A stretch of 64,000 nt of DNA from the NCBI GenBank assembly GCA_938002255.1, contig CALLAL010000008.1, positions 1-64,000 on the forward strand. The letters are read 5' to 3'. The DNA comes from an uncultured bacterium (GTDB taxonomy: Bacteria > Desulfobacterota > BSN033 > UBA1163). The notes under the pieces were generated by a model. That model made no database searches and was not told the DNA's origin. It saw only the letters and a program-made list of their open reading frames with translations. The position numbers and the translations under genes are program-made. This document shows positions 1 to 64,000 of the stretch, piece by piece; position 1 is the stretch's first letter; each line of letters starts with the position of its first letter.

Positions 1-4
1 AAAT

Positions 5-360
5 TGGTGGAGGCGGCGGGAATCGAACCCGCGTCCGAGAACCTTCCGACAGAACATCTACATACTTAGCCTGTGTTTTGATTTCACCCTTTTGATCTCC
101 CACAGGCAGGATTCCGAAAGGGTTAGCTTATAGAGTTTCGCTCCTCATCCTATAAGCGTCGGAGAGGAACTATCCTGTATTTCTGACATCCCGAAACCGC
201 CCTACAGGAGAAAACGGAAGGGACGCTGGCTGCGATTAGGCAGCCAGGGCATAATCGTAGTTGGTTGCGATTATGTTTAACCCCATTTGTTTAACGAGCC
301 AATGGGACCTCGGTATGCAGCCCTGCCGTCAACGATCCCCGTCGAACCCTTTTCGCCCCC
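5..360 (-). ncRNA. ssrA: tmRNA (transfer-messenger RNA, SsrA)
   Basis: This RNA rescues stalled ribosomes together with SmpB. Read on the minus strand, the 5' end GGGGGCG (360-354) pairs with CGCCTCC just before the encoded CCA at the 3' end (5-7), forming the tRNA-like acceptor stem. The conserved TTCGACGGGG element follows the 5' stem, and a T-arm (GGTTCGATTCC-like) lies near the 3' end. The tag frame runs from 268 down to 236 and reads A-T-N-Y-D-Y-A-L-A-A-stop, with the usual ALAA degradation tail. The length of about 356 nt is normal for a one-piece tmRNA. Its first 32 nt overlap the end of smpB, so both are probably made from one transcript and the RNA is cut out by processing. Confidence 0.96.
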
Positions 361-790
361 TTTCCATATCTCGTTCCATAGTCTTTCGTTTTAACGCTTC
401 CCGTTTGTCAAAAAGTTTCTTTCCTTTAGCCAACCCAAGCTCCACCTTTGCCTTTCCATTTGAAAAGTAGAGCCGAAGGGGGATGAGGGTAAACCCTTTC
501 TCTTGAACCTTGCCGATCAATCGCTTAATCTCCCTTTTATGAAGGAGAAGTTTTCTCGTCCTCAATGGATCGGGATTGAACCGGTTTCCGTGAGAGTATG
601 GGCTGATGTGGGCATCAACCAAAAAAACCTCTCCGTTTTTGATCGTTGCATAACTGTCTCCAAGGTTTGCTCTCCCTTCACGGAGGGATTTGACCTCTGG
701 GCCAAGAAGACAGATCCCTGCTTCCATGGAGTCTTCGATTGAATAATGAAATCTCGCTTTCTTATTCTGACAGATCAGTTTCTCAGCCAT
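329..790 (-). CDS. smpB: SsrA-binding protein SmpB
   Basis: SmpB binds the tRNA-like domain of tmRNA and carries it to stalled ribosomes. The 153-residue product has the family's opening ([13 protein letters not shown]), the [10 protein letters not shown] and NLGDSYA core and the basic C-terminal helix ([10 protein letters not shown]), and its length is normal. The TGA stop lies at 329-331, inside the tmRNA gene, so the last residues (GRKGFDGDR) are written by the tmRNA 5' stem and its conserved TTCGACGGGG element. No clear Shine-Dalgarno precedes the ATG at 790, and an in-frame stop just upstream rules out a longer start. Confidence 0.96.
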
Positions 791-843
791 TATTCAAAAC
801 CACGCGTAGAGCATAGGAAGAGCAAAGTCTTGTTTAAGTTAAA

Positions 844-855
844 TCATTGGCCCAT
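844..855 (-). other. Three-codon minigene (M-G-Q-stop) in the smpB leader
   Basis: A perfect AGGAGG Shine-Dalgarno (867-862) is placed 6 nt before ATG GGC CAA TGA (855-844). It lies between the predicted promoter and smpB, while smpB itself lacks a clear Shine-Dalgarno. Such minimal frames with strong initiation signals are known to cause peptidyl-tRNA drop-off or ribosome pausing. A role here is inference. Confidence 0.35.
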
Positions 856-873
856 TTTCGGCCTCCTATCATT

Positions 874-902
874 ATTTTAGCGGAAAAATAGATTTAAATC
901 AA
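874..902 (-). promoter_or_regulatory. Probable sigma-70 promoter of smpB-ssrA
   Basis: On the minus strand a -35 TTGATT (902-897) is followed after 17 bp by a -10 TAAAAT (879-874). Transcription from here would give a leader of about 75-80 nt before smpB. The assignment rests on motif match only. Confidence 0.5.
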
Positions 903-1160
903 AGGATTCGTGTAACCCCTCAGTGAAAGAAATAAAAAAGGGCTGGGAGGGTGCTTCGGAAAAACCTTGAAGCGAAACCTCTGTTCGTCAAAACTAACCA
1001 AATCTGATAAAAAATCCGATTCAAAGGGCATGAGGGCCCCGATGAGGGTAACCTTTTATAACCGCTATTCAAGGTTTTGGAGGAGGAACGTTCCAACCCT
1101 TTTAAACCGAAAACACCCCATCACTGAGGGGTTACGGATTCATTCAGCCAACGGGTTTTC
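901..1160. repeat. Degenerate foldback (inverted-repeat) element in the smpB-kinase gap
   Basis: The 440-base gap between smpB and the kinase gene contains a nested inverted repeat. GTAACCCCTCAGTGA at 912-926 is exactly inverted at 1121-1135. Further in, an AAAAGGGCTGGGA-like stretch has an imperfect inverted partner near 1090-1106, and AAAACCTTGAA (962-972) is inverted at about 1069-1079. The two arms can be aligned over roughly 90 bases with small indels. It has no transposase and resembles a decayed MITE or a large structured RNA. The open frame at 967-1257 falls within it and does not look like a gene. Confidence 0.5.
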
Positions 1161-1231
1161 CTCTTATTCCAGAAAAAAAGAGATCGTCGGGGGGTACGCT
1201 ATGCTCCATGGGCTAAGCGCTTTGCTTTCTT

Positions 1232-3406
1232 TTACACATGGACAGGGAGTTCGATGAGAAAGGTCGTTCCTTTGGGTTTGTTGTCCCGAACCCGGATGTA
1301 TCCATTATGGTCTGCGATAATCGCATTCACAATGGTTAATCCCAGCCCCGTTCCGCTCTTTTTGGTGGAATAGTAGGGTTCAAAGAGCTTCCCTTTGTCT
1401 TCGTCTGGAATTCCACATCCATTATCGCTTACCTCGAGGCGGACCATCTGTAGCTTTGGATCATAACTGGTCTGGATTTTGATCTCTCCGTCCTTTTCAA
1501 TAGCTGCCAGACTGTTCTTGATGAGATTGATCATCACTCGCTTCATCTGATCCCGATCAAGATTTAAAACAGGAAGCTCCTGGGGGACAAAATCAAATCG
1601 GGTCTCTTTATGAGCCTCCTTAAAGAGAATGAGTGTCTCTTGAATAATCTCGTTAAGGTGATTGGGAGTTGGGTTCGATGCGGGCATTCGGGCAAAATTT
1701 GAAAATTCATTGACCATCCCCTTCAACTCTTCAACCTGTTTTACAATGGTAGAAGTACATTCATCAAACACGGCTCCATCCTGCCCGAGTTTTTCCAGAT
1801 AACGCTTTCGCAACCGTTGAGCAGAGAGCTGAATCGGGGTAAGGGGATTCTTGATCTCATGGGCGATCCTCCGAGCGACTTCCCTCCAGGCAGCCACCCT
1901 CTGGGCTTTCATCAGTTGGGTCAGATCGTCAAAGACCGCTACAAACCCGAGGGGTTTCCCCTCCTCGTCCTTGAGGGTGGTCAGATTGATGAGCAGGGAG
2001 AGGGATTTCCCACCTAATCGGACGGTCACCTGCCTTTCGATCGAATCTTTTTGTGACATCCGGAGCTCTTCCAGCATTTCCTCGATTTTCACGACATATT
2101 CTGGATTCAATACTTCAGTAAACTTTTTATCAAGGATGTCTTGGCCTTTCACCTCCAACATCTGTTCCGCAGAAGTATTGATGGTGGTGATCACCCCGCG
2201 ATTGTCTATGGAGATAACCCCTGCGGCTACGTTCTTAAGCACAATTTCCATATATTTTTTTCTCTGTTCCAGTTCTGAACGACTCACCTGGAGATCCCCC
2301 GTCATCTGATTAAAGGATTGGACGAGTTTTCCAATCTCATCGCTTGCCTTCATCTCAATTCGGACATTTAGATCTCCCTCAGCAATCCGGTGGGTGGCCT
2401 CTGCGAGTTCTTTAATCGGACCCGTGATATCCCGGGCCAATCGGATGCCAAACCAGATGGCTGAAAAGACAATGAGAAGGGTGACCATCAACAGCGCCAT
2501 CATATAACTGAACTTGATAGGCTTTTTCAGAACCTTCAACTGTTTATAATCAACAAAGGCCTGTGAGATCTCACGCATCTTTCCCGCAAGGCTCTTCGGA
2601 ATAAAGTATGATGCTACCACTACGCCAATCACCTCCCCCTGATCCGAGGAGGGGAAGAGGGGAGCAATCCCTGTAATCATTTCTCCCTCTCCAACGGGCA
2701 GAGTTCGGGAGATTTCCTTCCCCGAAAAACCCACCTCCAGGAGGTCTTTGGGCGGCGGTATCGAGATGGTCTTCAGAGTAGGGTCTTCCACTCGAATTGC
2801 TCCCTCTCCGTCTTTCATAAAGAGTCCGAGGGCGCTCAGATGGTATTCCCGTCGTTTTAATTCAAGCGTTTCTTTCAGTGGAGCCGTGAATTTACCGTTC
2901 TTCACCATGGATTGATGAACCAGATGCTTGCTGATCTGCCTGGCAGAGGAGACGCACTGGTTTGCAAAATCTCGGTAGTAGGTCTGGGCGACTTCTAAAG
3001 ATCCCTGGAGAGATTGTTCGACCTGAGCCTTAAACCAGTGGTCCACACTGTTGGTAATAAATCCAACAGCAACGAAGAAGAGAAGAAAGGTGGGGATAAA
3101 CGTGAGGCTCATAAAAGCGACAACCAGTTTGGTTCTGAGTTTAGCCCCCAAAATCTCCCTTTTCCTTTCAAAGACCAGTTTGACAAGGTTCCGGATCACA
3201 AGGAAGATGAGAAGGAGGATAAGGATGATGTTGATGTTGATGAGACTGAAAATGATGATGTTGTTGGCAATTGGAATCTGTTCCCCCACCAGAGGGATTT
3301 TCATTTCGAGAGTGGTGAGAAGAACGATTAGGATGGCGATGATACCGATGATGATGAGTTCGTTCCGTCGTCTTCTCTGATCTGCAGTGAGTTCCTTTTT
3401 CGTCAT
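1232..3406 (-). CDS. NtrY-like membrane sensor histidine kinase
   Basis: This is a 724-residue two-component kinase. Three hydrophobic segments lie near residues 17-33, 47-72 and 93-118, then a periplasmic sensor region follows to about 300 and a further membrane segment at about 300-322. A HAMP domain (LARDITGPIKEL onward, about 322-375), a PAS domain (about 385-490), the phospho-acceptor motif with His516 (ARRIAHEIKNPLTP), the N-box (NLIKNSL, about 627), DNGCGIP (about 661) and GTGLGL (about 685) complete it. The order matches the NtrY family, whose members phosphorylate NtrX-type sigma-54 activators. No response regulator lies beside it, so the partner and signal are unknown. It sits downstream of RNase P RNA on the same strand. 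Confidence 0.9.
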   Translation of the reverse strand: MTKKELTADQRRRRNELIIIGIIAILIVLLTTLEMKIPLVGEQIPIANNIIIFSLININIILILLLIFLVIRNLVKLVFERKREILGAKLRTKLVVAFMSLTFIPTFLLFFVAVGFITNSVDHWFKAQVEQSLQGSLEVAQTYYRDFANQCVSSARQISKHLVHQSMVKNGKFTAPLKETLELKRREYHLSALGLFMKDGEGAIRVEDPTLKTISIPPPKDLLEVGFSGKEISRTLPVGEGEMITGIAPLFPSSDQGEVIGVVVASYFIPKSLAGKMREISQAFVDYKQLKVLKKPIKFSYMMALLMVTLLIVFSAIWFGIRLARDITGPIKELAEATHRIAEGDLNVRIEMKASDEIGKLVQSFNQMTGDLQVSRSELEQRKKYMEIVLKNVAAGVISIDNRGVITTINTSAEQMLEVKGQDILDKKFTEVLNPEYVVKIEEMLEELRMSQKDSIERQVTVRLGGKSLSLLINLTTLKDEEGKPLGFVAVFDDLTQLMKAQRVAAWREVARRIAHEIKNPLTPIQLSAQRLRKRYLEKLGQDGAVFDECTSTIVKQVEELKGMVNEFSNFARMPASNPTPNHLNEIIQETLILFKEAHKETRFDFVPQELPVLNLDRDQMKRVMINLIKNSLAAIEKDGEIKIQTSYDPKLQMVRLEVSDNGCGIPDEDKGKLFEPYYSTKKSGTGLGLTIVNAIIADHNGYIRVRDNKPKGTTFLIELPVHV

Positions 3407-3596
3407 ACAGGCATGTAGATTAGGGTAAGGGCGACGAAGATCGTTTTTTCTCGTTGTTCAGTGCTTATCGACCTTTGCTAACGGTTAGGCAAAAAGAATG
3501 ACGAGATCATCCCTGAAACCCTTTATGATCGAAACAAGTCTCGTCACCCTCCCCTAACATCCTTCCACGTTCTCGTTTTTTAAATAGAGGGGATTC

Positions 3597-4133
3597 GAAA
3601 GGGACAATAAGCCGAGTTCTGTGTTCCGACTTCTCTTTCCCGATAGGTCGAAATGATGGCCATTTATCTGGGATTCTGATTGCTCAGAACCTCAAGCGAC
3701 CTAACCCGTCCCGCCCTTATTCCATTCTACCGGAATAAATTTGAATGGGCAGTTCTTATCCCCCTGGACAGGGAGAAGCGGGACCTATTTGGTCTTGCTC
3801 CGGGTGGGGTTTACCAAGCTGCTCTGATCGCTCAGTGCACTGGTGAGCTCTTACCTCGCCTTTTCACCCTTACCCAGCGAGATGGACATCTCGCAGTTCG
3901 GAGGGAAGAGTTGAGAGTTAAGAGTCATTTACTCCTAACTCTTTCCTCATCACTCAAAACTCCCCGTGACACGGGGCAGGCGGTATGTTTTCTGTGGCAC
4001 TTTCCGTATTCTGACTCTTGGGAGCCAGAACCGTCCGCGTTACGGACCACCCTGCCCTGAGGAGCTCGGACTTTCCTCCCCCCAGTCACTCCCTTTCGGG
4101 TGATTCTGGGGAGCGGCCATCTCATCTCCTTCC
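3597..4133 (-). ncRNA. rnpB: RNase P RNA, class A
   Basis: The catalytic RNA of RNase P, which matures tRNA 5' ends. On the minus strand it has GAGGAAAGTCCGAGCTCC near the 5' side, ACAGAAAAC and the GGTAAGGGTGAAAAGG-type core in the middle, and ACAGAACTCGGCTTAT near the 3' end. P2 is visible as GATGGCC (5') with GGCCATC (3'). P1 probably pairs GGAAGG with CCTTTC at the two ends, which sets the limits to within a few bases. At about 537 nt it is long for this class, partly because of an extra hairpin at 3904-3946. Its first 12 nt overlap the RNase HI gene end. Confidence 0.93.
3904..3946 (-). repeat. Hairpin insertion within RNase P RNA (P12 region)
   Basis: AGAGTTAAGAGT at 3914-3925 and ACTCCTAACTCT at 3931-3942 are inverted copies matching at 11 of 12 positions, with a CATTT-like loop. 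The AGTTGAGAGTTAAGAG composition is simple and unlike the conserved RNase P core around it. It probably extends or replaces a variable helix tip. Confidence 0.5.
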
Positions 4134-4592
4134 AACCCCCTCTTTTCCTCGATAGATCTCTCGTTCAATCGCCTGATTGGCGAGAAGGTCTGCCTCCTGG
4201 TTTTCGTCCCTTGAGATGGACTCGATGTCAAAAGAGGAGAAAGCCTTGAGATACTCCATCACTTTTCGATGAAGGAGTTTCAAACGAGGCTCCTTGACCC
4301 GATAACGTCCATTGACCTGTCTTTCGACCAGCTCCGAATCTGTATAGATATGGAGAGCCTTTGCGCCAAGTCTTTTCGCTTGTTGAAGCCCCAACAGAAG
4401 GGCTCCATATTCAGCCTCGTTATTGGTTTTATGCCCGAGATAACGGCCCAAGGCGGAGACTCTATTTCCTTCAAGGTCAGTGATATAGACCCCAGCCGCC
4501 GCCATTCCGGGATTTCCCCTCGAGGCCCCATCAATGAAAAGGCGAAGGGCATGACCTTTTTGATTTGAAGGGTTCTCTTCTTTTCCCCTCAT
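4122..4592 (-). CDS. rnhA: Ribonuclease HI family protein
   Basis: It cleaves RNA in RNA:DNA hybrids. The 156-residue protein is a single RNase H domain with the four expected acidic residues: Asp21 (LFIDGASRGNPG), Glu59 or Glu61 (NNEAEY), Asp85 (IYTDSELV) and Asp135 (NQEADLLAN). The form resembles the short archaeal or YpeP-like RNase HI group rather than E. coli RnhA. Its ATG overlaps the stop of the upstream zinc-ribbon gene (ATGA at 4592-4589), so the two are translationally coupled. Its stop codon lies in the first bases of RNase P RNA. A second, unrelated RNase H (HII) is encoded at 24,981. Confidence 0.9.
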   Translation of the reverse strand: MRGKEENPSNQKGHALRLFIDGASRGNPGMAAAGVYITDLEGNRVSALGRYLGHKTNNEAEYGALLLGLQQAKRLGAKALHIYTDSELVERQVNGRYRVKEPRLKLLHRKVMEYLKAFSSFDIESISRDENQEADLLANQAIEREIYRGKEGVGRR

Positions 4593-5308
4593 TTTTTCTC
4601 GCCGTTTCCATCCCAGTAGAGAATTCGATTGCAGTTGGGGCAGCGGATGATGGCGTTATTTTTCTGAACTTCAATGAACATCTGGGGAGGAACATTGACG
4701 AAACATCCCTGACAGGTCTCATTTCTCACACTCACCATTCCAACTCCCTGCCTCTTCTCTCTCAACATATTATACAATTTAAAGAGATTGGATTCGACCT
4801 GTTTGGATAGAATTTCCTTTCGATAAGATTTTTCTTTCCAGGCGATTTCGTCTTGATCCATCTTCTCCTGAATTTTCCTCTTCTCTTCCTCCATTTTCTC
4901 CAGAGTGGTGGCCATCTCTTTTTCCCGTCTGGCGAGTTGTTTCTTGAGTTCCTCTATTTCCTCCATGATGAGAAGAATTTCTTCCTCGATCCGACTGGAG
5001 GCCTCCTTAAAGGTCTCAATTTCGTTGAGGAGAGCCTGATATTCCTTGTTGGTCTTGACTTCGGACATCCTTCCTTCAGAGCGCTTAATCTTTTCTTGCT
5101 CGCCGAGTAGATGTCTTTCTTTCTGCCTTCGCTCCTTTTCCAGGGAATCGAGTTTCTCCTTTTCCTTAAGGAATCTCTCTTGTTCCAGTTTCTGTTTCTC
5201 TTCCAGCTTTTTCAGTTCTTTGGGATATCGATCCCGCTCATCCATGATGTGCTTTAGGTCGAGATCTATTTTTTGAAGCTCCCAAAGCAATTCCAGGTGT
5301 TTCCTCAA
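4589..5308 (-). CDS. Coiled-coil C4 zinc-ribbon protein (CT398/CdsZ-like)
   Basis: A 239-residue protein with a long, charged coiled coil over about residues 15-185 and a C-terminal zinc ribbon with Cys199 and Cys202 (CQGC) and Cys223 and Cys226 (CPNC). This architecture is that of the widespread DUF164 or CT398 family (CdsZ in Chlamydia). Members have been linked to sigma-54 or secretion functions in some bacteria, but the role in this organism is unknown. It is the first gene of a leftward unit with rnhA and probably rnpB. The start at 5308 is followed at once by the coiled coil. Confidence 0.85.
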   Translation of the reverse strand: MRKHLELLWELQKIDLDLKHIMDERDRYPKELKKLEEKQKLEQERFLKEKEKLDSLEKERRQKERHLLGEQEKIKRSEGRMSEVKTNKEYQALLNEIETFKEASSRIEEEILLIMEEIEELKKQLARREKEMATTLEKMEEEKRKIQEKMDQDEIAWKEKSYRKEILSKQVESNLFKLYNMLREKRQGVGMVSVRNETCQGCFVNVPPQMFIEVQKNNAIIRCPNCNRILYWDGNGEKK

Positions 5309-5381
5309 TGGTCTCCTCCTTTGATGAGTTTTTAGATCGCCCTTTTCATCATCCTTTGTGGACTGCGATTTTCGGGGGCTA

Positions 5382-5421
5382 AACAGAAAGAGTGCATCCC
5401 AGGGGGTGCACTCTTTCTGTT
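5382..5421. terminator. Perfect hairpin, probable bidirectional terminator
   Basis: AACAGAAAGAGTGCA (5382-5396) is exactly inverted at 5407-5421 around a CC-rich loop. It separates the CAU tRNA from the zinc-ribbon gene. On the minus strand the run after the hairpin is not U-rich, so termination is likely but not certain. Confidence 0.55.
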
Positions 5422-5476
5422 CCTATCGTTTCGATCTTGTTTTTTAAGGGTTTGATCGTCCTGCTCCCCATTTTAG

Positions 5477-5549
5477 TGGGCCCACCTGGGCTCGAACCAG
5501 GGACCTTCCGGTTATGAGCCGGTGGCTCTACCAACTGAGCTATGGGCCC
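5477..5549 (-). tRNA. tRNA with anticodon CAU, probably tRNA-Ile2 (or elongator Met)
   Basis: Read on the minus strand, GGGCCCA (5549 side) pairs with TGGGCCC before the discriminator A at 5477. The D-arm (TAGCTCAGTTGGTAGAGC), the anticodon loop CTCATAA and the T-arm (GGTTCGAGCC) are all present, giving 73 nt. CCA is not encoded. Positions 4 and 5 are C paired to G, as in tRNA-Ile2, which is modified to lysidine by TilS, rather than as in E. coli elongator tRNA-Met. The isotype therefore leans to Ile2 but is not settled. Confidence 0.93.
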
Positions 5550-5582
5550 TACGATCATTATAGGCTATCCCTTCTAAGTGTC

Positions 5583-5608
5583 AACCCCCCTGCTCCAACA
5601 GGGGGGTT
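5583..5608 (-). terminator. Hairpin downstream of rpoD
   Basis: AACCCCCCTG (5583-5592) is exactly inverted at 5599-5608. It lies about 65 nt past the rpoD stop and before the tRNA gene. It lacks a clean U-tract on the minus strand, so it may stabilise the mRNA end as well as, or instead of, terminating. Confidence 0.5.
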
Positions 5609-5671
5609 AAGACTCTATGCTATTTCCTGATAGGTTTGGGGACATAACCCTCATCTTCACATCCTTCTGGG

Positions 5672-7396
5672 TCAGGCTTCAAGAAAGCTTTTCAGTTTTT
5701 TTGCCCGGCTGGGATGCCTCAATTTCCGGAGGGCCTTCGCTTCAATTTGCCGGATCCTTTCCCGGGTCACATCGAAATCCTGCCCCACTTCTTCAAGGGT
5801 ATGATCGTACTTCTCACCGATACCGAACCGCTTCCGGAGTACCTTTTCTTCTCTTGGAGTCAACGTGGCAAGAATCTTACGAGTCTGTTCGGCCAGGTTG
5901 GTATTGATCACAGCGTCCATAGGCGAGAGGACGGCTTTATCCTCGATGAAATCACCCAGATGGCTATCCTCTTCTTCCCCAATGGGAGTTTCGAGAGAGA
6001 TGGGTTCCTTTGCGATCCTTAAAATCTTTCTGACTTTGTCCAGAGGCATTTCCACCCGGTTGGCAATCTCCTCAGGGGTAGGCTCTCGTCCGATCTCTTG
6101 AACCAGGTATCTTGATGTTCGGATCAGTTTGTTGATTGTTTCAATCATATGAACAGGAATTCGGATGGTCCGAGCTTGATCCGCAATGGCTCGTGTAATC
6201 GCCTGACGGATCCACCAGGTTGCATAGGTACTAAATTTATAGCCACGCTGGTATTCAAATTTATCCACAGCCTTCATCAAGCCAATATTCCCTTCCTGAA
6301 TGAGATCAAGGAACTGAAGACCTCGATTGGTATATTTCTTGGCTATCGAGACCACCAATCTTAAATTCGCCTTGACCAGTTCCCCCTTTGCCTCTCGTGT
6401 CTTCACCTCACCTGCCATGATGGCCTTCACTGCGGCTTTCAGGGATTGGGCAGTCAACCCACACTCTGCCTCCACTCGGCTAATCTTTTTCTGGCAGACT
6501 TTCGCCAACCGATCCAGCTCCTGAAGCTCCGCCCTTGTGACCTCCCGCTCCTTAAGCCAAATTTTTTCTTTCGACTTCCTGTCCTTGATTTTCTTTAAAA
6601 GATCTCGGGCCTCTTTGTTCGTCAATCCTATTTTTTCTTCTAACCTTTTTAGTTCATTTTCCGCCTTTTCGACCCGGGTGAGCACCTGCTTCATCTTCTG
6701 GATAATCCGGTGGATTTGGGTGTCTCTCAAATTGATCTGATGAAGACATTCGATAATCTCTTCCTGTTTTTTTGTGATCAATGCCTTCAGTTTTATCTTG
6801 GAGATTGCCTTTTTTTTCTGAAGTCGACGGATCGCCTCTTCATCACGACGAACCCGTTCAATCAGATCCAGCACCCTCTTCTTCTGCACCAGTTCCTCTT
6901 CGCTGCTTGCCTCCTCTTCATCCAGCTCATTGGTGACCTCGCGAATTCCAATCTTTTCCGCTTTAATCGCACTTCCTAAATTCAATATCTCTTTCACGGC
7001 CATGGGGCAGGTCAGAACAATCCCCAACACTTCTTTTTTTCCGCTTTCGATTCGTTTCGCAATCTCCACTTCCCCCTCTCGGGTGAGCAGAGAGACCGTT
7101 CCCATTTCGCGAAGATACATCCGGACAGGATCCGTTGCTCTGCTATACCCCTCCAGCTCAAATTCTTCCTCTTCCTCCTTCTCTAAAAAATTTTCGTTAT
7201 CAACTTTCAGATCCTGAAGATCTGCTCCCACATCGAGATCCATCTCATCAAACATCATCAGGACATCATCGATCTGGTCAGAAGAGACAATCTCGTTGGG
7301 AGGAATCTCGTCGGCTTCATCGAAATCCATAAAGCCTTTCTCTTCACCCAACCCCATCATTGCCTCCGTCTCTTTTACCGTTGTGGCTTTTCCCAT
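5672..7396 (-). CDS. rpoD: RNA polymerase primary sigma factor RpoD
   Basis: The housekeeping sigma-70 directs RNA polymerase to most promoters. The acidic, shortened region 1.1 is followed by region 1.2 ([12 protein letters not shown]), a long charged insert, region 2 ([20 protein letters not shown] and [14 protein letters not shown]), region 3 and region 4 with the helix-turn-helix ([22 protein letters not shown]). The ATG at 7396 gives 574 residues and lies 10 nt after the dnaG stop. A GTG at 7423 overlapping dnaG would add nine residues, and neither start has a strong Shine-Dalgarno. It is the last gene of the macromolecular-synthesis operon. Confidence 0.96.
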
Positions 7397-7406
7397 CGGG
7401 TTCTCG

Positions 7407-9206
7407 TTAAGCTTTCCGGACACTAGGTTTGGCTGTCCCCTTCTCTTTTTTTGCCAATTCCTGACGCTCCATCAAGAGGGCTTCAAGGGCTTCTCCGTCC
7501 TTCTGTTTCTCCACCTCTTTGATCTTTCTCAGGAGAAGGTCTTGATCCCTCTTCAGTTTCTTTTGCCGAATCTTCTGTATGCAATCCCTTAACATTTGCT
7601 CTCGTGGATAGGACTCGGTGCCGCTTTCCTCAAAGATAAATTGGATGAGTTTTTCTTTCCCTATCCCATCCATCCTTTCGAGTAGGGCGGTGAGATCCAA
7701 TCGCTTCTTTTTTTGAAAGGAATTCACCAATTCCTCTCCCAGTCTTTTGAGAAGACCATCTTCAAAGGCATCGAGGACCCCCTCTGCAGAAACGGTGGAT
7801 ATCAATTCTGGATGGTGGACCATCAGTCGGATGACCATCTCTTCCGATTTCGGGACCTCTTTCTTGAGGAGTTGCTGAGGAACTACCGTCGGAGCCCTCC
7901 GGTTTCCAGAGGGAGACTGGACCATATCGTATAAGACCGATTCTTTCAGATCCAATTTCTCAGCCAAGGCCCGGATGTAGAAATCCTTCCGAATCCTATC
8001 CGGAATCTTTTGGATCATGGCCAATCCTTCTTTAGCGATGCTCACTCTCCCGTCGATTGATCCGGGATCGTGACTCTTCATTAACCTTTCGAAAAAGAAG
8101 TCGATGAGAGGGATGGCCGTCTTCACTCTCTTTTCAAACTCGGCATGATAGCCTTTCTTTAAAAAGGTATCGGGATCTTCTCCTTCGGGAAGAAGGACTG
8201 CCTTCCCATTGACCTCCTCGGCTAAAAAGAGGGGTAAGGTCCGCAGGGTAGCCTGTATCCCCGCCGGGTCCGGGTCAAAGACGGTCATGATATTTTTTGT
8301 ATACCGTTTCAGGATACGAAGATGTTGGGCGGTTAGAGCAGTGCCGAGGGTGGCAACGCTATGGGTCCAGCCGTTCTGGTGAAGCGTCAGAAGATCAAAA
8401 TAGCCTTCCACAATGATGACCTCATCTCTTTCAGAGATTGAACGTTTTGCCGCATGGAGACCATAGAGAATCTCGCCTTTATGAAAAATGCTCGACTCTG
8501 AGGAGTTGAGGTATTTGGGCTCGGCATCTCCCATTGCCCTTCCCCCAAAGCCAACGACTCGCTGATGGAGGTCGAAGACAGGAAAGAGGATCCTCTTCCG
8601 AAAAACGTCATACCAACCTTCCCTCTTCTTCGGAAGAATCAATCCCAATTCCCAAGCCAGCTCTAAAGGGACTTTTTTCTCCTTCAAGGATTCGACGAGC
8701 CCATCCCACCGATCGGCGGCATATCCCAATCGAAATTCCTGGATGACTTGTTCGGTGATCCCCCTCTGGGAGAGATATCTCCTTGCTGGTTCCCCTTCTG
8801 TCCTCTGGGTCAGGAGATGATGAAAATAATCTGATGCATGCTGATTGATCCGGAAGAGAAGTTCCTTCTTGGCCATCTCCTTTTTCTGGATGGGGGAGGG
8901 AGTTCGTTGGGGAAGGGTGATGCCATATCGTCTTGCCAGCTCTTTGACAGCCTCGGGAAAAGTAAAATGGCCTGTTTTCATCAGGAAGGCAAAAACATCA
9001 CCGCCCTCTCCGCATCCAAAACAATGGAAGATCTGTTTCTCTTCATTGACCATAAAGGAGGGTGTTTTTTCGGAATGGAAGGGACACAAGCCCCTGTAAT
9101 TTTTCCCGGCCTTTTTCAGACTGACGTAGTCTGAAACGACCTCCAGAAGATTTGCCCGATCACGGATCTCAGAAATCTTCTCTTCAGAAAGAAAACTGTG
9201 GGTCAA
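7407..9206 (-). CDS. dnaG: DNA primase DnaG
   Basis: It makes RNA primers at the replication fork and binds the replicative helicase. The N-terminal CHC2-type zinc finger uses Cys41, His44, Cys62 and Cys65. The primase core follows, with the TOPRIM motif Glu267 (VEGYFD) and Asp310 and Asp312 (VFDPDPAG), then a C-terminal helicase-binding region with low conservation. The length of 599 residues is normal. The start is TTG at 9206, with GGGGTGA about 6 nt upstream. That Shine-Dalgarno contains the mutS2 stop codon, which suggests translational coupling. Confidence 0.96.
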
Positions 9207-9212
9207 CGAGAT

Positions 9213-11558
9213 TCACCCCAATTCAACGACCGTCACTCCAGCTCCCCCTTTTTGAGCCTCGGCTGGAGCAAACTGCTTTACCCCTTGATGGGTGTTTAGA
9301 TAATGACCAATGGCGGTTCGCAATCTTCCCGATCCAACTCCATGGATGATTTTAATTTTCTCCTTGCCCTGCAGAAGGGCCTGGTCAATAAACTTATCCA
9401 CTTTTGGAAGGGCTTCGTCCACCGTGAGCCCGATCACATTCAATGCTTCAGGAAACTCTCCGGTTTTAACAGGAGGCTGAAAAGGGGTTACGCCCTTTGA
9501 GGACGCCTCCTCCTGTTCATGATCCGAAAGCCTGGTCAAATCATTCAATGGGACAATGGCTCTTGCCCTTTCCATCATGACTTCAGCACGGTTGAGAGAC
9601 TCCTCGGTTTTCAGGAGAATGCCTGTCTTTTTCAAACTCATAATTTTAACACGATCCCCAATCTTCACACCACCTGGCCCCGAGTGGGTTATTCTCCTTC
9701 GAACCATTGGCACCGTCTTTTCCTTGATCTCTTGAATCTCCCTCCGGTGAATTTGAGAAGGAGGTTTTTCCTTTTGGAGTTTTAACCAGGCCTTCAATTC
9801 TTCTTCTACCTTTTGGACTGCGATTCTTGCTTTCTCTTCGGCGCGGGAAAGAATCTCTTCTCTCCTTTTCTTAACCCGATTTAGAATCTCCCTCAATCTC
9901 CTAAGTTCTTGTTCGACGTCCTCTCTCTTCTGGATCCACTGATGCCTCTGGATTTCTGCATCTTCTATCAGCCTTTCCAGCCTTTCTAGGGCGAGACCCA
10001 TTTCCTGCCCACTTTGCGTATGATGCTGATAGGCCCTCCCCAAGACTTTCTCAGAGATCCCCAATTTCTCTGCTACGAGAAAAGCCTTGCTGTGCCCTGA
10101 GGCTCCATAGGAGAGGACATAAAGGGGTTCCAGCGTCTTCTCGTCAAATTTGACTGAGACATTTTGTACCTCTGGGTAAAGGTATCCATAGGCCTTGAGA
10201 CTATCGAAGTGGGTGGTGACCACACACCGAGCTCCTTTCTCTCGGAAGGCATCTAAAAACCCCATCGCGAGAGCGGAGCCCTCCTGGCTATTTGTTCCGA
10301 CCCCTAATTCATCCAGCAGGACAAGAGAGCGAGGTCCGGCTTTCTTCAGAATTTCATCCACGTGGAGCAGATGGGCTGAAAAGGTACTCAAATTTTCTTC
10401 CAGGCTCTGTTCGTCCCCGATCACAGCAAACACCTCCTCAAACAGAGCCACTTCACTCCCCTCAGCGACGGGAATTGGAAGACCGGATTGGACCATCAAT
10501 GTCAGTAGGCCGAGCGTTTTCAGGGCGACCGTCTTTCCCCCTGCATTGGCCCCACTGATGATCAGCGTTCGGATAGACTCTCCCATGAGAAGATCTACTG
10601 GGATGACATGAGTCTCGTTCTGGAGACTGAGAAGAGGACTTCTTGCCTCTTTCATCATGATCATACCCGTTTCGTTCAGCTTCGGTCGAACTCCTTTTAA
10701 CAGGAGGGTAAGTCTCGCCATCGCATAGAGAAGATCCAGATCCCCCAAAAGGTTGAAATCGCTCAAGAGGGAGGGGAGTTCTTGTCGTATCTTTCTGGAG
10801 AGGTCCGCAAGAATTCGTTGTTCCTCCGCCTTCTCTTCTGCAGCAAGGACGTTGATTTCGTTATTGAGGGGAACGATCTGGAGAGGTTCAAAGTAGAGGC
10901 TCTGGTGGCTATGAGACTGGTCATGGATAATTCCATCGAGGCGGTGCTTCAATTCAGATTTTACCAGCAGGACATATCTTCCATTCCTGATCGTGATAAA
11001 ATCTTCTTGAAAAATATGCTGTAAGTCTTCTCGGTGGAGGAGGTGTTCAAGGACCTTTTTGGTTTTTTCTCTGAGGGTTTCCAACTGATAGCGAATCTCC
11101 GAAAGTTCGGGACTGGCCCGATCAAGAATTTCACCCTTGGGATGGATGGCATGGAGAATCTCTTTCTCTAAATGCTTGAGAGTGGACAATCTTGAGATTT
11201 TCTCCTGGAGAGAAGGGGCGCAGACATCTAATTTTGTGAAGAACCGTTTAAGATTTTTAGTTAGAACGATCAGCCGGTGGATATCGAGAATCTCCTGAAT
11301 CTGGAGGACGATTCCTTCGACTTCAACTCGATTCAAAATCTCCTCAATGTCCTTTAACCCTTGAAGGGGAAGATTGCCCTCCTTTTCGAGAACTTCTTTC
11401 AATTCCATCACTTCGGTTAATCTCGATTCAATATGGAGACGATCGGCAGTAGGCCGGAGGGCCAGACACCGTTTCTGACCGATGGGAGAGAGGGACAAAT
11501 CTTTTAATCTATCTAAAAGGGAATCGTACTCTAAAACCTTCAGGGAACGATGATCCAT
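9213..11558 (-). CDS. mutS2: MutS2-family ATPase and endonuclease
   Basis: MutS2 acts on branched DNA to limit recombination, and in some bacteria it rescues collided ribosomes. The 781-residue protein has a MutS lever region (about 1-290), an ATPase with Walker A SGANAGGKT (about 330-345) and a DELGVGTN Walker B and signature, then a coiled clamp-like stretch (about 500-620). A C-terminal Smr domain (about 700-781) has IIHGVGSGRLR and GGAGVTVV. The LDxRG nuclease motif usual in Smr is replaced by LNVIGL, as in some MutS2 proteins. It lies between yqeY and dnaG, an unusual but logical addition to this operon. Confidence 0.92.
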   Translation of the reverse strand: MDHRSLKVLEYDSLLDRLKDLSLSPIGQKRCLALRPTADRLHIESRLTEVMELKEVLEKEGNLPLQGLKDIEEILNRVEVEGIVLQIQEILDIHRLIVLTKNLKRFFTKLDVCAPSLQEKISRLSTLKHLEKEILHAIHPKGEILDRASPELSEIRYQLETLREKTKKVLEHLLHREDLQHIFQEDFITIRNGRYVLLVKSELKHRLDGIIHDQSHSHQSLYFEPLQIVPLNNEINVLAAEEKAEEQRILADLSRKIRQELPSLLSDFNLLGDLDLLYAMARLTLLLKGVRPKLNETGMIMMKEARSPLLSLQNETHVIPVDLLMGESIRTLIISGANAGGKTVALKTLGLLTLMVQSGLPIPVAEGSEVALFEEVFAVIGDEQSLEENLSTFSAHLLHVDEILKKAGPRSLVLLDELGVGTNSQEGSALAMGFLDAFREKGARCVVTTHFDSLKAYGYLYPEVQNVSVKFDEKTLEPLYVLSYGASGHSKAFLVAEKLGISEKVLGRAYQHHTQSGQEMGLALERLERLIEDAEIQRHQWIQKREDVEQELRRLREILNRVKKRREEILSRAEEKARIAVQKVEEELKAWLKLQKEKPPSQIHRREIQEIKEKTVPMVRRRITHSGPGGVKIGDRVKIMSLKKTGILLKTEESLNRAEVMMERARAIVPLNDLTRLSDHEQEEASSKGVTPFQPPVKTGEFPEALNVIGLTVDEALPKVDKFIDQALLQGKEKIKIIHGVGSGRLRTAIGHYLNTHQGVKQFAPAEAQKGGAGVTVVELG

Positions 11559-11590
11559 AAGAAATGGAAACCGCTTGAATGAGGAGGAAG

Positions 11591-12037
11591 TTAAGGGGAA
11601 AGCCTTTCCTTGACCAACTGGTTGATCACTCTGCCATCTGCTTTCCCCTCTAACTTGGGCATGACCGCCTTCATAACTTTTCCTAAATCTTTAAGAGAGG
11701 AGGCCTGAGTCTCCCGAATCGTTTCGTCGATGATCCTGATCATTTCTTCCTGTGAGAGGGGCTGGGGTAAGAAAGATTTCAAAATCTCAATTTCTGCCTG
11801 TTCTTTTTCTACCAAATCCTTTCGCCCTCCTGACCGAAACTGTTCAAGAGATTCTTCGCCTTTTCTTACCATTCCCTGGATGACCTTCATGACATCTTCG
11901 TCCTCTAACCTTCGTCTCAGTTCAATCTCCTTATTTTTTAAGGATGAACGGATCATCCGGATGGTCGAGAGCCGAACCTTATCGCCCGTCTTCATTGCCT
12001 GCTTCATCTCTTCCATTAATTGCTCTTCCAGGTTCAT
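11591..12037 (-). CDS. yqeY: GatB/YqeY domain protein
   Basis: A 148-residue protein made of one YqeY domain, related to the tail of the amidotransferase subunit GatB. Visible marks are the opening MNLEEQLMEEMKQAMKTGDK, FLPQPLSQEE and the closing GKADGRVINQLVKE. It is often found next to rpsU and dnaG, as here, but its biochemical role is poorly defined; tRNA-related functions have been proposed from the domain. It starts 2 nt after the rpsU stop and is followed 32 nt later by mutS2. Confidence 0.93.
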   Translation of the reverse strand: MNLEEQLMEEMKQAMKTGDKVRLSTIRMIRSSLKNKEIELRRRLEDEDVMKVIQGMVRKGEESLEQFRSGGRKDLVEKEQAEIEILKSFLPQPLSQEEMIRIIDETIRETQASSLKDLGKVMKAVMPKLEGKADGRVINQLVKERLSP

Positions 12038-12039
12038 GC

Positions 12040-12243
12040 TTATCCTCTGTCGATGAATTTCCTCATCCTCTTCATTGCCCGTTTTTTGGCGGCCAGTGCC
12101 TTTTTCTTTCTTTTGATGCTGGGTTTTTCATAATGCTCTCTTTTCCGAATTTCTGACAGTATCCCTGTCTTTTCAACCTGCTTCTTAAATCGCCTGAGTG
12201 CATTTTCAAAAGACTCATTCTCTTTAATTCGAATGCCAGGCAT
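12040..12243 (-). CDS. rpsU: Ribosomal protein bS21
   Basis: A small basic protein of the 30S subunit that helps initiation. The product starts [20 protein letters not shown] and continues with the conserved EHYEKPS and a lysine-arginine tail. I chose the ATG at 12243 because it gives the family N-terminus and has AGGAGGGGG about 7 nt upstream. An in-frame ATG 21 nt earlier would translate through that ribosome binding site and is unlikely. It leads the rpsU-yqeY-mutS2-dnaG-rpoD operon. Confidence 0.95.
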
Positions 12244-12477
12244 CCATCTTCCCCCTCCTTTCATCTCTTAATGTCTCACTCGGGGAAAATCATCCTCCTG
12301 TACAGGCAAAGCCTTTTGCACAGGGCTTTCAAGCTTTTTTAATTTTCCCTCGTGAGGCTTTTGGTGCTCTTGACTTGATCTTCTGTACCAGAGGAAAATC
12401 GCTCTCGGCAGAAGCTCCTCCCAGTCTTCTGAGAACCAACCTGAATGATCCTGACGGTGCATTATTTTAAACAATCA
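12244..12477 (-). promoter_or_regulatory. Long 5' leader of the rpsU operon
   Basis: About 230 nt separate the predicted start of transcription from rpsU. The stretch contains an open frame at 12268-12462 with an ATG close to the predicted transcript 5' end and no Shine-Dalgarno. It has no family resemblance that I recognise. The leader may hold an autoregulatory site for S21 or be plain untranslated sequence. Confidence 0.3.
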
Positions 12478-12505
12478 ATTATATGATTTTTTTCAATAAT
12501 GTCAA
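12478..12505 (-). promoter_or_regulatory. Strong sigma-70 promoter for the rpsU-rpoD operon
   Basis: On the minus strand a perfect -35 TTGACA (12505-12500) is followed by a 16-bp spacer and a perfect -10 TATAAT (12483-12478). This is the best consensus promoter in the window and suits an operon for S21, primase and the main sigma factor. Confidence 0.75.
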
Positions 12506-12578
12506 ATTTTTTGTTTTCTTGCTTAGGTCTCTAATGACAACATTTGTTTTCCTTTCAGACGCCAGTCTGGGTCTGATC

Positions 12579-13061
12579 TTAGAGTTTATACTTTAATTTT
12601 CGCAGAAGATCTTTTCGCCAGGCCACCCCATCCTCTTTCTCCACTCCTTTGGGGGAGGCTCCATCGATCACTCCGAGTACGCCTTTTCCCTGCTCGGATT
12701 GCGCCAGAATCACTTCGACGGGATTTGCGGTGGCGCAATAGATCGTGCAAACCTCCTGGCACATCTTGATGGCATTGAGAATGTTGATCGGGAAAGCATC
12801 CTTTAGCAGAATGATGAAGCTATGTCCGGCACCAATCCGGAAGGCATTCTTCATGGCTATCTCTTTCAGGGTGTCGTCATTTCCTTCACCTCGAACAAGA
12901 CAGTGCCCGGAAGCCTCACAGAAACCGATTCCGAATTTTGCCCCTGGAACGGTGCTGACCAAGATTTCAAAAAGGTCTTCGACTGTTTTCACGAAATGGG
13001 TCTGGCCAAAGATGACATTGCAACCTTCAGGGATTTCAATCCGTTCTGTTTTCAGTTCCAT
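12579..13061 (-). CDS. Adenosine-specific kinase family protein (DUF355)
   Basis: A 160-residue single-domain protein of the family annotated as adenosine-specific kinase from an archaeal member's ligand binding. Recognisable blocks are NVIFGQTHFVKTVEDL, GIGFCEASG, GAGHSFII and the C-terminal GVIDGASPKGVE. The ATG at 13061 has GGAGG 6-7 nt upstream and gives the family N-terminus (MELKTERIEIPEG); the longer open frame upstream reads through repeat-like DNA. The enzymatic assignment of this family is weak, so the true reaction is uncertain. It is probably a single-gene unit. Confidence 0.85.
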   Translation of the reverse strand: MELKTERIEIPEGCNVIFGQTHFVKTVEDLFEILVSTVPGAKFGIGFCEASGHCLVRGEGNDDTLKEIAMKNAFRIGAGHSFIILLKDAFPINILNAIKMCQEVCTIYCATANPVEVILAQSEQGKGVLGVIDGASPKGVEKEDGVAWRKDLLRKLKYKL

Positions 13062-13079
13062 CTGGTTCCTCCTTAATTT

Positions 13080-13215
13080 TTTGCTAACCCTCTGCCCTTG
13101 CGGGCTTGACACAGATTCCCGTTTTTTAGCTCCCGTCATAGGCAGGACGGGATGCACCTGGATCAAAAAGATCAAAAACGGAGCAGGCCTTTCGAGTCCG
13201 GCATGACGGAATCAC
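13080..13215. repeat. Fragment of a dispersed palindromic repeat
   Basis: TCCCGTC and GACGGGA around 13131-13152 form an inverted repeat. The stretch continues with CGAGTCCGGCATGACGGAATCAC, whose reverse complement resembles the ATTCCGTCATGCCGGACT-type intergenic repeats common in many proteobacterial genomes. It fills the gap between the DUF355 gene and ybaK. Confidence 0.45.
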
Positions 13216-13232
13216 AGGTTGATGGACAGACT

Positions 13233-13712
13233 TTATTTAATCGAAGCGACCCGTCCGCCCGTCATCTTCACAAGGTCTGAAGGCGTGAGCTTAAAGACCG
13301 CATGGGGAGTGCCTGCTGCGGCCCAGATCTCTTTATGTTTCAGGAGGTCCTCATCAATTAGGATGGTCATCTTCTCAAGATGGCCAACCGGAGGAACCCC
13401 CCCGATGACGAACCCTGTTTTCAGGCGGACATAATTGGCGTCGGCTTTTCCAAGAGGTTCAGAGATCAACTCCTCGATTCGCTTCTCATTGACTCGATTG
13501 ATCCCACTGGCAATGACCAGGATGGGTTGATCAGTCTGTTTTCCGCGAAAGACAATGGATTTAGCAATCTGATCTACCTGGCACCCTACCGCCTGGGCTG
13601 CTTCTCCAGAGGTACGGGTGGGCGATTGAAACTCGAATACCTGGTTTTGAAAACCACGTTCTTTCAAAGCGTCCTGAACTTTTTGCGCACTTGGATGGAG
13701 TGGGTCAGCCAT
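13233..13712 (-). CDS. YbaK/EbsC-family aminoacyl-tRNA deacylase
   Basis: The family hydrolyses mischarged tRNA in trans, as Cys-tRNA(Pro) deacylase YbaK or ProX-like proteins do. The 159-residue product shows the fold's marks: SGEAAQAVGC, the catalytic-lysine region QIAKSIVFR, VNEKRIEEL and GFVIGGVPPVGH followed by a late acidic strand (ILIDEDLL). It stands alone between the DUF355 gene and comEC. Specificity (Pro, Ala or other) cannot be read from sequence. Confidence 0.9.
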   Translation of the reverse strand: MADPLHPSAQKVQDALKERGFQNQVFEFQSPTRTSGEAAQAVGCQVDQIAKSIVFRGKQTDQPILVIASGINRVNEKRIEELISEPLGKADANYVRLKTGFVIGGVPPVGHLEKMTILIDEDLLKHKEIWAAAGTPHAVFKLTPSDLVKMTGGRVASIK

Positions 13713-13783
13713 AATCCCCTTTAAAAACTTGATGAGATTTCAATTGCTTTTTACCTAAAATTTATTGAATTGAGTGAAAAAAG

Positions 13784-16303
13784 TCAATGGCGACGGAAAG
13801 GAATGATCTCGATTTGCTGACCATCCGTGATGACGGTAATGGCACCGTGAAGGTCTGTCCTAAGAAGCCTCGTCCCCAATCGTTCATATCTGTCGACCAC
13901 TTCGGGGTGAGGAAGGGGCCAAAGGTTTCCTTTCCCCGTACTGGCCACGGCATACTCTGGTTGGACGGCTTCCAGAAAGAGGGGACTACTGGAGGAAAGA
14001 CTCCCGTGATGCGGGACCTTGAGAACCTGTGCCCTGAGGGAATCGCCTTTTTGAATCATCCGAACCTCTGCTTCTTTTTCAATATCTCCTGTTAACAGGA
14101 GAGAGACCTGATGAAACCTCAATTTCATAACGAGAGACTGGTTATTTTGAAAGGAAGGTGTGAATTGAGTTCGAAAGCCAGAATTCAGGATCGGGGGATT
14201 GAGGATGACGATCTCCCCGCCGTTGACCGATTGAGGAGGAAATCCTTCGTGAAGGGAGAGACGGGGGATCTTTCTCCTTTGAAGCGTCTTTTCTAATTCG
14301 AAATAAGATTCTGATTCAATGCGACCTCCATTGTCCCAGAACTGGCCAATACGAAAATGAGAGGCAATGAAATTCAGTCCATTGAAGTGGTCTGGATCAG
14401 GGTGGGTTAAGACAAGGGTATCGATCCTTCGGATCTTCTTCTTCCAAAGGAACGGGGCAATGACGTGCTTTCCAATATCGAAGCGGTTGTCAGGAAGACC
14501 CCCTCCATCGATCAGCATCGTCTTTCCTTTTGGGAATTCAATCAGTATGGAATCTCCGTGGCCCACATCGATGAAGGTCACCTGGAGGTCTTTTCGAAAG
14601 GCATCCTGATAATGCCAGTATGCGAGATCAGCCATCCATATGACGCAGACGCCGACGAAGAGATATTGGATCTTTTTGCCTTTTCGGAGATGTACTCCCA
14701 AAAAGAGGAAAAGGTAAAAAAGAATCATTTCGAGGGGGGTAGGCGTGGGGAGATAGATGGAGGCAAAGGGAAGGGAAGCAAAAAGTCCAATGACTTTAAG
14801 AAGAAGGGTTAAAAAAAATTGGTTCACCGTGATCAGAAGGCTCGCCAAGGGGGGGAAGAAGAAGGAGAAGAGCGAGGCCATCAGACTGATGGGCATAATG
14901 AGAAAACCCACCCAGGGAATGGCTAGGAGATTGGTAAAGAATCCAATGAGAGAGATCCGATTGAAATGGAGCGCTACAAAGGGAGCCGTTCCCAATATGG
15001 CAACGACGGTGATAAGAAAAGAGAGTCTGATGTAATTTCCTATCCTCTCCCTCCGTGAGATTGGTTGGGGGATGTCCATCCCTTCGTGTTTTTTTAGATT
15101 CCGGGAAAGGCGGGGTACCAGATAAAGAATTGAGAGAACGGCTATGAAGGAGAGCTGAAAGGAGACATCGAAAAGGGAAGGAGGAGAGAAAAGGAGGATG
15201 ATGAAAGCAGCCAGCCCAAGGGTATAGAGAAGATGTCTTGCCCGATCAAAGACGATCGCAACGAACAAGGTGAGGACCATAATGGTAGCTCGAATCACCG
15301 ACATTCCTCCTCCCGCGATGAACGTGTATAGAAGGAGACAGGGAAGCGTCAGCCCAGCTGCCCATTTTTTGACCGGAATGGAAAGGAGAAGATATTCGGA
15401 GCGCTTCATCACCCATAAAGAGAGTGTGAAGGAGAGAAAAGCGACGATACCCAGATGATCTCCTGAAATGGCCAGAAGGTGGGCAATCCCTGTGGCAATG
15501 AAAGACTCTCTGATCTCTTCAGGAATGGTTCCCTGTTCTCCCAGAGCCAGTGCCTGGAAAAGGGAAGAAGACGGTGGAGTTGCCTCCTTTTCTAAAAAAT
15601 TGCGGATGTGATCTCTCCAGGATTCTATCTTCAGGAGGATAGGGTTTTTAAACCCTTCTCCGACTTTGACCCACCCTCTCTCTACGGGTAAGAATCCGAT
15701 GGTATAAATTCTCTCAAAAGCCAGGTGGCGCTTATAAGAAAAAACGCCTGGGTTATGAAATCCTTGAGGTCGATGAAGCCTGCAGAGAAACCTGACCCGG
15801 TCTCCGATGCGGAGAGGAGGATCGGGCTCCTTCAGAAAAAGGAGAAGACGGCCTTCCACGGGAATGGAATGGTCACTGGAAATGATCTTATGGCCATGAA
15901 TCAGAAGCTGTGTGCCGGTTCGGGTTCGTTGCGGAGAGCGGTCAATCGTCCCTTCCAACACGATTCCTTCAGAACCGATAAAGCGGGAGAGATGAGAAGG
16001 AGGAAGGTTTGGGTAGAGATAATTCTGAATGGAGAAGAAACCGAGGAAAAAGAAAAAGGAAAGAAGCAAAAACGAGGCCCATCGTATTTTTTTCAGAAGG
16101 ATCGCAAGAAACCATAGACTGAGGAGAGCAAGAAGAAAAGGGAGGCTTTGGAGAGTGAATCGAAGGTTAAACTGGCCTCCGAAGAGGCCTATTCCATAGG
16201 CGATCAGGACGGGAATGAGAGGCAGACGAAAACGTTGTATCCTCACTGGACTCTTCGTCTGATCCAGAAGAGAGGGTCTGCCATCTTTTGGCCCTCTCCT
16301 CAT
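13784..16303 (-). CDS. comEC: ComEC/Rec2 family DNA-uptake channel protein
   Basis: ComEC forms the inner-membrane channel that brings single-stranded DNA into competent cells. The 839-residue protein has N-terminal membrane segments (about 25-85), a DUF4131 OB-like region (about 90-215), a polytopic competence domain (about 235-540, with AISGDHLGIVAF) and a C-terminal metallo-beta-lactamase domain. The last has VGHGDSILIEFP, DGGG, THPDPDHFNG and HHGSLSSSS, the metal-binding set. The full length argues for a working gene. Its ATG overlaps the stop of the PilZ gene. No other competence genes lie nearby. Confidence 0.94.
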   Translation of the reverse strand: MRRGPKDGRPSLLDQTKSPVRIQRFRLPLIPVLIAYGIGLFGGQFNLRFTLQSLPFLLALLSLWFLAILLKKIRWASFLLLSFFFFLGFFSIQNYLYPNLPPSHLSRFIGSEGIVLEGTIDRSPQRTRTGTQLLIHGHKIISSDHSIPVEGRLLLFLKEPDPPLRIGDRVRFLCRLHRPQGFHNPGVFSYKRHLAFERIYTIGFLPVERGWVKVGEGFKNPILLKIESWRDHIRNFLEKEATPPSSSLFQALALGEQGTIPEEIRESFIATGIAHLLAISGDHLGIVAFLSFTLSLWVMKRSEYLLLSIPVKKWAAGLTLPCLLLYTFIAGGGMSVIRATIMVLTLFVAIVFDRARHLLYTLGLAAFIILLFSPPSLFDVSFQLSFIAVLSILYLVPRLSRNLKKHEGMDIPQPISRRERIGNYIRLSFLITVVAILGTAPFVALHFNRISLIGFFTNLLAIPWVGFLIMPISLMASLFSFFFPPLASLLITVNQFFLTLLLKVIGLFASLPFASIYLPTPTPLEMILFYLFLFLGVHLRKGKKIQYLFVGVCVIWMADLAYWHYQDAFRKDLQVTFIDVGHGDSILIEFPKGKTMLIDGGGLPDNRFDIGKHVIAPFLWKKKIRRIDTLVLTHPDPDHFNGLNFIASHFRIGQFWDNGGRIESESYFELEKTLQRRKIPRLSLHEGFPPQSVNGGEIVILNPPILNSGFRTQFTPSFQNNQSLVMKLRFHQVSLLLTGDIEKEAEVRMIQKGDSLRAQVLKVPHHGSLSSSSPLFLEAVQPEYAVASTGKGNLWPLPHPEVVDRYERLGTRLLRTDLHGAITVITDGQQIEIIPFRRH

Positions 16304-16665
16304 TTTTGAGTGAAGCGTTTAAGAAAGGAGATCAATTGATCTGCCTGATCTTCCATGAGGGGTTCGAATTGAACGCCACACCTCCTCGTAATTAATTGGA
16401 TGGTTAACAAGCCATACTCGGGCTGGATTTGGATCGGAATGTCATAAATGATTTTGCACGGGATCTTCGGAAGACGGAGATCATTGACCCATAGAAGGAT
16501 ATCCTTCCGTGACTGGATGGCCTCTACGATTTCTTCATAGATATGTTCAAAGGATAATCCTCCCAGACTGATGTCTTTCACTCTGCCAATTCGGTTGAAG
16601 CCATTTGAGAGGGCTATGAAGACATTCTCTTCCACATACATTCTGGGGAATTTTCTTCTTTCCAT
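16300..16665 (-). CDS. PilZ-domain protein
   Basis: PilZ domains bind cyclic di-GMP. The 121-residue protein starts with MERRKFPRMY, which supplies the RxxxR motif, and follows with VKDISLGGLSFE, the D/NxSxxG motif, so both halves of the c-di-GMP site are intact. It overlaps comEC by 4 bases (ATGA) and shares its promoter, which suggests that second-messenger control is coupled to expression of the DNA-uptake channel. That link is inference from adjacency. Confidence 0.87.
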   Translation of the reverse strand: MERRKFPRMYVEENVFIALSNGFNRIGRVKDISLGGLSFEHIYEEIVEAIQSRKDILLWVNDLRLPKIPCKIIYDIPIQIQPEYGLLTIQLITRRCGVQFEPLMEDQADQLISFLKRFTQK

Positions 16666-16721
16666 CTGGTCTTCTCCGTCTGGACCAAGGCTTCCACGGC
16701 ATTTAAGGGAGATTGCCTTTT

Positions 16722-16750
16722 ATCCTATTCTCTTTCTCCCCGCCTGTCAA
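16722..16750 (-). promoter_or_regulatory. Promoter of pilZ-comEC
   Basis: Minus strand -35 TTGACA (16750-16745), 17-bp spacer, -10 TAGGAT (16727-16722). It is divergent from the stress-protein promoter, with only 25 bp between the two -35 boxes. Confidence 0.55.
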
Positions 16751-16775
16751 GATAGAATATGAGGGGGTTTTAGGG

Positions 16776-16804
16776 TTGACAGTTTTGGTGTAAATCGTTA
16801 CCTT
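16776..16804 (+). promoter_or_regulatory. Promoter of the universal stress protein gene
   Basis: Plus strand -35 TTGACA (16776-16781), 17-bp spacer, -10 TACCTT (16799-16804). It lies 35 bp upstream of the ATG, with AAAGGAGG in between as ribosome binding site. Confidence 0.55.
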
Positions 16805-16838
16805 AAAAGGTAAAGGAAGTTTAAAGGAGGGGTGGGAT

Positions 16839-17264
16839 ATGGAAACATTTGAAAAAATTTTGATTCCCCTGGACGGTTCTAGTTGCGCTGAGAATGTGCT
16901 TCTTCCTGTAGAAAAACTCGCCTTAAACCTGAAAGCAAGCCTTGCCCTTTTAAGGGTCGTCTCGGTCCATACATTTCCGGGTGTAGATCCGACAGAGGCT
17001 GAAGTCAAAGTGGTTCGGGAAGCAGAATCCTATCTTCAAAAGGTGGAGGACCGCTTAAAAGCCAAGGGGTTTAAGGTGGACAGTCACGTCCGGTACGGAA
17101 ATGATGCAGAGGAAATCCTTGAACATGCCGCCCAAAACGATATTGACCTGATTGCGATGACAACCCATGGTCGGAGTGGCGTAAGACGATTTCTTCTCGG
17201 AAGTGTGGCTGAAAAGGTTCTTCGCCACTCTCCGAAACCCATTTTTCTTATTCGGTGTACCTAA
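16839..17264 (+). CDS. Universal stress protein (UspA family)
   Basis: A 141-residue single-domain Usp protein. It begins with FEKILIPLDGSSCAENVL and ends with the nucleotide-binding signature THGRSGVRRFLLGSVAEKVL followed by PIFLIR. Intact GxxG(9x)G(S/T) spacing suggests that it binds ATP. An AAAGGAGGGG ribosome binding site precedes the ATG. Physiological role is unknown; such proteins respond to growth arrest or redox stress in other bacteria. Confidence 0.92.
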   Translation: METFEKILIPLDGSSCAENVLLPVEKLALNLKASLALLRVVSVHTFPGVDPTEAEVKVVREAESYLQKVEDRLKAKGFKVDSHVRYGNDAEEILEHAAQNDIDLIAMTTHGRSGVRRFLLGSVAEKVLRHSPKPIFLIRCT

Positions 17265-17302
17265 CCATTGAACTGTCCATAAGGTTTAAGGAGAATCAAG
17301 TC

Positions 17303-17842
17303 ATGTTACGGGCGATTGTCTTCATTGTTGTGCTTTTTGTTTTTTCGGTTATCCTCAGCCATGGTCAGGAGGTTTCCAAATCCTCCTTCAATATATTCAG
17401 TCCAGCATTTAAAAATCATGGGACCATTCCTTCTACCTACACGTGTGATGGCCTCAACATCAATCCCCCTTTAAAGATTGAGAGAATCCCTTCGCAGACT
17501 CAATCGCTGGCCCTGGTTTTTGATGACCTCGATGCGCCAAGGGGTTCTTATGTCCACTGGATTTTATGGAACATTGATCCCAATATTAAAGAAATAAAGG
17601 AATATTCAGTGCCCGAAGGTGCCACTCAAGGATTAAATGATTTTAAACAAAATCGTTATGGAGGTCCTTGTCCTCCCAGGCGATCCCATCGATATGTTTT
17701 CAAACTCTATGCCCTTGATTGCCATCTCGATTTGAGTCCCCATGCTACCAAAACCGATCTTGAAAAGGCCATGGCCGGTCATATCCTGGCTCAAGCCCAA
17801 TGGATGGGAGTTTATCAGAGGGTACGCCCTGTTCCAAAATAA
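17303..17842 (+). CDS. YbhB/YbcL-type PEBP-like protein, secreted
   Basis: A 179-residue phosphatidylethanolamine-binding-protein family member with an N-terminal signal peptide (MLRAIVFIVVLFVFSVILSHG). Family marks are IPSTYTCDG near the mature start, ALVFDDLDAP with SYVHWILWNI, and GYGGPCPP-like GGPCPPRRSHRY. I prefer the ATG at 17303, with AAGGAGAAT just upstream, over the in-frame start at 17255 that overlaps the stress-protein gene. The ligand of the bacterial family is unknown. Confidence 0.88.
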   Translation: MLRAIVFIVVLFVFSVILSHGQEVSKSSFNIFSPAFKNHGTIPSTYTCDGLNINPPLKIERIPSQTQSLALVFDDLDAPRGSYVHWILWNIDPNIKEIKEYSVPEGATQGLNDFKQNRYGGPCPPRRSHRYVFKLYALDCHLDLSPHATKTDLEKAMAGHILAQAQWMGVYQRVRPVPK

Positions 17843-17858
17843 GGTGATCAGGTTCTCT

Positions 17859-18107
17859 TTATACGGGTGGCACCTCAGGTTCGGGAAAGGGCCGTTCAAT
17901 CTCTCTCAACGGATGTTTTACCTTTAACCCCATACGGTATCGGGCATGGCAGTTTGGACAGATCAGGTAGAGTTCTCCGTAAGGGTCTTCTTGGCCCCAT
18001 TTGAACGAAAGATGAAAACCATCCTGATAACCGCAAGACGGACATTGATAGACTTCGCCCTCAGGCAGAAGCGATTGGACCTCCTTTTTTGAACCCATCT
18101 CCATCAC
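17859..18107 (-). CDS. Small zinc-ribbon protein of unknown function
   Basis: An 82-residue protein with two CPxC knuckles (CPSCGYQD near residue 22 and CPNCHARY near residue 50), enough for one zinc ribbon. The C-terminus is proline- and glutamate-rich (PFPEPEVPPV). GGAGG lies upstream of ATG codons at 18107 and 18104. It converges on the PEBP-like gene, with the stops 16 bases apart. I do not recognise a family beyond the zinc ribbon. Confidence 0.6.
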   Translation of the reverse strand: MMEMGSKKEVQSLLPEGEVYQCPSCGYQDGFHLSFKWGQEDPYGELYLICPNCHARYRMGLKVKHPLREIERPFPEPEVPPV

Positions 18108-18320
18108 AGGTATCTTCCTCCTTGTTTAAATTTTAAAGTCGAGTAGAGCCTCCCTTATGCCCTTTTTGATGAACCAGCCGTCTGAGGGAGTGTTGTCGAG
18201 TTATCCAAAGCTTAACATACCTTCTCCGAATTGTATCCACCCAACCCCTTCAATCCTCTTTCGGATAAGGGTTTCTTGTTATTCTGCCAAAGGATGGTTA
18301 TAAATAATAACGGAGGTGTT

Positions 18321-20381
18321 ATGGAACCTAAATTTACCAATCGGTTGATTCATGAAACGAGTCCCTATCTTTTACAACACGCTCATAATCCTGTAGATTG
18401 GTATCCGTGGGGAGAGGAAGCCCTTGAACGAGCTAAGAAAGAAGATAAACCCATCCTTCTCAGCATCGGGTATTCGTCCTGCCACTGGTGCCATGTGATG
18501 GAAAAAGAGTCGTTTGAAAATGAGGCAATTGCTCAATTGATGAATGAGCGATTTATTAATATCAAAGTCGATCGGGAAGAAAGACCGGATCTGGATGAAC
18601 TCTATATGAACGCGGTTCAGGTCATGACGGGAAGCGGGGGATGGCCGATGACGGTCTTTTTAACACCTGATCTTGTTCCCTTCCATGGAGGGACTTATTT
18701 CCCTCCAGAGGACCGAATGGGGATGCCCGGTTTTCCGAAGGTGCTCATCACGGTTTCCAATTACTACCATGCCCATCGAAAAGAAGTAAAGGAGATGGCT
18801 GATCAAATGCAAAGAGCGCTCCATCAAATCGCCGAGCTCTCTCCCGCCCAGGAGAAACTCAATCCCGATTTCCTTTCCCATGCCTTTGATCAGATCAGCA
18901 AACAGTTTGATCCTGTTCACGGAGGGTTTGGTCGAGCCCCAAAATTTCCAAACAGTATGACCCTTTCATTTCTTTTAAGATACTGGAAGGTCAGCGGAGA
19001 AAAGGATGCCCTCCAAATGGTTGAGAAGTCCCTTGAGAAGATGGCCCAGGGTGGAATTTATGACCATCTTGGAGGAGGTTTCCATCGGTATTCCGTTGAT
19101 GAGCGATGGCTCATCCCTCACTTTGAGAAAATGCTTTATGATAATGCGCTCCTATCCAGAACTTACATGGAATCCTACCGGGCGACGAAAAAGGAATTCT
19201 ATCTTGGCGTGGCACAAGAGGTCCTGTCCTATGTCCTTCGGGAGATGAAAGGTTCTGAAGGGTGTTTCTACTCAACCCAGGATGCTGATAGCGAGGACCG
19301 GGAAGGGACCTTTTATCTCTGGTCAAAGAACGAGATTAAAGAACTCCTGGGTAAGGAAAAAGGCGTCCCCTTTTGCGCCTATTATGGAGTGACCTCCCAA
19401 GGTAATTTTGAGGAGGGGACAAGCGTATTGCATGTTGCCACTCCTCTTCCAAAAGTTTCAGAATTATATGGTATTCCTGTTCTTCAATTAGAGGAATGGT
19501 TGTCGGAAGGCCGGAAGATTCTCTTTGAGGCAAGAGAGAAGAGGGCAAAACCGAGAAGGGATGAAAAAGTCCTGACCTCCTGGAACGGTTTGATGATCTC
19601 CAGTCTGGTTGATGGATTCCAATGCACCCGGAAAGAAGCTTTTCTCAAAAGTGCAGAAGAGGCCACCCAATTTATTTTGGAAGGAATGAAACGACATGGT
19701 CAACTCATGAGGGTATTTCACCATGGAACATGGCATATCCCTGGGTTTTCGGAGGATTATGCCTTTTTGATTCAGGCCCTTATCGATCTTTATGAAACCA
19801 CCTTTCATCTCCCTTATCTTGAGATGGCAAACGACCTCAACGAGCAAATGATTTGCCATTTCTGGGACGATGAATTAGGCGGGTTCTTCTTTACCGGAAA
19901 AGAACATGCTTCTCCGATAGCCCGTTCGAAGAGTCCTTACGATCACGCGATACCCTCCGCGAATTCCATCGCCGTGTCCAATCTTATCCGGTTGGGTTCT
20001 TTGACCGGAAATGAATCCTTCAAAGAAAAGGCTAAACAGATTTTCCAACTTTTTTATCGTTATCTTTCTGAACAGCCCATGGGCTTCAGTCAGATGTTCT
20101 CAGGACTCAGTTTCTATCTCTATCCTCAAGAAATGGGGATCGTTGGTTCAAAGAAGGATCCTCGAACGATATCCATGTTGACTGAGATCTACCTGACTTA
20201 TCTGCCCAATAAGATCTTGAGTCTGAGAGATCCAGAGGAGCCATTAAAAGAGACCTGGCTTCCTTTTTTAAGGGAGAAGGGTCTCCCAGAAAGACCAACC
20301 TTCTTTCTTTGCAGAGGATTTACCTGCCTTCCTCCGATATCGAGGATCGATCAATTATCCTCCTTCCTCAAGGAGGGTTGA
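18321..20381 (+). CDS. YyaL/SSP411-type thioredoxin-domain protein (DUF255)
   Basis: A 686-residue protein with an N-terminal thioredoxin-like domain (about 1-165) that has the family sequence [18 protein letters not shown] and the redox motif SSCHWCHVM, followed by a long alpha/alpha-barrel of the six-hairpin glycosidase type (about 190-650). The family is widespread and its substrate is not established. The ATG at 18321 has CGGAGG 6 nt upstream and gives the standard N-terminus; the open frame from 18231 extends too far. Two stretches of the barrel show [11 protein letters not shown] and DAIPSANS-like signatures typical of the family. Confidence 0.92.
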
Positions 20382-20464
20382 ATGGTTCACTCTCTACAGA
20401 GGACCCCGATTGCATTCAATCGAATGGGTAACCTTTTGGAACCTTATGCATTTATTTAATCTAT

Positions 20465-20494
20465 TTGACAATTAGAAGAAAAAGTTATTAAAAT
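20465..20494 (+). promoter_or_regulatory. Promoter of ffh and the downstream translation operon
   Basis: -35 TTGACA (20465-20470), 18-bp AT-rich spacer, -10 TAAAAT (20489-20494), about 30 bp before the ffh ATG. Confidence 0.6.
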
Positions 20495-20523
20495 AAAACA
20501 TTTAGCATTTTCTGAGAGACATT

Positions 20524-21864
20524 ATGTTTGACAGTCTATCATCCAAATTGGAAGCGGTTTTTAAAAAACTTCGAGGCCATGGGAAGTTAACGGAGCAGAA
20601 TATTGAAGAGGCCCTCAAAGAGGTGAGGGTGGCTCTGCTCGAAGCCGATGTTAATTTTAAAGTTGTAAAAGAGTTCATCCAATCGGTTCAGCAAAGGGCG
20701 ATTGGGCAAGAGGTGATGGCCAGCCTGACCCCTGCTCAGCAGCTCATTAAGATCGTCAAGGAGGAGATGATCTCCCTGATGGGTGGACAGGAACAGAGGA
20801 TTCAACTTTCGGGAAGCCCTCCCATCCCCATCATGCTCGTGGGTCTTCACGGTTGTGGAAAAACAACGACCGCGGCGAAACTGGCCCGGCATTTTCTGGG
20901 GATGAGAAAACGACCTTACCTCGTTCCTGCAGATGTGTATCGTCCAGCCGCCATTGAACAACTCCAGAGACTTGGGGAAGAATTAAACGTTGAGTTCTAC
21001 AGACCCACTCCCTCTCAAGAACCTCTCGAGATCTGTCTCAAAGCCAGGGAGGCCGCTTTAAAGGGTGGGTTCGACCTCATGCTCATTGATACGGCTGGAA
21101 GGCTTCATATTGATGAAGCCCTGATGCTCGAGCTCAGAGAGATCAAAACCCAAATCAAGCCGAAAGAAATTCTTCTGGTGGCTGATGCCATGACCGGCCA
21201 GGATGCAGTCAATGTGGCGAAGAGTTTTAACGAACGGCTGGGAATTGATGGAATCATCCTGACCAAAATGGATGGAGATGCTCGAGGAGGAGCGGCCCTT
21301 TCCATCAAAGCTGTTACACAGAAACCGATTAAATTGATTGGTGTGGGAGAGAAGCTGGACGCCCTTGAAGTCTTCCACCCTGAACGAATGGTTTCAAGAA
21401 TTTTGGGAATGGGCGATGTCTTGACGTTAATCGAAAAGGCAGAGGCTGCATTTGATGAAAAGAAAGCTCGGGAATTAGAGAAGAAGATTCGTAAAGACTC
21501 CTTTACGCTGGAGGATTTTCGCGATCAGCTTCAGCAGATTCGAAAAATGGGATCCCTTGAATCGATCCTCCACATGATTCCAGGCCTTCCGAAGATGATG
21601 AAGGGCAGAGGGGAATTGCAGGTGGATGATAAAGAACTCATCCATGTGGAAGCCATCATTAACTCGATGACCCCCAAAGAGAGGGCGAATATCGCCATCA
21701 TCAATGGGAGCAGGCGTTTAAGAATAGCCAAGGGAAGTGGAACGTCTGTTCAGGAAGTTAATCGGCTTTTAAAACAGTATGCCCAGGCTCGAAAGATGAT
21801 GAAACAGTTTTCTAAAATAGGTCAGAAAGGGATGGGTCGAGGAAGGGTTCCGTTCTTTTCCTAA
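20524..21864 (+). CDS. ffh: Signal recognition particle GTPase Ffh
   Basis: Ffh binds signal sequences and docks ribosomes to FtsY at the membrane. The 446-residue protein has the N domain (about 1-90), the G domain with GLHGCGKTTTAAKLA (P-loop), DTAGRLHID and TKMDGDARGG, and a methionine-rich M domain (about 300-446) with GMGDVLTLIEKAE and a basic tail. The G1 loop carries Cys in place of the more common Ser or Ala (GCGKT). It leads a block of translation genes ending with yraN. Confidence 0.96.
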   Translation: MFDSLSSKLEAVFKKLRGHGKLTEQNIEEALKEVRVALLEADVNFKVVKEFIQSVQQRAIGQEVMASLTPAQQLIKIVKEEMISLMGGQEQRIQLSGSPPIPIMLVGLHGCGKTTTAAKLARHFLGMRKRPYLVPADVYRPAAIEQLQRLGEELNVEFYRPTPSQEPLEICLKAREAALKGGFDLMLIDTAGRLHIDEALMLELREIKTQIKPKEILLVADAMTGQDAVNVAKSFNERLGIDGIILTKMDGDARGGAALSIKAVTQKPIKLIGVGEKLDALEVFHPERMVSRILGMGDVLTLIEKAEAAFDEKKARELEKKIRKDSFTLEDFRDQLQQIRKMGSLESILHMIPGLPKMMKGRGELQVDDKELIHVEAIINSMTPKERANIAIINGSRRLRIAKGSGTSVQEVNRLLKQYAQARKMMKQFSKIGQKGMGRGRVPFFS

Positions 21865-21986
21865 AAGCAAAGCGCATAGCGCATGGGACAACGGGTCTTC
21901 CATTCAAGGTCAAGTAGAATTTTTGCTTTGCCCCTGGCTCTATGCCCTTCGCGATACATTGATAGAGGGAGGTGGTAAAAGACCAT

Positions 21987-22256
21987 ATGGCGACATCGAT
22001 GAGATTGATGAGATTTGGTGGGAAGAAGAGGCCTTATTATCGGATTGTGGTGGCAGACCGTCGATCTCCCAGAGACGGCAGGTTTATCGAACAGGTGGGC
22101 ACTTACGATCCACGGAAAGACCCAGCAGAAGTCCGAATTAAAGAAGAGAAGGCTATTGGCTGGCTCAAAAAAGGGGCTCAGCCTACTCCGACCGTACGTC
22201 AACTTCTAATTCAATCGGGTGTGACCAAAACGCTTGTAGAGGGAAAACCTCTTTAA
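21987..22256 (+). CDS. rpsP: Ribosomal protein bS16
   Basis: Small-subunit protein S16, normal in length. It opens with [28 protein letters not shown], the family signature, and ends in the variable region. I chose ATG 21987; GGGAGGT lies 13 nt upstream. A GTG at 21972 within that purine run is the alternative and would add five residues. The rpsP-khpA-rimM-trmD-rplS order is conserved in bacteria. Confidence 0.94.
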
Positions 22257-22416
22257 ACACGGGCATTCAATCGTGTCAAGCAGGGATTCACAAGGTATTC
22301 TGCAATCCCACAAAAAGAGGGTAATTGGCGGAGACAAAAAAAGGGTGATTTTCTTCTCTCATCGTGATTTCGGAAAAATCTCTCCAAGAACGTTTGCTTG
22401 CATTGGAGGTGGGACG

Positions 22417-22653
22417 ATGACGGCAAAAGAATTGATCGAGTTTATTGCGAAAGCGTTGGTCGATCATCCTGAACAGGTTAAAGTTTCTGAGGTGGAAGGA
22501 GAGAAGACCTCGGTCATTGAGCTTTCTGTGGCCAAGGATGATTTAGGAAAAATCATCGGCAAACAGGGCAGGACGGCAAGGGCGATCCGAGTGATTCTTG
22601 GAGCCGCCTCAGCCAATTTAGGGAAACGCTCTGTTTTAGAAATCATTGAATAG
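22417..22653 (+). CDS. khpA: KH-domain RNA-binding protein KhpA (YlqC)
   Basis: A 78-residue protein with one KH domain and the [15 protein letters not shown] motif (GxxG loop). KhpA partners with KhpB/EloR in some bacteria and binds many RNAs. The ATG at 22417 has GGAGGTGGG just upstream and gives the standard N-terminus ([19 protein letters not shown]). It sits in the usual place between rpsP and rimM. Confidence 0.93.
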
Positions 22654-22658
22654 AATCG

Positions 22659-23186
22659 ATGGATCAGACTCTCTACCCAATCGGGAAAGTTGTCAAACCC
22701 CATGGGGTGAGGGGGAAAATCAAGATAGAATATTTCGGGGAGGATCCCAGTCAATTTCCTCCCTATCCTTGCATCTATATCAAAGACAGCTTGGGACACC
22801 CAAAGCCTTTTGAAATTCTGGAAGTCACCCCACAATTACCACGCCTCATTTTAAGATTGAAAGGCATCGAAAAGATTGAAGAAACCGTGGCTCTCATCGG
22901 TAAGGAGATATTTGTCCGTCGAGAAGATCTCCCTCCCCTCGAAGAGGGGGAGTATTACTGGTTTGAGATTCTTGGGATGAGGGTTGAAACAGAGACGGGA
23001 AAGTCGATCGGCATAGTGAAAGAGATTTTTCCAACCGGAGCCAATGATGTCTACATTGTCTCAGGGAAGAGAGGCGAGATTTTTCTCCCTGCAATTGAAG
23101 GCGTTATCCAGAGCATTGACCGTCAAAGGAGAGTTATCCGGGTTGTTCGAATGGAAGGATTATGGGAGGAGGAAGATGAAGTTTGA
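22659..23186 (+). CDS. rimM: Ribosome maturation factor RimM
   Basis: RimM assists 30S head assembly by binding S19. The 175-residue protein has the N-terminal RimM beta barrel ([19 protein letters not shown]) and the C-terminal PRC domain ([16 protein letters not shown] to [12 protein letters not shown]). It starts 5 nt after khpA and overlaps trmD by 11 bases. Confidence 0.95.
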
Positions 23187-23910
23187 TATCCTCACCCTTT
23201 TCCCGAAGATGTTCTTCTCTCCATTTGAGGAGAGCATTCTGGCAAGAGGCATTGAGAAAGGGCTGATTGAGATAAGGACGATCAACATCCGGAACTTCGC
23301 TCAGGATAAACACCAGGTGGTGGATGACACTCCTTACGGCGGAGGGCAGGGAATGGTGATGAAGGTCGAACCCATTGCCCGCGCCATTGAGCAGGTGAGA
23401 GCAGAAGATCCCTCAGCCTGGACGATCTACCTTACCCCGGAGGGGAAACCTTTGAATCAGGAGCGGGTCAAAGAGCTCTCTTCCCGATCTCATCTCATCC
23501 TTCTCTGTGGAAGATATGAGGGAGTTGATGAGAGAGTCAGAGAACTCTTCATCGATGAGGAAATCTCCATCGGTGATTATGTTCTGACAGGAGGAGAATT
23601 AGCGGCAATGGTTCTCATCGATGCGGTTTCAAGATTGGTACCTGGTGTGCTGGGATCGGATCGTTCAGCAGAGAATGATTCCTTTTATGATGATCTGTTG
23701 GAGTATCCACAATATACCCGACCAGCCAATTTCAGGGGGTATGAAGTTCCCAGCGTCCTGCTTTCAGGAAACCATCAAGCCATCTCGCTATGGAGAAGGA
23801 GGGAAGCCCTCCGACGGACTTATTTAAGAAGGCCGGACCTCCTGAGTAAGGCGACTCTTTCAGAGGAAGATAAACAGATTCTGGAAGAGATAGCGAAAAA
23901 GAATCGTTGA
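23176..23910 (+). CDS. trmD: tRNA (guanine-37-N1) methyltransferase TrmD
   Basis: TrmD methylates G37 next to the anticodon to prevent +1 frameshifting. The 244-residue SPOUT protein has [13 protein letters not shown], the [17 protein letters not shown] block, the trefoil-knot SAM site [12 protein letters not shown] and [16 protein letters not shown]. The ATG at 23176 has AGGAGG upstream, inside the end of rimM. Confidence 0.96.
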
Positions 23911-23916
23911 TGAGCG

Positions 23917-24483
23917 ATGGCGTCTAATCTCTATTTAGGATTAGTCCACTATCCGGTCTATGATCGAAAGAGAGAAGTGGTCACCACGGCGGTGACCAAT
24001 CTCGATATTCACGACCTCGCACGCTGTGCCAAGACCTTTGGATTGGGAGGGTTGTTTATTATCACTCCTCTCGAGAGCCAGATAGCGTTGGTCGAGAGGA
24101 TCATCAACCACTGGAGTTTTGGAGTAGGAGCGGCTTACAACCCCACTCGGAAGGAATCTTTAACCTTGGTCCGCCTCTCTCGAAGCATTGATGAGGCAGA
24201 TGAGGAGATTTCCTGTTTCCATCATAGAAAGGCAAAACGGATTGCCACAGGGGCGTCTTTTTTCCCCGGATGTATCCGTTATGGAGAGTTGAAGCGACTT
24301 CTCGGGGACCCGAAAAGTCCTTTCTTACTCCTCTTTGGTACGGGATGGGGATTAACGCAAGAGGTCAAAGAGCAGTCGGACTATGTGCTGGCACCTATCG
24401 AAGGAAAAGGTTATAATCACCTTTCAGTTCGGTCCGCCGTGGCCATCATCTTAGACCGACTGTTGGGCGATCGAATTGAATAG
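23917..24483 (+). CDS. SPOUT-superfamily RNA methyltransferase (Methyltrn_RNA_4 type)
   Basis: A 188-residue protein of the short SPOUT family often found between trmD and rplS in deltaproteobacteria and Aquificales. The opening [20 protein letters not shown] and the knot-like [13 protein letters not shown] and [20 protein letters not shown] support a SAM-binding trefoil knot. The RNA target is not known. It overlaps the rplS region by only a few bases before the chosen rplS start. Confidence 0.85.
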
Positions 24484-24496
24484 AAGGGAGAGTAAG

Positions 24497-24850
24497 ATGA
24501 ACTCGTTAGAACTAATTGAAAGGGAACAGTTAAGGACCGACCTGACCCCATTCAAGGTTGGGGATACCGTTCGGGTTCATGTGAAGATCATCGAGGGAGA
24601 TAAAGAGCGGATCCAACCCTTTGAGGGAGTGGTCATTCGGAAAAAGGCCGGAGGAATCCGATCGAGTTTTACCGTGAGAAAGATCTCCTATGGGATTGGT
24701 GTAGAAAGAATCTTTCCTATGCATTCTCCGAGGATCGATCGGATCGATGTGATCAACCGTGGAAAGGTAAGACGGGCAAAACTCTTCTACCTTCGGAGCC
24801 TGAAAGGCAAAGCGGCAAGGATCCGGGGTGAAAAAAAGAAAGAAAATTGA
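24497..24850 (+). CDS. rplS: Ribosomal protein bL19
   Basis: Large-subunit protein at the 30S interface. The 117-residue product has [29 protein letters not shown] and the family tail [12 protein letters not shown] 24497 has GGGAGAGTAAG upstream; a start at 24476 overlapping the methyltransferase gene is less likely. Confidence 0.96.
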
Positions 24851-24980
24851 TTCCCACATTTGAATGATGAAATCAAGGAATGATGGAGAGAAAGGCCAAC
24901 CCTTTTCAACAACCACCCTTTCCCCTTCCTTCATTCCTCTTGGTTTGACAATGCTTTTTCCTGCTCTTCCTCCGCAGTCC

Positions 24981-25577
24981 ATGGACTATTTCGAAAAACT
25001 ATACTATCGTCAGGGCTATCGGAGGATTGCCGGAGTGGATGAAGCGGGAAGAGGTCCCCTTGCCGGGCCGGTCGTTGCTGCAGCGGTCATCCTACCAGAA
25101 GGAGGCATTGGTCAACCCCTTTTTGACTCCAAGCAGATCCCTTCAAGAAAAAGAGAGGCTCTCTATCAAGTTATCCTATCAAAAGCCTTAGGGGTGGGCA
25201 TTGGGATAATTTACCAGGAGGAGATTGACCGCTTCAATATCTTTCGGGCAACCTTGAAGGCTATGGTGCTTGCGATTGAGAACCTTTCTACTCCCCCCGA
25301 TTTCGTTTTGATCGATGGCAATCAACCCATTCCCTTTCCTCTCCCCCAGAAACCCATTTGTCAAGGAGATCGAATTTGCAATTCCATTGCTGCTGCCTCT
25401 ATCGTAGCCAAGGTCACACGGGACCGTATCATGATCGAGTTTCATGACCGATTTCCTCAGTACAATTTTGCGAAACACAAGGGCTACGGGACCCAAGAAC
25501 ATCGTAAAGCGATTCAGACCTTCGGTGTCTGTGACCTCCATCGGAAGACCTTTAAGGGAGTTAAAGAATATTTATGA
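24981..25577 (+). CDS. rnhB: Ribonuclease HII
   Basis: RNase HII removes ribonucleotides and RNA:DNA hybrids. Catalytic acids are visible in GVDEAGRGPLAGPV (Asp and Glu), in the LIDGN block and in the SIVAKVTRDRIM block. The ATG at 24981 gives 198 residues with the usual short N-terminus (MDYFEKLYYRQGYRRIAGVDEAG). In-frame ATGs at 24951 and 24864 would add an unusual extension; none has a convincing Shine-Dalgarno. Confidence 0.93.
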   Translation: MDYFEKLYYRQGYRRIAGVDEAGRGPLAGPVVAAAVILPEGGIGQPLFDSKQIPSRKREALYQVILSKALGVGIGIIYQEEIDRFNIFRATLKAMVLAIENLSTPPDFVLIDGNQPIPFPLPQKPICQGDRICNSIAAASIVAKVTRDRIMIEFHDRFPQYNFAKHKGYGTQEHRKAIQTFGVCDLHRKTFKGVKEYL

Positions 25578-25604
25578 TGAGGGATAGGGCAGAGCAGAGC
25601 CGAG

Positions 25605-25988
25605 ATGGGGGAAACAAGAGTCATGGAGAAAAAAGAACTTGGCAAAAAGGGTGAAGCGATTGCCCTTCAGTTTTTGAAAAAGAAGGGCTATCGTATCCTT
25701 GAAAAAAATTATATGTGTAAGTTAGGAGAGATCGATCTGATCGCCCAAGAGAAAGATACTTTGGCCTTTGTGGAGGTGAAGACCAGAAGATCTACCACCT
25801 TTGGGCCACCCCAAATGGCTGTGGGTCAAAAAAAGCAGGAACAGATGTCTAAAGCGGCACTTCATTTTTTAAAAGAGAGGAGGCTCGAAGAGGCAAAGGC
25901 TCGGTTCGATGTCGTCGCCATTCTTTTCGGTCCCCAGGGGGCGGAGATCGAACTTATCCGGAATGCCTTTGATTTGCAATATCGATAA
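25605..25988 (+). CDS. YraN/UPF0102 family nuclease-fold protein
   Basis: A 127-residue protein with the conserved restriction-endonuclease-like core: KKGEAIALQFLKKKGYRIL, GEIDLIAQEKD and LAFVEVKTR. The E-x-D and ExK pattern matches the PD-(D/E)XK fold, but a nuclease role is not shown for the family. An internal ATG at 25623 (MEKKELGKKGE) is the alternative start. It closes the ffh-to-yraN block, 27 nt after rnhB. Confidence 0.9.
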   Translation: MGETRVMEKKELGKKGEAIALQFLKKKGYRILEKNYMCKLGEIDLIAQEKDTLAFVEVKTRRSTTFGPPQMAVGQKKQEQMSKAALHFLKERRLEEAKARFDVVAILFGPQGAEIELIRNAFDLQYR

Positions 25989-25996
25989 AGCTGACG

Positions 25997-26024
25997 TTGA
26001 CTTTTTAATTTTCTTTTGTAAAAA
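25997..26024 (+). promoter_or_regulatory. Promoter of the thiamine operon
   Basis: -35 TTGACT (25997-26002), 16-bp spacer, -10 TAAAAA (26019-26024), immediately upstream of the TPP riboswitch. Confidence 0.5.
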
Positions 26025-26033
26025 TTAGGGTAA

Positions 26034-26133
26034 ACGTGCTAGGGGAGCTCATCTGGGCTGAGAGTCCCTGTTCGGGTTTAAACGACAGGGAGACCCTCTG
26101 AACCTGTTTGGGTAATTCCAACGAAGGGAAGCG
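26034..26133 (+). promoter_or_regulatory. TPP riboswitch (THI element)
   Basis: The thiamine-pyrophosphate aptamer shows its conserved parts in order: AGGGGAGCTC, GGGCTGAGAG, a variable hairpin (CCTGTTCGGGTTTAAACGACAGG region), ACCCTCTGAACCTGTTTGGGTAATTCC split across the P4-P5 core, and CGAAGGGAAGCGG. It precedes the thiamine genes and is followed at once by a terminator hairpin, so TPP binding should switch transcription off. Confidence 0.93.
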
Positions 26134-26143
26134 GAAAACAAAA

Positions 26144-26188
26144 AAAGAGCCGTAATACCTCCATTGGAATTACGGCTCTTTTATTTTT
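26144..26188 (+). terminator. Riboswitch-controlled intrinsic terminator
   Basis: AAAGAGCCGTAAT (26144-26156) is inverted at 26169-26181 and followed by TTATTTTT. The loop and 3' arm (TTGGAATTAC, 26164-26173) can instead pair with GTAATTCCAA (26112-26121) in the aptamer core, giving a mutually exclusive antiterminator. Confidence 0.85.
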
Positions 26189-26289
26189 AATCATTCAGTG
26201 ATTGGTTTATGGTAACCCATAACAATGAGCGAAGGTTAAAAAAATGATGAGACACTTATATATGAAGAGGAGGATCAAGGGAGGAAGAC

Positions 26290-27075
26290 ATGGCACTTGA
26301 TGAAAAGATCATTACTCAGGCGATTATTGATCGTTACTATGAAAAATTGAAGGCGAGCCTTTCAGTGGATGTAGCCGTCGTGGGAGGTGGGCCCTCGGGG
26401 TTGGTCTGTGCCTATTACTTAGTGAAACAGGGGTTTAAAATTGCCCTTTTTGAGAGAAAGCTTTCGATTGGAGGAGGCATGTGGGGAGGAGGGATGATGT
26501 TTAATGAAATTGTCGTCCAGGAGGAGGGGAAAAAAGTTCTTGATGAGTTTGGCATTCGAACCTTGCCCTATACCCAGGGTTATTATACTTCCGATTCGAT
26601 TGAAACCGTCTCAACACTCTGTTCTATGGCGGTGAGGTCTGGAGTGACGATTTTCAATCTGATGAGTGCGGAGGATCTCATTCTCAGAGGGAATCGAGTT
26701 TCGGGTTTGGTGGTTAATTGGACAGCCGTGGAGATGGCTCATTTACATGTGGATCCTTTGACCATTGAGGCGAAATGTGTTGTGGATGCAACGGGTCATG
26801 CAACAGAGGTGGTTTCTATTCTTCAGAAGAAGAATGATATAAAACTTTTTACTCAGACGGGGAAGATTGTGGGTGAGAAGTCTCTTTGGGCAGAGGTGGC
26901 TGAGAAGGACACGATGGCGAATACGAGGGAGGTCTTTCCCGGGCTTTATGTCTGCGGGATGGCAGCCAATGCCACTTTTGGATCGTACCGAATGGGCCCG
27001 ATTTTCGGGGGAATGCTTCTATCAGGGCAGAGCGTTGCGGTTTTGATTACAGAGGCATTGAGGAGTTCAACATGA
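26290..27075 (+). CDS. thi4: Thi4-type thiazole synthase (His-type, sulfide-dependent)
   Basis: It makes the thiazole half of thiamine from NAD, glycine and sulfur. The 261-residue protein has the dinucleotide site [17 protein letters not shown], the [11 protein letters not shown] loop and a C-terminal [25 protein letters not shown] block. At the place of the yeast suicide Cys205 (before M-D-P) it has His153 (LHVDP), as in archaeal enzymes that use free sulfide and turn over. This suits an anaerobic, sulfide-rich cell. It is the first gene of the riboswitch operon and overlaps thiDN by 4 bases. Confidence 0.93.
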
Positions 27076-28400
27076 AAAGAGTACTCACGATTGCTGGATC
27101 AGATTCAGGAGGGGGAGCGGGGATCCAGGCAGATCTGAAGGCCATTACCCTGTTGGGGGGGTACGGGATGAGTGTGGTGACTGCTCTGACCGCACAGAAT
27201 ACCCTGGGTGTTCAAGCCATTTATGAGATTCCTGCCTCCTTTGTTGAAAAGCAGATCGATTCTGTCCTGACCGATATGGGGGTGGACGCCATTAAAACAG
27301 GGATGCTCGCCAATACAGAGATCATTGAAGTCGTGGCAAAGAAGATCAAACAATACGGCGTGAAAAGGATTGTTGTTGATCCTGTTATGGTGGCCAAAGG
27401 GGGAGACCGTTTGCTTCGACAGGAGGCGATTGATGGTCTCATCCGGAAGTTGATTCCCCTCGCCACAGTCGTCACTCCTAACCTCCCGGAGGCCTCTGTG
27501 TTAAGCGGGATGAAAATTGACTCACTGGATGGAATGAAGAGAGCTGCTCGCCAGATCTTTGAATTAGGAGCCAGGAATGTCGTGGTCAAAGGGGGACATC
27601 TCAAAGGAAAGGCAATCGATCTCCTTTATGATGGGAGGCAGTATTTCAAAATAGAAGCCCAGAGAGTGAAGACGAAAAATACTCATGGAACAGGTTGTAC
27701 GTTTGCTTCTGCCTTGGCCACCTGCCTGGCCAAAGGAGAATCCATGGTGGATGCGGTCCAACACGCCAAGGACTTCATCACCCTTGCGATTCAACATAGC
27801 CTCAGCCTTGGGCAGGGGACCGGGCCAACCAATCCAGCGGCGTTTGTTCTTCGAGAAGGGGAACGTTATCACGTGATTCAGGAATTAAAAAGAGCCATGG
27901 TGATCTTAAAAGAGGCAAAGATCGGGCATCTCATTCCAGAGGTTTCTTCCAACCTTGGCTTTGGACTTGCCGGGGCTCAGGGGCGGGAGGATATCGCCGC
28001 TTTCCCAGGAAGGATCGTTCGCTTTAGGGAATCCATGGTTACATGGAGCGATCCGGAGTTTGGGGCTTCGAAACATATTGCAAACATCATTCTCACCGTG
28101 ATGCGATTCAGTCCTGAGTATCGGTCAGCCATGAATATCCGTTACTCGAAAGAGGATGTCGCTCGTTGGAAGAAAAGAGGTTTTGTCGGGGGTTCTTTTG
28201 ATCGGCGGTTGGAACCTAAGAGAGTGAAAGAGACGGAGGGTTCTTCATTGGAGTGGGGAGTGAATGAAGTATTGAAAAGAATGAAACGCGTTCCAGATTT
28301 CATCTACGATGAAGGGGGGATTGGAAAAGAGCCCATGATCAGGGTTCTGGGACGAAATCCTATGGACGTCGTTCAGAAAGTGTTGAAAGCAGGACGATAA
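27072..28400 (+). CDS. thiDN: ThiDN: HMP(-P) kinase fused to ThiN thiamine-phosphate synthase
   Basis: Residues 1 to about 265 are ThiD, with [20 protein letters not shown] and the nucleotide site [15 protein letters not shown]. Residues about 270-442 are ThiN ([32 protein letters not shown] onward to [10 protein letters not shown]), which replaces ThiE in joining the thiazole and pyrimidine phosphates. The same fusion is known in archaea and Thermotogales. Together with thi4 it forms an archaeal-style thiamine branch in a bacterial operon. No thiE, thiG or thiC is in the window. Confidence 0.93.
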
Positions 28401-28548
28401 AGCAATGGCAAATGTCAGAGGTCCATGGTTAGAAGAATGTCAGATTTCAAAACCGAAATGTTGGATCCCTTTCTGTTCCGTCTCGGAGAGTTGACCTTTG
28501 GACTTCCTTTGAACATGGGGTTTAGACATTTAATTTCGGGGGGCAAAG

Positions 28549-29859
28549 ATGGCTGGGATAGAACCTACACCCAAGGAGGAGAGGAATTTAGGAGGATGGG
28601 ATTTTTTTCTGCTCTGGGCAGGGGCGGCCGTCTCTTTGGCGGAGATATGGGCCGGAAGTCTTATCGTCCCCATGGGTCTGGGTCTTGGGCTCTGGGCTAT
28701 TCTCCTGGGTCACCTCATCGGGAATACCCCTTTTGCTTTTGGCGGGCTGATGGGAAGTCAATGGGGTATTCCCACCATGGTCTCCGTTCGCCCTTCATTT
28801 GGAATTAGGGGATCTTATTTCGCTGCCGGGCTCAATGTGATCCAGCTGATCGGTTGGACTGCGGTCATGCTGATTATCTGTGGGGGAGCAGCGGATGCGA
28901 TCTCTCAATTTTACGGATATTCCAATCCTCAACTCTGGGTTATTCTTTCTGGTGTGATCACCACGCTCTGGGCCCTCATGGGGCATGGAATCTGGAAGTG
29001 GTTGCAGCGGATTTCCGTGGGTGCCTTATTAATTCTATGTGTGGTCATGACCACTATTGTCTTCGGACAATATGGTTGGGACATGCTCCATCAAATCCCG
29101 AATCAAGGAAGTTTTCCTTTCATGGTGGGGATGGATCTGGTGATCGCCATGCCCATCTCATGGCTCCCCCTGGTTTCCGACTATTCTCGTTTTGCCACAA
29201 GTTCGAAATCCAGTTTCTGGGGAACCTGGATCGGTTATTTTATCGTTTCTTCATGGATGTATCTTATAGGTTTATCGGCTTCATTAGCCACCCAGTCTTC
29301 TGATCCTTCAGGGGTTGTGATGCATCTGATGGTAGGGTTCGGATGGGCGATTCCTGCGTTGATCATCGTTCTCATCTCTACCTTTACCACCACTTTTCTG
29401 GATATCTATTCGGCAGCCATTTCAGGGTTAAATATCTTTCCCGATCTGGGTGAACGAAAAGGGGTGATCCTCGGGGGGGCAATGGGGACAGGTCTTGCTC
29501 TGATCTTTCCCACCCTTCTCCATTATGAACATTTTCTTCTCTTTATCGGTGCCATGTTCTGTCCCCTCTTCGGGATTGTTCTGGTTGATTACTTTATTCT
29601 AAGGAGAGGAAAAATTGACCTGAAGGATCTTTATCAGAAAGAGGGGGCATACTGGTACTGGAGAGGGGTGAATCCCGTGGCTCTTATTTCCTGGGGTATT
29701 GGATTCGTCATCTATCTGGGGTTCTCACCGATGTTGATGGAGAAGGTCCTTCAGATCAAGGCCGGGTTTCCATGGCCCCTGGGTTCTTCACTCCCGAGTC
29801 TGATACTGGCAGGGTTTATTTATTTTCTAATGAAGGTGTGGGTTAAACCAAAGCCATGA
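28549..29859 (+). CDS. cytX: NCS1-family permease, probable HMP transporter CytX
   Basis: A 436-residue membrane protein of the cytosine/purine/uracil/thiamine/allantoin permease family with about twelve hydrophobic segments and the family opening GGWDFFLLWAGAAVSLAEI. Riboswitch-linked members named CytX are thought to import hydroxymethylpyrimidine. Its place third in the TPP-controlled unit supports the same role, supplying HMP to ThiD. GGGGGGC precedes the ATG after a 148-nt gap from thiDN. Confidence 0.85.
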   Translation: MAGIEPTPKEERNLGGWDFFLLWAGAAVSLAEIWAGSLIVPMGLGLGLWAILLGHLIGNTPFAFGGLMGSQWGIPTMVSVRPSFGIRGSYFAAGLNVIQLIGWTAVMLIICGGAADAISQFYGYSNPQLWVILSGVITTLWALMGHGIWKWLQRISVGALLILCVVMTTIVFGQYGWDMLHQIPNQGSFPFMVGMDLVIAMPISWLPLVSDYSRFATSSKSSFWGTWIGYFIVSSWMYLIGLSASLATQSSDPSGVVMHLMVGFGWAIPALIIVLISTFTTTFLDIYSAAISGLNIFPDLGERKGVILGGAMGTGLALIFPTLLHYEHFLLFIGAMFCPLFGIVLVDYFILRRGKIDLKDLYQKEGAYWYWRGVNPVALISWGIGFVIYLGFSPMLMEKVLQIKAGFPWPLGSSLPSLILAGFIYFLMKVWVKPKP

Positions 29860-29903
29860 GGGTGGGGAAGAAGGCTGAATTTTCCCCCAAGGGTCTGAGG
29901 GAT

Positions 29904-31841
29904 TCAAACGGTTTCTAAAATGTTCTTGATGGTCTGGGCGAGATGATCGATATCAAAGGGTTTCTGAATAAAGCCATCACAGCCCTTGGCCATGATGTTG
30001 GAAGCTTCCCCATCCAGACTATAACCGCTTGACAGAAGAACTTTCACCTCCGGAGAAATTTCTTTGAGTCGGTCATAGACCTCTCCGCCACCCATATGGG
30101 GCATGATGATATCCAGAATCACCAAATCGATGGTTCCATGGTGTTCTTTGAAGATTTCGATCGCCTTTGGCCCTCCCTTGGCTACCAAGGGCTGGTAGCC
30201 CAGGACCTTTAAGATTTTTTCTCCTACCTCCAGAATGACCTCTTCATCGTCTACCAGAAGGATTTTGCCGGTCGGTTTTAACTGCGGCGCGGAAGACGTC
30301 TTTTGGGGTGGCAAGACTTGGGTCGAAACGGGCAGATAGATCTTGAAGGTTGACCCATGCCCTTTCTGGGATTCCACTTCAATAAAACCGCCGTGTCCTT
30401 TGACGATTCCGTAAGTTGCAGCCAACCCCAACCCTGTTCCTCTGCCTCCTTGTTTGGTGGTAAAGAAAGGATCAAAGATGCGATGGAGGGTTTCTGGGTC
30501 CATTCCCACACCCTGATCAGAAACGGTGAGAAGAACATAATCTCCGGGTTTAGGAAGGTCCCCTTTACCTGGCAACTCATTTACTTTGACATTGGCGGTT
30601 GTTAAAGAGAGGTCTCCTCCCTCTGGCATGGCGTCAGCGGCATTGACTAAAAGATTCATTAAAACTTGTTCGATCTGACTTTGATCTGCCTCACAGGGAA
30701 GGAGGTTTTCCGCAAGATCTCTATGAAGGGTAATATTCTTTCTTGTCCTCCAAAAGATTTCAGACGTATCGATAATCAACCGGTTTAAATCTATCGGTCT
30801 TAATTCATAGCGACCCTTTCGTGCATACCCCAACAATTGAGCGGTCAATTGTGAACCACTTTGAACCTGCTTCTCGATCATTTTCACCATTGCATAATGA
30901 GGATGGGATGTATCCATATCTAAAAGCATAAGAGAGGCATTTCCCTGAATGACCATTAAGAGGTTGTTAAAATCATGGGCAATCCCCCCTGCCAGTGTTC
31001 CAATGGCCTCCATCTTCTGGGACTGAATGAGTTGGGCCTCCATTCTTTTCTGCTCACTCAAATCGGTCAGGATCACGATGAGGCTTCTCTGCGTTTCTTC
31101 GATGATTGGAAGAAGGCGGAGATCCATCGGCTTTTCATTGACGATCAGAGGTCCATTCACATGAACCGGCAGAGGTTTAGAAGGTACACCGGCCTGATGG
31201 AGAATTTCTTTGATCTTTGGACGGTCTGATGGCAGAAAGAGTTCAATAAAATCCGATGAGAGAAGTTGATCCTCAGTTCGGTTTGTTAAGGTCATAGCCC
31301 GCGGATTGGTATAAACGATTTTGCCCTGGGGAGTGATCTCAAAAATTCCCTCCACCATGCTGTTCAGAATGACCTCAAAATGTTTTTTCACAGAGAGGAG
31401 TTCTGTCGTTATGTTGCGTGCGTAGACCTCCTCAATCCCAATGATTTTTGGAGGAGAGGATGCACCGGTTCTTCGATCCGCTAAGGCGAGGCTGGCCAAG
31501 ATATGTTTTGCCATCTTATCCAGAGAGCCTTTGGCAATACAGGCATCTGCTCCGAAGGAGGCGTAATCGACTTCCTGTTCAGCCGCAATGGCTGAAAGAA
31601 TGATGAGATACGTTTCTTTGAGGGCAGGCGTTTTTCGAATGATTTGACATAGTTTCTCTCCACTGATATGGGGCATGATCAGATCGATGAAGATGATGTC
31701 CGGGGTAAAGGTTTTGAGTCGTTCTAGTGCTGAAAGACCGTTATCCGCTGTCAGGACCTGATGGCCTTCTTTCTCAAGCAGTTGAGACATAAACGTCAAC
31801 ATGAGAGGGTGGTTGTCCACGACCAAGATCTTCTTTTTCAT
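29904..31841 (-). CDS. Hybrid sensor kinase REC-PAS-HisKA-HATPase-REC
   Basis: A 645-residue soluble kinase. An N-terminal receiver (about 1-120) has Asp53 (FIDLIMP). A PAS domain (about 155-265) follows, then the HisKA box with His289 (GGIAHDFNNLL), a HATPase domain with NLLVNAADAM, DQGVGMD and GTGLGLA, and a C-terminal receiver (about 523-640) with Asp577 (VILDIIMP). No membrane segments are seen, so it senses an internal or relayed signal. It is 120 nt downstream of the Hpt gene and probably part of the same phosphorelay. Confidence 0.92.
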   Translation of the reverse strand: MKKKILVVDNHPLMLTFMSQLLEKEGHQVLTADNGLSALERLKTFTPDIIFIDLIMPHISGEKLCQIIRKTPALKETYLIILSAIAAEQEVDYASFGADACIAKGSLDKMAKHILASLALADRRTGASSPPKIIGIEEVYARNITTELLSVKKHFEVILNSMVEGIFEITPQGKIVYTNPRAMTLTNRTEDQLLSSDFIELFLPSDRPKIKEILHQAGVPSKPLPVHVNGPLIVNEKPMDLRLLPIIEETQRSLIVILTDLSEQKRMEAQLIQSQKMEAIGTLAGGIAHDFNNLLMVIQGNASLMLLDMDTSHPHYAMVKMIEKQVQSGSQLTAQLLGYARKGRYELRPIDLNRLIIDTSEIFWRTRKNITLHRDLAENLLPCEADQSQIEQVLMNLLVNAADAMPEGGDLSLTTANVKVNELPGKGDLPKPGDYVLLTVSDQGVGMDPETLHRIFDPFFTTKQGGRGTGLGLAATYGIVKGHGGFIEVESQKGHGSTFKIYLPVSTQVLPPQKTSSAPQLKPTGKILLVDDEEVILEVGEKILKVLGYQPLVAKGGPKAIEIFKEHHGTIDLVILDIIMPHMGGGEVYDRLKEISPEVKVLLSSGYSLDGEASNIMAKGCDGFIQKPFDIDHLAQTIKNILETV

Positions 31842-31961
31842 CTTCTTCCCATCCTAAAAAATCCTTAGTGGATTCCGAACGTTCTTTTCCCTTTCCCATG
31901 CCTCCATGAGAAGAGCACGATCCTTAATTTGAGCAGAAAAAGTTTTAAGAGGATTCGACGA

Positions 31962-32297
31962 TTAGGCATCTTTAAACTTCTTGTTCAGGGCAAGGGTCAC
32001 TGCTTCAAGGGTCTTTTTGATCAAAAGAAGTTCAGATTGAATCTCATCTAATTGATTCAATCCTAATGACCTCTCAATTTTCTTTGCCGCATCTTGAATT
32101 TCTGTGAGTCCAAGAATTCCGGCAGCTCCTTTGATGGAGTGGGCCAACCTTTCAACTACAGAAACTTCCTTCATTTTTAGAGCCCTTTCAAGATTTGATA
32201 ATTCTAAAGTCGCTGTCTTCTGAAAAAGGAATAGAAACTCCCGACACTCTTTTTCTTCTATCTCAAGACGACTTGCCAATTCTTTGATATTCATCAA
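31962..32297 (-). CDS. Stand-alone Hpt (histidine phosphotransfer) protein
   Basis: A 111-residue four-helix protein with the phospho-acceptor motif His53 in LAHSIKGAAGILGL. Such proteins carry phosphate between receiver domains. The ATG overlaps the stop of the HTH gene (32297-32294, ATGA), so the two are made together. Its likely partners are the two receivers of the hybrid kinase downstream. Confidence 0.88.
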   Translation of the reverse strand: MMNIKELASRLEIEEKECREFLFLFQKTATLELSNLERALKMKEVSVVERLAHSIKGAAGILGLTEIQDAAKKIERSLGLNQLDEIQSELLLIKKTLEAVTLALNKKFKDA

Positions 32298-32506
32298 CCC
32301 TTCTCCTCTTCCTCAGAGCTTTGAGGCAATTCTTCTCCTTTTAAAAAACGGTAGAGCTCGGATTGAAGAATTCTCCAGCCTTTGCCTGCTTTGATCGCCT
32401 TGATTCTTCCAAGGCGAATGTATTTTAGGAGTGTGGGTTTGGAAACTTTTAAGTATTCCATTGCCTCATCGGTTGTTAGAACATCATCTTTTTCTTTCAA
32501 TGACAC
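32294..32506 (-). CDS. Small excisionase-type (MerR-like) HTH DNA-binding protein
   Basis: A 70-residue protein with a single winged helix-turn-helix of the HTH_17 or excisionase family: LTTDEAMEYLKVSKPTLLKYIRLGRIKAIKAGKGWRI. Phage excisionases share this fold, but no phage genes lie nearby. Coupling to an Hpt gene and a hybrid kinase suggests that it is the output or an autoregulator of the operon. Tandem 10-bp repeats lie at its promoter (32541-32560). Confidence 0.83.
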   Translation of the reverse strand: MSLKEKDDVLTTDEAMEYLKVSKPTLLKYIRLGRIKAIKAGKGWRILQSELYRFLKGEELPQSSEEEEKG

Positions 32507-32540
32507 TCTATTTCTCCCAATTTACCGGTTTTTAATCCAT

Positions 32541-32567
32541 TTTTAGCAAATTTTAGCAAAAATTATA
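32541..32567 (-). promoter_or_regulatory. Promoter with tandem operator of the HTH-Hpt-kinase operon
   Basis: TTTTAGCAAA is repeated exactly head-to-tail at 32541-32550 and 32551-32560. On the minus strand a perfect -10 TATAAT (32567-32562) adjoins it, with a weak -35 (TAAAAA near 32590). Transcription would start inside the repeats, the classic place for a repressor site. Confidence 0.5.
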
Positions 32568-32737
32568 CCGATGGAGCCGGAAGTTTTTATCTTGGGATAA
32601 CTTGCTGTATTTCTAATATGTTTCTATTCAATCAGGCATTAGAAGCGATTTTTTAATTGTTGGCTTTGTTCAAAAAAGGATAAGGAGACACAAGATTTGG
32701 ACACTTTAAAAAGTAGGGATAGGATCAAAAAGAAGGG

Positions 32738-33451
32738 TTAGGTTTCACCAAGATAGGCTTTACGGACCATTTCGTTTTGACGGAGGGATTCTGCTTTGTC
32801 TCTTAGAACGATAGAACCGGATTGAAGGACATATCCGCGACTTGCCACTTGAAGAGCCATACGAGCATTCTGTTCTACCAACAGGATAGTGGTCCCATCT
32901 GCATGGAGTTGACGGATCGTCGCAAAGATGATGTCCACAAGCACAGGGGCTAATCCCATGGAGGGCTCATCCATAAGAAGGACACTGGGATTGGCCATCA
33001 AAGCCCGTCCAGTAGCAAGCATCTGCTGTTCTCCACCGCTGAGTGTCCCTCCCAACTGTTTTTGCCGTTCCCGAAGTCTTGGGAATAGGTTGAACACCCG
33101 TTCGAGATTTGACTCAATCTGATGCCGATCTGTAATCGCAAAGGCCCCCATTTCAAGATTTTCTCGTACAGTCAATCGGCCAAAGATCCGACGGCCCTCA
33201 GGGACCTGAACAACCCCTTTTGCCACAATCTCATGAGGTCGATAGCGAGTGAGTTCTTCGCCCTCTAAACGGATCGATCCAAGGCGCGGCTTGAGCAAAC
33301 CACTGGTCGTTTTGAGCATGGTGCTTTTTCCTGCCCCATTGGCTCCGATGAGGGTAACAATCTCTCCCCTTTCAACATCGAGGGAGACCCCTTTCAGGGC
33401 ATGAATATGGCCATAGTAGGTATGGACGTTTTCGATTTCAAGCAAAACCAT
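32738..33451 (-). CDS. livF: Branched-chain amino-acid ABC transporter ATPase LivF
   Basis: A 237-residue ABC ATPase: Walker A GANGAGKST, signature LSGGEQQML, Walker B LLMDEPSMG and the switch His region LLVEQNARMAL. These features and the position beside livG, livM and livH identify the second ATPase of a branched-chain amino-acid (HAAT family) importer. The amide or amino-acid specificity is not certain. Confidence 0.92.
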   Translation of the reverse strand: MVLLEIENVHTYYGHIHALKGVSLDVERGEIVTLIGANGAGKSTMLKTTSGLLKPRLGSIRLEGEELTRYRPHEIVAKGVVQVPEGRRIFGRLTVRENLEMGAFAITDRHQIESNLERVFNLFPRLRERQKQLGGTLSGGEQQMLATGRALMANPSVLLMDEPSMGLAPVLVDIIFATIRQLHADGTTILLVEQNARMALQVASRGYVLQSGSIVLRDKAESLRQNEMVRKAYLGET

Positions 33452-33552
33452 AGTTTAGTCTCTAAGCCATATTGTTTTATCGTCGCATCGTTTTTCAATT
33501 GGCTTGGTTAGAAAATTAAGCCCTATTCGTTCCTATGACATGACCCGACTAT

Positions 33553-34356
33553 TTAATGGTGGGACTGTGCGACTCTTTGGTTTTCTTCGCCTGCACCTCC
33601 CCTGCCCAAATAGGCTTCAATCACTTTTGGATTTTTTTGAATTTCCGTCGGTGTTCCTTCAGCGATCTTTTCTCCATAATCCAGGACCGTGACTGTTTCG
33701 GAGATTCCCATCACGACCCTCATCTGGTGCTCGATCAAAAGGATGGTAATGCCCAACGCATCCCGAAGGTGCCGGATGAAATCCATCATATCCTGGGTTT
33801 CTTTCGGATTCATTCCCGCTGTGGGTTCGTCGAGAAGCAGTAGCTTTGGACGTGACGCAAGGGCGCGGGCAATCTCCAGCCGGCGCTGATCTCCGTAAGG
33901 AAGATTCTTTGCCAAAAAATCTCCTTTACCAGTCAGATTTACAAATTTCAGGAGTCTTAAGGCTTCCTCTGTAGCCTCTTTCTCCTCTTTGCGTGTGGCA
34001 GGGGTGCCAAAGACGATGCCGAAAAAACTGGCCCGAAGATGACCATGGAGTCCGACGAGAATGTTTTCCATGGCTGTCAGATTAGGAAAGAGACGAATGT
34101 TTTGATAGGTTCTGGAGATCCCGAGACGGACGATCCGATCTGGAAGGAGGCCTACCAGAGAATGGTTGTTAAAAATGATCTGTCCTTCTTCAGGCTTATA
34201 AAATCCAGTGATGCAATTAAAAAAGGTCGTTTTGCCGGCACCATTAGGTCCAATGATGCTATGGATGCTTTTTTCGCGAATGGCAAGGTCCAATTCACCT
34301 ACAGCCACCAATCCCCCAAAACGTTTTGTTACCTTTTTCGCAATCAGGATGTCCAT
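33553..34356 (-). CDS. livG: Branched-chain amino-acid ABC transporter ATPase LivG
   Basis: A 267-residue ABC ATPase with GPNGAGKTT (Walker A), YGDQRRLEIARAL as a variant signature, LLLDEPTAGMN (Walker B) and LIEHQMRVVM (switch). It forms the ATPase pair with LivF. It starts 9 nt after the livM stop and is followed by a 101-nt gap before livF. Confidence 0.92.
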   Translation of the reverse strand: MDILIAKKVTKRFGGLVAVGELDLAIREKSIHSIIGPNGAGKTTFFNCITGFYKPEEGQIIFNNHSLVGLLPDRIVRLGISRTYQNIRLFPNLTAMENILVGLHGHLRASFFGIVFGTPATRKEEKEATEEALRLLKFVNLTGKGDFLAKNLPYGDQRRLEIARALASRPKLLLLDEPTAGMNPKETQDMMDFIRHLRDALGITILLIEHQMRVVMGISETVTVLDYGEKIAEGTPTEIQKNPKVIEAYLGRGGAGEENQRVAQSHH

Positions 34357-34365
34357 ATGGGTGTT

Positions 34366-36024
34366 TCAATTCCCCTCGGGTTGATCTGGTTCTTTTTCTT
34401 CATCCTCATGGAATTCACGACGATGGACAGCTTCTGGCCAGAGTCCTTCGGGTTTGAGTAGCATCATTGCAACCAGAACGGCACCATAGACAAAGAGTCG
34501 GTATTCTGCAAATTCCCGTAATAATTCGGGCAATCCCACCAGTGCGGCAGCTCCAACAATCACACCCGGAATGGAGCCCATACCGCCAACAATGATGACA
34601 CAGAGAATGTTGATGGAGATCATGACATTAAAGCTGTGAGGATAGACCGAGCTCAGTTTGGTTGCAAAGATCGCCCCGCTGATCGCTGAAAAACCAGCTC
34701 CTGTCGCAAAAGCTAACAATTTTGTTGCCACCAGGTTGATTCCCATAGCCTGGGCTACATCCTCGTCCTCACGCATCGCCATCCAGGCCCGTCCCAACCT
34801 TGAGTCCCTAAGACGCAATGAGACAAAGGCGACTAAGAGACATCCTGCAAGAATGAGATAATAAATCTGCTCAGGACCAGAGAACTCAAACCCAAAAATT
34901 CTGGCTTTCGGAATCTTCCCAATGCCCTGTGCACCGCCGAGCCATGGCCTGAGAAAGTCTGACAGAACAAGAATGCGAATGATTTCCCCAAAACCAAGGG
35001 TGGCAATCGCCAGGTAATCCCCTCGCATTTTGAGGACGGGAATCCCAAGCAAAACGCCTGAAATGATTCCAAAGAGTACCGCAAAAGGCAGGGCTTGCCA
35101 GAAAGAGAGGTTGAAGAACCCAAGTTCAGGAGAGGTCAAGACCGCCACGGTGTAAGATCCAATGGCAAAAAAGGCCACATAACCGAGGTCAAGAAGACCT
35201 GCGTATCCGACAACGATATTGAGCCCAAGTCCCAGAAGGACATAGAGGCCTACGATGGTAAAGACCTCGCTCAAGAAGAGTCCGAGGACTTGAGGAAGAA
35301 TGAAAAGGATAAAGACCAGAATAAGAAAACCAAACCCTTTTAGAATGCGTTGGGGGGCAGGGGGAAGCTGACGAAACCCACTCTGAAGGTTTTTTCCCTT
35401 TTTATGCCAGAACATTAAGCAGGTGGTAATCAGAATAAACAGTCCGAGGGCACCCTGAAGGGTCAAGCCATTTGCTGTATAAAGCCATTCATTAATGATG
35501 GCCAAAGGCCCCCAGAGGGCAATGGTGGGCCGCAGGAGGTCCTGCAAAACACCGGCACCGATGATGCTTCCAAGGGAGATCAATAAGATTCGCCGGAGAA
35601 TCATCGGAGAGAGATAAAAAAGGCCTCCGAGAAGGCCAATCCATGATCCGAGGACAAGGAGCATTAAAAGACCGATTCCTTTTTCTTGTCCAAAGGTAAG
35701 AAGGTTGTAAAGGAGGGGAGAAGCATTAATGAAAACCTTCCGCAGATTGACCAGACTCCCGATCACCACCAGGAGAACCAGCAGACCTGCGACCCAAAAA
35801 CCCGTGCAAACCCCATGGGTCAGGAGGGTAAGTGATTTTTCTGCGGTGGTTCGTTTGGCTGAGAGATAACTCATTAGGAATGCGACGATCAACAGCAGGG
35901 TATGGCCCATGGAGATTACATGGGCAATGATATCGCGCTGGCTAAAGGCCTCCACCATTCCAATGAGGGAAAGGAGAACTGCAACCACCCCGCCAATCCA
36001 TCCAATTTTGATTGCCTGTTTCAT
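34366..36024 (-). CDS. livM: LivM-type permease with N-terminal membrane extension
   Basis: The C-terminal ~300 residues are a standard LivM permease (GLNIVVGYAGLLDLGYVAFFAIG, RMREDED-like AMREDEDVAQAMG). The first ~240 residues add about six hydrophobic segments not needed in usual LivM, making 552 residues in all. Extended LivM proteins occur in some lineages. The function of the extra part is unknown. It sits between livH and livG. Confidence 0.9.
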   Translation of the reverse strand: MKQAIKIGWIGGVVAVLLSLIGMVEAFSQRDIIAHVISMGHTLLLIVAFLMSYLSAKRTTAEKSLTLLTHGVCTGFWVAGLLVLLVVIGSLVNLRKVFINASPLLYNLLTFGQEKGIGLLMLLVLGSWIGLLGGLFYLSPMILRRILLISLGSIIGAGVLQDLLRPTIALWGPLAIINEWLYTANGLTLQGALGLFILITTCLMFWHKKGKNLQSGFRQLPPAPQRILKGFGFLILVFILFILPQVLGLFLSEVFTIVGLYVLLGLGLNIVVGYAGLLDLGYVAFFAIGSYTVAVLTSPELGFFNLSFWQALPFAVLFGIISGVLLGIPVLKMRGDYLAIATLGFGEIIRILVLSDFLRPWLGGAQGIGKIPKARIFGFEFSGPEQIYYLILAGCLLVAFVSLRLRDSRLGRAWMAMREDEDVAQAMGINLVATKLLAFATGAGFSAISGAIFATKLSSVYPHSFNVMISINILCVIIVGGMGSIPGVIVGAAALVGLPELLREFAEYRLFVYGAVLVAMMLLKPEGLWPEAVHRREFHEDEEKEPDQPEGN

Positions 36025-36108
36025 ATGCGGGTTTCTACAGTGAACTAAAGTTTCAACGTACCTAAAGCGCGTAACGTTGAAAGTTCAAACTTTTGACCCT
36101 TCGAACTT
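36025..36108. repeat. Simple AGTTTGAAC/GTTGAAAGTT-type repeat in the livH-livM gap
   Basis: The gap contains repeated variants of GTTGAAAGTTC, AGTTTCAACG and TTCGAACTTC around 36045-36105. The pattern resembles the low-complexity AACGTTGAA repeats near 54250 and the hairpin in RNase P RNA. No gene is seen. Confidence 0.4.
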
Positions 36109-37170
36109 CTATGCTTTTTTAACAGCCAGACGTTCTCCAAGAATGCCGGTGGGTCTAAAGATCAGCACCAGAACCAACATCGTAAAAGCGATGGCATCTT
36201 TTAGCTGATAAGGAGCCACTATGCCCAGGCCGTCGAGAAAGAGACTGGGGCCTACGGACTCTACCAGACCAAGAAAGATTCCTCCCAGCATGGCACCTGG
36301 GATATTGCCAATTCCCCCCAAAACAGCCGCAGTAAAGGCTTTGATACCCGGGATGAAACCCATAAAAAAGTGGACCTGCTTAAACATCAGAGCATAAAGA
36401 ACCCCTGCCGCTCCGGCAGCCATCCCTCCGATAATAAAGGTCGTAACGATCATGCGATCGATATCAATTCCCATGAGGGAAGAGGTTTCTTTGTCCTCAG
36501 ACACAGCACGAATCGCTTTTCCCAAACGGGTTCGTTGTACAAATGAATACAGGGCGGCCATCAAGATAGCAGCTGCCACAATCACCAAGGCCTGAAATTT
36601 TAAAATACGAAATTCCCCCAGAGCCCATTCGCCTTCAAGAACCTTAACCACAGGATACGCCTGAAACCCGGATCCGTAAAGTCCTCGAATGGTATATTGT
36701 AAAAAGAAAGAAGCTCCAATAGCAGTAATTAAAGGAATAAGCCGGGGAGCTGCACGGAGAGGGCGGTAAGCTATCCGTTCCAAAAGGACAGCCACCATTG
36801 TGGAGGTGGCCATCGAAACCAGAAAGATGATGACGAGGCTGATCATTGGATATTGATCGAGAAAGCCGGATGAATAAAAAGCGGCCGCTACAAAATAAGC
36901 TGTGTAGGGGCCGCACATGAAGACTTCGCTGTGAGCGAAGTTGATCATTCTTAAGATCCCATAAACCATGGTGTAACCCATCGCAATTAAGGCATAGATA
37001 CTCCCCTGAGCCAGACCAAAGATGATAAAATCAAACCAATGGTGAGCCGTGTATGTTCCAGCAGCAAGGGTGGCTGTAGAGCCCCAAAAGATCATTAATA
37101 AAATCGCCCCTCCAATCATCCACATGAACACATCGGTGGGGGTTATTCTCTCCAACCAGCGTTTCATCAT
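36109..37170 (-). CDS. livH: Branched-chain amino-acid ABC transporter permease LivH
   Basis: An integral membrane permease with about eight to nine hydrophobic segments and the family motifs GSIYALIAMGYTMVYGILRMINFAHSEV and GKAIRAVSEDKETSSLMGI. ATG 37170, preceded by AAGGGAATC, gives 353 residues; the open frame reaching 37338 includes an unlikely extension. The gene lies downstream of livJ and 84 nt before livM. Confidence 0.91.
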   Translation of the reverse strand: MMKRWLERITPTDVFMWMIGGAILLMIFWGSTATLAAGTYTAHHWFDFIIFGLAQGSIYALIAMGYTMVYGILRMINFAHSEVFMCGPYTAYFVAAAFYSSGFLDQYPMISLVIIFLVSMATSTMVAVLLERIAYRPLRAAPRLIPLITAIGASFFLQYTIRGLYGSGFQAYPVVKVLEGEWALGEFRILKFQALVIVAAAILMAALYSFVQRTRLGKAIRAVSEDKETSSLMGIDIDRMIVTTFIIGGMAAGAAGVLYALMFKQVHFFMGFIPGIKAFTAAVLGGIGNIPGAMLGGIFLGLVESVGPSLFLDGLGIVAPYQLKDAIAFTMLVLVLIFRPTGILGERLAVKKA

Positions 37171-37392
37171 AAAGATTCCCTTTCGCCTTACCCGTTCCTC
37201 GTCCCGGGAAGACGTTACTCTGAGAAACTGAGATAGGGGAGGGGAAATCGGGCTCCAACGATTTAGAATTTTAAAGGATTTATCCTCATTGCCCGACTCT
37301 CTCTCCCCTTTCCCAAAGGACTGTCCCTTCATGGTCACGCCCCCGCTTGAAGAAGCGGTGAACGGACGGGTATGGCTCTGTCAAAAAAGAGA

Positions 37393-38688
37393 CTATTTCT
37401 TCTTAGGTTCCTCTTTTACTGGAGCGGGTTTGGCTGCCGCTGCCGCGGGTGACCAGATGGGCTTATCTGGGATGACCCCTTTTTTGATGTTATCGGAGGT
37501 CATCTGATAGATGGCAATCATCGGGTCTGCGCAGTCTCCTGTGGCCGTACAGGTGAGGTTTCCGGTTAATCCCTTAAGGTTCTTGGTTGCATAGAGGGCA
37601 TCTCTTAAAGCCTTGCGACCGATGTGAAGGGTTCCATCCGGAGCAATCTTGCCTACCTTCTCGATGGCGTTAAAGACCATGATGGCCGCATCATAGGCAT
37701 GGGCATGGAACGGTGCGATCGGTTTTTCTCCATATTTTTTCTGGTGTTTTTCGAGGAAGGTTTTGTAGCCTGCCCCAAAAGCAGAGAAGTCCGGGCTAGA
37801 GTGATACATTCCAACGGCAGCTTCTCCAGCCGCTTTGATAAAGTCGGGTGAAAACGTTCCGTCAGCACTCATCAATTTTACCTTTTCAAGACCTTTCACC
37901 TCTTTCGCCTGACGGGTGATATGTCCTCCAGCGGCAATAAAGATGGGATAGTAGATGATATCCGGCTTGCCTGTCGCAATCTTGGTCAGAACAGGTCTCA
38001 TGTCTGTATCGGTTGGAGCAACGGCTTCCTGTGCTGTAATCGTCCCGCCTAACTTTTTGAAAGTCTCTGCAAAGACAGCCTGTAACTGTTCGGCATAGGG
38101 GCTTCCGTCATGGATGGTCGCCGCCTTTTTGAGTTTTAACTGTTTTATGGCAAACTCTGCAGCCACGGCACCCTGAACTTTATCGTTATGAGCGGTTCGG
38201 AGATAGCCATCATATTCAGGCCCCCGATTGGGATCTGTCAAGAAGGGTGCAGTATTTGAAGGGGAAACTGTAGCAATCCCAGCCTTCCAGAGGATGGGAG
38301 CTCCTGGACGAGCTTCACTCGAGCAGTTCGATCCAATGGCGGCCACAATCGTTGGGTCTGCCGCCAATTTGGTTGCAGCCGCCTGGCCTCCCTCGGCATT
38401 ACACCCGGTGTCCTGAACAGTCAGTTTGATTGGAAAACCAAGAATCTTTCCTCCTTTGTCATCAATCGCAATCTCCACTCCTCGCTTGGTGTCAGTCCCC
38501 AAAGAAGCATCAGGACCTGCAACCACCATCCAGCAGGCGATGTGTATAGGATCGCCTTTCTTAATCTTGACTACACCAATGGGGTCTTCATATTTGAAAG
38601 CCTCTTTTTTGGTCTGCGCGGGTGCTGAGATGGCAACCATGCAGATCGCCAAGACACAGACAGTAAATAAAATAAAAATTCGCTTCAT
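37393..38688 (-). CDS. livJ: Branched-chain amino-acid ABC transporter substrate-binding protein
   Basis: A 431-residue periplasmic protein with a signal peptide (about residues 1-24, ending SAPAQT) and a Peripla_BP_6 fold. The ligand region near SNCSSEARPGAP and ATVSPSNTAPFLTD resembles that of Leu/Ile/Val or amide binding proteins. The C-terminus is alanine-, proline- and lysine-rich (AAAAKPAPVKEEPKKK). It is the first gene of livJHMGF and has its own promoter. Confidence 0.92.
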   Translation of the reverse strand: MKRIFILFTVCVLAICMVAISAPAQTKKEAFKYEDPIGVVKIKKGDPIHIACWMVVAGPDASLGTDTKRGVEIAIDDKGGKILGFPIKLTVQDTGCNAEGGQAAATKLAADPTIVAAIGSNCSSEARPGAPILWKAGIATVSPSNTAPFLTDPNRGPEYDGYLRTAHNDKVQGAVAAEFAIKQLKLKKAATIHDGSPYAEQLQAVFAETFKKLGGTITAQEAVAPTDTDMRPVLTKIATGKPDIIYYPIFIAAGGHITRQAKEVKGLEKVKLMSADGTFSPDFIKAAGEAAVGMYHSSPDFSAFGAGYKTFLEKHQKKYGEKPIAPFHAHAYDAAIMVFNAIEKVGKIAPDGTLHIGRKALRDALYATKNLKGLTGNLTCTATGDCADPMIAIYQMTSDNIKKGVIPDKPIWSPAAAAAKPAPVKEEPKKK

Positions 38689-38838
38689 AGAACCCTCCTT
38701 TATCTAAGAATGTTATCTAAAAAATTACTTGGTGCCTATCCATTCCTCAGGCAAACCACCCCCTTTTCAATCAATGGGCTATGATGTTGAAAAAAAACCG
38801 TTTTTTCTTCTTTGAAAGTTTTCCTTTTGGAGATGGTT

Positions 38839-38868
38839 ATATTATGATGAGTTCAATAGCTTTGTCAA
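38839..38868 (-). promoter_or_regulatory. Promoter of the livJHMGF operon
   Basis: Minus strand -35 TTGACA (38868-38863), 18-bp spacer, -10 TAATAT (38844-38839). It begins 3 bp from the stop of the isomerase gene and lies about 150 bp upstream of livJ. Confidence 0.65.
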
Positions 38869-38871
38869 GCA

Positions 38872-39639
38872 TTATTCAATATATTTTTTGATGGCCTCCA
38901 GGCCCCTCCAGAGATGGGCTTCCTCATGAGGTTCAAGGGTATAGATCGGCTTTAACCCCAAGTGAGTGAAGAGGTTGAAAAGTTCATTGAAATTGAAACT
39001 TCCTTCTCCCATGGGTAGGTGTTCATCCATCTCTCCGTGATTGTCATGGAGGTGGATTTCCAAAAGATATTTTTTCAGGGACTCGATCCAAAGCGAAAGA
39101 GGGGCCTTGCTGAAGACATGGTGGTGTCCTGTATCAAAGCAGAACCGAAAGTGGGGAGAATCCATCTCTTTTAAGAGCATTAACAAGGACTCGGGGGTCT
39201 CTTCAAAGACATTTTCAATGGCGATCGTCAGTCCTCGTTTGGATGCCTCCTTCACCAATGGTCTCCAGGTCTGGAGACTGCTCTCAAACCAGAGACGGAC
39301 CTCTCCATCGAATTTCCATTTCTCATACCCTGGATGGAAGACGATAGCCTTCGGTCTAAACAGAGTGGCTACCTCCATTGTCTTTGAGAGCCGATCCATG
39401 GTCACTTCCTTGATCTTTCGATCGACTCCTCCTGGACTTAAATCCATAAAGGGACCATGGAGCGTTGAGGGAAGGCCGCTTTTATTAAGGAGTTGGGCAA
39501 GATGACGTGCCTCTTCCACATGGAACGTATCGAGATCATCTCCACTAAAATAGATCTCCGGACAAAAGCGATGTTGAATGACGAAATCGATCCTCTGGAG
39601 GAGCATCGGATAAGGAACATTAATATGAACGTGGGTCAT
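38872..39639 (-). CDS. TIM-barrel sugar isomerase/endonuclease IV-like protein
   Basis: A 255-residue protein of the AP_endonuc_2 (xylose isomerase-like) superfamily. Metal-binding candidates are visible in HGPFMDLSPGG, the IAIENVFEETPE block, FCFDTGHHHVF and LEIHLHDNHGEMDEHLPMGEG. Members are isomerases, epimerases or endonuclease IV relatives; the substrate cannot be told. ATG 39639 has GGAGAG upstream; a start at 39702 would overlap the antiporter gene. Confidence 0.82.
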   Translation of the reverse strand: MTHVHINVPYPMLLQRIDFVIQHRFCPEIYFSGDDLDTFHVEEARHLAQLLNKSGLPSTLHGPFMDLSPGGVDRKIKEVTMDRLSKTMEVATLFRPKAIVFHPGYEKWKFDGEVRLWFESSLQTWRPLVKEASKRGLTIAIENVFEETPESLLMLLKEMDSPHFRFCFDTGHHHVFSKAPLSLWIESLKKYLLEIHLHDNHGEMDEHLPMGEGSFNFNELFNLFTHLGLKPIYTLEPHEEAHLWRGLEAIKKYIE

Positions 39640-39698
39640 TATTCTCTCTCCAATCTTCTGTTTGATGAATCTCTCCTGCAAGAAACAGCCTCTCCCTT

Positions 39699-41684
39699 TC
39701 AAGGAGGTGCTTCCAAGAGTTCAATGGCTTTGAGGACTTTCTCCCGCTCTCCGATCAGGTAGAGGACATCCCCTCTCTGGAAAGTGAACCCTGGGTCAGG
39801 GCTGGGCAGGACCTCCCCATTTCTTCTCACCGCAATCACTGTAGCTCCGGTTTTGGACCGTATCCTTAACTCTCTAATGGAGTGGCCCGCCGCGGGAGTT
39901 CGCTCCCCAATCAGGTAAGTTTCGGTTTCAATATCGGTGATGATTTCGCATTTTTCGGGAAGGCTTTTAACTGGCAGCTCCACACGTCTCAAGGTTTCGT
40001 AACTGCCGCTCCGGATCCTTTCGATTTGTTCGTTGATGAGATTTCTCGGGACCTGATAACGATGGAGGACTTTGGCAAAGATTTCGATCGATGTTTCAAA
40101 CTCCTCTGGAATCACTTCGTTTGCCCCGAGTTGAAGCAGATCTTCCACTTCAGCGGTATAACGGGTTCTGACGATGATATAAATTCTTGGATTTTCCTTT
40201 CGGGCAAGCTGAACGATCCGTCGAGTTGAGGCCGGGTCTGAGATAACGACTACCAGCATTCTGGCCGTGGCTAATCCCAGTTTGTGTAAGATCTCTGGAC
40301 TGGTGCCATCTCCATAAAAGATGGGCTCCCCTTTCTTTTTCATGTCACGGACGGTCTCATTGTTGAGGTCCAGGACGACATAAGGGATGGAGGTCTCTCT
40401 CAGCACCTCTGCCAAGTTCCTTCCATTTAACCCAAATCCAATAATGATGACATGATCTTTTCTTCCCGAATGAAGCATTTCATGCTCTGCTCGTTTTCTC
40501 ATCCTGTCCAGCCGATCAAGAAGTTTTTTTGAACTCATCCAGGCGGATAGCCTGGGGGAAGCCTGAATCAGGAAGGGAGTCAGGATCATCGTGATCACTG
40601 AGGTTGAAAGAAAGATCTGGTAGTGATTGTCCGAGATGAGTTCTGCGGATTTCCCTGCCATCGCAAGAACAAAAGAAAATTCTCCAATCTGCGCCAGATG
40701 AATGCCAGTCTGAATCGATACCCTGATGGGGTGTCCCATCAGATGGACAGCAAGAAAACCGGTGACTGTCTTAAGAAAAAGAATGAAGAGCACGCCTATC
40801 AGAATCCAAAGGGTATTCTGCTGGAGGAAGGTTAGGTTCATCAGCATGCCGATGGAGATAAAGAAGAGCCCGTTAAAGCTATCTTTGAAAGGTAGAATGT
40901 CAGAGATCGCTTGATAGGCGTACTCGGATTCGGAGATGATCAGCCCGGCGAGAAAAGCTCCAAGAGCAAGGGACAGTCCAAGCCATGACGTGAAGAGTGC
41001 TGTTCCGAGGCAGAGAATAATGATGGTCATGACGAAAAGCTCTCGGCTTCGGGTATGAACGATCTGGTGAAGGAGATAGGGGACCAGGGATCTGGCGCCA
41101 AAAATGACCACAAAGATGATCGCGGCTGATTTAAAAATGGTCCAGAGGAGCTCCAGAGAACTTCCTCGAGCCCCGGAGAGGATGGGAATCAGAAGCATCA
41201 GGGGAACGACGCAGAGGTCCTGGAAAACGAGAATGGCGATGCCCAGTCGCCCATGGGGGGAGTCCGTCTCTCCTCGGTCGAAGAGCATCTTCATGACAAT
41301 CGCTGTGCTGCTCAGAGCAACCAGAAACCCGGCAAAGAGAGAAGCGTTCCATTTCTGAAGGAATGGATAAACAATCGCCGCGGTGAGCAGAAAAGTGAGC
41401 AAGACCTGAGAAAGACCCCCTCCGAGAACCGCCGAACGAATTCGCTGGAGGTTCTTTAGAGAAATCTCCAGTCCGATGGTAAATAGAAGAAGGATGACAC
41501 CGATTTCTGCGAGCAGCTCTACTTCATGAATATCCTGGACTAAACCGAATCCATGGGGTCCGAGAAGAACACCTGCCATCAGAAAGCCCACAATGGAAGG
41601 GACTTTTAATTTATGTAAAATAAAGATGACCGAGGCGGAGACCCCAAAGATGATCACGAGTGTTTTAAGAAATCCAACTTCCAT
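39699..41684 (-). CDS. CPA2-family cation:proton antiporter with TrkA domains
   Basis: A 661-residue protein. The first ~380 residues are a Na+/H+ exchanger fold (GFLMAGVLLGPHGFGLV, GLEISLKNLQRIR). Next come a TrkA-N NAD-binding domain (HVIIIGFGLNGRNLAEVL) and a TrkA-C domain (EVLPSPDPGFTFQRGDVLYLIGE). The layout is that of KefB- or YbaL-like potassium efflux systems. It is followed by the isomerase gene. A TATAAT at 41703-41708 on the minus strand may be its -10. Confidence 0.9.
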   Translation of the reverse strand: MEVGFLKTLVIIFGVSASVIFILHKLKVPSIVGFLMAGVLLGPHGFGLVQDIHEVELLAEIGVILLLFTIGLEISLKNLQRIRSAVLGGGLSQVLLTFLLTAAIVYPFLQKWNASLFAGFLVALSSTAIVMKMLFDRGETDSPHGRLGIAILVFQDLCVVPLMLLIPILSGARGSSLELLWTIFKSAAIIFVVIFGARSLVPYLLHQIVHTRSRELFVMTIIILCLGTALFTSWLGLSLALGAFLAGLIISESEYAYQAISDILPFKDSFNGLFFISIGMLMNLTFLQQNTLWILIGVLFILFLKTVTGFLAVHLMGHPIRVSIQTGIHLAQIGEFSFVLAMAGKSAELISDNHYQIFLSTSVITMILTPFLIQASPRLSAWMSSKKLLDRLDRMRKRAEHEMLHSGRKDHVIIIGFGLNGRNLAEVLRETSIPYVVLDLNNETVRDMKKKGEPIFYGDGTSPEILHKLGLATARMLVVVISDPASTRRIVQLARKENPRIYIIVRTRYTAEVEDLLQLGANEVIPEEFETSIEIFAKVLHRYQVPRNLINEQIERIRSGSYETLRRVELPVKSLPEKCEIITDIETETYLIGERTPAAGHSIRELRIRSKTGATVIAVRRNGEVLPSPDPGFTFQRGDVLYLIGEREKVLKAIELLEAPP

Positions 41685-41781
41685 AGGCGGTCACGTTAAC
41701 CTATTATAACCGAAAAGGGAACACTTTTTAACATTTCATTCTTCCTTACCCCTTTCCTTATTCCGGATGAAGACGATCCCA

Positions 41782-41811
41782 TTGAAAAAAAATGGAGAAG
41801 TGTGGTATAAA
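41782..41811 (+). promoter_or_regulatory. Promoter of tatA/B-tatC
   Basis: -35 TTGAAA (41782-41787), 18-bp spacer, -10 TATAAA (41806-41811), ending 17 bp before the ATG with GAGGTGG between. Confidence 0.45.
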
Positions 41812-41828
41812 ACCATTGAGGTGGAAAG

Positions 41829-42242
41829 ATGTTTAATATTGGATTGCCTGAACTTCTTATCATTGGTGCTATTGCGTTGATCGTATTTGGTCCGAATAAG
41901 CTTCCAGAACTTGCCAGGGCTTTTGGCAAAGCGATGAGGGAGTTTAAAAAGGCAACGGATGAAGTGAAGGAGAGTTTTGAGGCGGAGACCAGAGATTTGG
42001 AAGAGCTCAAGACCACCCTCACCGAGGAGAATGTCTTAGGCGACCTCACCAGAGAGCTGTCCACCCTTGATGAACCCTCTCCTGAGTCCCTCCCTTCCGA
42101 AGACCTTGCTCCGGAGGTCGTTACTCCCATTGAAACGACTTCTGCCAGTGATCATGAGCCTTCTCCTGAGGAGGGGGAGAAAGGCAAAACAGAAGAGGAG
42201 GGAGCGGAAGGGTTGAAAGAGGGGATGCCCTCTCATGGATGA
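41829..42242 (+). CDS. Sec-independent translocase TatA/TatB-family protein
   Basis: A 137-residue protein with one N-terminal membrane helix ([23 protein letters not shown]), the following amphipathic helix and a long acidic, proline-rich tail. The length and tail are TatB-like, while only one such gene precedes tatC here. It may serve as a combined TatA/B or a second TatA may lie elsewhere. It overlaps tatC by 8 bases. Confidence 0.9.
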
Positions 42243-42978
42243 GAAGAAGCTTCCCTTAACCTCTCACCTTGCAGAACTGAGAAAACGTCTCATCCTCTCC
42301 TTTGTCTCAGTTGGAGTTGGTTTTATCCTCTGCTATGCCTTTTCTCAAAACCTCTTCGATCTCCTTTCCAGACCCCTTCTGAAGATGATGCCTTCCGGCA
42401 GTACCCTCATCTTTACCAGTGTTGCGGAAGCCTTTTTTACCTACATGAAAGTAGCCTTTATTGCAGGGCTCATGCTGGCTTCCCCTTTTGTTCTTTTCCA
42501 GATCTGGGCTTTTGTCGCTCCAGGACTTTATCGCCATGAAAAGCGATATGTCATTCCCTTTGTCACCGCTGGTTCCTTTTTCTTTATCCTGGGAATTCTC
42601 TTTGCCTATTTTATCGCCATTCCGGTTGGGTTTCGGTTTCTCCTTGGATATGCCACCGATTTTATCAAACCAATGCCGAGCATGAAGGAGTATCTCTCCT
42701 TCAGCATCAAGTTTTTACTTGCCTTTGGCCTCGTCTTTGAATTTCCGGTCGTCCTGGTTTTGCTTGCGCGAATTGGAGTCGTAGATGCAAGCATGATGGC
42801 CCGACATCGAAAATATGCCATTCTCCTCATCTTCATCTTTGCAGCAGTGATGACTCCTCCGGATATCATTTCCCAGTTGCTTATGGCTATTCCTCTCCTG
42901 GGGCTTTATGAGTTGAGCATTCTCCTTTCTAAGATTTTTGGGAAGAAGACAAAGACGAATCCTTCTGTCGAAAACTAA
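42235..42978 (+). CDS. tatC: Sec-independent translocase TatC
   Basis: TatC receives twin-arginine signal peptides. The 247-residue protein has six membrane segments, the cytoplasmic opening [11 protein letters not shown] and the conserved [12 protein letters not shown]-type block in the third loop. A TatC-only core with one TatA/B partner implies folded redox proteins are exported by this cell. Confidence 0.94.
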
Positions 42979-42981
42979 ATC

Positions 42982-43674
42982 ATGACGGAATCTCCTTATA
43001 AAATTTCGAGATGGCCGAAACAAGAAAGACCCAGAGAACGGCTGCTTCAGCAAGGAGGACAGCACCTCAGCGATACAGAACTCTTAGGCATTCTCATCGG
43101 GAAGGGAACGAAAAAAAAGACGGCCATTGATCTGGCGAGGGAACTTCTGGACCACTACGAATCTCTTGAGAATCTTTTCAGCCGTTCTCCCGCAGAATTG
43201 ATGAAAGTCAAAGGGATTGGGTCTGCAAAAGCAGCAACCCTTTCTGCCGCTTTCCAGTTGGTCAGGCGGGTTCAGTCACAAACACATAGAGGTCGTCCTA
43301 TCTTCAAGAAAGCGAAGGATGTGGCAGACCACTATCTTCCTCTGGTGACCGATTTGAGGAAAGAGATCTTTAAAGTCCTTCTCCTCAGCCGTGGCAACCG
43401 GTTGATTAAAGAGATCACCCTCTCAGAAGGAACCCTGGATGCCAGTCTTGTCCATCCGAGAGAGGTTTTCCGGGAAGCTCTCCTTGAGTCTGCAGCAGGG
43501 GTGATTCTCCTTCACAACCATCCCAGCGGCAACCCAACCCCAAGTGAGGAAGACCTCCGCATCACCCGACAGCTGGTTGAGGCTGGGAAGGTCATGGGGA
43601 TCAAAGTCTATGATCATCTCATCCTCGCTGGAGATGATTATCGAAGTCTGGCGGAGGCGGGGTTTATCGTCTGA
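42982..43674 (+). CDS. radC: RadC/JAB-domain protein
   Basis: A 230-residue protein with an N-terminal helix-hairpin-helix region (VKGIGSAKAATLSAAF) and a C-terminal MPN/JAB metal site (LLHNHPSGNPTPSEEDL). Despite the name, a DNA-repair role is doubtful in bacteria where it was tested. It starts 3 nt after tatC. A small hairpin (CCGACT...AGTCGG, 43704-43723) follows and may end this unit. Confidence 0.92.
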   Translation: MTESPYKISRWPKQERPRERLLQQGGQHLSDTELLGILIGKGTKKKTAIDLARELLDHYESLENLFSRSPAELMKVKGIGSAKAATLSAAFQLVRRVQSQTHRGRPIFKKAKDVADHYLPLVTDLRKEIFKVLLLSRGNRLIKEITLSEGTLDASLVHPREVFREALLESAAGVILLHNHPSGNPTPSEEDLRITRQLVEAGKVMGIKVYDHLILAGDDYRSLAEAGFIV

Positions 43675-43752
43675 TCGTCTCAAGGTCTTGTCGTCAATAA
43701 CCATCCGACTCACACACCAGTCGGTGGGGCGGCCCAAAACTCCGAACTCGAT

Positions 43753-44919
43753 ATGAGAGTACTGGTGACAGATGGACACTTTCGAAAGACCCTCGCCGTT
43801 GTTCGATCCCTCGGTCGAAAAGGGGTTCAGGTGACCGTGGGAGAGAGAACCTATTTGAATACCTCTTTCTTTTCGAAGTATTGTTCAAAACGACTCCTCT
43901 ATCCTTCTCCACGGCAACATCCAGATCAATTTCTTTCCTTTCTCTTAAAGGAGATAAAAAAAAATCGTTACGACTGCCTCTTCCCCATGGAGGAGGAAAC
44001 GCTCCTGCTGATGGCCAAGTTTCGCTCAGAGATTTCAAAATATAGCTACCTGCTCATTCCCCCTCTTGAAACGGTTGAATTTGTTCGGGACAAGGGAAAG
44101 TTAATTCCGTTTGCCGAGCGTCACGGCATCCCCGTGCCGAAGACCTCTGAAACTCCCTCTGTCCTGCCCCTCTCCCCTCTGGGTCGAGGGCAAGGGGAGG
44201 GGTATGTTATCAAGCCCCGTGTCAGTTCCGGCTCCTTTGGGATTGTTTATGTTAAAAGAAAGCATGACCTTCCTGCTTCCTACCAGAAAGTTCACGAACG
44301 TTACCCCTTTCCATTAATTCAGGAATACATTCCCGATGGAGGCGGCACTTTTGGGCTCTCTGCCCTTTTTGACGAATCCTCCAATGTAAGAGCTGCTTTT
44401 GTACATAAAAAATTGCGAATGTACCCTGTTGAAGGTGGACCGAGTACCTTAAGGGAGGGGGTGGAGCATCCCCAGATCATGGAGTTGGGACTTTCGCTTC
44501 TTAAAGCCTTGAACTGGGTGGGCGTAGCGATGGTCGAATTTAAGGTTGATCCGAGAGATGGACTTCCCAAGCTGATGGAGGTGAATCCTCGTTTTTGGGG
44601 TTCCTTACAATTGGCCATCTTCTCGGAGGTTGATTTTCCCTACCTCATGTTGAAGATGGCGAAGGGAGAGACGTTTCATCCGGTTCTTCGTTATCCGGTC
44701 GGACGACGGAGTCGATGGCTTCTCTTTGGAGATATCCTCCATTTTTTTAAGAACCCAGAACGGTTTCGTCTTCAGCCCCCCTTTTTTCAAATCTTTGAGC
44801 CGAACACCTGTGACGATATGATTTCATGGGATGATCCCTTCCCCATCCTCGGCGCCATGGCCACCTTCTTCACCTTTCTCTACGATCCCGAAATGAAACG
44901 CTTCCTTGAAAGACGATAA
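43753..44919 (+). CDS. ATP-grasp enzyme, first gene of the accessory cluster
   Basis: A 388-residue protein with an N-terminal pre-ATP-grasp region and an ATP-grasp core: YVIKPRVSSGSFGIVYV, PLIQEYIPDGGG and a metal-binding MEVNPRFWGSLQLAI. The family ligates carboxylates to amines or thiols; the substrate is unknown. Residues about 137-150 (LPLSPLGRGQGEG) are encoded by a palindromic repeat and are missing in the logic of the fold. It is followed by a GT2 gene 109 nt later. Confidence 0.85.
   Translation: MRVLVTDGHFRKTLAVVRSLGRKGVQVTVGERTYLNTSFFSKYCSKRLLYPSPRQHPDQFLSFLLKEIKKNRYDCLFPMEEETLLLMAKFRSEISKYSYLLIPPLETVEFVRDKGKLIPFAERHGIPVPKTSETPSVLPLSPLGRGQGEGYVIKPRVSSGSFGIVYVKRKHDLPASYQKVHERYPFPLIQEYIPDGGGTFGLSALFDESSNVRAAFVHKKLRMYPVEGGPSTLREGVEHPQIMELGLSLLKALNWVGVAMVEFKVDPRDGLPKLMEVNPRFWGSLQLAIFSEVDFPYLMLKMAKGETFHPVLRYPVGRRSRWLLFGDILHFFKNPERFRLQPPFFQIFEPNTCDDMISWDDPFPILGAMATFFTFLYDPEMKRFLERR
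44161..44203. repeat. Palindromic repeat inserted in frame in the ATP-grasp gene
   Basis: CCCCTCTCCCC around 44167-44177 is inverted as AAGGGGAGGGG near 44192-44202, with CTGGGTCGAGGG between. It resembles the CCTCTCCCTCTGGGAGAGGG-type intergenic palindromes known from many bacteria, but here it lies inside a coding frame without breaking it. Confidence 0.55.
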
Positions 44920-45028
44920 CCCTTCCCTCTTTCTCTTAGGAAAGATGAAAAAAAGGGATTCTCTGGGTTATGATGATTCCATCTGAGTAAAAAATGGTAG
45001 GCGTAAAGGAAGAAGAATCGTTCTTACG

Positions 45029-45748
45029 ATGTTACTTGACCACGAGATTGAGACGACTCCGATGAAAAAGACCCTTTTGGACAGAATCTGTGTTCTCATT
45101 CCTGCTTATAATGCGGCTGGTACGCTCGGTACAGTTCTGACAAAAGTGTGCTCTTTAGGTTTCGATACGATTGTGGTGAATGATGGATCCACCGATCAGA
45201 CGGCTCAAATTGCCAAAGAGTATGGAGCACATCTTTTGGAACATCCTCGAAATCTCGGAAAAGGAGCAGCCCTTCGTACTGGCTTCCACTATCTCCTCGA
45301 GAAAGATTATCACCTGGTCATTACCCTTGACGCAGATGGACAGCATGACCCTGGTGACATCCCCTCGCTTCTAAAAATCTTTTACATCGTCCAACCTGAT
45401 CTCCTGATTGCCTCACGGGCGGGAAAGTTTGATCAAATGACGTTTCTCCGTCGTTTCTGGAATCGACTGGGAGTCAAAGCAGTCTCACGGCTCTGTCATG
45501 CCGATATCACGGATAGCCAATCCGGATTCCGGCTGATCCACACAGAGGTATTAAAAGAAATTTCATTGACAACAAACGGATTTGAGATGGAGCTGGAGCT
45601 TCTGATCAAGGCTTGCAAAAAGAGGTTTGGTGTGTTATCCATTCCAATTAGTGTGCAAAAGGTGGACGGGACGAGCTCCAGCCATTTCAGGCCCATAACC
45701 GATACCTGGCGTGTCTGCAAACTCTTTCTTCGAAGTCTTTTCTGGTGA
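45029..45748 (+). CDS. GT2-family glycosyltransferase, dolichyl-phosphate-mannose-synthase-like
   Basis: A 239-residue cytoplasmic GT-A enzyme with VLIPAYNAAGTLGTVL, TIVVNDGSTDQT, NLGKGAALRTGF and the DxD-like LDADGQHDP. The SQSGFRL block and absence of membrane helices fit polyprenyl-phosphate or lipid-linked acceptors being served by a soluble enzyme. An ATG at 45062 is an alternative start. The donor and acceptor are unknown; it overlaps the next gene's ribosome binding region. Confidence 0.87.
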   Translation: MLLDHEIETTPMKKTLLDRICVLIPAYNAAGTLGTVLTKVCSLGFDTIVVNDGSTDQTAQIAKEYGAHLLEHPRNLGKGAALRTGFHYLLEKDYHLVITLDADGQHDPGDIPSLLKIFYIVQPDLLIASRAGKFDQMTFLRRFWNRLGVKAVSRLCHADITDSQSGFRLIHTEVLKEISLTTNGFEMELELLIKACKKRFGVLSIPISVQKVDGTSSSHFRPITDTWRVCKLFLRSLFW

Positions 45749-45753
45749 GGCCC

Positions 45754-47154
45754 ATGGATCTTTATCAAAAAGCAAAGTTTTATTCGATCTCGAAATTTAC
45801 GACCACGGCTCTGTCTCTTCTGGCCAATACTTCCAAAGAGAATCTAATTCGTCTCAGTTATCTGGCTGAGAGAATTCCCCATAAAGAGTCGTATCGTGAG
45901 AAGATTCGATGGATCCGCACGCTCTTTCAGAACGATCATCCGGCTTTGACCATTGCCAGAAGGCTGCTTAACGAAACCCATCCCTATCATCGGAAAAAGA
46001 TCATCACCAATTTTATCATTAACCAGCTTCTGGTGGGCACCAATCGGAGGAGGGTTTTTGAAGAGCAGAGAGGGTTTAAACCGCCCAATGCCATGTTGAT
46101 TAGCCCCACGATGCGATGCAACCTCCGATGCTTTGGATGTTATTCGGGTTCTTATTCCACCCAGGAGGAGCTCTCTTTTGACGTGATTGATCGACTGATT
46201 CATGAGTGCAATGAGATGGGAATCTATCTTGTCATCATCACGGGTGGAGAGCCTTTTTTGAGAAGAGATCTTTTTGATCTCTTTGAAAAACACCCAAACT
46301 CGATCTTTCAGGTCTATACCAATGGGACTCTGATTAACGAGGCGATGGTGGAGCAATTTGTGGCTTTGGGAAATGTGGTCCCAGCCCTCAGTCTCGAAGG
46401 AATGGAAGAGGAGACGGATGCCCGGAGGGGAAAGGGCCATTTTGATCGGATGGTTCGTGTGATGGACCTGCTCAAAAGGGCGGGGATCTTCTTTGCGATT
46501 TCAACCACCCAGACCAAGCTCAACACTGAGATCATCGGAAGTGACCGTTTTATCGACTTCTTGGTGGAGAAAGGGTGTATCTTTCTCTGGAACTTCCACT
46601 ATATCCCTATTGGCCGGGACGCCGATCTCACGCTGATGGCAACCCCTGAACAGAGGGCTTGGATACGGGAACGGTTTGCCTATTTCCGAGCCACCAAGGC
46701 CCTGCTTATGGTGGACTTCTGGAACGATGGATGCCTCACGGAAGGATGTATCGCAGGAGGAAGAAAATATTTTCATGTCAATGCACGAGGTGACTTAGAA
46801 CCCTGTGTCTTTTGCCATTTCGCCTATGACAACATCAAGGAGAAATCTCTTGTTGAGGCCTTGAACTCTCCCTTGTTTCAGGAAATTCGTGCCCGACAGC
46901 CCTTTTCAGATAACTTTTTTATCAACTGTCCGCTGATCGATCATCCCGAACACGGGAAGGAATTTGCCCTTAAATATGCAAAGTATTTTACCCATCCAGG
47001 AGCCGAAGGATTTTTTACAGACCTATCGCCGGCCATTGAGGCTTATTCTAAGACCTATCGGACAATGGCAGAAGCGGCCTGGAGGGAAAGGATGGAGAGT
47101 CGAAAGGAACAATCTCCACCCCATGAGAAAAAGGTTGCAGGTCAACATGGATGA
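45754..47154 (+). CDS. Radical SAM protein with SPASM-like C-terminus
   Basis: A 466-residue enzyme with the radical SAM cluster at Cys122, Cys126 and Cys129 (CNLRCFGC), GGEP and a C-terminal cysteine set (CIAGGRKYFHVNARGDLEPCVFC) that could bind an auxiliary Fe-S cluster. It belongs to a widespread but uncharacterised family in anaerobes. ATG 45754 is preceded by GGTGAGG; the GTG at 45745 is the other option. It overlaps the next gene by 4 bases. Confidence 0.87.
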   Translation: MDLYQKAKFYSISKFTTTALSLLANTSKENLIRLSYLAERIPHKESYREKIRWIRTLFQNDHPALTIARRLLNETHPYHRKKIITNFIINQLLVGTNRRRVFEEQRGFKPPNAMLISPTMRCNLRCFGCYSGSYSTQEELSFDVIDRLIHECNEMGIYLVIITGGEPFLRRDLFDLFEKHPNSIFQVYTNGTLINEAMVEQFVALGNVVPALSLEGMEEETDARRGKGHFDRMVRVMDLLKRAGIFFAISTTQTKLNTEIIGSDRFIDFLVEKGCIFLWNFHYIPIGRDADLTLMATPEQRAWIRERFAYFRATKALLMVDFWNDGCLTEGCIAGGRKYFHVNARGDLEPCVFCHFAYDNIKEKSLVEALNSPLFQEIRARQPFSDNFFINCPLIDHPEHGKEFALKYAKYFTHPGAEGFFTDLSPAIEAYSKTYRTMAEAAWRERMESRKEQSPPHEKKVAGQHG

Positions 47155-48251
47155 AAGTTACCTTCCCTCATCTTGGTACAATGCATATCTTCTGCAAAGC
47201 CATTGCAGAGGCTTCCGGAATCCCCTATATCGTTCCTCCTGAAACCAGCCGTAAGACCCTCACCCTTGGCGTCCAGCATTCCAACGAATGCATCTGCCTT
47301 CCTTTTAAGATCATCCTTGGAAATTTCATTGAGGCCCTTCGGATGGGAGCCGATACCATTGTGATGGTCGGCAGTGGTCCTCCCTGTCGCCTGGGGCTTT
47401 ACGACCTTGTCCAGAAGGTGATCCTTGAAGATATGGGGCTTCACTACCGTTGGCTGACGATCCCCCCCCGATTGACCTGGCAGGCTCTCTGGAAAAATTA
47501 TGAGGAGACGAAAGAACTCAAGAAGGAGTTAAGCTGGAAAAACATCCTCCTCTTTCCTTACGGACTCCGATTGGGATGGAAAAAGATGATGGCCTGCGAA
47601 ACATTGGAGAAACTGGCGATGCGGATCAGACCGAGAGAAATTCAGAAAGGGGAGACTCAAAGGCGTTTAAAGAAAGCCCTTTCGATGGTGGATGAAGCCA
47701 AAACCCTTCGGACTCTTGATCAAGCCTTAGAGCGAGGGAAGAGGTTGCTTCAAGGGACCGAGCAGGATGTTTCTCGAGTTCCTTTTAAGATTGCCATGGT
47801 GGGAGAACTCTATACGGTGATGGATCCTCACATCAACCGCGGCGTGGAGCAGAAGCTGGGTGAATTAGGAGCCGAGGTGACCCGCAGTTCCTGGTTTTCC
47901 ACGCATATCCTGAGAAGTTTGAGAAGGAACAAAGCCGATCAAGCCTCTGAGAGGGTTCGATTTTTCGAGGCCTCGAGGGCCTATCTCGGTTATGATGTGG
48001 GTGCAGAGTGTAATGTTTCGATTGGAGAGGCCATCGTGAGAGCTCAGGAGGGCTTTGATGGCGTGGTGCATCTCATGCCTTTTGCTTGCATGCCAGAGAC
48101 CACGGCATCCGGAATTCTGACCCGTGTCGGAAAGGATTGGAATATTCCTATCCTCACCCTCATCCTGGACGAACAGGAGATCGAGGGCCGTATCCAGACT
48201 TTACTCGAAGCCTTTGTGGAGATGTTACAATGGAAGAGAAAGGCCGGATAG
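47151..48251 (+). CDS. 2-Hydroxyacyl-CoA dehydratase HgdB-like protein (COG3581 type)
   Basis: A 366-residue protein related to the B-type subunit of 2-hydroxyacyl-CoA dehydratases and benzoyl-CoA reductases, but of the COG3581-like branch whose substrates are unknown. Conserved cysteines lie in HSNECICLPFK (Cys47 and Cys49), GPPCRLG (about Cys79) and PFACMPE and could ligate an Fe-S cluster. In other anaerobes this part is fused to the next two proteins in one polypeptide of over 1,000 residues. Here the three are separate genes in a row, overlapping by 22 bases. Confidence 0.8.
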   Translation: MKVTFPHLGTMHIFCKAIAEASGIPYIVPPETSRKTLTLGVQHSNECICLPFKIILGNFIEALRMGADTIVMVGSGPPCRLGLYDLVQKVILEDMGLHYRWLTIPPRLTWQALWKNYEETKELKKELSWKNILLFPYGLRLGWKKMMACETLEKLAMRIRPREIQKGETQRRLKKALSMVDEAKTLRTLDQALERGKRLLQGTEQDVSRVPFKIAMVGELYTVMDPHINRGVEQKLGELGAEVTRSSWFSTHILRSLRRNKADQASERVRFFEASRAYLGYDVGAECNVSIGEAIVRAQEGFDGVVHLMPFACMPETTASGILTRVGKDWNIPILTLILDEQEIEGRIQTLLEAFVEMLQWKRKAG

Positions 48252-49231
48252 GGATTCCCAGGGCCTTGATGTTCTATCGCTATTTTCCTCTCTGGAAAGT
48301 CTTTTTTGAGGAATTAGGTTGGAACGTGCGTGTTTCAGACGGTTTGGATAAAAGGGGAAACATCGTCTATCTTGAAGACAGTTGCTTTCCAATGAAACTT
48401 CTGGTCACCCATTCTTTGGTACTGAAGACTCAAGTCGATTATCTCTATCTCCCGAGATTGGTCAGCCTTCACAGACACCATATGATGTGTCCAAAATTTC
48501 GGGGTGCCCCAGATATTGTTCGCTTAGCCACGGACGGAATGGTTCCTATTCTCGATGATCTTGTTGATCTCAGGGTGAAAGGACATTCCATGCGGGAGTC
48601 TCTCTTAAAGACAGGCAAACGATTGGGAGCGAAAGAGGCAGAGAGTAAACAAGCCTTTCAAAAGGCAGAGGCGTTCTTTTTAAATTTCCAGAAGCGATGG
48701 TTAGAACGGATCAACAACCTTCCCATTAAACAGGTGTTTGATCTTGAAGCTCCGGAAGGGGTAGAGGAACCAGAAAAAACATTTCGAGTGGCCTTCATCG
48801 GGCACCCTTACAATCTCTTCGATCCCGATGTGAGCAAAGAGATCCTTACTTTTGCTAAATCTCTGGGGATGAGGGTCATCACGTCCGAGACGCTCTCAGA
48901 GAGAGAGATCAATGCTCAGCTTTCAGATCTTTCCAAGGAGGTCTACTGGTCTTCAGGGAGGGAGATTGTAGGGTCCCTGTTCCATTTCCTTTCAGGAGGG
49001 GTGGATGGGATGATCTTTCTTACCTCTTTTAAGTGTGGGATCGATGCCCTCCTTCAGGAATTGATTCGGAGGAAGTTGAAGAGGAGCGGAAAGGTATCTC
49101 CTCCCCTTCTCATTCTCTCCCTTGATGAGCATTCGGGAAGAGAAGGGTTGATGACCCGGTTGGAAGCATTTCGGGATGTGATGGAAGAGAGGAGGCATGA
49201 GTTCAACCTGACTTACGTGCGAAGCACCTAA
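48230..49231 (+). CDS. Activase-associated protein, DUF2229/COG3580 type
   Basis: A 333-residue protein with the DUF2229 pattern IGIPRALMFYRYFPLWKVFFEELG and cysteines in EDSCFPMK, MMCPKFRG and SFKCGIDALL that suit Fe-S ligation. In fused homologues it is joined to the HgdB-like and activase parts. ATG 48230 overlaps the previous gene's end; the open frame from 48086 lies in another frame of that gene. Function unknown. Confidence 0.8.
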   Translation: MEEKGRIGIPRALMFYRYFPLWKVFFEELGWNVRVSDGLDKRGNIVYLEDSCFPMKLLVTHSLVLKTQVDYLYLPRLVSLHRHHMMCPKFRGAPDIVRLATDGMVPILDDLVDLRVKGHSMRESLLKTGKRLGAKEAESKQAFQKAEAFFLNFQKRWLERINNLPIKQVFDLEAPEGVEEPEKTFRVAFIGHPYNLFDPDVSKEILTFAKSLGMRVITSETLSEREINAQLSDLSKEVYWSSGREIVGSLFHFLSGGVDGMIFLTSFKCGIDALLQELIRRKLKRSGKVSPPLLILSLDEHSGREGLMTRLEAFRDVMEERRHEFNLTYVRST

Positions 49232-49288
49232 AGTTTACACCTTTCAATATGAGGCGCCTTCAATCACTTGAGTCGCTATAAAAACATT

Positions 49289-50242
49289 ATGGGAAACTTT
49301 TTGGGAATTGATGTCGGTTCAATCACAACGAAGATGGTCGTGATCGATGAAAGCCATAAACTTTTGGCAGGACTCTATCTGCGCAATAATGGCCGACCTC
49401 TCGAAACCATCCAGCAGGGGCTGGCAATCCTTGCCTCTCGATTAGGCGATGACCAAGCCATCGATGGGGTCGCGACGACAGGAAGTGCGCGACACCTGGC
49501 TGCTTACCTTGTGGGAGCAGACCTTATAAAGAATGAGATCACCGCCCATTCCGTTGCTGTGATCGATCTTTTTCCGAAGACCAAGACCATCTTCGAGATT
49601 GGGGGACAAGACTCCAAAGTCATCCTTCTGCGGGAAGGGGTGGTCGTCGATTTTGCCATGAACACGGTCTGCGCAGCCGGTACGGGTTCTTTTTTGGATC
49701 AGCAGGCAGCGCGGCTGGGCATCTCCATTGAGGAGTTTGGAAGGCTTGCTCTTGAGGCAAAGCATCCTGTCCGCGTGGCCGGCCGATGCACGGTCTTTGC
49801 CGAAACAGACATGATTCATAAACAGCAGATCGGCCATTCCGTAGAAGATATTATCGGAGGGCTCTGTGACTCACTGGTCAAGAATTATCTGAACAATGTC
49901 TGCCGGGGAAAAGAGCTTCTTCCTCCTTACGTTTTTCAAGGAGGGGTTGCCGCAAACCAAGGCATCCGGAAAGCCCTCGAGCGAGAATTGGAAACCCCCA
50001 TGCTCATCCCTGAGCATTTTGGTTTAATGGGTGCCCTGGGGGCAGCGAAACTGGTGAAGCGGGCAAAGCCCGGTCGAAGCCGATTCAAAGGCTTTGGACT
50101 TTCCAAGAGATCTTGTACAACCCGGGGATTTGAGTGCAACGAATGTGGAAATCAATGCGAGGTTGTCGAATTGCTGGTTGATGAACAAGTGGTCGCCTGC
50201 TGGGGTGATCTTTGCGAACGATACCGCCGTTCTTATCCCTGA
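49289..50242 (+). CDS. HgdC/BadF-type ATPase activase (COG1924)
   Basis: A 317-residue ASKHA-fold ATPase that in known systems drives a single electron into the dehydratase or reductase. Phosphate loops are GIDVGSITTKMVV and FEIGGQDSKV. The bridging Fe-S cysteines appear as Cys128 (NTVCAAGTGSF) and Cys167 (AGRCTVF). A C-terminal tail has six more cysteines (C-x2-C-x3-C and C-x4-C). I chose ATG 49289; a TTG at 49268 is possible. It completes the split three-gene set. Confidence 0.85.
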   Translation: MGNFLGIDVGSITTKMVVIDESHKLLAGLYLRNNGRPLETIQQGLAILASRLGDDQAIDGVATTGSARHLAAYLVGADLIKNEITAHSVAVIDLFPKTKTIFEIGGQDSKVILLREGVVVDFAMNTVCAAGTGSFLDQQAARLGISIEEFGRLALEAKHPVRVAGRCTVFAETDMIHKQQIGHSVEDIIGGLCDSLVKNYLNNVCRGKELLPPYVFQGGVAANQGIRKALERELETPMLIPEHFGLMGALGAAKLVKRAKPGRSRFKGFGLSKRSCTTRGFECNECGNQCEVVELLVDEQVVACWGDLCERYRRSYP

Positions 50243-50267
50243 GGATCGCCGATAGAATGCTAAAGCA

Positions 50268-51638
50268 ATGAAGATTCTCCTGATCAATCCCGCTCCTTCA
50301 GGAACCCTTAACGCGACAGGGGTCCTCTTTCCCCCGCTTGGTATTCTTTATGTCGCGGGGTACATGGAAAGGAAGGGGTATCGCATTGAGGTGAGGGACT
50401 TAGCGGTCAAAAAGAATCGGAAGGACCTTGAATTTAAACCCTACGACATTGTCGGAATCTCGACGGATACCACTCGTCATCGCCAAGCGCTCCATTTAGC
50501 TGAAAGAGCGAAGAAGGATGGTTGTACCGTGGTCATGGGAGGACCTCATCCGGGTTATGTAGACGAAGCGATTCTTTCCACCTTAAAAGTGGATTTTATT
50601 GTTCACGGAGAAGGAGAGGTCACTTTCGCAGAATTAGTTTCTACCTTACAGAAAGGACAAGGGGGGGTTGATTCCGTCGAGGGAATCAGTTTTCTTCATA
50701 ACGGTCAATTGGTCCGAACTCCCCCCAGGCCCTTCATTCAGGATTTGGATCAGCTTCCTCTTCCTGCCCGACATCTCATCCATATGGACGATTATCGAAA
50801 GACAAAATTGGGAAGCCGAGACATTACCCCTTTGATCACCAGCCGGGGTTGTCCTTACCGCTGCACTTTCTGTGCCTCTTCCCAATTTTGGGGGACAAAG
50901 GTCCGGATGAGGAGCGTAGAGGCTGTCTTAAAGGAACTGGAAGAACTTTATAAGCGGTATCATTTCCATGCGGTGGCCTTTTTAGACGATACCTTTAACC
51001 TCTTTCCAAAGAGAGTCATCGAGCTTTGCCGTGGGATGATCGAACGTCAACTGGACCTCTGGTGGTGGTGTTTATCCCGTGCAGACCTCTTGCTTCGAAA
51101 TGAGGAGATGGTTGACGAGATGGTCCGAGCAGGTGCGAAATCCATCTTCCTAGGGGTCGAGTCTCCGCATTCCAAGACCCTTAAGGCATTCCACAAGGGG
51201 ATGAACGTAGAAGACACAGTTCAAACGGTTAAGATGCTCAAACAGAAGGGCTTGGAGATTCATGCGTCTTATATCCTCGGTGGATTAGAGGAAAAATCTG
51301 AACAGATTCATGAAACGATTCGTTTCGCCAAACAGCTCGATACCAATGTAGCCCAGTTTTCGATCCTCACACCCTATCCAGGGACGGCCATCTATGAGCA
51401 GGTAAAAGATCGAATTTTCAAGTGGAGGGCTCCCTGGTCCTTCTTCGACATGCAGCATCTGGTCTTTAAACATGACCATTTTTCTTTCTTTCGGCTGGAA
51501 TGGTACCTGTTGAAAGCCCATCTTCTTTACTACACCCGATCAAGAAAAGCGATTCGGGATATCTGGAATCACATCAAAAAACACCGTTTGGGGATCCGAA
51601 CCCTCCTCCGGTTTTTAAGAGACTATTTTGGAGGGTGA
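50268..51638 (+). CDS. B12-binding-type radical SAM protein (1 of 4)
   Basis: A 456-residue enzyme with an N-terminal cobalamin-binding-like Rossmann domain (KILLINPAPSG, GGPHPGYVDEAI, HGEGEVTF; no DxHxxG) and a radical SAM core with Cys195, Cys199 and Cys202 (CPYRCTFC). PYPGT and a basic C-terminal tail follow. The BchE-like family carries out methylations, cyclisations and C-C bond formation; the substrate is unknown. It overlaps the acyltransferase frame but ends before its ATG. Confidence 0.85.
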   Translation: MKILLINPAPSGTLNATGVLFPPLGILYVAGYMERKGYRIEVRDLAVKKNRKDLEFKPYDIVGISTDTTRHRQALHLAERAKKDGCTVVMGGPHPGYVDEAILSTLKVDFIVHGEGEVTFAELVSTLQKGQGGVDSVEGISFLHNGQLVRTPPRPFIQDLDQLPLPARHLIHMDDYRKTKLGSRDITPLITSRGCPYRCTFCASSQFWGTKVRMRSVEAVLKELEELYKRYHFHAVAFLDDTFNLFPKRVIELCRGMIERQLDLWWWCLSRADLLLRNEEMVDEMVRAGAKSIFLGVESPHSKTLKAFHKGMNVEDTVQTVKMLKQKGLEIHASYILGGLEEKSEQIHETIRFAKQLDTNVAQFSILTPYPGTAIYEQVKDRIFKWRAPWSFFDMQHLVFKHDHFSFFRLEWYLLKAHLLYYTRSRKAIRDIWNHIKKHRLGIRTLLRFLRDYFGG

Positions 51639-51639
51639 G

Positions 51640-52551
51640 ATGAAAAGAAAGTATCCCCGCGCGTTTAATCGGTTTATCTATCTCTTTCTCTTCCAATTTT
51701 TTTCAACCCTCCTTCCGAGATCCATCCAGAAATTCTTCAGTGTGATTGTGGGAGATCTCTTTTACCTCCTGATGCCAAAAACAAGAGGGGCGGTTCGGAA
51801 GAATGTTGAGGGGGTAAGCCGGGGGAGATGGTCGAAAGAAAAGATCGAGTTCATTACGCGAAAGACGTTCCAGAACTACGGGCAATATCTGTTGGACTAT
51901 ATGGTGATGCACCGTCTCCAGCCCTCGAATAAACATCAATGGGTAGAAGAGGAGGTAGGAGATCATTACATGATCGAAGCCCTTCAGAGAGGGAAAGGGG
52001 TCATCTGCGTCACGCCTCACCTCGGCAACTGGGAAATGGGAGGATTGCTCTTCTCTTTCAGGGGAGGAAAACTCAATGTGCTCACCCTGGATGAGCCAGA
52101 TCAGGATACCAAATCCTTTCGTGAAGAGATGAGAAGAAGAAGGGGAATCCGCAATATTTATATTGATCCCAAGGATCCTTCTCCAATGGCCGCCATTGAT
52201 GCCGTCAGGGCATTGAAAGAGAATCAGATTGTAGCGATGTTAGGCGATCGTGTCGAGACCCAAAAGACCATGGTCTTTGAGTTCTTTGGACGGAAAACCC
52301 CTTTTCCCATCGGGGTCGCCATTCTCGCCCTGGCCACTGGAGCACCGGTCCTACCGGTCTTTGTGGTGATGGAGAACAGCCGAAAATACAAGGGCATTAT
52401 TGAGGCTCCCGTCTCTTTTGAAGACAACTCCAGGGAGGACCGGGAGACGATCATTCGGAAAGGAATGACGGAATTGATAAAAAAATTCGAAACCTATATC
52501 GAAAAATATCCGGATCAATGGTATAATTTTTTTTCTTATTGGAAACCATAA
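51640..52551 (+). CDS. LpxL-like lysophospholipid/lipid A acyltransferase
   Basis: A 303-residue membrane-bound acyltransferase of the lipid A late-acyltransferase family, with the catalytic HxxxxE at His127 and Glu132 (PHLGNWE), an N-terminal hydrophobic region and a typical LGDRVETQKT block. ATG 51640 has GGAGG just upstream. Set between radical SAM genes and an acyl-carrier gene, it may move the finished acyl chain to a lipid or sugar. That is inference. Confidence 0.87.
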   Translation: MKRKYPRAFNRFIYLFLFQFFSTLLPRSIQKFFSVIVGDLFYLLMPKTRGAVRKNVEGVSRGRWSKEKIEFITRKTFQNYGQYLLDYMVMHRLQPSNKHQWVEEEVGDHYMIEALQRGKGVICVTPHLGNWEMGGLLFSFRGGKLNVLTLDEPDQDTKSFREEMRRRRGIRNIYIDPKDPSPMAAIDAVRALKENQIVAMLGDRVETQKTMVFEFFGRKTPFPIGVAILALATGAPVLPVFVVMENSRKYKGIIEAPVSFEDNSREDRETIIRKGMTELIKKFETYIEKYPDQWYNFFSYWKP

Positions 52552-52636
52552 TGGGTTTTTAGGGTCCGATCCACATCCACTTTAACCTTAGAACCCTCGA
52601 ATCGGTCAATCCTATAATGGTCAAAAGAGGAGAAGC

Positions 52637-52909
52637 ATGGCTGAGGTGAACGAAGAGCTGATTGTAAAACTAAAACAACTTATTATTACAAGACTTAAAC
52701 TGATGGATATGACTCCGGAGATGATTGATACCGATGCTCCCCTTTTCGGAGAGGGCCTTGGCCTCGACTCAATCGATGCCCTGGAACTGGTCTTGGGTCT
52801 TGAGAAGGAGTATGGGGTTATCATCCCGGATGCCGAGGTCGGAAAGAAAGTGTTCCAATCTGTAAGGACCATGGCCCAATTTGTTGCGGACCAGCAAGGG
52901 AGAACTTAA
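52637..52909 (+). CDS. Acyl carrier protein
   Basis: A 90-residue acidic carrier with Ser45 in LGLDSIDALEL as the phosphopantetheine site. It is probably specific to this cluster, as its sequence differs from typical FAS AcpP and the genes next to it are assembly-line parts. Its TAA overlaps the ATG of the next gene by one base. Confidence 0.93.
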   Translation: MAEVNEELIVKLKQLIITRLKLMDMTPEMIDTDAPLFGEGLGLDSIDALELVLGLEKEYGVIIPDAEVGKKVFQSVRTMAQFVADQQGRT

Positions 52910-53820
52910 TGGGAAGAAAGGCCTTCTGTTTTCCCGGTCAACTTCAAGAAAAACCGATTCTGAAGGAAGATCATCCCTTAAGGACAGACCCTTCTCTGGA
53001 GCGATGGCTGGAAAAGGCATCGCTCCAAACCTCCTTTGATCTTTACTCCTTTACCACGAGAGGGAATGAGGTTGGCTTCAATCTTAAATTGCAGATGGCG
53101 ACATATCTCCTCTCAATGATCCATTTCTACCGCCTCCAATCTCAGGGATGGGTCCCGGATGTGATCGCAGAGCATAGCATGGGAATTTATGCGGCCCTGG
53201 CTGCTTCCGAAGCGATTACCTTTGAGGAAGGGTTGTGGATTACGGAATCGATCGGAAGGATACTGGAGCGAGAGGGGAGACTTTCTAAGGGAGCAATGGT
53301 GAGTATTGTAGGGCTTCCTTTAAGCGACATTCAAACCATCCAACAGAGTCTGAACGGATTCTGCCTTTCCATTGCCAATTACAACGGATCCAAGCATTTC
53401 GTTCTCTCCGGGGCAGAAGAGGGAATTGAGAAAGCGATCTCCCTTGCTCTATCCAAAAAAGCGATTTCGGCTACCCGTCTAACCTTTGGTGTGGCCCTTC
53501 ACGCTCCTTCTCTCACCTCTCTCAGGGGAGAAATAGAGACCCTATTGAAAACCATCCATTTTCGGTCTCCCAAGGTTCCCATTCTCAATCACTTGACGGT
53601 CCAACCTTTAAAGCAGGAGGAGATCAGAGATTTTCTTGCCCAGGAGATCGGACAGCCTGTCTATTGGGATCGATGTGTGGAGAGATTGATCCAAGAGGGC
53701 GTTACTCAATTTGTTGAAGTCGGACATGGCGCCACGCTGACCAAATTGATTCGATGGATCAATCGGGATGTAGAGGCTTTCTCCGCAGGAGATCGGTTTA
53801 AGGAAGGGACCATCGAATGA
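52909..53820 (+). CDS. Malonyl-CoA:ACP transacylase-like protein
   Basis: A 303-residue FabD-type acyltransferase. Active-site positions line up with E. coli FabD: Gln11 (FPGQ), Ser90 (EHSMG), Arg117 (SIGR) and His198 (ALHAP). GHSLG is replaced by EHSMG and GQGSQ by GQLQE, so it may load something other than malonyl groups or be tuned to the cluster ACP. It overlaps the thioesterase by 4 bases. Confidence 0.87.
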   Translation: MGRKAFCFPGQLQEKPILKEDHPLRTDPSLERWLEKASLQTSFDLYSFTTRGNEVGFNLKLQMATYLLSMIHFYRLQSQGWVPDVIAEHSMGIYAALAASEAITFEEGLWITESIGRILEREGRLSKGAMVSIVGLPLSDIQTIQQSLNGFCLSIANYNGSKHFVLSGAEEGIEKAISLALSKKAISATRLTFGVALHAPSLTSLRGEIETLLKTIHFRSPKVPILNHLTVQPLKQEEIRDFLAQEIGQPVYWDRCVERLIQEGVTQFVEVGHGATLTKLIRWINRDVEAFSAGDRFKEGTIE

Positions 53821-54239
53821 AATACCACGAGACGCCGATTCAAGTTCGGTTCTTTGAAGTCGATTCGTATGGGGTCGTATGGCACGGACATTATATAGGC
53901 TGGTTTGAAGTAGGTCGGAATGAGTTGACCGAACAATTCGAGATGGGGCCTCTGCAACTCAGAGAGAAAAACCTTCTGGCTCCGGTTGTGGAAGTGAGGT
54001 GTGACTACAAATCCCCTGCCACCTTTGGAGAAACCCTTCTCATTCAGACGACGATGGAGCGGTGCGAAGTGGCAAAATTGATCTTTCACTATCGGGTGCT
54101 TTCAGAATCCGGTGGAAGGGTGCTTGCCACAGGTTCTACCACCCATGTTCTGACGGATCTTAAAGGGACTCTCCTTTATCGTGTCCCTCCAGACATCCTT
54201 CAGAGGATAGAAGAGATGATGAAGTATTTAGAGGTTTGA
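53817..54239 (+). CDS. 4HBT/YbgC-type hotdog thioesterase
   Basis: A 140-residue hotdog protein with Asp16 in the DSYGVVWHGHY active-site motif typical of 4-hydroxybenzoyl-CoA thioesterases. It may release or edit acyl groups on the ACP or CoA. It is directly coupled to the transacylase gene. The substrate is unknown. Confidence 0.88.
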   Translation: MKYHETPIQVRFFEVDSYGVVWHGHYIGWFEVGRNELTEQFEMGPLQLREKNLLAPVVEVRCDYKSPATFGETLLIQTTMERCEVAKLIFHYRVLSESGGRVLATGSTTHVLTDLKGTLLYRVPPDILQRIEEMMKYLEV

Positions 54240-54326
54240 ATCCCGTTGGACGTTACGGGTTGGAAGTTCGGAGAGGTCAATCTAAAATCGGCAAACCGAA
54301 ATCCGCAATCCGAGATTTGAAATCCT
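54240..54326. repeat. Dispersed AATCCGCAATCC-type repeat
   Basis: The gap between the thioesterase and the next radical SAM gene holds GTTGGACGTTACGGGTTGGAAG followed by AAATCCGCAATCCGAGATTTGAAATCC. A second copy of the CACAATCCGCAATC motif starts the gene at 55816. Such repeats recur in many deltaproteobacterial genomes. Confidence 0.45.
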
Positions 54327-55751
54327 ATGAAGGTTCTTCTTATTGATCCTCCCCATAAACTCTTTCCAGGCCTTAGGATGTGGACCCCATCTTTTGGCCT
54401 TCTCCAGTTAGCGGCCTACCTTGAACAAGAAGGGTTTAAGGCTCAGATCATTGATGGCACCGCACTTCCAAATGCCTGGAGAGACTTAACCTCTCTGATC
54501 GCTTCTTCAACAGCAGAGGTGATTGGGATCACTTGTTCAGCCACCTGCCTCTCCCCGGAAGCCCTTCAGACCATCCACCTCTGCCGAAAACTTTTGCCAA
54601 ACTCCCTCATCGTTGCTGGGGGAAGTCATTTTACCTTGATGGCAGATTCCATTTTGAGAGAGGTAAAAGATCTGGACTATATTGTGCTTGGAGAAGGGGA
54701 GGTTGCCTTTTCTCAACTTCTCAAAGAATGGTCGGACGGAGGGGACGGGAAGGACGTTCAAGGAGTTGCCTATCGAGATCATGGAAAAATTCTCCAGAAC
54801 CCCCGACCTCCCATCATTCCCAACCTGGATTCACTCCCTTTTCCCGCTTATCATCTCATCGATCTGGAACAGGAGGCTTACTACTGGCATGGAATGGGAA
54901 GAAGAGCCTTTGGAATATCCACCAGCCGTGGCTGTGGAGATCACTGCGCCTACTGTTCGGAGTCGAAATTCTGGCAGGGAGTTTGGAGAGGCCGGAGTGG
55001 CAAGAAGGTGGTGGAGGAGATCGCCTATCTAAACCGCCGGCATGGGAAAAGCCTCTTTGTCTTTAATGAGAACACCTTTAACTGGAGTCGGCGAAGGATG
55101 GAGGAGTTTCTTGAAGAACTGGGAAGATCCGGTCTTCACATCCACTTCTGGTTTCAATCCCGAATCAAGGATATTCTTCGGGATGAGGATCTGATGCCAG
55201 AGATGAAACGGCTGGGCCTCTATGAGGTGATGCTCGGAATAGAGAGCATTCAGCCGGATGTGCTCGATCGGTATGAGAAGCAGCAGTCGAGGGAGATGGC
55301 TCAAAAGGCAATCGATATCCTGAAGAAGAACGGGATTATGGTGATGGCCAATGTGATGTTCGGAGACTGGAATGATTCGGAGGAAACGCTAAAAGAGATT
55401 TTCCAATTCGTCAAAAAACAGAGTGATTTTCTCATCCTCACCATGACCACGCCCCTTCCAGGAACGAGATATTATGAAGAAGCCGAACGACTGGGAAGGA
55501 TCCGTGAAAGAGATTTTGGAAAGTATGACTTCATGCATCCTGTGATGGATACGAAGTTCTTATCCGCAGAGGAGGTCCAACGGCTCCATCAGGCCTATTT
55601 AAAGAAGTATTATACTCAACCGAGAATCCTTCTGGGAGGATTCTTCAACCCGAACCCCTTCAAAAGGATGGCTTACCGTCTCATTCTAAGATATGTCTGG
55701 GAGAATGCGACGAAACGGCCCTGGAAACAACCCAATCTGGAAGAACAATGA
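54327..55751 (+). CDS. B12-binding-type radical SAM protein (2 of 4)
   Basis: A 474-residue BchE-like enzyme with a cobalamin-binding-like domain (KVLLIDPPHK, GGSHFTLMADSI, LGEGEVAF) and a radical SAM core at Cys203, Cys207 and Cys210 (CGDHCAYC). PLPGTRYYEEA and KYYTQPRI close it. It differs clearly from the other three copies, so a separate reaction in the pathway is likely. Confidence 0.86.
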   Translation: MKVLLIDPPHKLFPGLRMWTPSFGLLQLAAYLEQEGFKAQIIDGTALPNAWRDLTSLIASSTAEVIGITCSATCLSPEALQTIHLCRKLLPNSLIVAGGSHFTLMADSILREVKDLDYIVLGEGEVAFSQLLKEWSDGGDGKDVQGVAYRDHGKILQNPRPPIIPNLDSLPFPAYHLIDLEQEAYYWHGMGRRAFGISTSRGCGDHCAYCSESKFWQGVWRGRSGKKVVEEIAYLNRRHGKSLFVFNENTFNWSRRRMEEFLEELGRSGLHIHFWFQSRIKDILRDEDLMPEMKRLGLYEVMLGIESIQPDVLDRYEKQQSREMAQKAIDILKKNGIMVMANVMFGDWNDSEETLKEIFQFVKKQSDFLILTMTTPLPGTRYYEEAERLGRIRERDFGKYDFMHPVMDTKFLSAEEVQRLHQAYLKKYYTQPRILLGGFFNPNPFKRMAYRLILRYVWENATKRPWKQPNLEEQ

Positions 55752-55815
55752 ACGACGAATGAAAGACGATGAACACTCACTACGATTTTTTCGATCGCTC
55801 ATGGGAAAAGGAAAG

Positions 55816-57177
55816 ATGTTGAACCCACAATTTAGACTCCACAATCCGCAATCGAAAAAGGTTCTTCTTGTCTTTCCACGGGAGAAAGGGGTGAAGTATT
55901 CGAATGATACCCTTTATCCGTTTCCTATGCTTGGACTGACTCTGCTGGCTGCCCAATTCCCCAAACATTATGAGATTAAGATTGTCAACGAGGTGATCGA
56001 GAAAATCGATTTTGACATGGAGGTCGATCTGGTCGGGATCACAGCCCTGACCTGTGTAGCTAAACGAGCTTATGAAGTGGCTGACCAATTCCGTCAAAGA
56101 GGCGTGAAGGTCATTTTAGGAGGCGTTCATCCCAGCCTTCTCCCCGAAGAGGCCAAAGAACATGCCGATTCGGTCTTCATTGGAGAAGCCGAGGGGTTAC
56201 TCGACTTGGTGGTGAGGGATTTTGAAGAGGGAAAGCTGAGACCTTTTTATAAAAACAGGCAATGGGCTGACCTCAAGGAGATGCCCATGGCCAGAAGAGA
56301 CCTTTTAAACCGGCGTTATAGCCCTTTTTTTAAAGCGATTGAGACCACCCGGGGATGCCCCCATCACTGCGATTTCTGCTCCGTGCCGGTGATTAATGGA
56401 AAACGGTATCGGATGCGCCCCCTTGAGAAAATCGATGAGGAGCTTTCTGCCATCATTCGAAAGAAAGGGGAGTATCTCTTTATTACCGATGATAACATTA
56501 TCGCCAGAGAAGATTATGCACTGGGGTTGTTTGATATCTTCAAACGACACGGCGTGAAATGGATGGCTTTTGCCACCATTAAAATCGCCAAAAACGAAAC
56601 TCTCCTCCAGAGGGCTCAACAAAGCGGGTGCGTTTCTCTGTTCATCGGCTTTGAATCTTTACTCCAGACCAATTTGGACAATGTTTCAAAGCGTTTTGTT
56701 GATGTCAAAGAGCTGGTTCATTCCATTGAGGTCATTCAAGGGCATCGAATCGGAATCCACGGCTCTTTCATTTTCGGATTTGAGGGAGATGATCCTACCG
56801 TTTTTAGAACAACAGTTGATTTTGTTCAGAGGCACTGCATTGAAATCCCTTCATTTTCCATTCTCACCCCTTTCCCCGGAACCCAACTTCGAAAACGTCT
56901 GGAGGATGAGGGAAGAATCTTCGATCATGACTGGTCCCACTATGATATGAGCCATGTCGTCTTCCAGCCCAAAAAGATGAGTGTTCGTGAACTCCAGGAA
57001 GGATATCTCTGGGCCCAGAAATACACCTGTGCTCCCCGGTCTATTTTAAAACGTCTTTTATGGGGTCCCCGAAATCACTTCTTCTACTTTCTCATGTCAA
57101 ACTTTGCTCTCCGGGGCGCCCAGATGGCCGTGATCCGAAGGATTCAAAAGGAGAAGATTGGGTCATTTGCTCTATGA
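55816..57177 (+). CDS. B12-binding-type radical SAM protein with DUF4070-like tail (3 of 4)
   Basis: A 453-residue enzyme with a cobalamin-binding-like domain (LGGVHPSLLPEEA), a radical SAM core at Cys181, Cys185 and Cys188 (CPHHCDFC), PFPGTQLRKRL and a C-terminal block WSHYDMSHVVFQPKKMS like the DUF4070 tail of hopanoid C-2 methylase relatives. ATG 55816 is preceded by AAAGGAAAG; ATG 55801 is possible. The first ten residues come from repeat DNA. It overlaps the next gene by 4 bases. Confidence 0.86.
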   Translation: MLNPQFRLHNPQSKKVLLVFPREKGVKYSNDTLYPFPMLGLTLLAAQFPKHYEIKIVNEVIEKIDFDMEVDLVGITALTCVAKRAYEVADQFRQRGVKVILGGVHPSLLPEEAKEHADSVFIGEAEGLLDLVVRDFEEGKLRPFYKNRQWADLKEMPMARRDLLNRRYSPFFKAIETTRGCPHHCDFCSVPVINGKRYRMRPLEKIDEELSAIIRKKGEYLFITDDNIIAREDYALGLFDIFKRHGVKWMAFATIKIAKNETLLQRAQQSGCVSLFIGFESLLQTNLDNVSKRFVDVKELVHSIEVIQGHRIGIHGSFIFGFEGDDPTVFRTTVDFVQRHCIEIPSFSILTPFPGTQLRKRLEDEGRIFDHDWSHYDMSHVVFQPKKMSVRELQEGYLWAQKYTCAPRSILKRLLWGPRNHFFYFLMSNFALRGAQMAVIRRIQKEKIGSFAL

Positions 57178-58598
57178 AGATTCTTCTTATCTCTGTGAAT
57201 CGTGAACATATGCCAGCTCCGGTTTTCCCTCTGGGGCTGGCTTACATTGCGGGAGCCTTAAAAAAGGCAAACCATTCCGTTGAGGTCATCGATCTCTGCT
57301 TTTCTCGAGAGGGTTTGGCTGATCTCCAGGGCGTCCTGATTCGATTCAAACCCGAGCTTATCGGTCTCTCCCTCAGAAATCTGGACAACCTGACCTATCC
57401 GGCTTCCCTCTCCTACCTGAAAGAAGTGGAAGAGGTGATTGCGACCTGTCGGTCTTTTTCTTCGTCACGATTGGTAATTGGAGGATCAGGTTTTTCATTA
57501 GCTCCCCAGGAACTCCTTAAACATCTCAACGTCGATTTTGGAATTGTCGGAGAAGGGGAAGAAGTTTTATTAACCCTCATCGATTTTCTCGAAAAGAATC
57601 TCCCCCTTCCCCCCTCTCCTCATCTCCTCATCAGAGGGCATCCCGCCCCTCCCTGTATTGTGGGAGGGCAGGCTTCTTCAATCTCGACTCCTGATCGCTC
57701 TCTCTTTCAGACGGGGCGCTATCTCGAGGAGGGCGGGATGTTGAACCTTCAGACCAAACGAGGCTGTCCGTTTTCCTGCATCTACTGTACCTATCCCCTC
57801 CTCGAAGGGAAGAAGATCAGAGTTCGAGAAGTGGACGAAGTGGTTGAAGAAATGGAGCATCTCATTCAAGAAGGGGAGACGGATTATATCTACTTTGTGG
57901 ATGATATTTTCAATTATCCGGTCCCTTTTGCTGAAACATTGTGTCGGAAAATGGTGGAGAGAAGGATTAAAGTTACCTGGAGCGCTTTTGTCAATCCTGG
58001 TTTTTTGTCGGAAAATCTTCTCCATTGGATGGTTGAAGCAGGCTGCAGAGGGATCGAGTTCGGGACGGACTCAGGTTCTCCGAAGATGCTTCACTATTAC
58101 AGGAAATCTTTTACGAGAGAAGATGTGATTCGAGCTTCCCAACTCTGTTCAATCTGGAAGGTCAACCACTGCCATTACCTTCTCTTCGGAGGGCCTGGAG
58201 AAGATGATGAGACCATCGAGGAATCCTTCCAGTTGATGGATCAACTCGATCCGACGGCTGTGATTGCAATGCTCGGCATCCGGATCTATCCGGGCACAGA
58301 ACTCGAGAAAATTTCCCTTTCTCAAGGCGTGATTCGGGAAGAAACAAATCTTATCTATCCCCATTTTTATATCTCTCCTTCCCTCCGTGGACGACTGGAG
58401 GAGGTCATCGGTGAAAAAGCTTTAAAAAGGAGGCAGTGGATTGTCCCAGGACTCGAGATCAATGTGACTCAAAACCTGATGGAGCAGATCCGAAAATTTA
58501 AAATTCGGGGTCCGCTCTGGGAGCTGGTAGGGAGGATGAAGCGCCCCAGGGTTTCACCCTTGGGACATTCCAAATCCTCTATACCCGATTCAAACTAA
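57174..58598 (+). CDS. B12-binding-type radical SAM protein (4 of 4)
   Basis: A 474-residue enzyme with a cobalamin-binding-like domain (KILLISVNREH, IGGSGFSLAPQ, VGEGEEVLL), a radical SAM core at Cys198, Cys202 and Cys205 (CPFSCIYC) and IYPGTELEKI. ATG 57174 overlaps the previous stop (ATGA). A palindrome at 57645-57669 encodes part of the linker between the domains. It is the last gene before a 140-nt gap. Confidence 0.86.
   Translation: MKILLISVNREHMPAPVFPLGLAYIAGALKKANHSVEVIDLCFSREGLADLQGVLIRFKPELIGLSLRNLDNLTYPASLSYLKEVEEVIATCRSFSSSRLVIGGSGFSLAPQELLKHLNVDFGIVGEGEEVLLTLIDFLEKNLPLPPSPHLLIRGHPAPPCIVGGQASSISTPDRSLFQTGRYLEEGGMLNLQTKRGCPFSCIYCTYPLLEGKKIRVREVDEVVEEMEHLIQEGETDYIYFVDDIFNYPVPFAETLCRKMVERRIKVTWSAFVNPGFLSENLLHWMVEAGCRGIEFGTDSGSPKMLHYYRKSFTREDVIRASQLCSIWKVNHCHYLLFGGPGEDDETIEESFQLMDQLDPTAVIAMLGIRIYPGTELEKISLSQGVIREETNLIYPHFYISPSLRGRLEEVIGEKALKRRQWIVPGLEINVTQNLMEQIRKFKIRGPLWELVGRMKRPRVSPLGHSKSSIPDSN
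57645..57669. repeat. Short palindrome inside radical SAM gene 4
   Basis: GCCCCTCCC (57645-57653) and GGGAGGGC (57662-57669) are inverted with one bulged base. It codes for about residues 158-165 in the domain linker and, like the one in the ATP-grasp gene, keeps the frame open. Confidence 0.4.
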
Positions 58599-58739
58599 AT
58601 TTTACATATCCACATTCAAAATTTTAACTATTCGTTTTAACATGGACGTTTGAGGTTTATTTGTTATCTGGACATGGCGAATGGAAAAGAATGGACTCCT
58701 TGATTATTCCTGCAACATCAGAGATGAGGAGGATGGGTT

Positions 58740-59480
58740 ATGTTACTCAAAGATAAAGTGGCCATTGTGACGGGTGGAACCAAAGGGATCGGGAGGGCGA
58801 TCTCTTTGGGTTTTGCAGAGGAAGGAGCAAGGGTCATTTCCATCTTCTCGAAAGATACTGAGGCGGCTGAAAATCTGATCCAAGAAGCCTCGTCCAAAAG
58901 ACTCAATTTAGGGCTTTATAAAACGGATGTGACCCAGTTTGAACAGGTCAGAGAGATGGTGGAAGAAGTCTTCAACAAATATGGTCGGATTGACATTCTT
59001 GTGAATAACGTGGGTCTGATTCGGGATAATTTTCTTATGCTCATGAGCGATGAGGACTGGGATTCCTTAGTGAAGGCCAATCTTACAAGCCTCTTCTATT
59101 GTTGCAAGGCGGTCATTCGAAAGATGATTCCGGAAAAGCGGGGGAAGATCATCAATATTTCGTCCGTAAGCGGAATCATTGGCACTGCTGGCCAGACCAA
59201 CTACGCGGCCACCAAGGGAGGAGTGACCAGTTTTACTAAATCCCTCGCAAGGGAGTTAGGTCCCTTCAACATCCATGTCAATGCAGTGGCTCCGGGCTTG
59301 ATTGAATCGGAAGTGGTTTCAAAAATGCCAAAAGAGAAAGTCGAGGCTATCGTCAAATCGTCCAGCCTTGGAAGGATCGGAAAACCGGAAGAAGTGGCCC
59401 ATGCCGTCCTTTTTTTAGCCTCCGATCACTCAAATTACATCACCGGCCAAACCCTCATCGTGGATGGCGGGATTGTTTAA
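58740..59480 (+). CDS. FabG-like 3-oxoacyl-ACP reductase (SDR)
   Basis: A 246-residue short-chain dehydrogenase with TGGTKGIGRAI (NAD(P) site), LVNNVG, Asn114, Ser144 region, Tyr155 and Lys159 (YAATKGG). GAGGAGGATG precedes the ATG. It is close to housekeeping FabG in form but lies in the acyl cluster, so it probably reduces the ketone made by the FabF-like enzyme downstream. Confidence 0.9.
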   Translation: MLLKDKVAIVTGGTKGIGRAISLGFAEEGARVISIFSKDTEAAENLIQEASSKRLNLGLYKTDVTQFEQVREMVEEVFNKYGRIDILVNNVGLIRDNFLMLMSDEDWDSLVKANLTSLFYCCKAVIRKMIPEKRGKIINISSVSGIIGTAGQTNYAATKGGVTSFTKSLARELGPFNIHVNAVAPGLIESEVVSKMPKEKVEAIVKSSSLGRIGKPEEVAHAVLFLASDHSNYITGQTLIVDGGIV

Positions 59481-59789
59481 ATCGCTTTTAAAAGGGTGAG
59501 ACCCAAACTGTCTGGAGCCCGCGAGTTGCCCGCTTATTATTTTTTGAAGCCTCGAGCCCTGTTCATCCCCTTGCCGCTTACCTTCTCCGGGACATTGATA
59601 CAGAGATGCAGATCATAGATTTTCCCATATCCCTGAACCCTTCTTTTTTAAGGGGAGGATCTTTGTTGCTTTGCGACAATAAGGGTTCTTCGAAGGTCCC
59701 CAAAATATGAGAGTGTGTTATTTATCTTTTATCAATCCCTGGTTGCCTTGCGAGCCTGTGACGGAAAATGATATACATGAATCCATTCT
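59481..59789. other. 309-base gap with a nested hairpin
   Basis: No gene is seen. GAACCCTT (59635-59642) is inverted at 59681-59688 around an inner hairpin (TTGTTGC at 59663-59669 with GCGACAA at 59673-59679). I considered 6S RNA but found no supporting core or long-range closing stem. A regulatory RNA or leader of the FabF-like gene remains possible. Confidence 0.3.
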
Positions 59790-60998
59790 ATGAGATCGAA
59801 ACGAATTGCGATTACGGGCATGGGGATTTTTTGTTCCGTAGGGAAAAATGTGAAGGAGTTTTATCAATCCCTGAAAGAAGGACGTTCGGGGATTGGCCCT
59901 ATCAGCTTCATCGAAACCTCAAAATACCCTGCTAAGATCGGGGCTGAGGTGAGGGATTACCATCCTGAAGCCTATTTTGAGAAACGAGCGTTGAAGAGGT
60001 TATCGAGAACGGATCAGATGGGACTTATTGCGGCAGAGCAGGCGGTGAAGGATTCTAAAATGGATTATTATGCCCCAGAGGAAGTGGGTGTCTGTTTAGG
60101 GGCAGGGGCAGGGGGAATGCTTGAGGCAGAAGTCTATCACCGAGAGATTCTGCTGAAGGGGAAATCCAAACCCTCTCTCCTCCTTCCTTTTATTCCGAGT
60201 TTTACGACGAGCCGAATTGCAGAGCGGTTCGGTATTTTGGGACCCCAGTTAACGATTACCACTGCGTGCAGTTCATCGGCAACTTCCATCGGTTATGGAG
60301 CCGATCTCATTCGAAAGGGGAAGGTGAAAGCCGTTATCTGTGGGGGAAGCGATGCGATGAGTGAACTCACCTTTGGAGGATTCAATTCACTAAAGGCCAT
60401 GGACCCTTTTCCCTGTAAGCCTTTTGATAAAAAAAGGGCGGGAATGTCTCTGGGCGAAGGAGCCGCGATCCTCATCCTGGAAGGTTATGACGAGGCGGTC
60501 CGTCGAGGAACAAGCATTTATGCTGAATTCTCAGGGTATGGGATAGGCGGAGAGGCTCACCATATTACTGCACCTGAGCCCAATGGAGTGATTGAAGCCA
60601 GGGTGATGGAACAAGCTTTAAAAGAGGGAGGCCTCCAAACATGTGAAGTTGATTATATCAATGCCCATGGGACAGGGACTCCGCTCAATGATAAAGTAGA
60701 GACCCTCGCGATCAAAAGAGTCTTCGGCGAAAGGGCCTACAACATTCCTGTCAGTTCCATCAAGTCAATGGTGGGCCATTGCTTGGGGTCTGCAGGCGCC
60801 ATTGAGGCAGTGGCATCGATTCTCTCGATCGTTTATAATTTCGTCCCTTCCACCTTGAATCATCAAGAGGGCGATGGGGACTGTGATCTCGATTATGTGC
60901 CGAAGCGGTCACGGGAAATGGAAGTGACTGTGGTGCTTTCTAATTCCTTTGCCTTTGGTGGGAACTGCACCAGTTTAGTTTTTCGGAAATGTAGATAG
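59790..60998 (+). CDS. FabF-like beta-ketoacyl-ACP synthase
   Basis: A 402-residue condensing enzyme with the Cys-His-His triad: Cys160 ([11 protein letters not shown]), His293 ([11 protein letters not shown]) and His330 ([13 protein letters not shown]), with Lys325. NSFAFGGN replaces the more usual NAFGFGG. It fits FabF-like elongation, and its presence with one FabG and one ACP suggests iterative use. No clear Shine-Dalgarno lies before the ATG. Icd follows 17 nt later. Confidence 0.9.
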
Positions 60999-61015
60999 CC
61001 AGGAGAGCAGAAGCT

Positions 61016-62224
61016 ATGGGTGGACAGAAGATTCAATATACCTCTGAGGGTCATCTTGTGGTTCCTGATTTTCCAATCATCCCCTATATTGAAGGCGATG
61101 GAGTGGGCCCGGATATCTGGAAGGCATCCGTTCGGGTCTTTGATGCCGCTGTGGAGAAGTGTTATGGAGGAAAGAGAAAGATCTATTGGCTGGAGGTTTA
61201 CGCCGGAGAGAAATCCTATCAATTAAAAGGGGAATGGGCTCCTGAAGAAACGATCGAAGCGATCCGGGAACATAAAATCGGCATCAAGGGTCCTTTGACC
61301 ACTCCCGTAGGAGGAGAATTCAGGAGCATCAATGTGATGCTCCGACAGAGACTCGATCTCTATTCCTGCATCCGGCCTGTCAAATATATTTCGGGAACTC
61401 CCAGTCCAATGAAACATCCTGAAAAAGTGGATATGGTGGTCTTTCGCGAAAACACCGAAGATGTTTACGCTGGGATCGAGTGCAAAGAGGGATCAAAAGA
61501 GGCCCTGCGTTTGAGAGAATTTCTCGAAAAGGAACTGGGGAGAGTGATCCGGGAAGATTCCGGGATTGGAATCAAACCCATCAGCCGGTTCGGAACCAAA
61601 CGGCATGTTCGGAGAGCCATCCAATATGCCCTCTTCCATGGCCGCAGGAGCGTGACTCTGGTTCATAAGGGCAATATCATGAAGTTTACAGAGGCAGCCT
61701 TCCGCGACTGGGGGTATGAAGTGGCAAAAGAAGAATTTGAGGACCGGATTATTTTAGAAAGTGAGTTAGGGAGCAAGAATATCCCCAAAGGGAAGATCGT
61801 CATCAAAGATCGGATTGCCGATGCCATGTTTCAACAGATCCTCTTAAGACCTGAAGACTATGATGTGCTCGCCATGCCTAACCTCAACGGAGACTATATG
61901 TCAGACGCGCTGGCCGCACAGGTGGGAGGTCTGGGCATGGCGCCTGGAGCTAACATTGGAGATCGGGCTGCTGTATTTGAAGCAACTCATGGAAGCGCGC
62001 CGAAATACGCACATCAAGATGTTATCAATCCTTCTTCCCTCATTCTTTCTGGAGCCATGATGTTCGATTATTTGGGATGGAAGGAAGCAGAGGAGGCAAT
62101 CACAAAAGCCCTCGAAAAGACCATCTCTCAGAAGATTGTTACCTATGATCTGGCCCGTCAGATGAAAAAGGCCAAAAAGGTAAAGTGCTCTGAATTCGCT
62201 ACGGTCCTTATCGAAAACCTTTGA
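61016..62224 (+). CDS. icd: NADP-dependent isocitrate dehydrogenase
   Basis: A 402-residue Icd of the bacterial dimeric type. Substrate and metal residues appear in the phosphorylation-loop-like [20 protein letters not shown] block, [25 protein letters not shown] and [31 protein letters not shown] precedes the ATG. It makes 2-oxoglutarate, the substrate of the oxidoreductase encoded next. Confidence 0.95.
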
Positions 62225-62249
62225 CAACCCTTTTGATTTGAGTTTAAAT
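62221..62249 (+). promoter_or_regulatory. Possible promoter of korDAB
   Basis: TTGACA (62221-62226), 17-bp spacer, TTAAAT (62244-62249), overlapping the icd stop codon. The -10 is weak, so read-through from icd is an alternative. Confidence 0.35.
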
Positions 62250-62307
62250 ATGTTACGGAAAGGAATTGTGAATAGGGTTATTGTTTGCTCCTATTGAAGA
62301 GGAAGGC

Positions 62308-62619
62308 ATGGCAGAGTCTAAGAAACCCAAAGAACCTCCAAGGATTGATATTTTCAAAGCCTGGTGTAAGGCATGCGGGATTTGTGTGGCTTTCTGTCCG
62401 ACAGGGGTGTTGGCAAAGGACGAAGCAGGTTATCCCTATGTGAAGGATATCGAAAAATGTATCAACTGCGGTTGGTGTGAAATCCGGTGTCCGGATTTTG
62501 CTATCACCGTTGAGACCAAAACCAAGGAAAAGAAAAAAGTTGAGGTGACCGTTGAAGAGGCAGAACCCAAAGGGGAAGAAGAGGTCTCCCCTGAGAGAAT
62601 TGTTGCTCCAGGGCAATGA
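62308..62619 (+). CDS. korD: 2-Oxoglutarate:ferredoxin oxidoreductase delta subunit (ferredoxin-like)
   Basis: A 103-residue protein with two 4Fe-4S motifs (CKACGICVAFC and CINCGWCEIRC) and a charged C-terminal extension. It passes electrons from the KorAB core to ferredoxin. ATG 62308 has GAGGAAGG just upstream. The end overlaps the korA frame. Confidence 0.9.
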   Translation: MAESKKPKEPPRIDIFKAWCKACGICVAFCPTGVLAKDEAGYPYVKDIEKCINCGWCEIRCPDFAITVETKTKEKKKVEVTVEEAEPKGEEEVSPERIVAPGQ

Positions 62620-63718
62620 GGCGATTGCTGAAGGGGCCCTTCGAGCGGGTTGTCGTTTTTTTGCAGGATATCCTATTACCCCCGCAACAGAAATCTCTGA
62701 AGTTTTATCGGTCCGGCTTCCCATCGTGGGGGGCACCTTCATCCAGATGGAGGACGAGATTGCCAGCCTTGGTGCGGTGATTGGTGCTTCCCTCGCCGGC
62801 GTAAAATCGATGACCGCTACAAGCGGCCCGGGATTTTCTCTGATGCAAGAGAATTTGGGGTTGGCGATTATTGCTGAAATCCCCTGCGTCATTGTCAACG
62901 TCATGCGCGGAGGTCCCAGCACCGGACTTCCGACATTTCCGGCTCAAGGGGATGTGATGCAGGCGCGGTGGGGAACCCATGGCGATCATCCCATCATTGT
63001 GCTTTCAGCGTCTACCGTCCGCGAATGTTATGATATGACGATCCGTGCCTTCAATCTCTCAGAGAAATTTCGGATTCCGGTCATCCTGCTTATTGATGAA
63101 GTCGTAGGCCATATGCGGGAGAAGATGGTGGTGGATGAAGAAGAAGCAATAGAAATCTTTAACCGGGTTAAACCCACCATGCCTCCAGAATGGTATATCC
63201 CATACGAAGACACCCCCAGTGGCATTCCCCCCATGGCCAATTTTGGAGAAGGCTATCGCTATCATGTGACCGGACTCACCCATGATGTCCGGGGCTTTCC
63301 CACCTCGAGACCGGATGAAATCGGTCCCTTCATTTCGAGACTCCATCGGAAAATCAGTTCCCATTTCTCTGAGATTCAAACTGCAGAATTTTTCCAGACC
63401 GATGATGCCGAAATTACCCTCATCGCCTACGGATGTGTTGCCCGTTCTGCGAAACGAGCAGCCATTGAGGCCCGAGAGAAAGGCATCAAAGTTGGGCTTC
63501 TCAAATTGAACACCCTCTGGCCCTTTATGAGGTCAGCCGTTGAGAGAGTGCTTCAAACCTCAAAGGTCCTGATTGTGCCTGAGATGAATATGGGGCAAAT
63601 CTCGCGGGAGGTGAAGCGGGTGAACCGTGGGGTGTCACGGGTGTTTACCCTGAATAAGGTGGATGGAACGATCATTACCCCGATGGAAATATTGTGCCGG
63701 ATCCAGGAGGTCACCTGA
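62552..63718 (+). CDS. korA: 2-Oxoglutarate:ferredoxin oxidoreductase alpha subunit
   Basis: The pyrimidine-binding (PYR) half of the thiamine-dependent enzyme: [48 protein letters not shown] and the C-terminal [13 protein letters not shown]. The mature family N-terminus lies near LLQGNEA, but no ATG precedes it in frame, so translation probably begins at a TTG between 62552 and 62603. It overlaps korD and, by one base, korB. Confidence 0.9.
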   Translation: [388 protein letters not shown]

Positions 63719-64000
63719 TGGCGGAGATCACAAAATTAATCCACAAGTACCTGCGGCACGATAAAAAGTTCCCTCACGTCTGGTGCCCGGGATGCGGAAT
63801 CGGCATCATGTTAGGGGCTCTCATTCGAGCGATTGATAAGATTGGATATGAAAAGGACGAGATTGTCTTGGTCTCGGGGATTGGATGTTCAGGAAGGCTT
63901 CCGGTTTATGTGGATTTTAATACCCTTCACACCACCCATGGTCGCGCCCTGACCTTTGCCACCGGAATCAAACTGGCCAAACCGAATCTAAAAGTCATCG
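63718..64000 (+). CDS. korB: 2-Oxoglutarate:ferredoxin oxidoreductase beta subunit (partial, runs off the window)
   Basis: The frame starting at ATG 63718, within the korA stop (TGATG), encodes MAEITKLIHKYLRHDKKFPHVWCPGCGIGIMLGALIRA and GIGCSGRLPVYVDFNTLHTTHGRALTFATGIKLA, the opening of the TPP-binding beta subunit. Cys in CPGCGIG ligates the Fe-S cluster. It is cut off by the end of the window; the gamma subunit would be expected next. Confidence 0.93.
   Translation, partial: MAEITKLIHKYLRHDKKFPHVWCPGCGIGIMLGALIRAIDKIGYEKDEIVLVSGIGCSGRLPVYVDFNTLHTTHGRALTFATGIKLAKPNLKVI

Follow-up and report, generated by a model that had tools for sequence, protein, structure and literature searches.

In a 64,000-nt stretch of DNA from an uncultured member of the Desulfobacterota (the window), a gene for a very small helix-turn-helix (HTH) protein is followed by genes for an Hpt protein and a hybrid histidine kinase (Table 1). 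The reading that we favour, with somewhat better than even confidence, is that of a sigma-54-driven operon in which the HTH protein limits its own expression. Its transcription would depend on sigma-54 (RpoN) and hence on an enhancer-binding activator. The protein encoded first, a very small winged HTH with a probable BldC/RdfS/Xis fold, would assemble head to tail on A-tract units, one per DNA turn. The filament would extend from the -12 box across the transcription start as far as the ribosome-binding site, and this coating would shut off the operon in negative feedback. The Hpt protein and the two-receiver kinase, for which we infer the direction of the relay, would form a phosphorelay under the same expression control, with the output regulator encoded elsewhere. 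An exact 10-bp repeat at the promoter is one array unit that was duplicated in this lineage only, by which the promoter was shifted 10 bp away from the gene.

Table 1. Positions of the genes and promoter features within the window
Feature	Position	Strand	Details
Hybrid histidine kinase	29904..31841	minus	645 aa; REC-PAS-HisKA-HATPase-REC (Pfam)
Hpt protein	31962..32297 (TTG start) or 31962..32294 (ATG start)	minus	Pfam Hpt
HTH_17/excisionase-type DNA-binding protein (predicted)	32294..32506	minus	70 aa; GTG start
Five-unit 10-bp-phased A-tract array	32508..32557	minus	GCTAAAATTT GCTAAAAATG GATTAAAAAC CGGTAAATTG GGAGAAATAG; proposed HTH operator
Exact tandem repeat	32541..32560	unspecified	2 x TTTTAGCAAA; copy 1 holds the -12 box, copy 2 lies over the predicted start
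Predicted transcription start (+1)	32544, +/-2	minus	inferred by spacing from the -12 GC
Sigma-54 -24/-12 element	32555..32570	minus	CGGTATAATTTTTGCT; GG 32569-32568, GC 32557-32556; score 10.5
TATAAT	32562..32567	minus	within the spacer of the sigma-54 element
IHF-like element position of relatives	32597..32612	minus	e.g., AACAAATAGTTA in relatives; degenerate in the window, TACAGCAAGTTA

The gene order given in a preliminary description of this DNA, an HTH gene, an Hpt gene and a kinase with two receiver domains, was found as described, with Pfam support for all three. By curated profile cut-offs, the 70-aa protein is a member of the HTH_17/excisionase family (Pfam HTH_17, 5.9e-14, 52.5 bits, cut-off 27; TIGR01764, 46.5 bits, cut-off 28.8). 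The Hpt protein matches Pfam Hpt (1.5e-12, 48.1 bits, cut-off 24.6), carries HSIKG, which we take to be its histidine motif, and shares 46-52% identity with the Hpt proteins encoded after the HTH gene in five genomes of the genus. The kinase is 75% identical to that of locus L037, the only ortholog aligned, and H289, D53 and D577, whose roles we presume, are conserved between the two. The kinase does not qualify as a CckA cell-cycle kinase, the best CckA model, the NCBIfam equivalog, giving 381 bits against a cut-off of 1000. The junction of the first two genes reads GGTTGATGAAT, where the HTH stop codon TGA and the Hpt ATG overlap by one base (TGATG), or by four with the TTG start of Hpt. In the ATGA described earlier, a second TGA just past the HTH stop is involved. 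Among the relatives, L036 has a four-base overlap and the other four have gaps of 14, 17, 30 and 247 nt. The ten neighbour genes scanned belong to transport, thiamine and housekeeping functions. They include no conventional response regulator, as had been noted, and no integrase, the partner expected beside a phage or ICE excisionase; that function is not supported by these ten genes. HTH proteins of this kind are most likely co-expressed with phosphorelay or c-di-GMP genes.

The conserved feature of the aligned promoters is GG-N10-GC, i.e., the sigma-54 -24/-12 element, and the window element fits a TGGCAY-N5-TTGCW-like form with GG and GC 10 nt apart. The perfect TATAAT reported in the preliminary description is indeed present. 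However, a sigma-70 scan lists no promoter and shows no -35 partner at this site; a sigma-70 promoter was rejected there, with GG-N10-GC conserved instead, and the reading of TATAAT as a -10 box is probably wrong. A TATAAT together with a repeat can mask a sigma-54 promoter. The position of +1 rests on the usual sigma-54 spacing from the -12 GC. The genome has one RpoN gene. Of 33 matches to the activator AAA+ domain, 28 lie at E<1e-60; the weak ones were left uncounted because the profile also matches in all 14 control genomes. Judged from the sequence, the HTH operon is probably switched on via sigma-54.

In 17 related genomes, a scoring matrix placed sigma-54-like elements before 49 of the 50 sister HTH genes, versus 8 of 249 other upstream regions; L058 is the sole sister gene below the threshold (8.4). 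L085 and L087, two distantly related HTH genes in the genome of the window, have no sigma-54 site; they belong to the 52 scanned but lie outside the 50 sisters, and L086 gave no HTH match by tblastn. The element stands at exactly -54 from the start codon in six relatives at the locus and at -64 in the window. It also occurs, at -57 to -71, in 10 of 24 further named loci, which are those of 70 named loci taken as new to the set (the partial L190 excluded); in three of the 24, a sigma-54-like site lies only at 195-201 nt and was not counted. For 12 of the 50 loci, the assumed HTH start is the alignment to the first codon of the window gene, with no start codon there; a methionine codon lies at most three codons downstream in 10 of these and directly before in L058. 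At L074, the open frame starts 15 nt earlier than the aligned HTH start. Among the matches listed in a search of titles and abstract starts, no such HTH genes under sigma-54 promoters were found.

The window carries five A-tract units placed one helical turn apart, the tandem repeat included, over the stretch that begins at the -12 box and reaches the start codon. Their lag-10 self-match is 24/41, a value to which the exact duplication itself contributes and which is reached by 0 of 2,000 shuffles. Five AAA triplets in exact 10-bp steps have three occurrences in the genome, one of them being the window array. As a marker of HTH genes this strict form was discarded: it has 29 matches in the 17 genomes, of which only that of the window coincides with a known HTH promoter, the other 28 lying at sites without annotation. 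The array is therefore a signature in the statistical sense and not a strict sequence motif. In 21 non-redundant HTH leaders, the window excluded, A-tracts are phased at period 10 with a z of 17 versus mononucleotide shuffles, 9.8 and 11.1 versus dinucleotide shuffles, and 8.0 for a fixed 36-nt leader, a test independent of the 12 uncertain HTH starts. Other sigma-54 leaders gave z values of 0.0 and 0.7 (28 leaders) and 1.1 (29, fixed length). Individually phased leaders (p<0.05) number 14/21 for HTH genes versus 2/28 for the others (Fisher 2e-5), and 11/21 versus 1/28 with the stricter dinucleotide shuffles (Fisher 1e-4), under which about half of the HTH leaders are individually non-significant. 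The control promoters were 55 sigma-54-like loci, a limited subset of those in G010, G014 and G002; 29 of them are closely followed by a reading frame that has a ribosome-binding-like motif, one with too short a leader, and the resulting 28 leaders are drawn from four of the genomes. Among the leaders tested from outside the family, none holds a clear array (p 0.13-0.82 in six). Leader identity between orthologs is 0.55-0.84, versus 0.31-0.46 directly upstream of the promoter.

The repeat itself was correctly described, with TTTTAGCAAA repeated exactly head to tail and its copies numbered in the direction of transcription. An exact tandem scan (period 8-20, simple sequence excluded) found it to be the only tandem of period at least 10 in the window, and 20 dinucleotide shuffles of the window produced no such tandem. 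Even when 3 mismatches are allowed, the 3.27-Mb genome has no second copy of the 20-mer, and a genome-wide operator of this sequence was rejected. The second repeat copy is absent in five HTH-Hpt relatives and one HTH-only relative, where the sigma-54 element is 10 bp closer to the start codon, and therefore the window repeat is a lineage-specific 10-bp duplication, a whole-turn insertion that preserves the phase of the array. As the mark of an operator, the exact repeat fails the check set beforehand, being absent in all five relatives that keep the HTH and Hpt genes.

Further upstream, TGACA-N3-5-TGTCA at a level of at least 9/10 was found in 19 of 49 HTH promoters versus 1.4% of shuffles. 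After thinning relatives and fixing the position, the signal shrank to 6/22 non-redundant promoters (window included, at least 8/10) versus 1/29 controls (Fisher p 0.03), and the idea of one activator site shared by all HTH promoters was therefore dropped. In the window the palindrome is degenerate, with no match at 8/10 or above. IHF-like sites at a level of at least 8/9 occur in 26/49 HTH promoters versus 14% of shuffles, scored with WATCAANNNNTTR, whereas a published form is WATCARXXXXTTR; no such site is claimed for the window promoter, which is degenerate there. L047 was excluded from the upstream counts, its upstream sequence being short.

The structure model of the HTH protein (pLDDT 85.6) has as top fold matches the BldC-DNA complexes 6ama (Foldseek E 7.3e-3; Z 7.4, rmsd 1.8 over 54 residues) and 6amk, followed closely by RdfS 8dgl and Xis 4j2n. 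These matches are modest and the fold is a widespread one: phage packaging proteins (7lwr) and other families score within 1 Z, the protein may belong to a fold family other than those named, and no BldC chain was found by sequence profile at E<=1. In PMC5859096 and PMC11963761, BldC is described as assembling head to tail into filaments on AT-rich repeats by shape readout, each molecule taking up one turn of DNA; like BldC, RdfS forms head-to-tail filaments, and according to PMC11963761 it represses its own promoter. The negative sign of the regulation in our model is proposed by analogy. Folded base composition gave only weak signals for a BldC-like C four bases past each AT stretch. Binding of the HTH protein to the repeats, as originally suggested, is plausible and gains support from the phased sister leaders and the filament-type fold matches, although the exact repeat is absent in five relatives.

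Several other explanations have to be weighed against this model. The preliminary description had a sigma-70 promoter at TATAAT, the repeat as a specific operator and output from the Hpt protein to the HTH protein; the perfect TATAAT, the exact repeat and the overlapping genes speak for it. We regard it as very improbable, given the absence of a -35 partner from the sigma-70 scan and the relatives lacking the repeat. In addition, Pfam finds no receiver domain in the HTH protein, which is conserved without Hpt or kinase in L048, and Hpt-kinase pairs exist without the HTH gene in G009, G010 and G011; since each occurs without the other, there is no support for direct Hpt-to-HTH signalling or for control of the HTH protein by a phosphorelay. 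Rather improbable, too, is a sigma-54 promoter that decays and drifts towards sigma-70, with the duplication being neutral slippage in AT-rich DNA. The window promoter has the lowest sigma-54 score of the 49 with an element and GGTA where the six relatives at the locus have GGCA; this score and the degenerate palindrome and IHF-like site mean that it may be partly decayed, and the GTG start codon points the same way. Against this, the three reading frames are intact, the -24 GG and -12 GC keep their exact spacing, and the insertion of a whole turn leaves the array in phase.

More weight, though still a minor share, is given to the possibility that the sigma-54 promoter is real but the A-tracts serve only as intrinsically bent or readily melting DNA, or as a leader that favours translation, with the HTH protein acting elsewhere. 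A-tracts spaced one turn apart curve DNA by themselves, the unit sequences vary between loci, and the leaders of L054, L065 and L083 show no phasing. However, the 28 other sigma-54 leaders lack such a period, and the closest fold relatives bind DNA through its shape.

A wider and decidedly tentative proposal would be that of a portable self-limiting cassette in these deltaproteobacteria: a sigma-54 promoter, a one-turn-phased operator and a filament-forming HTH gene of an expanded family placed before phosphorelay, c-di-GMP or other genes, where the number of units, changing in 10-bp steps, may tune the feedback and paralogs may read mainly their own arrays. The 50 sister genes in 17 genomes are a natural series of matched pairs of protein and candidate operator with one promoter type, and with them both the binding of filaments through DNA shape and feedback at promoters that depend on enhancers can be tested directly.

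Among known systems, Streptomyces BldC (6AMA, 6AMK) is a small MerR-like winged HTH protein of about 70 aa without an effector domain, a build that the window protein probably shares; the latter differs in its 22% identity and in that its gene stands under a sigma-54 element and heads signalling operons. RdfS and the phage Xis excisionases share the HTH_17 group and a similar fold, whereas the ten genes scanned around the window operon lack an integrase. The sigma-54 promoters of Desulfovibrio vulgaris, given as tGGcacg / tTGCt in PMC4641369, have -24 and -12 elements and many activators in the genome, as in the system described here; by term search, the main text of that paper does not contain excisionase, helix-turn-helix or MerR. 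With CckA-type hybrid kinases and Hpt phosphorelays, the operon shares the PAS-HisKA-HATPase-REC order and a separate Hpt protein, to which the window kinase adds an N-terminal receiver.

The gene order given in the preliminary description, a small HTH gene, an Hpt gene and a kinase gene with two receiver domains, was confirmed on the minus strand by Pfam and profile matches. Its products are an HTH_17/excisionase-type protein of 70 aa, an Hpt protein, and a kinase of 645 aa (receiver, PAS, HisKA, HATPase, receiver). The HTH gene lies 231 nt past the final gene of an ABC transporter operon for branched-chain amino acids, and beyond the kinase comes a convergent gene for a purine/cytosine/thiamine-type permease (both Pfam). 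An imperfect direct repeat (88%) is found at and just behind the stop codon of the last transporter gene.

Coordinates of the operon and of further features mentioned in the text
Feature	Sequence	Position	Strand
HTH-Hpt-kinase operon	window	29904-32567	minus
Imperfect direct repeat, 16 nt	window	32708-32742	
Stop codon, last ABC-transporter gene	window	32738	
HTH-PilZ protein	L178, locus outside the family	4001-4540	

The promoter was analyzed across 17 family genomes (an order-level search gave the identical 17); the relatives named here are metagenome assemblies, mostly deposited as Syntrophaceae, Deltaproteobacteria or related groups. At E<=1e-12, 50 sister HTH genes were counted, the surroundings of all 50 were fetched, and up to 300 nt upstream was scored with a sigma-54 matrix, a score of at least 10 being taken as a site. 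Since sister genes share ancestry, counts over all 50 overstate independence, and non-redundant counts are preferred. Such a site, often TGGCAYATATTTTGCT-like, lies 49-83 nt ahead of the first-codon position in 49 of the 50 genes, the only one below the threshold (L058) scoring 8.4; upstream regions of other reading frames at the same loci had one in 8 of 249 cases. The own genome has two more HTH genes, L085 and L087, which are distant and lack a sigma-54 site. This genome carries one RpoN gene and, among 33 matches, 28 activator AAA+ domains at E<1e-60. It also contains 27 occurrences of the pattern TGGCAYNNNNNTTGCW, versus 5 of the reversed control, and in three relatives the counts are 100 versus 8; a Desulfovibrio sigma-54 consensus, tGGcacg / tTGCt, is given in PMC4641369. 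The element of the window is CGGTATAATTTTTGCT, and the TATAAT noted in the preliminary description sits as its spacer, where the sigma-70-type promoter scan listed none. Of the 49 promoters with a site, that of the window has the lowest score, and with its degenerate upstream sites it may be partly decayed.

The exact tandem 10-bp repeat, two copies of TTTTAGCAAA, stood up as a feature of this sequence: it exceeds chance for the window (20 dinucleotide shuffles gave none of period at least 10) and occurs once in the 3.27-Mb genome. Six relatives hold the HTH gene at the equivalent locus (L036, L037, L038, L040, L041, L048), and in none of them is the exact tandem present there. The preliminary description had named absence of the repeats in relatives keeping the operon as evidence against its reading, and for the exact repeat this is what was observed. 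The sigma-54 element lies at exactly -54 in all six and at -64 in the window, where the alignment shows an insertion of ten bases by the -12 box. The gene preceding the HTH in L037 (not scanned) is farther off than in the others, its end being 412 nt upstream versus about 190-240 nt. The extra bases form one unit of a larger A-tract pattern. Starting at the -12 box and reaching to the start codon, the window carries GCTAAAATTT GCTAAAAATG GATTAAAAAC CGGTAAATTG GGAGAAATAG, a series of five A-tracts spaced by one helical turn. In the own genome, AAA in five copies spaced exactly 10 bp apart is found at three places, one of them here.

Similar phasing is seen in the leaders (promoter to start codon) of sister genes. 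In 27 non-redundant leaders, 21 from the family and 6 from outside it, with the window excluded, the self-match peaked at lag 10 (z 6.4); the corresponding z was -0.5, 0.8 and 2.7 for three regions lying ahead of these promoters, -1.2 for the 42 nt behind 26 other own-genome sigma-54-like sites, and -0.9 for 243 other upstream stretches. The six outside leaders gave no clear array. For the 21 family leaders, the period-10 A-signal shares one phase with respect to the -12 box. Its z is 17.1 when compared with mononucleotide shuffles, 9.8 or 11.1 with dinucleotide shuffles, 5.6 after removal of the last 18 nt, and 8.0 on a fixed 36-nt leader. Individually, 14 of these 21 reached p<0.05 versus 2 of 28 other sigma-54 leaders from four genomes, drawn from among the matches listed (Fisher p 2e-5), and over all sister genes the count was 34 of 50; with dinucleotide shuffles, 10 of 21 did so in one test, and 11 of 21 versus 1 of 28 in another (Fisher p 1e-4). 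Own-genome sigma-54-like sites, whether or not a gene follows, showed a weak period (z 3.6), which was gone in a cleaner control set of other sigma-54 leaders (z 0.7 and 0.0). Pairwise leader identity in four ortholog groups was 0.55-0.84, versus 0.31-0.46 for the sequence immediately ahead of the promoter; in one group, an IHF-like stretch reached 0.69 versus 0.59 for the leader.

A dedicated HTH-Hpt partnership is unlikely, since each side is found without the other. HTH, Hpt and a complete kinase occur together in four genomes (G000, G003, G006, G008); in G005 the contig stops inside the kinase, and a kinase piece lies at the end of another contig beside the same permease gene, and in G007 a 73-codon frame is all that comes after Hpt. 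In L048, from another genus, the HTH gene and sigma-54 site are kept with only 137 nt to a convergent gene, without Hpt or kinase. Conversely, G009, G010 and G011 carry kinase relatives (55-58% identical) behind an Hpt gene in a different operon, their HTH genes being elsewhere; in G011 the Hpt match fell short of the 1e-10 threshold, and the protein was recognized by eye via its HSIKG motif. These operons without HTH (L194, L195, L196) were scanned in one case, L195, whose HDOD protein, second two-receiver kinase and lone receiver protein point to a possible output for such a relay. In L040, the HTH-Hpt gap is ~247 nt, with extra sequence that by eye resembles a small inserted repeat element.

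Downstream genes at the 50 loci were assigned by best match to scanned representatives (Pfam on representatives). Hybrid kinases account for 15 of the genes after HTH, HEAT-repeat proteins for 13 (in the scanned case with an HD_5 protein behind) and Hpt for 6; a histidine kinase, an HD_5, an RR-HD_5 and an RR-GGDEF protein occur once each. Among the other 12, two encode solute-binding NMT1-type proteins, two encode CutA, and urocanase and GmrSD account for one each; four are unassigned, and at two loci a gene on the opposite strand comes first. The HTH class is thus linked with phosphorelay and c-di-GMP genes, though with others as well. At L044 (G013), the HTH gene with its sigma-54 site is followed not by signalling genes but by a urocanase frame and the gene of an aromatic amino-acid lyase, and at L061 and L065, in two genomes, it stands with its sigma-54 site ahead of a CutA-like gene. 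Outside the family, L177, L178 and L180 have the HTH within a 179-aa protein, with a sigma-54 site upstream; of these, L178 was scanned and shows a PilZ domain at its C terminus (5e-13), which would make it a possible c-di-GMP-responsive version of the regulator. L164 and L177 have PilZ proteins encoded downstream.

The structure model of the HTH protein (pLDDT 85.6) matched best BldC on DNA (6ama; Foldseek E 7e-3, TM 0.61-0.63, Z 7.4, rmsd 1.8 over 54 residues), values that are moderate for a common fold; RdfS, Xis and also phage packaging proteins lie within 1 Z, and a sequence-profile search gave no BldC chain at E<=1. BldC is described as binding direct repeats head-to-tail with AT-rich minor-groove readout (PMC5859096), its filaments on one promoter having one DNA turn per molecule, and RdfS as repressing its own promoter (both PMC11963761). 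By analogy, AT-rich one-turn units over the start site would suit such a protein as a candidate operator for negative feedback.

Follow-up and report, generated by a model that had tools for sequence, protein, structure and literature searches.

To our knowledge, radical chemistry of the benzoyl-CoA reductase/2-hydroxyacyl-CoA dehydratase (BCR/HAD) type is known only from catabolism and small-molecule reduction. Among its described representatives, the (R)-2-hydroxyisocaproyl-CoA dehydratase HadBC is built from two homologous subunits with the BCR/HAD fold and is accompanied by HadI, an activase of the ASKHA type that carries a pair of cysteines. The double-cubane protein DCCP, which has an ATP-driven partner (DCCP-R), consists of two identical subunits, each with an [8Fe-9S] cluster; BzdN holds an [8Fe-9S] cluster by six cysteines, and BzdO binds a [4Fe-4S] cluster through three (Cys95, Cys128 and Cys380) (PMC11971306). 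For the COG3580/COG3581/COG1924 (DUF2229) family, no paper assigning a function was found in the literature searched.

The window analysed here (the whole stretch of 64,000 nucleotides from contig CALLAL010000008.1 of an uncultured member of the Desulfobacterota) carries the three parts of this family as neighbouring genes. Gene A (47151–48251) encodes a COG3581-like BCR/HAD-fold subunit of 366 aa, gene B (48230–49231) a second BCR/HAD-fold subunit of the DUF2229/COG3580 type (333 aa from ATG 48230), and gene C (49289–50242) an activase of the COG1924, BcrAD_BadFG type (317 aa from ATG 49289). The preliminary description had placed three separate, overlapping genes at 47151–50242; their number and position are confirmed, all three being on the plus strand, but overlap is limited to A and B (22 bp, with B starting at ATG 48230), because C, with its start at 49289 or, alternatively, at TTG 49268, begins beyond the end of B (49231). 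The triad is not a chance arrangement, because A is kept at 84–91% identity in the other genomes of two genera (g1 and g111), and 29 of the 395 genomes searched in the phylum contain it at E<1e-30.

Both A (45.9 bits) and B (138.6 bits) scored above the Pfam cut-off of 29.4 for DUF2229, the family to which B had originally been attributed, and both remained below the gathering score of 28.4 for HGD-D (PF06050), at 25.9 and 20.4 bits, respectively. NCBIfam yielded no match at all for A, only a weak match to TIGR03286 for B, and no match to NF040772, the model for double-cubane cluster proteins. Sequence-only searches of the PDB did not place A or B with confidence, whereas their predicted structures did. 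For the AF2 model of A (pLDDT 89.6, pTM 0.89), every one of the 17 PDB entries matched at E<1e-3 was DCCP, HadBC, BzdNO or MbdNO, and the top 14 PDB matches of the B model (pLDDT 91.4, pTM 0.89) were likewise all BCR/HAD family members; TM-scores of these models, which are single chains without clusters or complex, were about 0.5–0.57. HadBC was the best or near-best structural match of both subunits despite an identity of 12–16% and the sub-threshold PF06050 scores, and A matched DCCP (7yyl) at E 7.5e-10. A and B are thus, as judged from their predicted structures, related to BCR/HAD proteins by fold though not PF06050 members, which bears out the earlier labelling of A as HgdB-like. Moreover, A is homologous to B (hhalign probability 99.9%, E 1.5e-35), in an alignment pairing Cys49 with Cys52 and Cys313 with Cys269, so that their status as paralogues is well supported by computation.

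Three cysteines in A (Cys49, Cys79 and Cys313) and three in B (Cys52, Cys87 and Cys269) reach a conservation of 100% or close to it in each group of relatives, fused or separate, with at least one of the gaps at A Cys313 corresponding to a truncated contig. The likely cluster cysteines are therefore retained, as the preliminary description had anticipated, and A Cys313 coincides with the cysteine conserved in the C-terminal motif of HadC and DCCP. Where a double cubane takes six cysteines per subunit, B has three conserved ones; A combines its three universal cysteines with two or three that are specific to its clade (Cys15, Cys287 and mostly Cys149). The spacing of these extra cysteines is suggestive when compared with BzdN, in a profile alignment to BzdN-like proteins that spans the C-terminal half only, and a double cubane is not claimed for A.

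Activase C matched BcrAD_BadFG (Pfam) at 151.4 bits against a cut-off of 31.5, as well as the structures of MbdQ (9gai), HadI (4eht) and HgdC (1hux). Its cluster cysteine pair was correctly named as Cys128 and Cys167, a numbering that is exact if translation starts at ATG 49289. The match to HadI stops before the C-terminus of C, where a CxxCxxxC tail is found. All 88 separate activases of more than 44% identity and all 32 fused proteins had this tail, but six other activases lacked it, and from these sequences it is a mark of the COG3580/COG3581/COG1924 family. Taken together, the fold, cysteines and activase type of the triad are well supported by computation.

The same genome also encodes a fused protein roughly 1400 residues long (on contig C34), in which the same three domain families are joined in one polypeptide, together with the universal cysteines of A and B and the CxxCxxxC tail following the activase. 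Its domain order is activase-activase-COG3580-COG3581, so that the order COG3581-COG3580-COG1924 previously given for fused forms is in fact reversed and lacks one of two activase domains. The fused sequences form one clade (100/100 support), which stands apart from all separate-gene sequences in the tree of A and from the clade of the window in the tree of B, so that the fused and the window-type proteins are distinct, deep lineages. A shares only ca. 25–31% identity with the N-terminal portion of the fused domain, but mostly 34–52% with separate-gene proteins outside its own clade; C aligns at 49% identity with the second activase domain and cysteine linker of the fused protein. By eye, no lipid genes were seen among the neighbours of the fused copy of this genome.

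Many Bacillota and other anaerobes, among them cultured genera like Desulfofundulus and Thermincola, moreover commonly have the three parts as separate genes, and all three genes occurred together at 47 of the 55 loci with enough context. The Bacillota sets (e.g. those of Desulfofundulus, Pelotomaculum and Thermincola) likewise consist of three adjacent genes with the universal cysteines, but their order is B-A-C, A Cys15 and Cys287 are absent, and their neighbours are sporulation genes and lysA rather than lipid genes. What is unusual about the triad of the window is hence not its separate genes but its lipid-operon context.

This context comprises a run of plus-strand genes on either side of the triad. 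Upstream lie an ATP-grasp-like protein (43753–44919) that accompanies the A module in relatives, a glycosyltransferase of family 2 (GT2; 45029–45748), and a radical SAM/SPASM protein (45745–47154) that overlaps A by 4 bp and is found upstream of A in relatives as well. Downstream of C, a BchE/HpnJ-like B12-binding radical SAM protein (B12-rSAM1; 50268–51638) is followed by an LpxL-like acyltransferase (51628–52551), a PP-binding acyl carrier protein scoring above the NCBIfam NF006617 cut-off (52637–52909), a FabD-like acyltransferase (52909–53820) and a 4HBT-type thioesterase (53817–54239). Three further B12-binding radical SAM proteins come next, a BchE/HpnR-like one (54327–55751), a third (55693–57177), and a fourth (57060–58598) that matches TIGR04072 (lipid biosynthesis B12/rSAM; 392 bits against a cut-off of 360), after which a FabG-like reductase (58740–59480) and a FabF-like ketosynthase (59790–60998) are encoded. 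The LpxL-ACP-FabD-thioesterase stretch follows C in all 12 contigs that reach that far (families f1 and f2), and in the loci of family f50 A-B-C adjoins LpxL and a B12-binding radical SAM gene.

An anaerobic type-II fatty-acid synthesis set with several radical-SAM/B12 enzymes is likewise found in the ladderane/polyunsaturated-hydrocarbon clusters of anammox bacteria and Desulfotalea (PMC2649909), and the window resembles these in holding a TIGR04072 protein alongside ACP, FabD, FabG and FabF. It differs in that no phytoene-desaturase-like gene was matched in the window, the nearest in the genome being about 32% identical and on other contigs; phytoene-desaturase-like FAD enzymes are present in five related loci (L074, L079, L104, L105 and L112). 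The words activase and hydroxyglutaryl are absent from the text of PMC2649909.

In family f11 the triad is dispersed, with A at 245 kb, B at 631 kb and C at 825 kb on a single contig of one genome (G114). Nevertheless, A follows the radical SAM/SPASM gene in 6 of 6 contigs (with the ATP-grasp gene in five and GT2 in five), B lies beside FabF in 6 of 6 (with FabZ in four), that FabF being 56–59% identical to the ketosynthase of the window, and C lies beside B12-rSAM1 in 7 of 7 (with LpxL in five). That the association with lipid genes is conserved and has been independently dispersed is thus well supported by computation, although gene neighbourhood can mirror regulation instead of common chemistry. 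The tie to acyl-carrier chemistry that had been proposed for this orphan family as a whole consequently stands for the subfamily of the window, through its conserved arrangement, but not for the entire family, given the sporulation genes and lysA of the Bacillota loci.

Because the triad is set in, and evolves with, lipid-making genes, it probably acts on fatty-acid-like chains. In the mechanism we propose, A and B would pair as a pseudo-symmetric heterodimer with the fold of BCR/HAD radical enzymes, in which each subunit presumably binds one cubane-type Fe-S cluster via its three cysteines, and C would be a homodimeric ATP-driven electron pump docking on AB. The fused version, with two activase domains, one B and one A, would match this same 2:1:1 make-up. 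AB might then catalyse an ATP-dependent one-electron step that reduces or dehydrates an acyl intermediate bound as an ACP or CoA thioester, within an anaerobic type-II fatty-acid or polyene-like lipid pathway that would use radical-SAM and B12-radical-SAM enzymes. We consider the chances to be about even that AB and C together indeed constitute an ATP-driven one-electron enzyme acting on such an intermediate.

Alternatively, the triad might leave the lipid untouched and serve as an ATP-driven supply of low-potential electrons that reduces the [4Fe-4S] clusters or the cobalamin of the operon's radical-SAM/SPASM and B12-radical-SAM enzymes. The 4 bp overlap of the radical SAM/SPASM gene with A and its persistent adjacency in relatives would fit such a role, as would the pairing of C with B12-rSAM1 even where the genes are dispersed, and in another family, Ram/RACE, reductive activases that depend on ATP do reduce corrinoid proteins (PMC10418091). 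However, an electron donor would have no need of two catalytic-type BCR/HAD subunits, each with a conserved three-cysteine site, and dispersed B keeps FabF and mostly FabZ, whereas only one of the six contigs has a radical-SAM gene close to it, which makes this explanation unlikely.

It also seems rather improbable that the triad simply shares one generic reaction with the fused and Bacillota forms (e.g. a DCCP-like reduction of small molecules), with its lipid operon being secondary. Fused, Bacillota and window forms have the same six universal cysteines and the same activase tail, and the occurrence of the family in 116 of 148 sampled genomes of the phylum, mostly in the fused form, suggests a general role. 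Such a role would nevertheless be redundant in the genome of the window and its relatives, which keep a fused copy as well, and the subfamily-specific conservation of A Cys15 and Cys287, together with a lipid context that survives dispersal, argues against it. At its core, the family may still act on something other than lipids, because the Bacillota genes lie near sporulation genes and lysA and no lipid neighbours of the fused copy were seen by eye.

Finally, the initial reading of the triad as a split of the fused polypeptide, and as such a natural test of subunit roles, is not supported: although the same domains exist as separate genes and C aligns with the fused second activase domain and linker, a recent fission in this lineage is extremely improbable in view of the trees and the coexisting fused copy, with the closer identity of A to separate-gene proteins and the reversed gene order pointing the same way.

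Returning to the proposed action on a thioester-bound acyl intermediate, the subfamily could more specifically be an anabolic, carrier-protein-linked BCR/HAD member that reduces or dehydrates an ACP-bound acyl or aryl chain at a modified cluster site (A Cys15 and Cys287), a possibility that we advance tentatively. Members of the COG3580/COG3581/COG1924 family are found widely among anaerobes, and this subfamily offers a handle on the family's function, through its conserved lipid operon and through a lineage in which the scattered genes have each kept their partners. If the proposal is true, BCR/HAD-type radical chemistry would extend to biosynthesis on carrier proteins.

All three genes were found on the forward strand of the window at the place given in the preliminary description: a COG3581-like gene of 366 aa (A, 47151–48251), a DUF2229 gene of 333 aa (B, from the ATG at 48230, not the upstream TTG given by the ORF list, to 49231) and an activase gene (C, from the ATG at 49289 or the TTG at 49268, to 50242). 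Their supposed overlap was confirmed for A and B (22 bp), but not for B and C, which are separated by 57 bp (ATG start of C) or 36 bp (TTG start). Because the upstream radical SAM/SPASM gene overlaps A by 4 bp and a B12-radical-SAM gene begins 25 bp past C, this A-B-C triad lies inside a tight operon-like gene run. In Pfam, both A and B score above the DUF2229 cut-off, while C matches BcrAD_BadFG.

The same description took the triad for a split of a fused COG3581-COG3580-COG1924 polypeptide. We rejected such a fission as its origin, since contig C34 of the window's own genome encodes a fused polypeptide about 1400 residues long (domain order activase-activase-B-A), and since fused proteins stand apart in both domain trees. 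The A-domain tree placed all 18 fused rows in a single clade (100/100) that excluded every one of the 53 separate-gene rows. The B-domain tree again united the fused rows (100/100), and set the window type, family f11 of related genomes and the 'abc2' group against the fused, Bacillota and tandem rows (100/98). Both trees are unrooted, and either state, fused or separate, may be the older. Separate genes are common: of 80 retrieved loci, 55 had at least 2.5 kb on either side of A, and all three genes were present at 47 of these (in a sampling biased to relatives of the window's A), ordered B-A-C (41), A-B-C (4) or A-C-B-A-B (2). A third architecture is represented by a 755-aa B-A fusion (L103:2184-4448) and a 742-aa A-type protein (L222, from 8636); in both cases the activase is a gene of its own on the opposite strand. 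Five further loci (L079, L080, L116, L117 and L118) have a single activase gene for two A/B pairs.

A and B are homologous (hhalign 99.9%, E 1.5e-35), with cysteines in register (Cys49 with Cys52, Cys313 with Cys269). Their AlphaFold2 models were confident, and Foldseek matched the A model (E<1e-3) only to the double-cubane cluster protein (DCCP), HadBC, BzdNO and MbdNO, the family that also supplied all top 14 matches of the B model. The TM-scores of about 0.5–0.57 mean that A and B share the fold of benzoyl-CoA reductase/2-hydroxyacyl-CoA dehydratase (BCR/HAD) proteins with a very different domain placement. We compared 133 A and 126 B domains from the fused, Bacillota, tandem and lipid-operon (window-type) groups. 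Cys49 and Cys79 of A, like Cys52, Cys87 and Cys269 of B, were present in all rows; Cys313 of A was missing from very few, at least one of which is a truncated contig. Given that BzdNO holds a [4Fe-4S] cluster in its three-cysteine subunit and an [8Fe-9S] cluster in its six-cysteine subunit (PMC11971306), the three universal cysteines of A and of B suggest clusters of the cubane type, like those of HAD, though A may hold a bigger one. A Cys15 and Cys287 occurred in every row of the lipid-operon and 'abc2' groups (L104–L106, L113–L115, L119) and were missing from the fused and Bacillota groups, except for Cys15 in about 1% of Bacillota; roughly half of the tandem rows had Cys287 too. A Cys149 was mostly retained in the lipid group and missing in family f11. 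Activase Cys128 and Cys167, named in the preliminary description, were confirmed with the ATG start of C and lie in motifs (MNxxCAAGTG and CTVFA) that align with activases of solved structure. A CxxCxxxC tail ended the activase in 88/88 separate and 32/32 fused family members, and in 0/6 other activases. The window's genome additionally carries three PF06050 subunit pairs (contigs C9, C36 and C21), some subunits showing a six-cysteine BzdN-like pattern, and further activases (contigs C9, C36 and C23).

Downstream of C, the window encodes a B12-radical-SAM protein, an LpxL-like acyltransferase, ACP, FabD, a 4HBT thioesterase and three further B12-radical-SAM proteins, followed by FabG and FabF. 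Of the four B12-radical-SAM proteins in 50268–58598, only one passed a curated cut-off (TIGR04072, 'lipid biosynthesis B12-binding/radical SAM'); the other three are unnamed, BchE/HpnR/HpnJ-like and below any such cut-off. The LpxL-ACP-FabD-thioesterase series followed C on every contig of families f1 and f2 long enough to show it (12 of 12). In family f50, whose A-B-C loci are more distantly related (about 50% identity in A), LpxL, a B12-radical-SAM gene and a phytoene-desaturase-like FAD enzyme also lay nearby. No such neighbours were seen at L113–L115, so the lipid link of A-B-C is not universal. At L074, a phytoene-desaturase-like gene (12682–14205, reverse strand) lies between C and B12-radical-SAM 1, and related genes occur at L079, L104, L105 and L112.

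In family f11, the counterparts (A 63–72%, B 44–47% and C 63–67% identical, with one A read in two frames) lie far apart, at 245, 631 and 825 kb on one contig of G114. A follows the radical SAM/SPASM gene on 6/6 contigs (ATP-grasp and GT2 genes on 5 each), including L216 and L219, where overlapping frames masked A in the gene map and genome search located it. B adjoins FabF in 6/6, joined in 4 of them by FabZ and a methyltransferase; C adjoins B12-radical-SAM 1 in 7/7 and LpxL in 5. A and C have thus retained their window partners, and B is placed with FAS genes. As one intact inherited operon cannot account for these retained partners, this dispersal is the strongest evidence for the whole triad acting in a lipid pathway. 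At the thresholds used, B was missing in G209, a separate C in G272 and A in G010 (1e-30), for which draft assemblies may be responsible. A was split into two frames in G159 (C182:7009-8051) and G143 (C121:8172-9271), through either a frameshift or an assembly error. In family f11, an extra HGD-D (PF06050) subunit lies downstream of A at L217:8113-9156 (114 bits against a cut-off of 28.4), L220:1212-2246, L218:8743-9786 and L216:11775-12818, followed on several contigs by an RNA 3′-phosphate cyclase gene.

We infer that the triad is an ATP-driven AB:C2 system, which would perform one-electron chemistry on a putative thioester-bound acyl intermediate; the two activase domains per A/B pair of the fused form agree with an activase homodimer acting on an AB heterodimer. 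Two rivals seem less likely: that the triad instead supplies electrons to the radical-SAM enzymes, which adjoin A and C in the window and in family f11, or that it performs a reaction common to the whole family. At the Bacillota and other loci L121–L187, the B-A-C set lies in a conserved neighbourhood with apparent sporulation genes and lysA (spoVA, spoIIA (SpoIIAA/AB), SigF, DacF and lysA, names read from the sequences by eye, not from a family search), which suggests a role tied to sporulation or the cell envelope there. In view of these neighbours, another or a wider role is possible for the family at large.

The fold, the activase and the cysteine sites of this candidate AB:C2 system are of known kinds, and a literature search limited to open-licence papers found no assigned function for the COG3580/COG3581/COG1924 family. 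What is new is a well-delimited triad subfamily that has cysteines of its own and a lipid setting.
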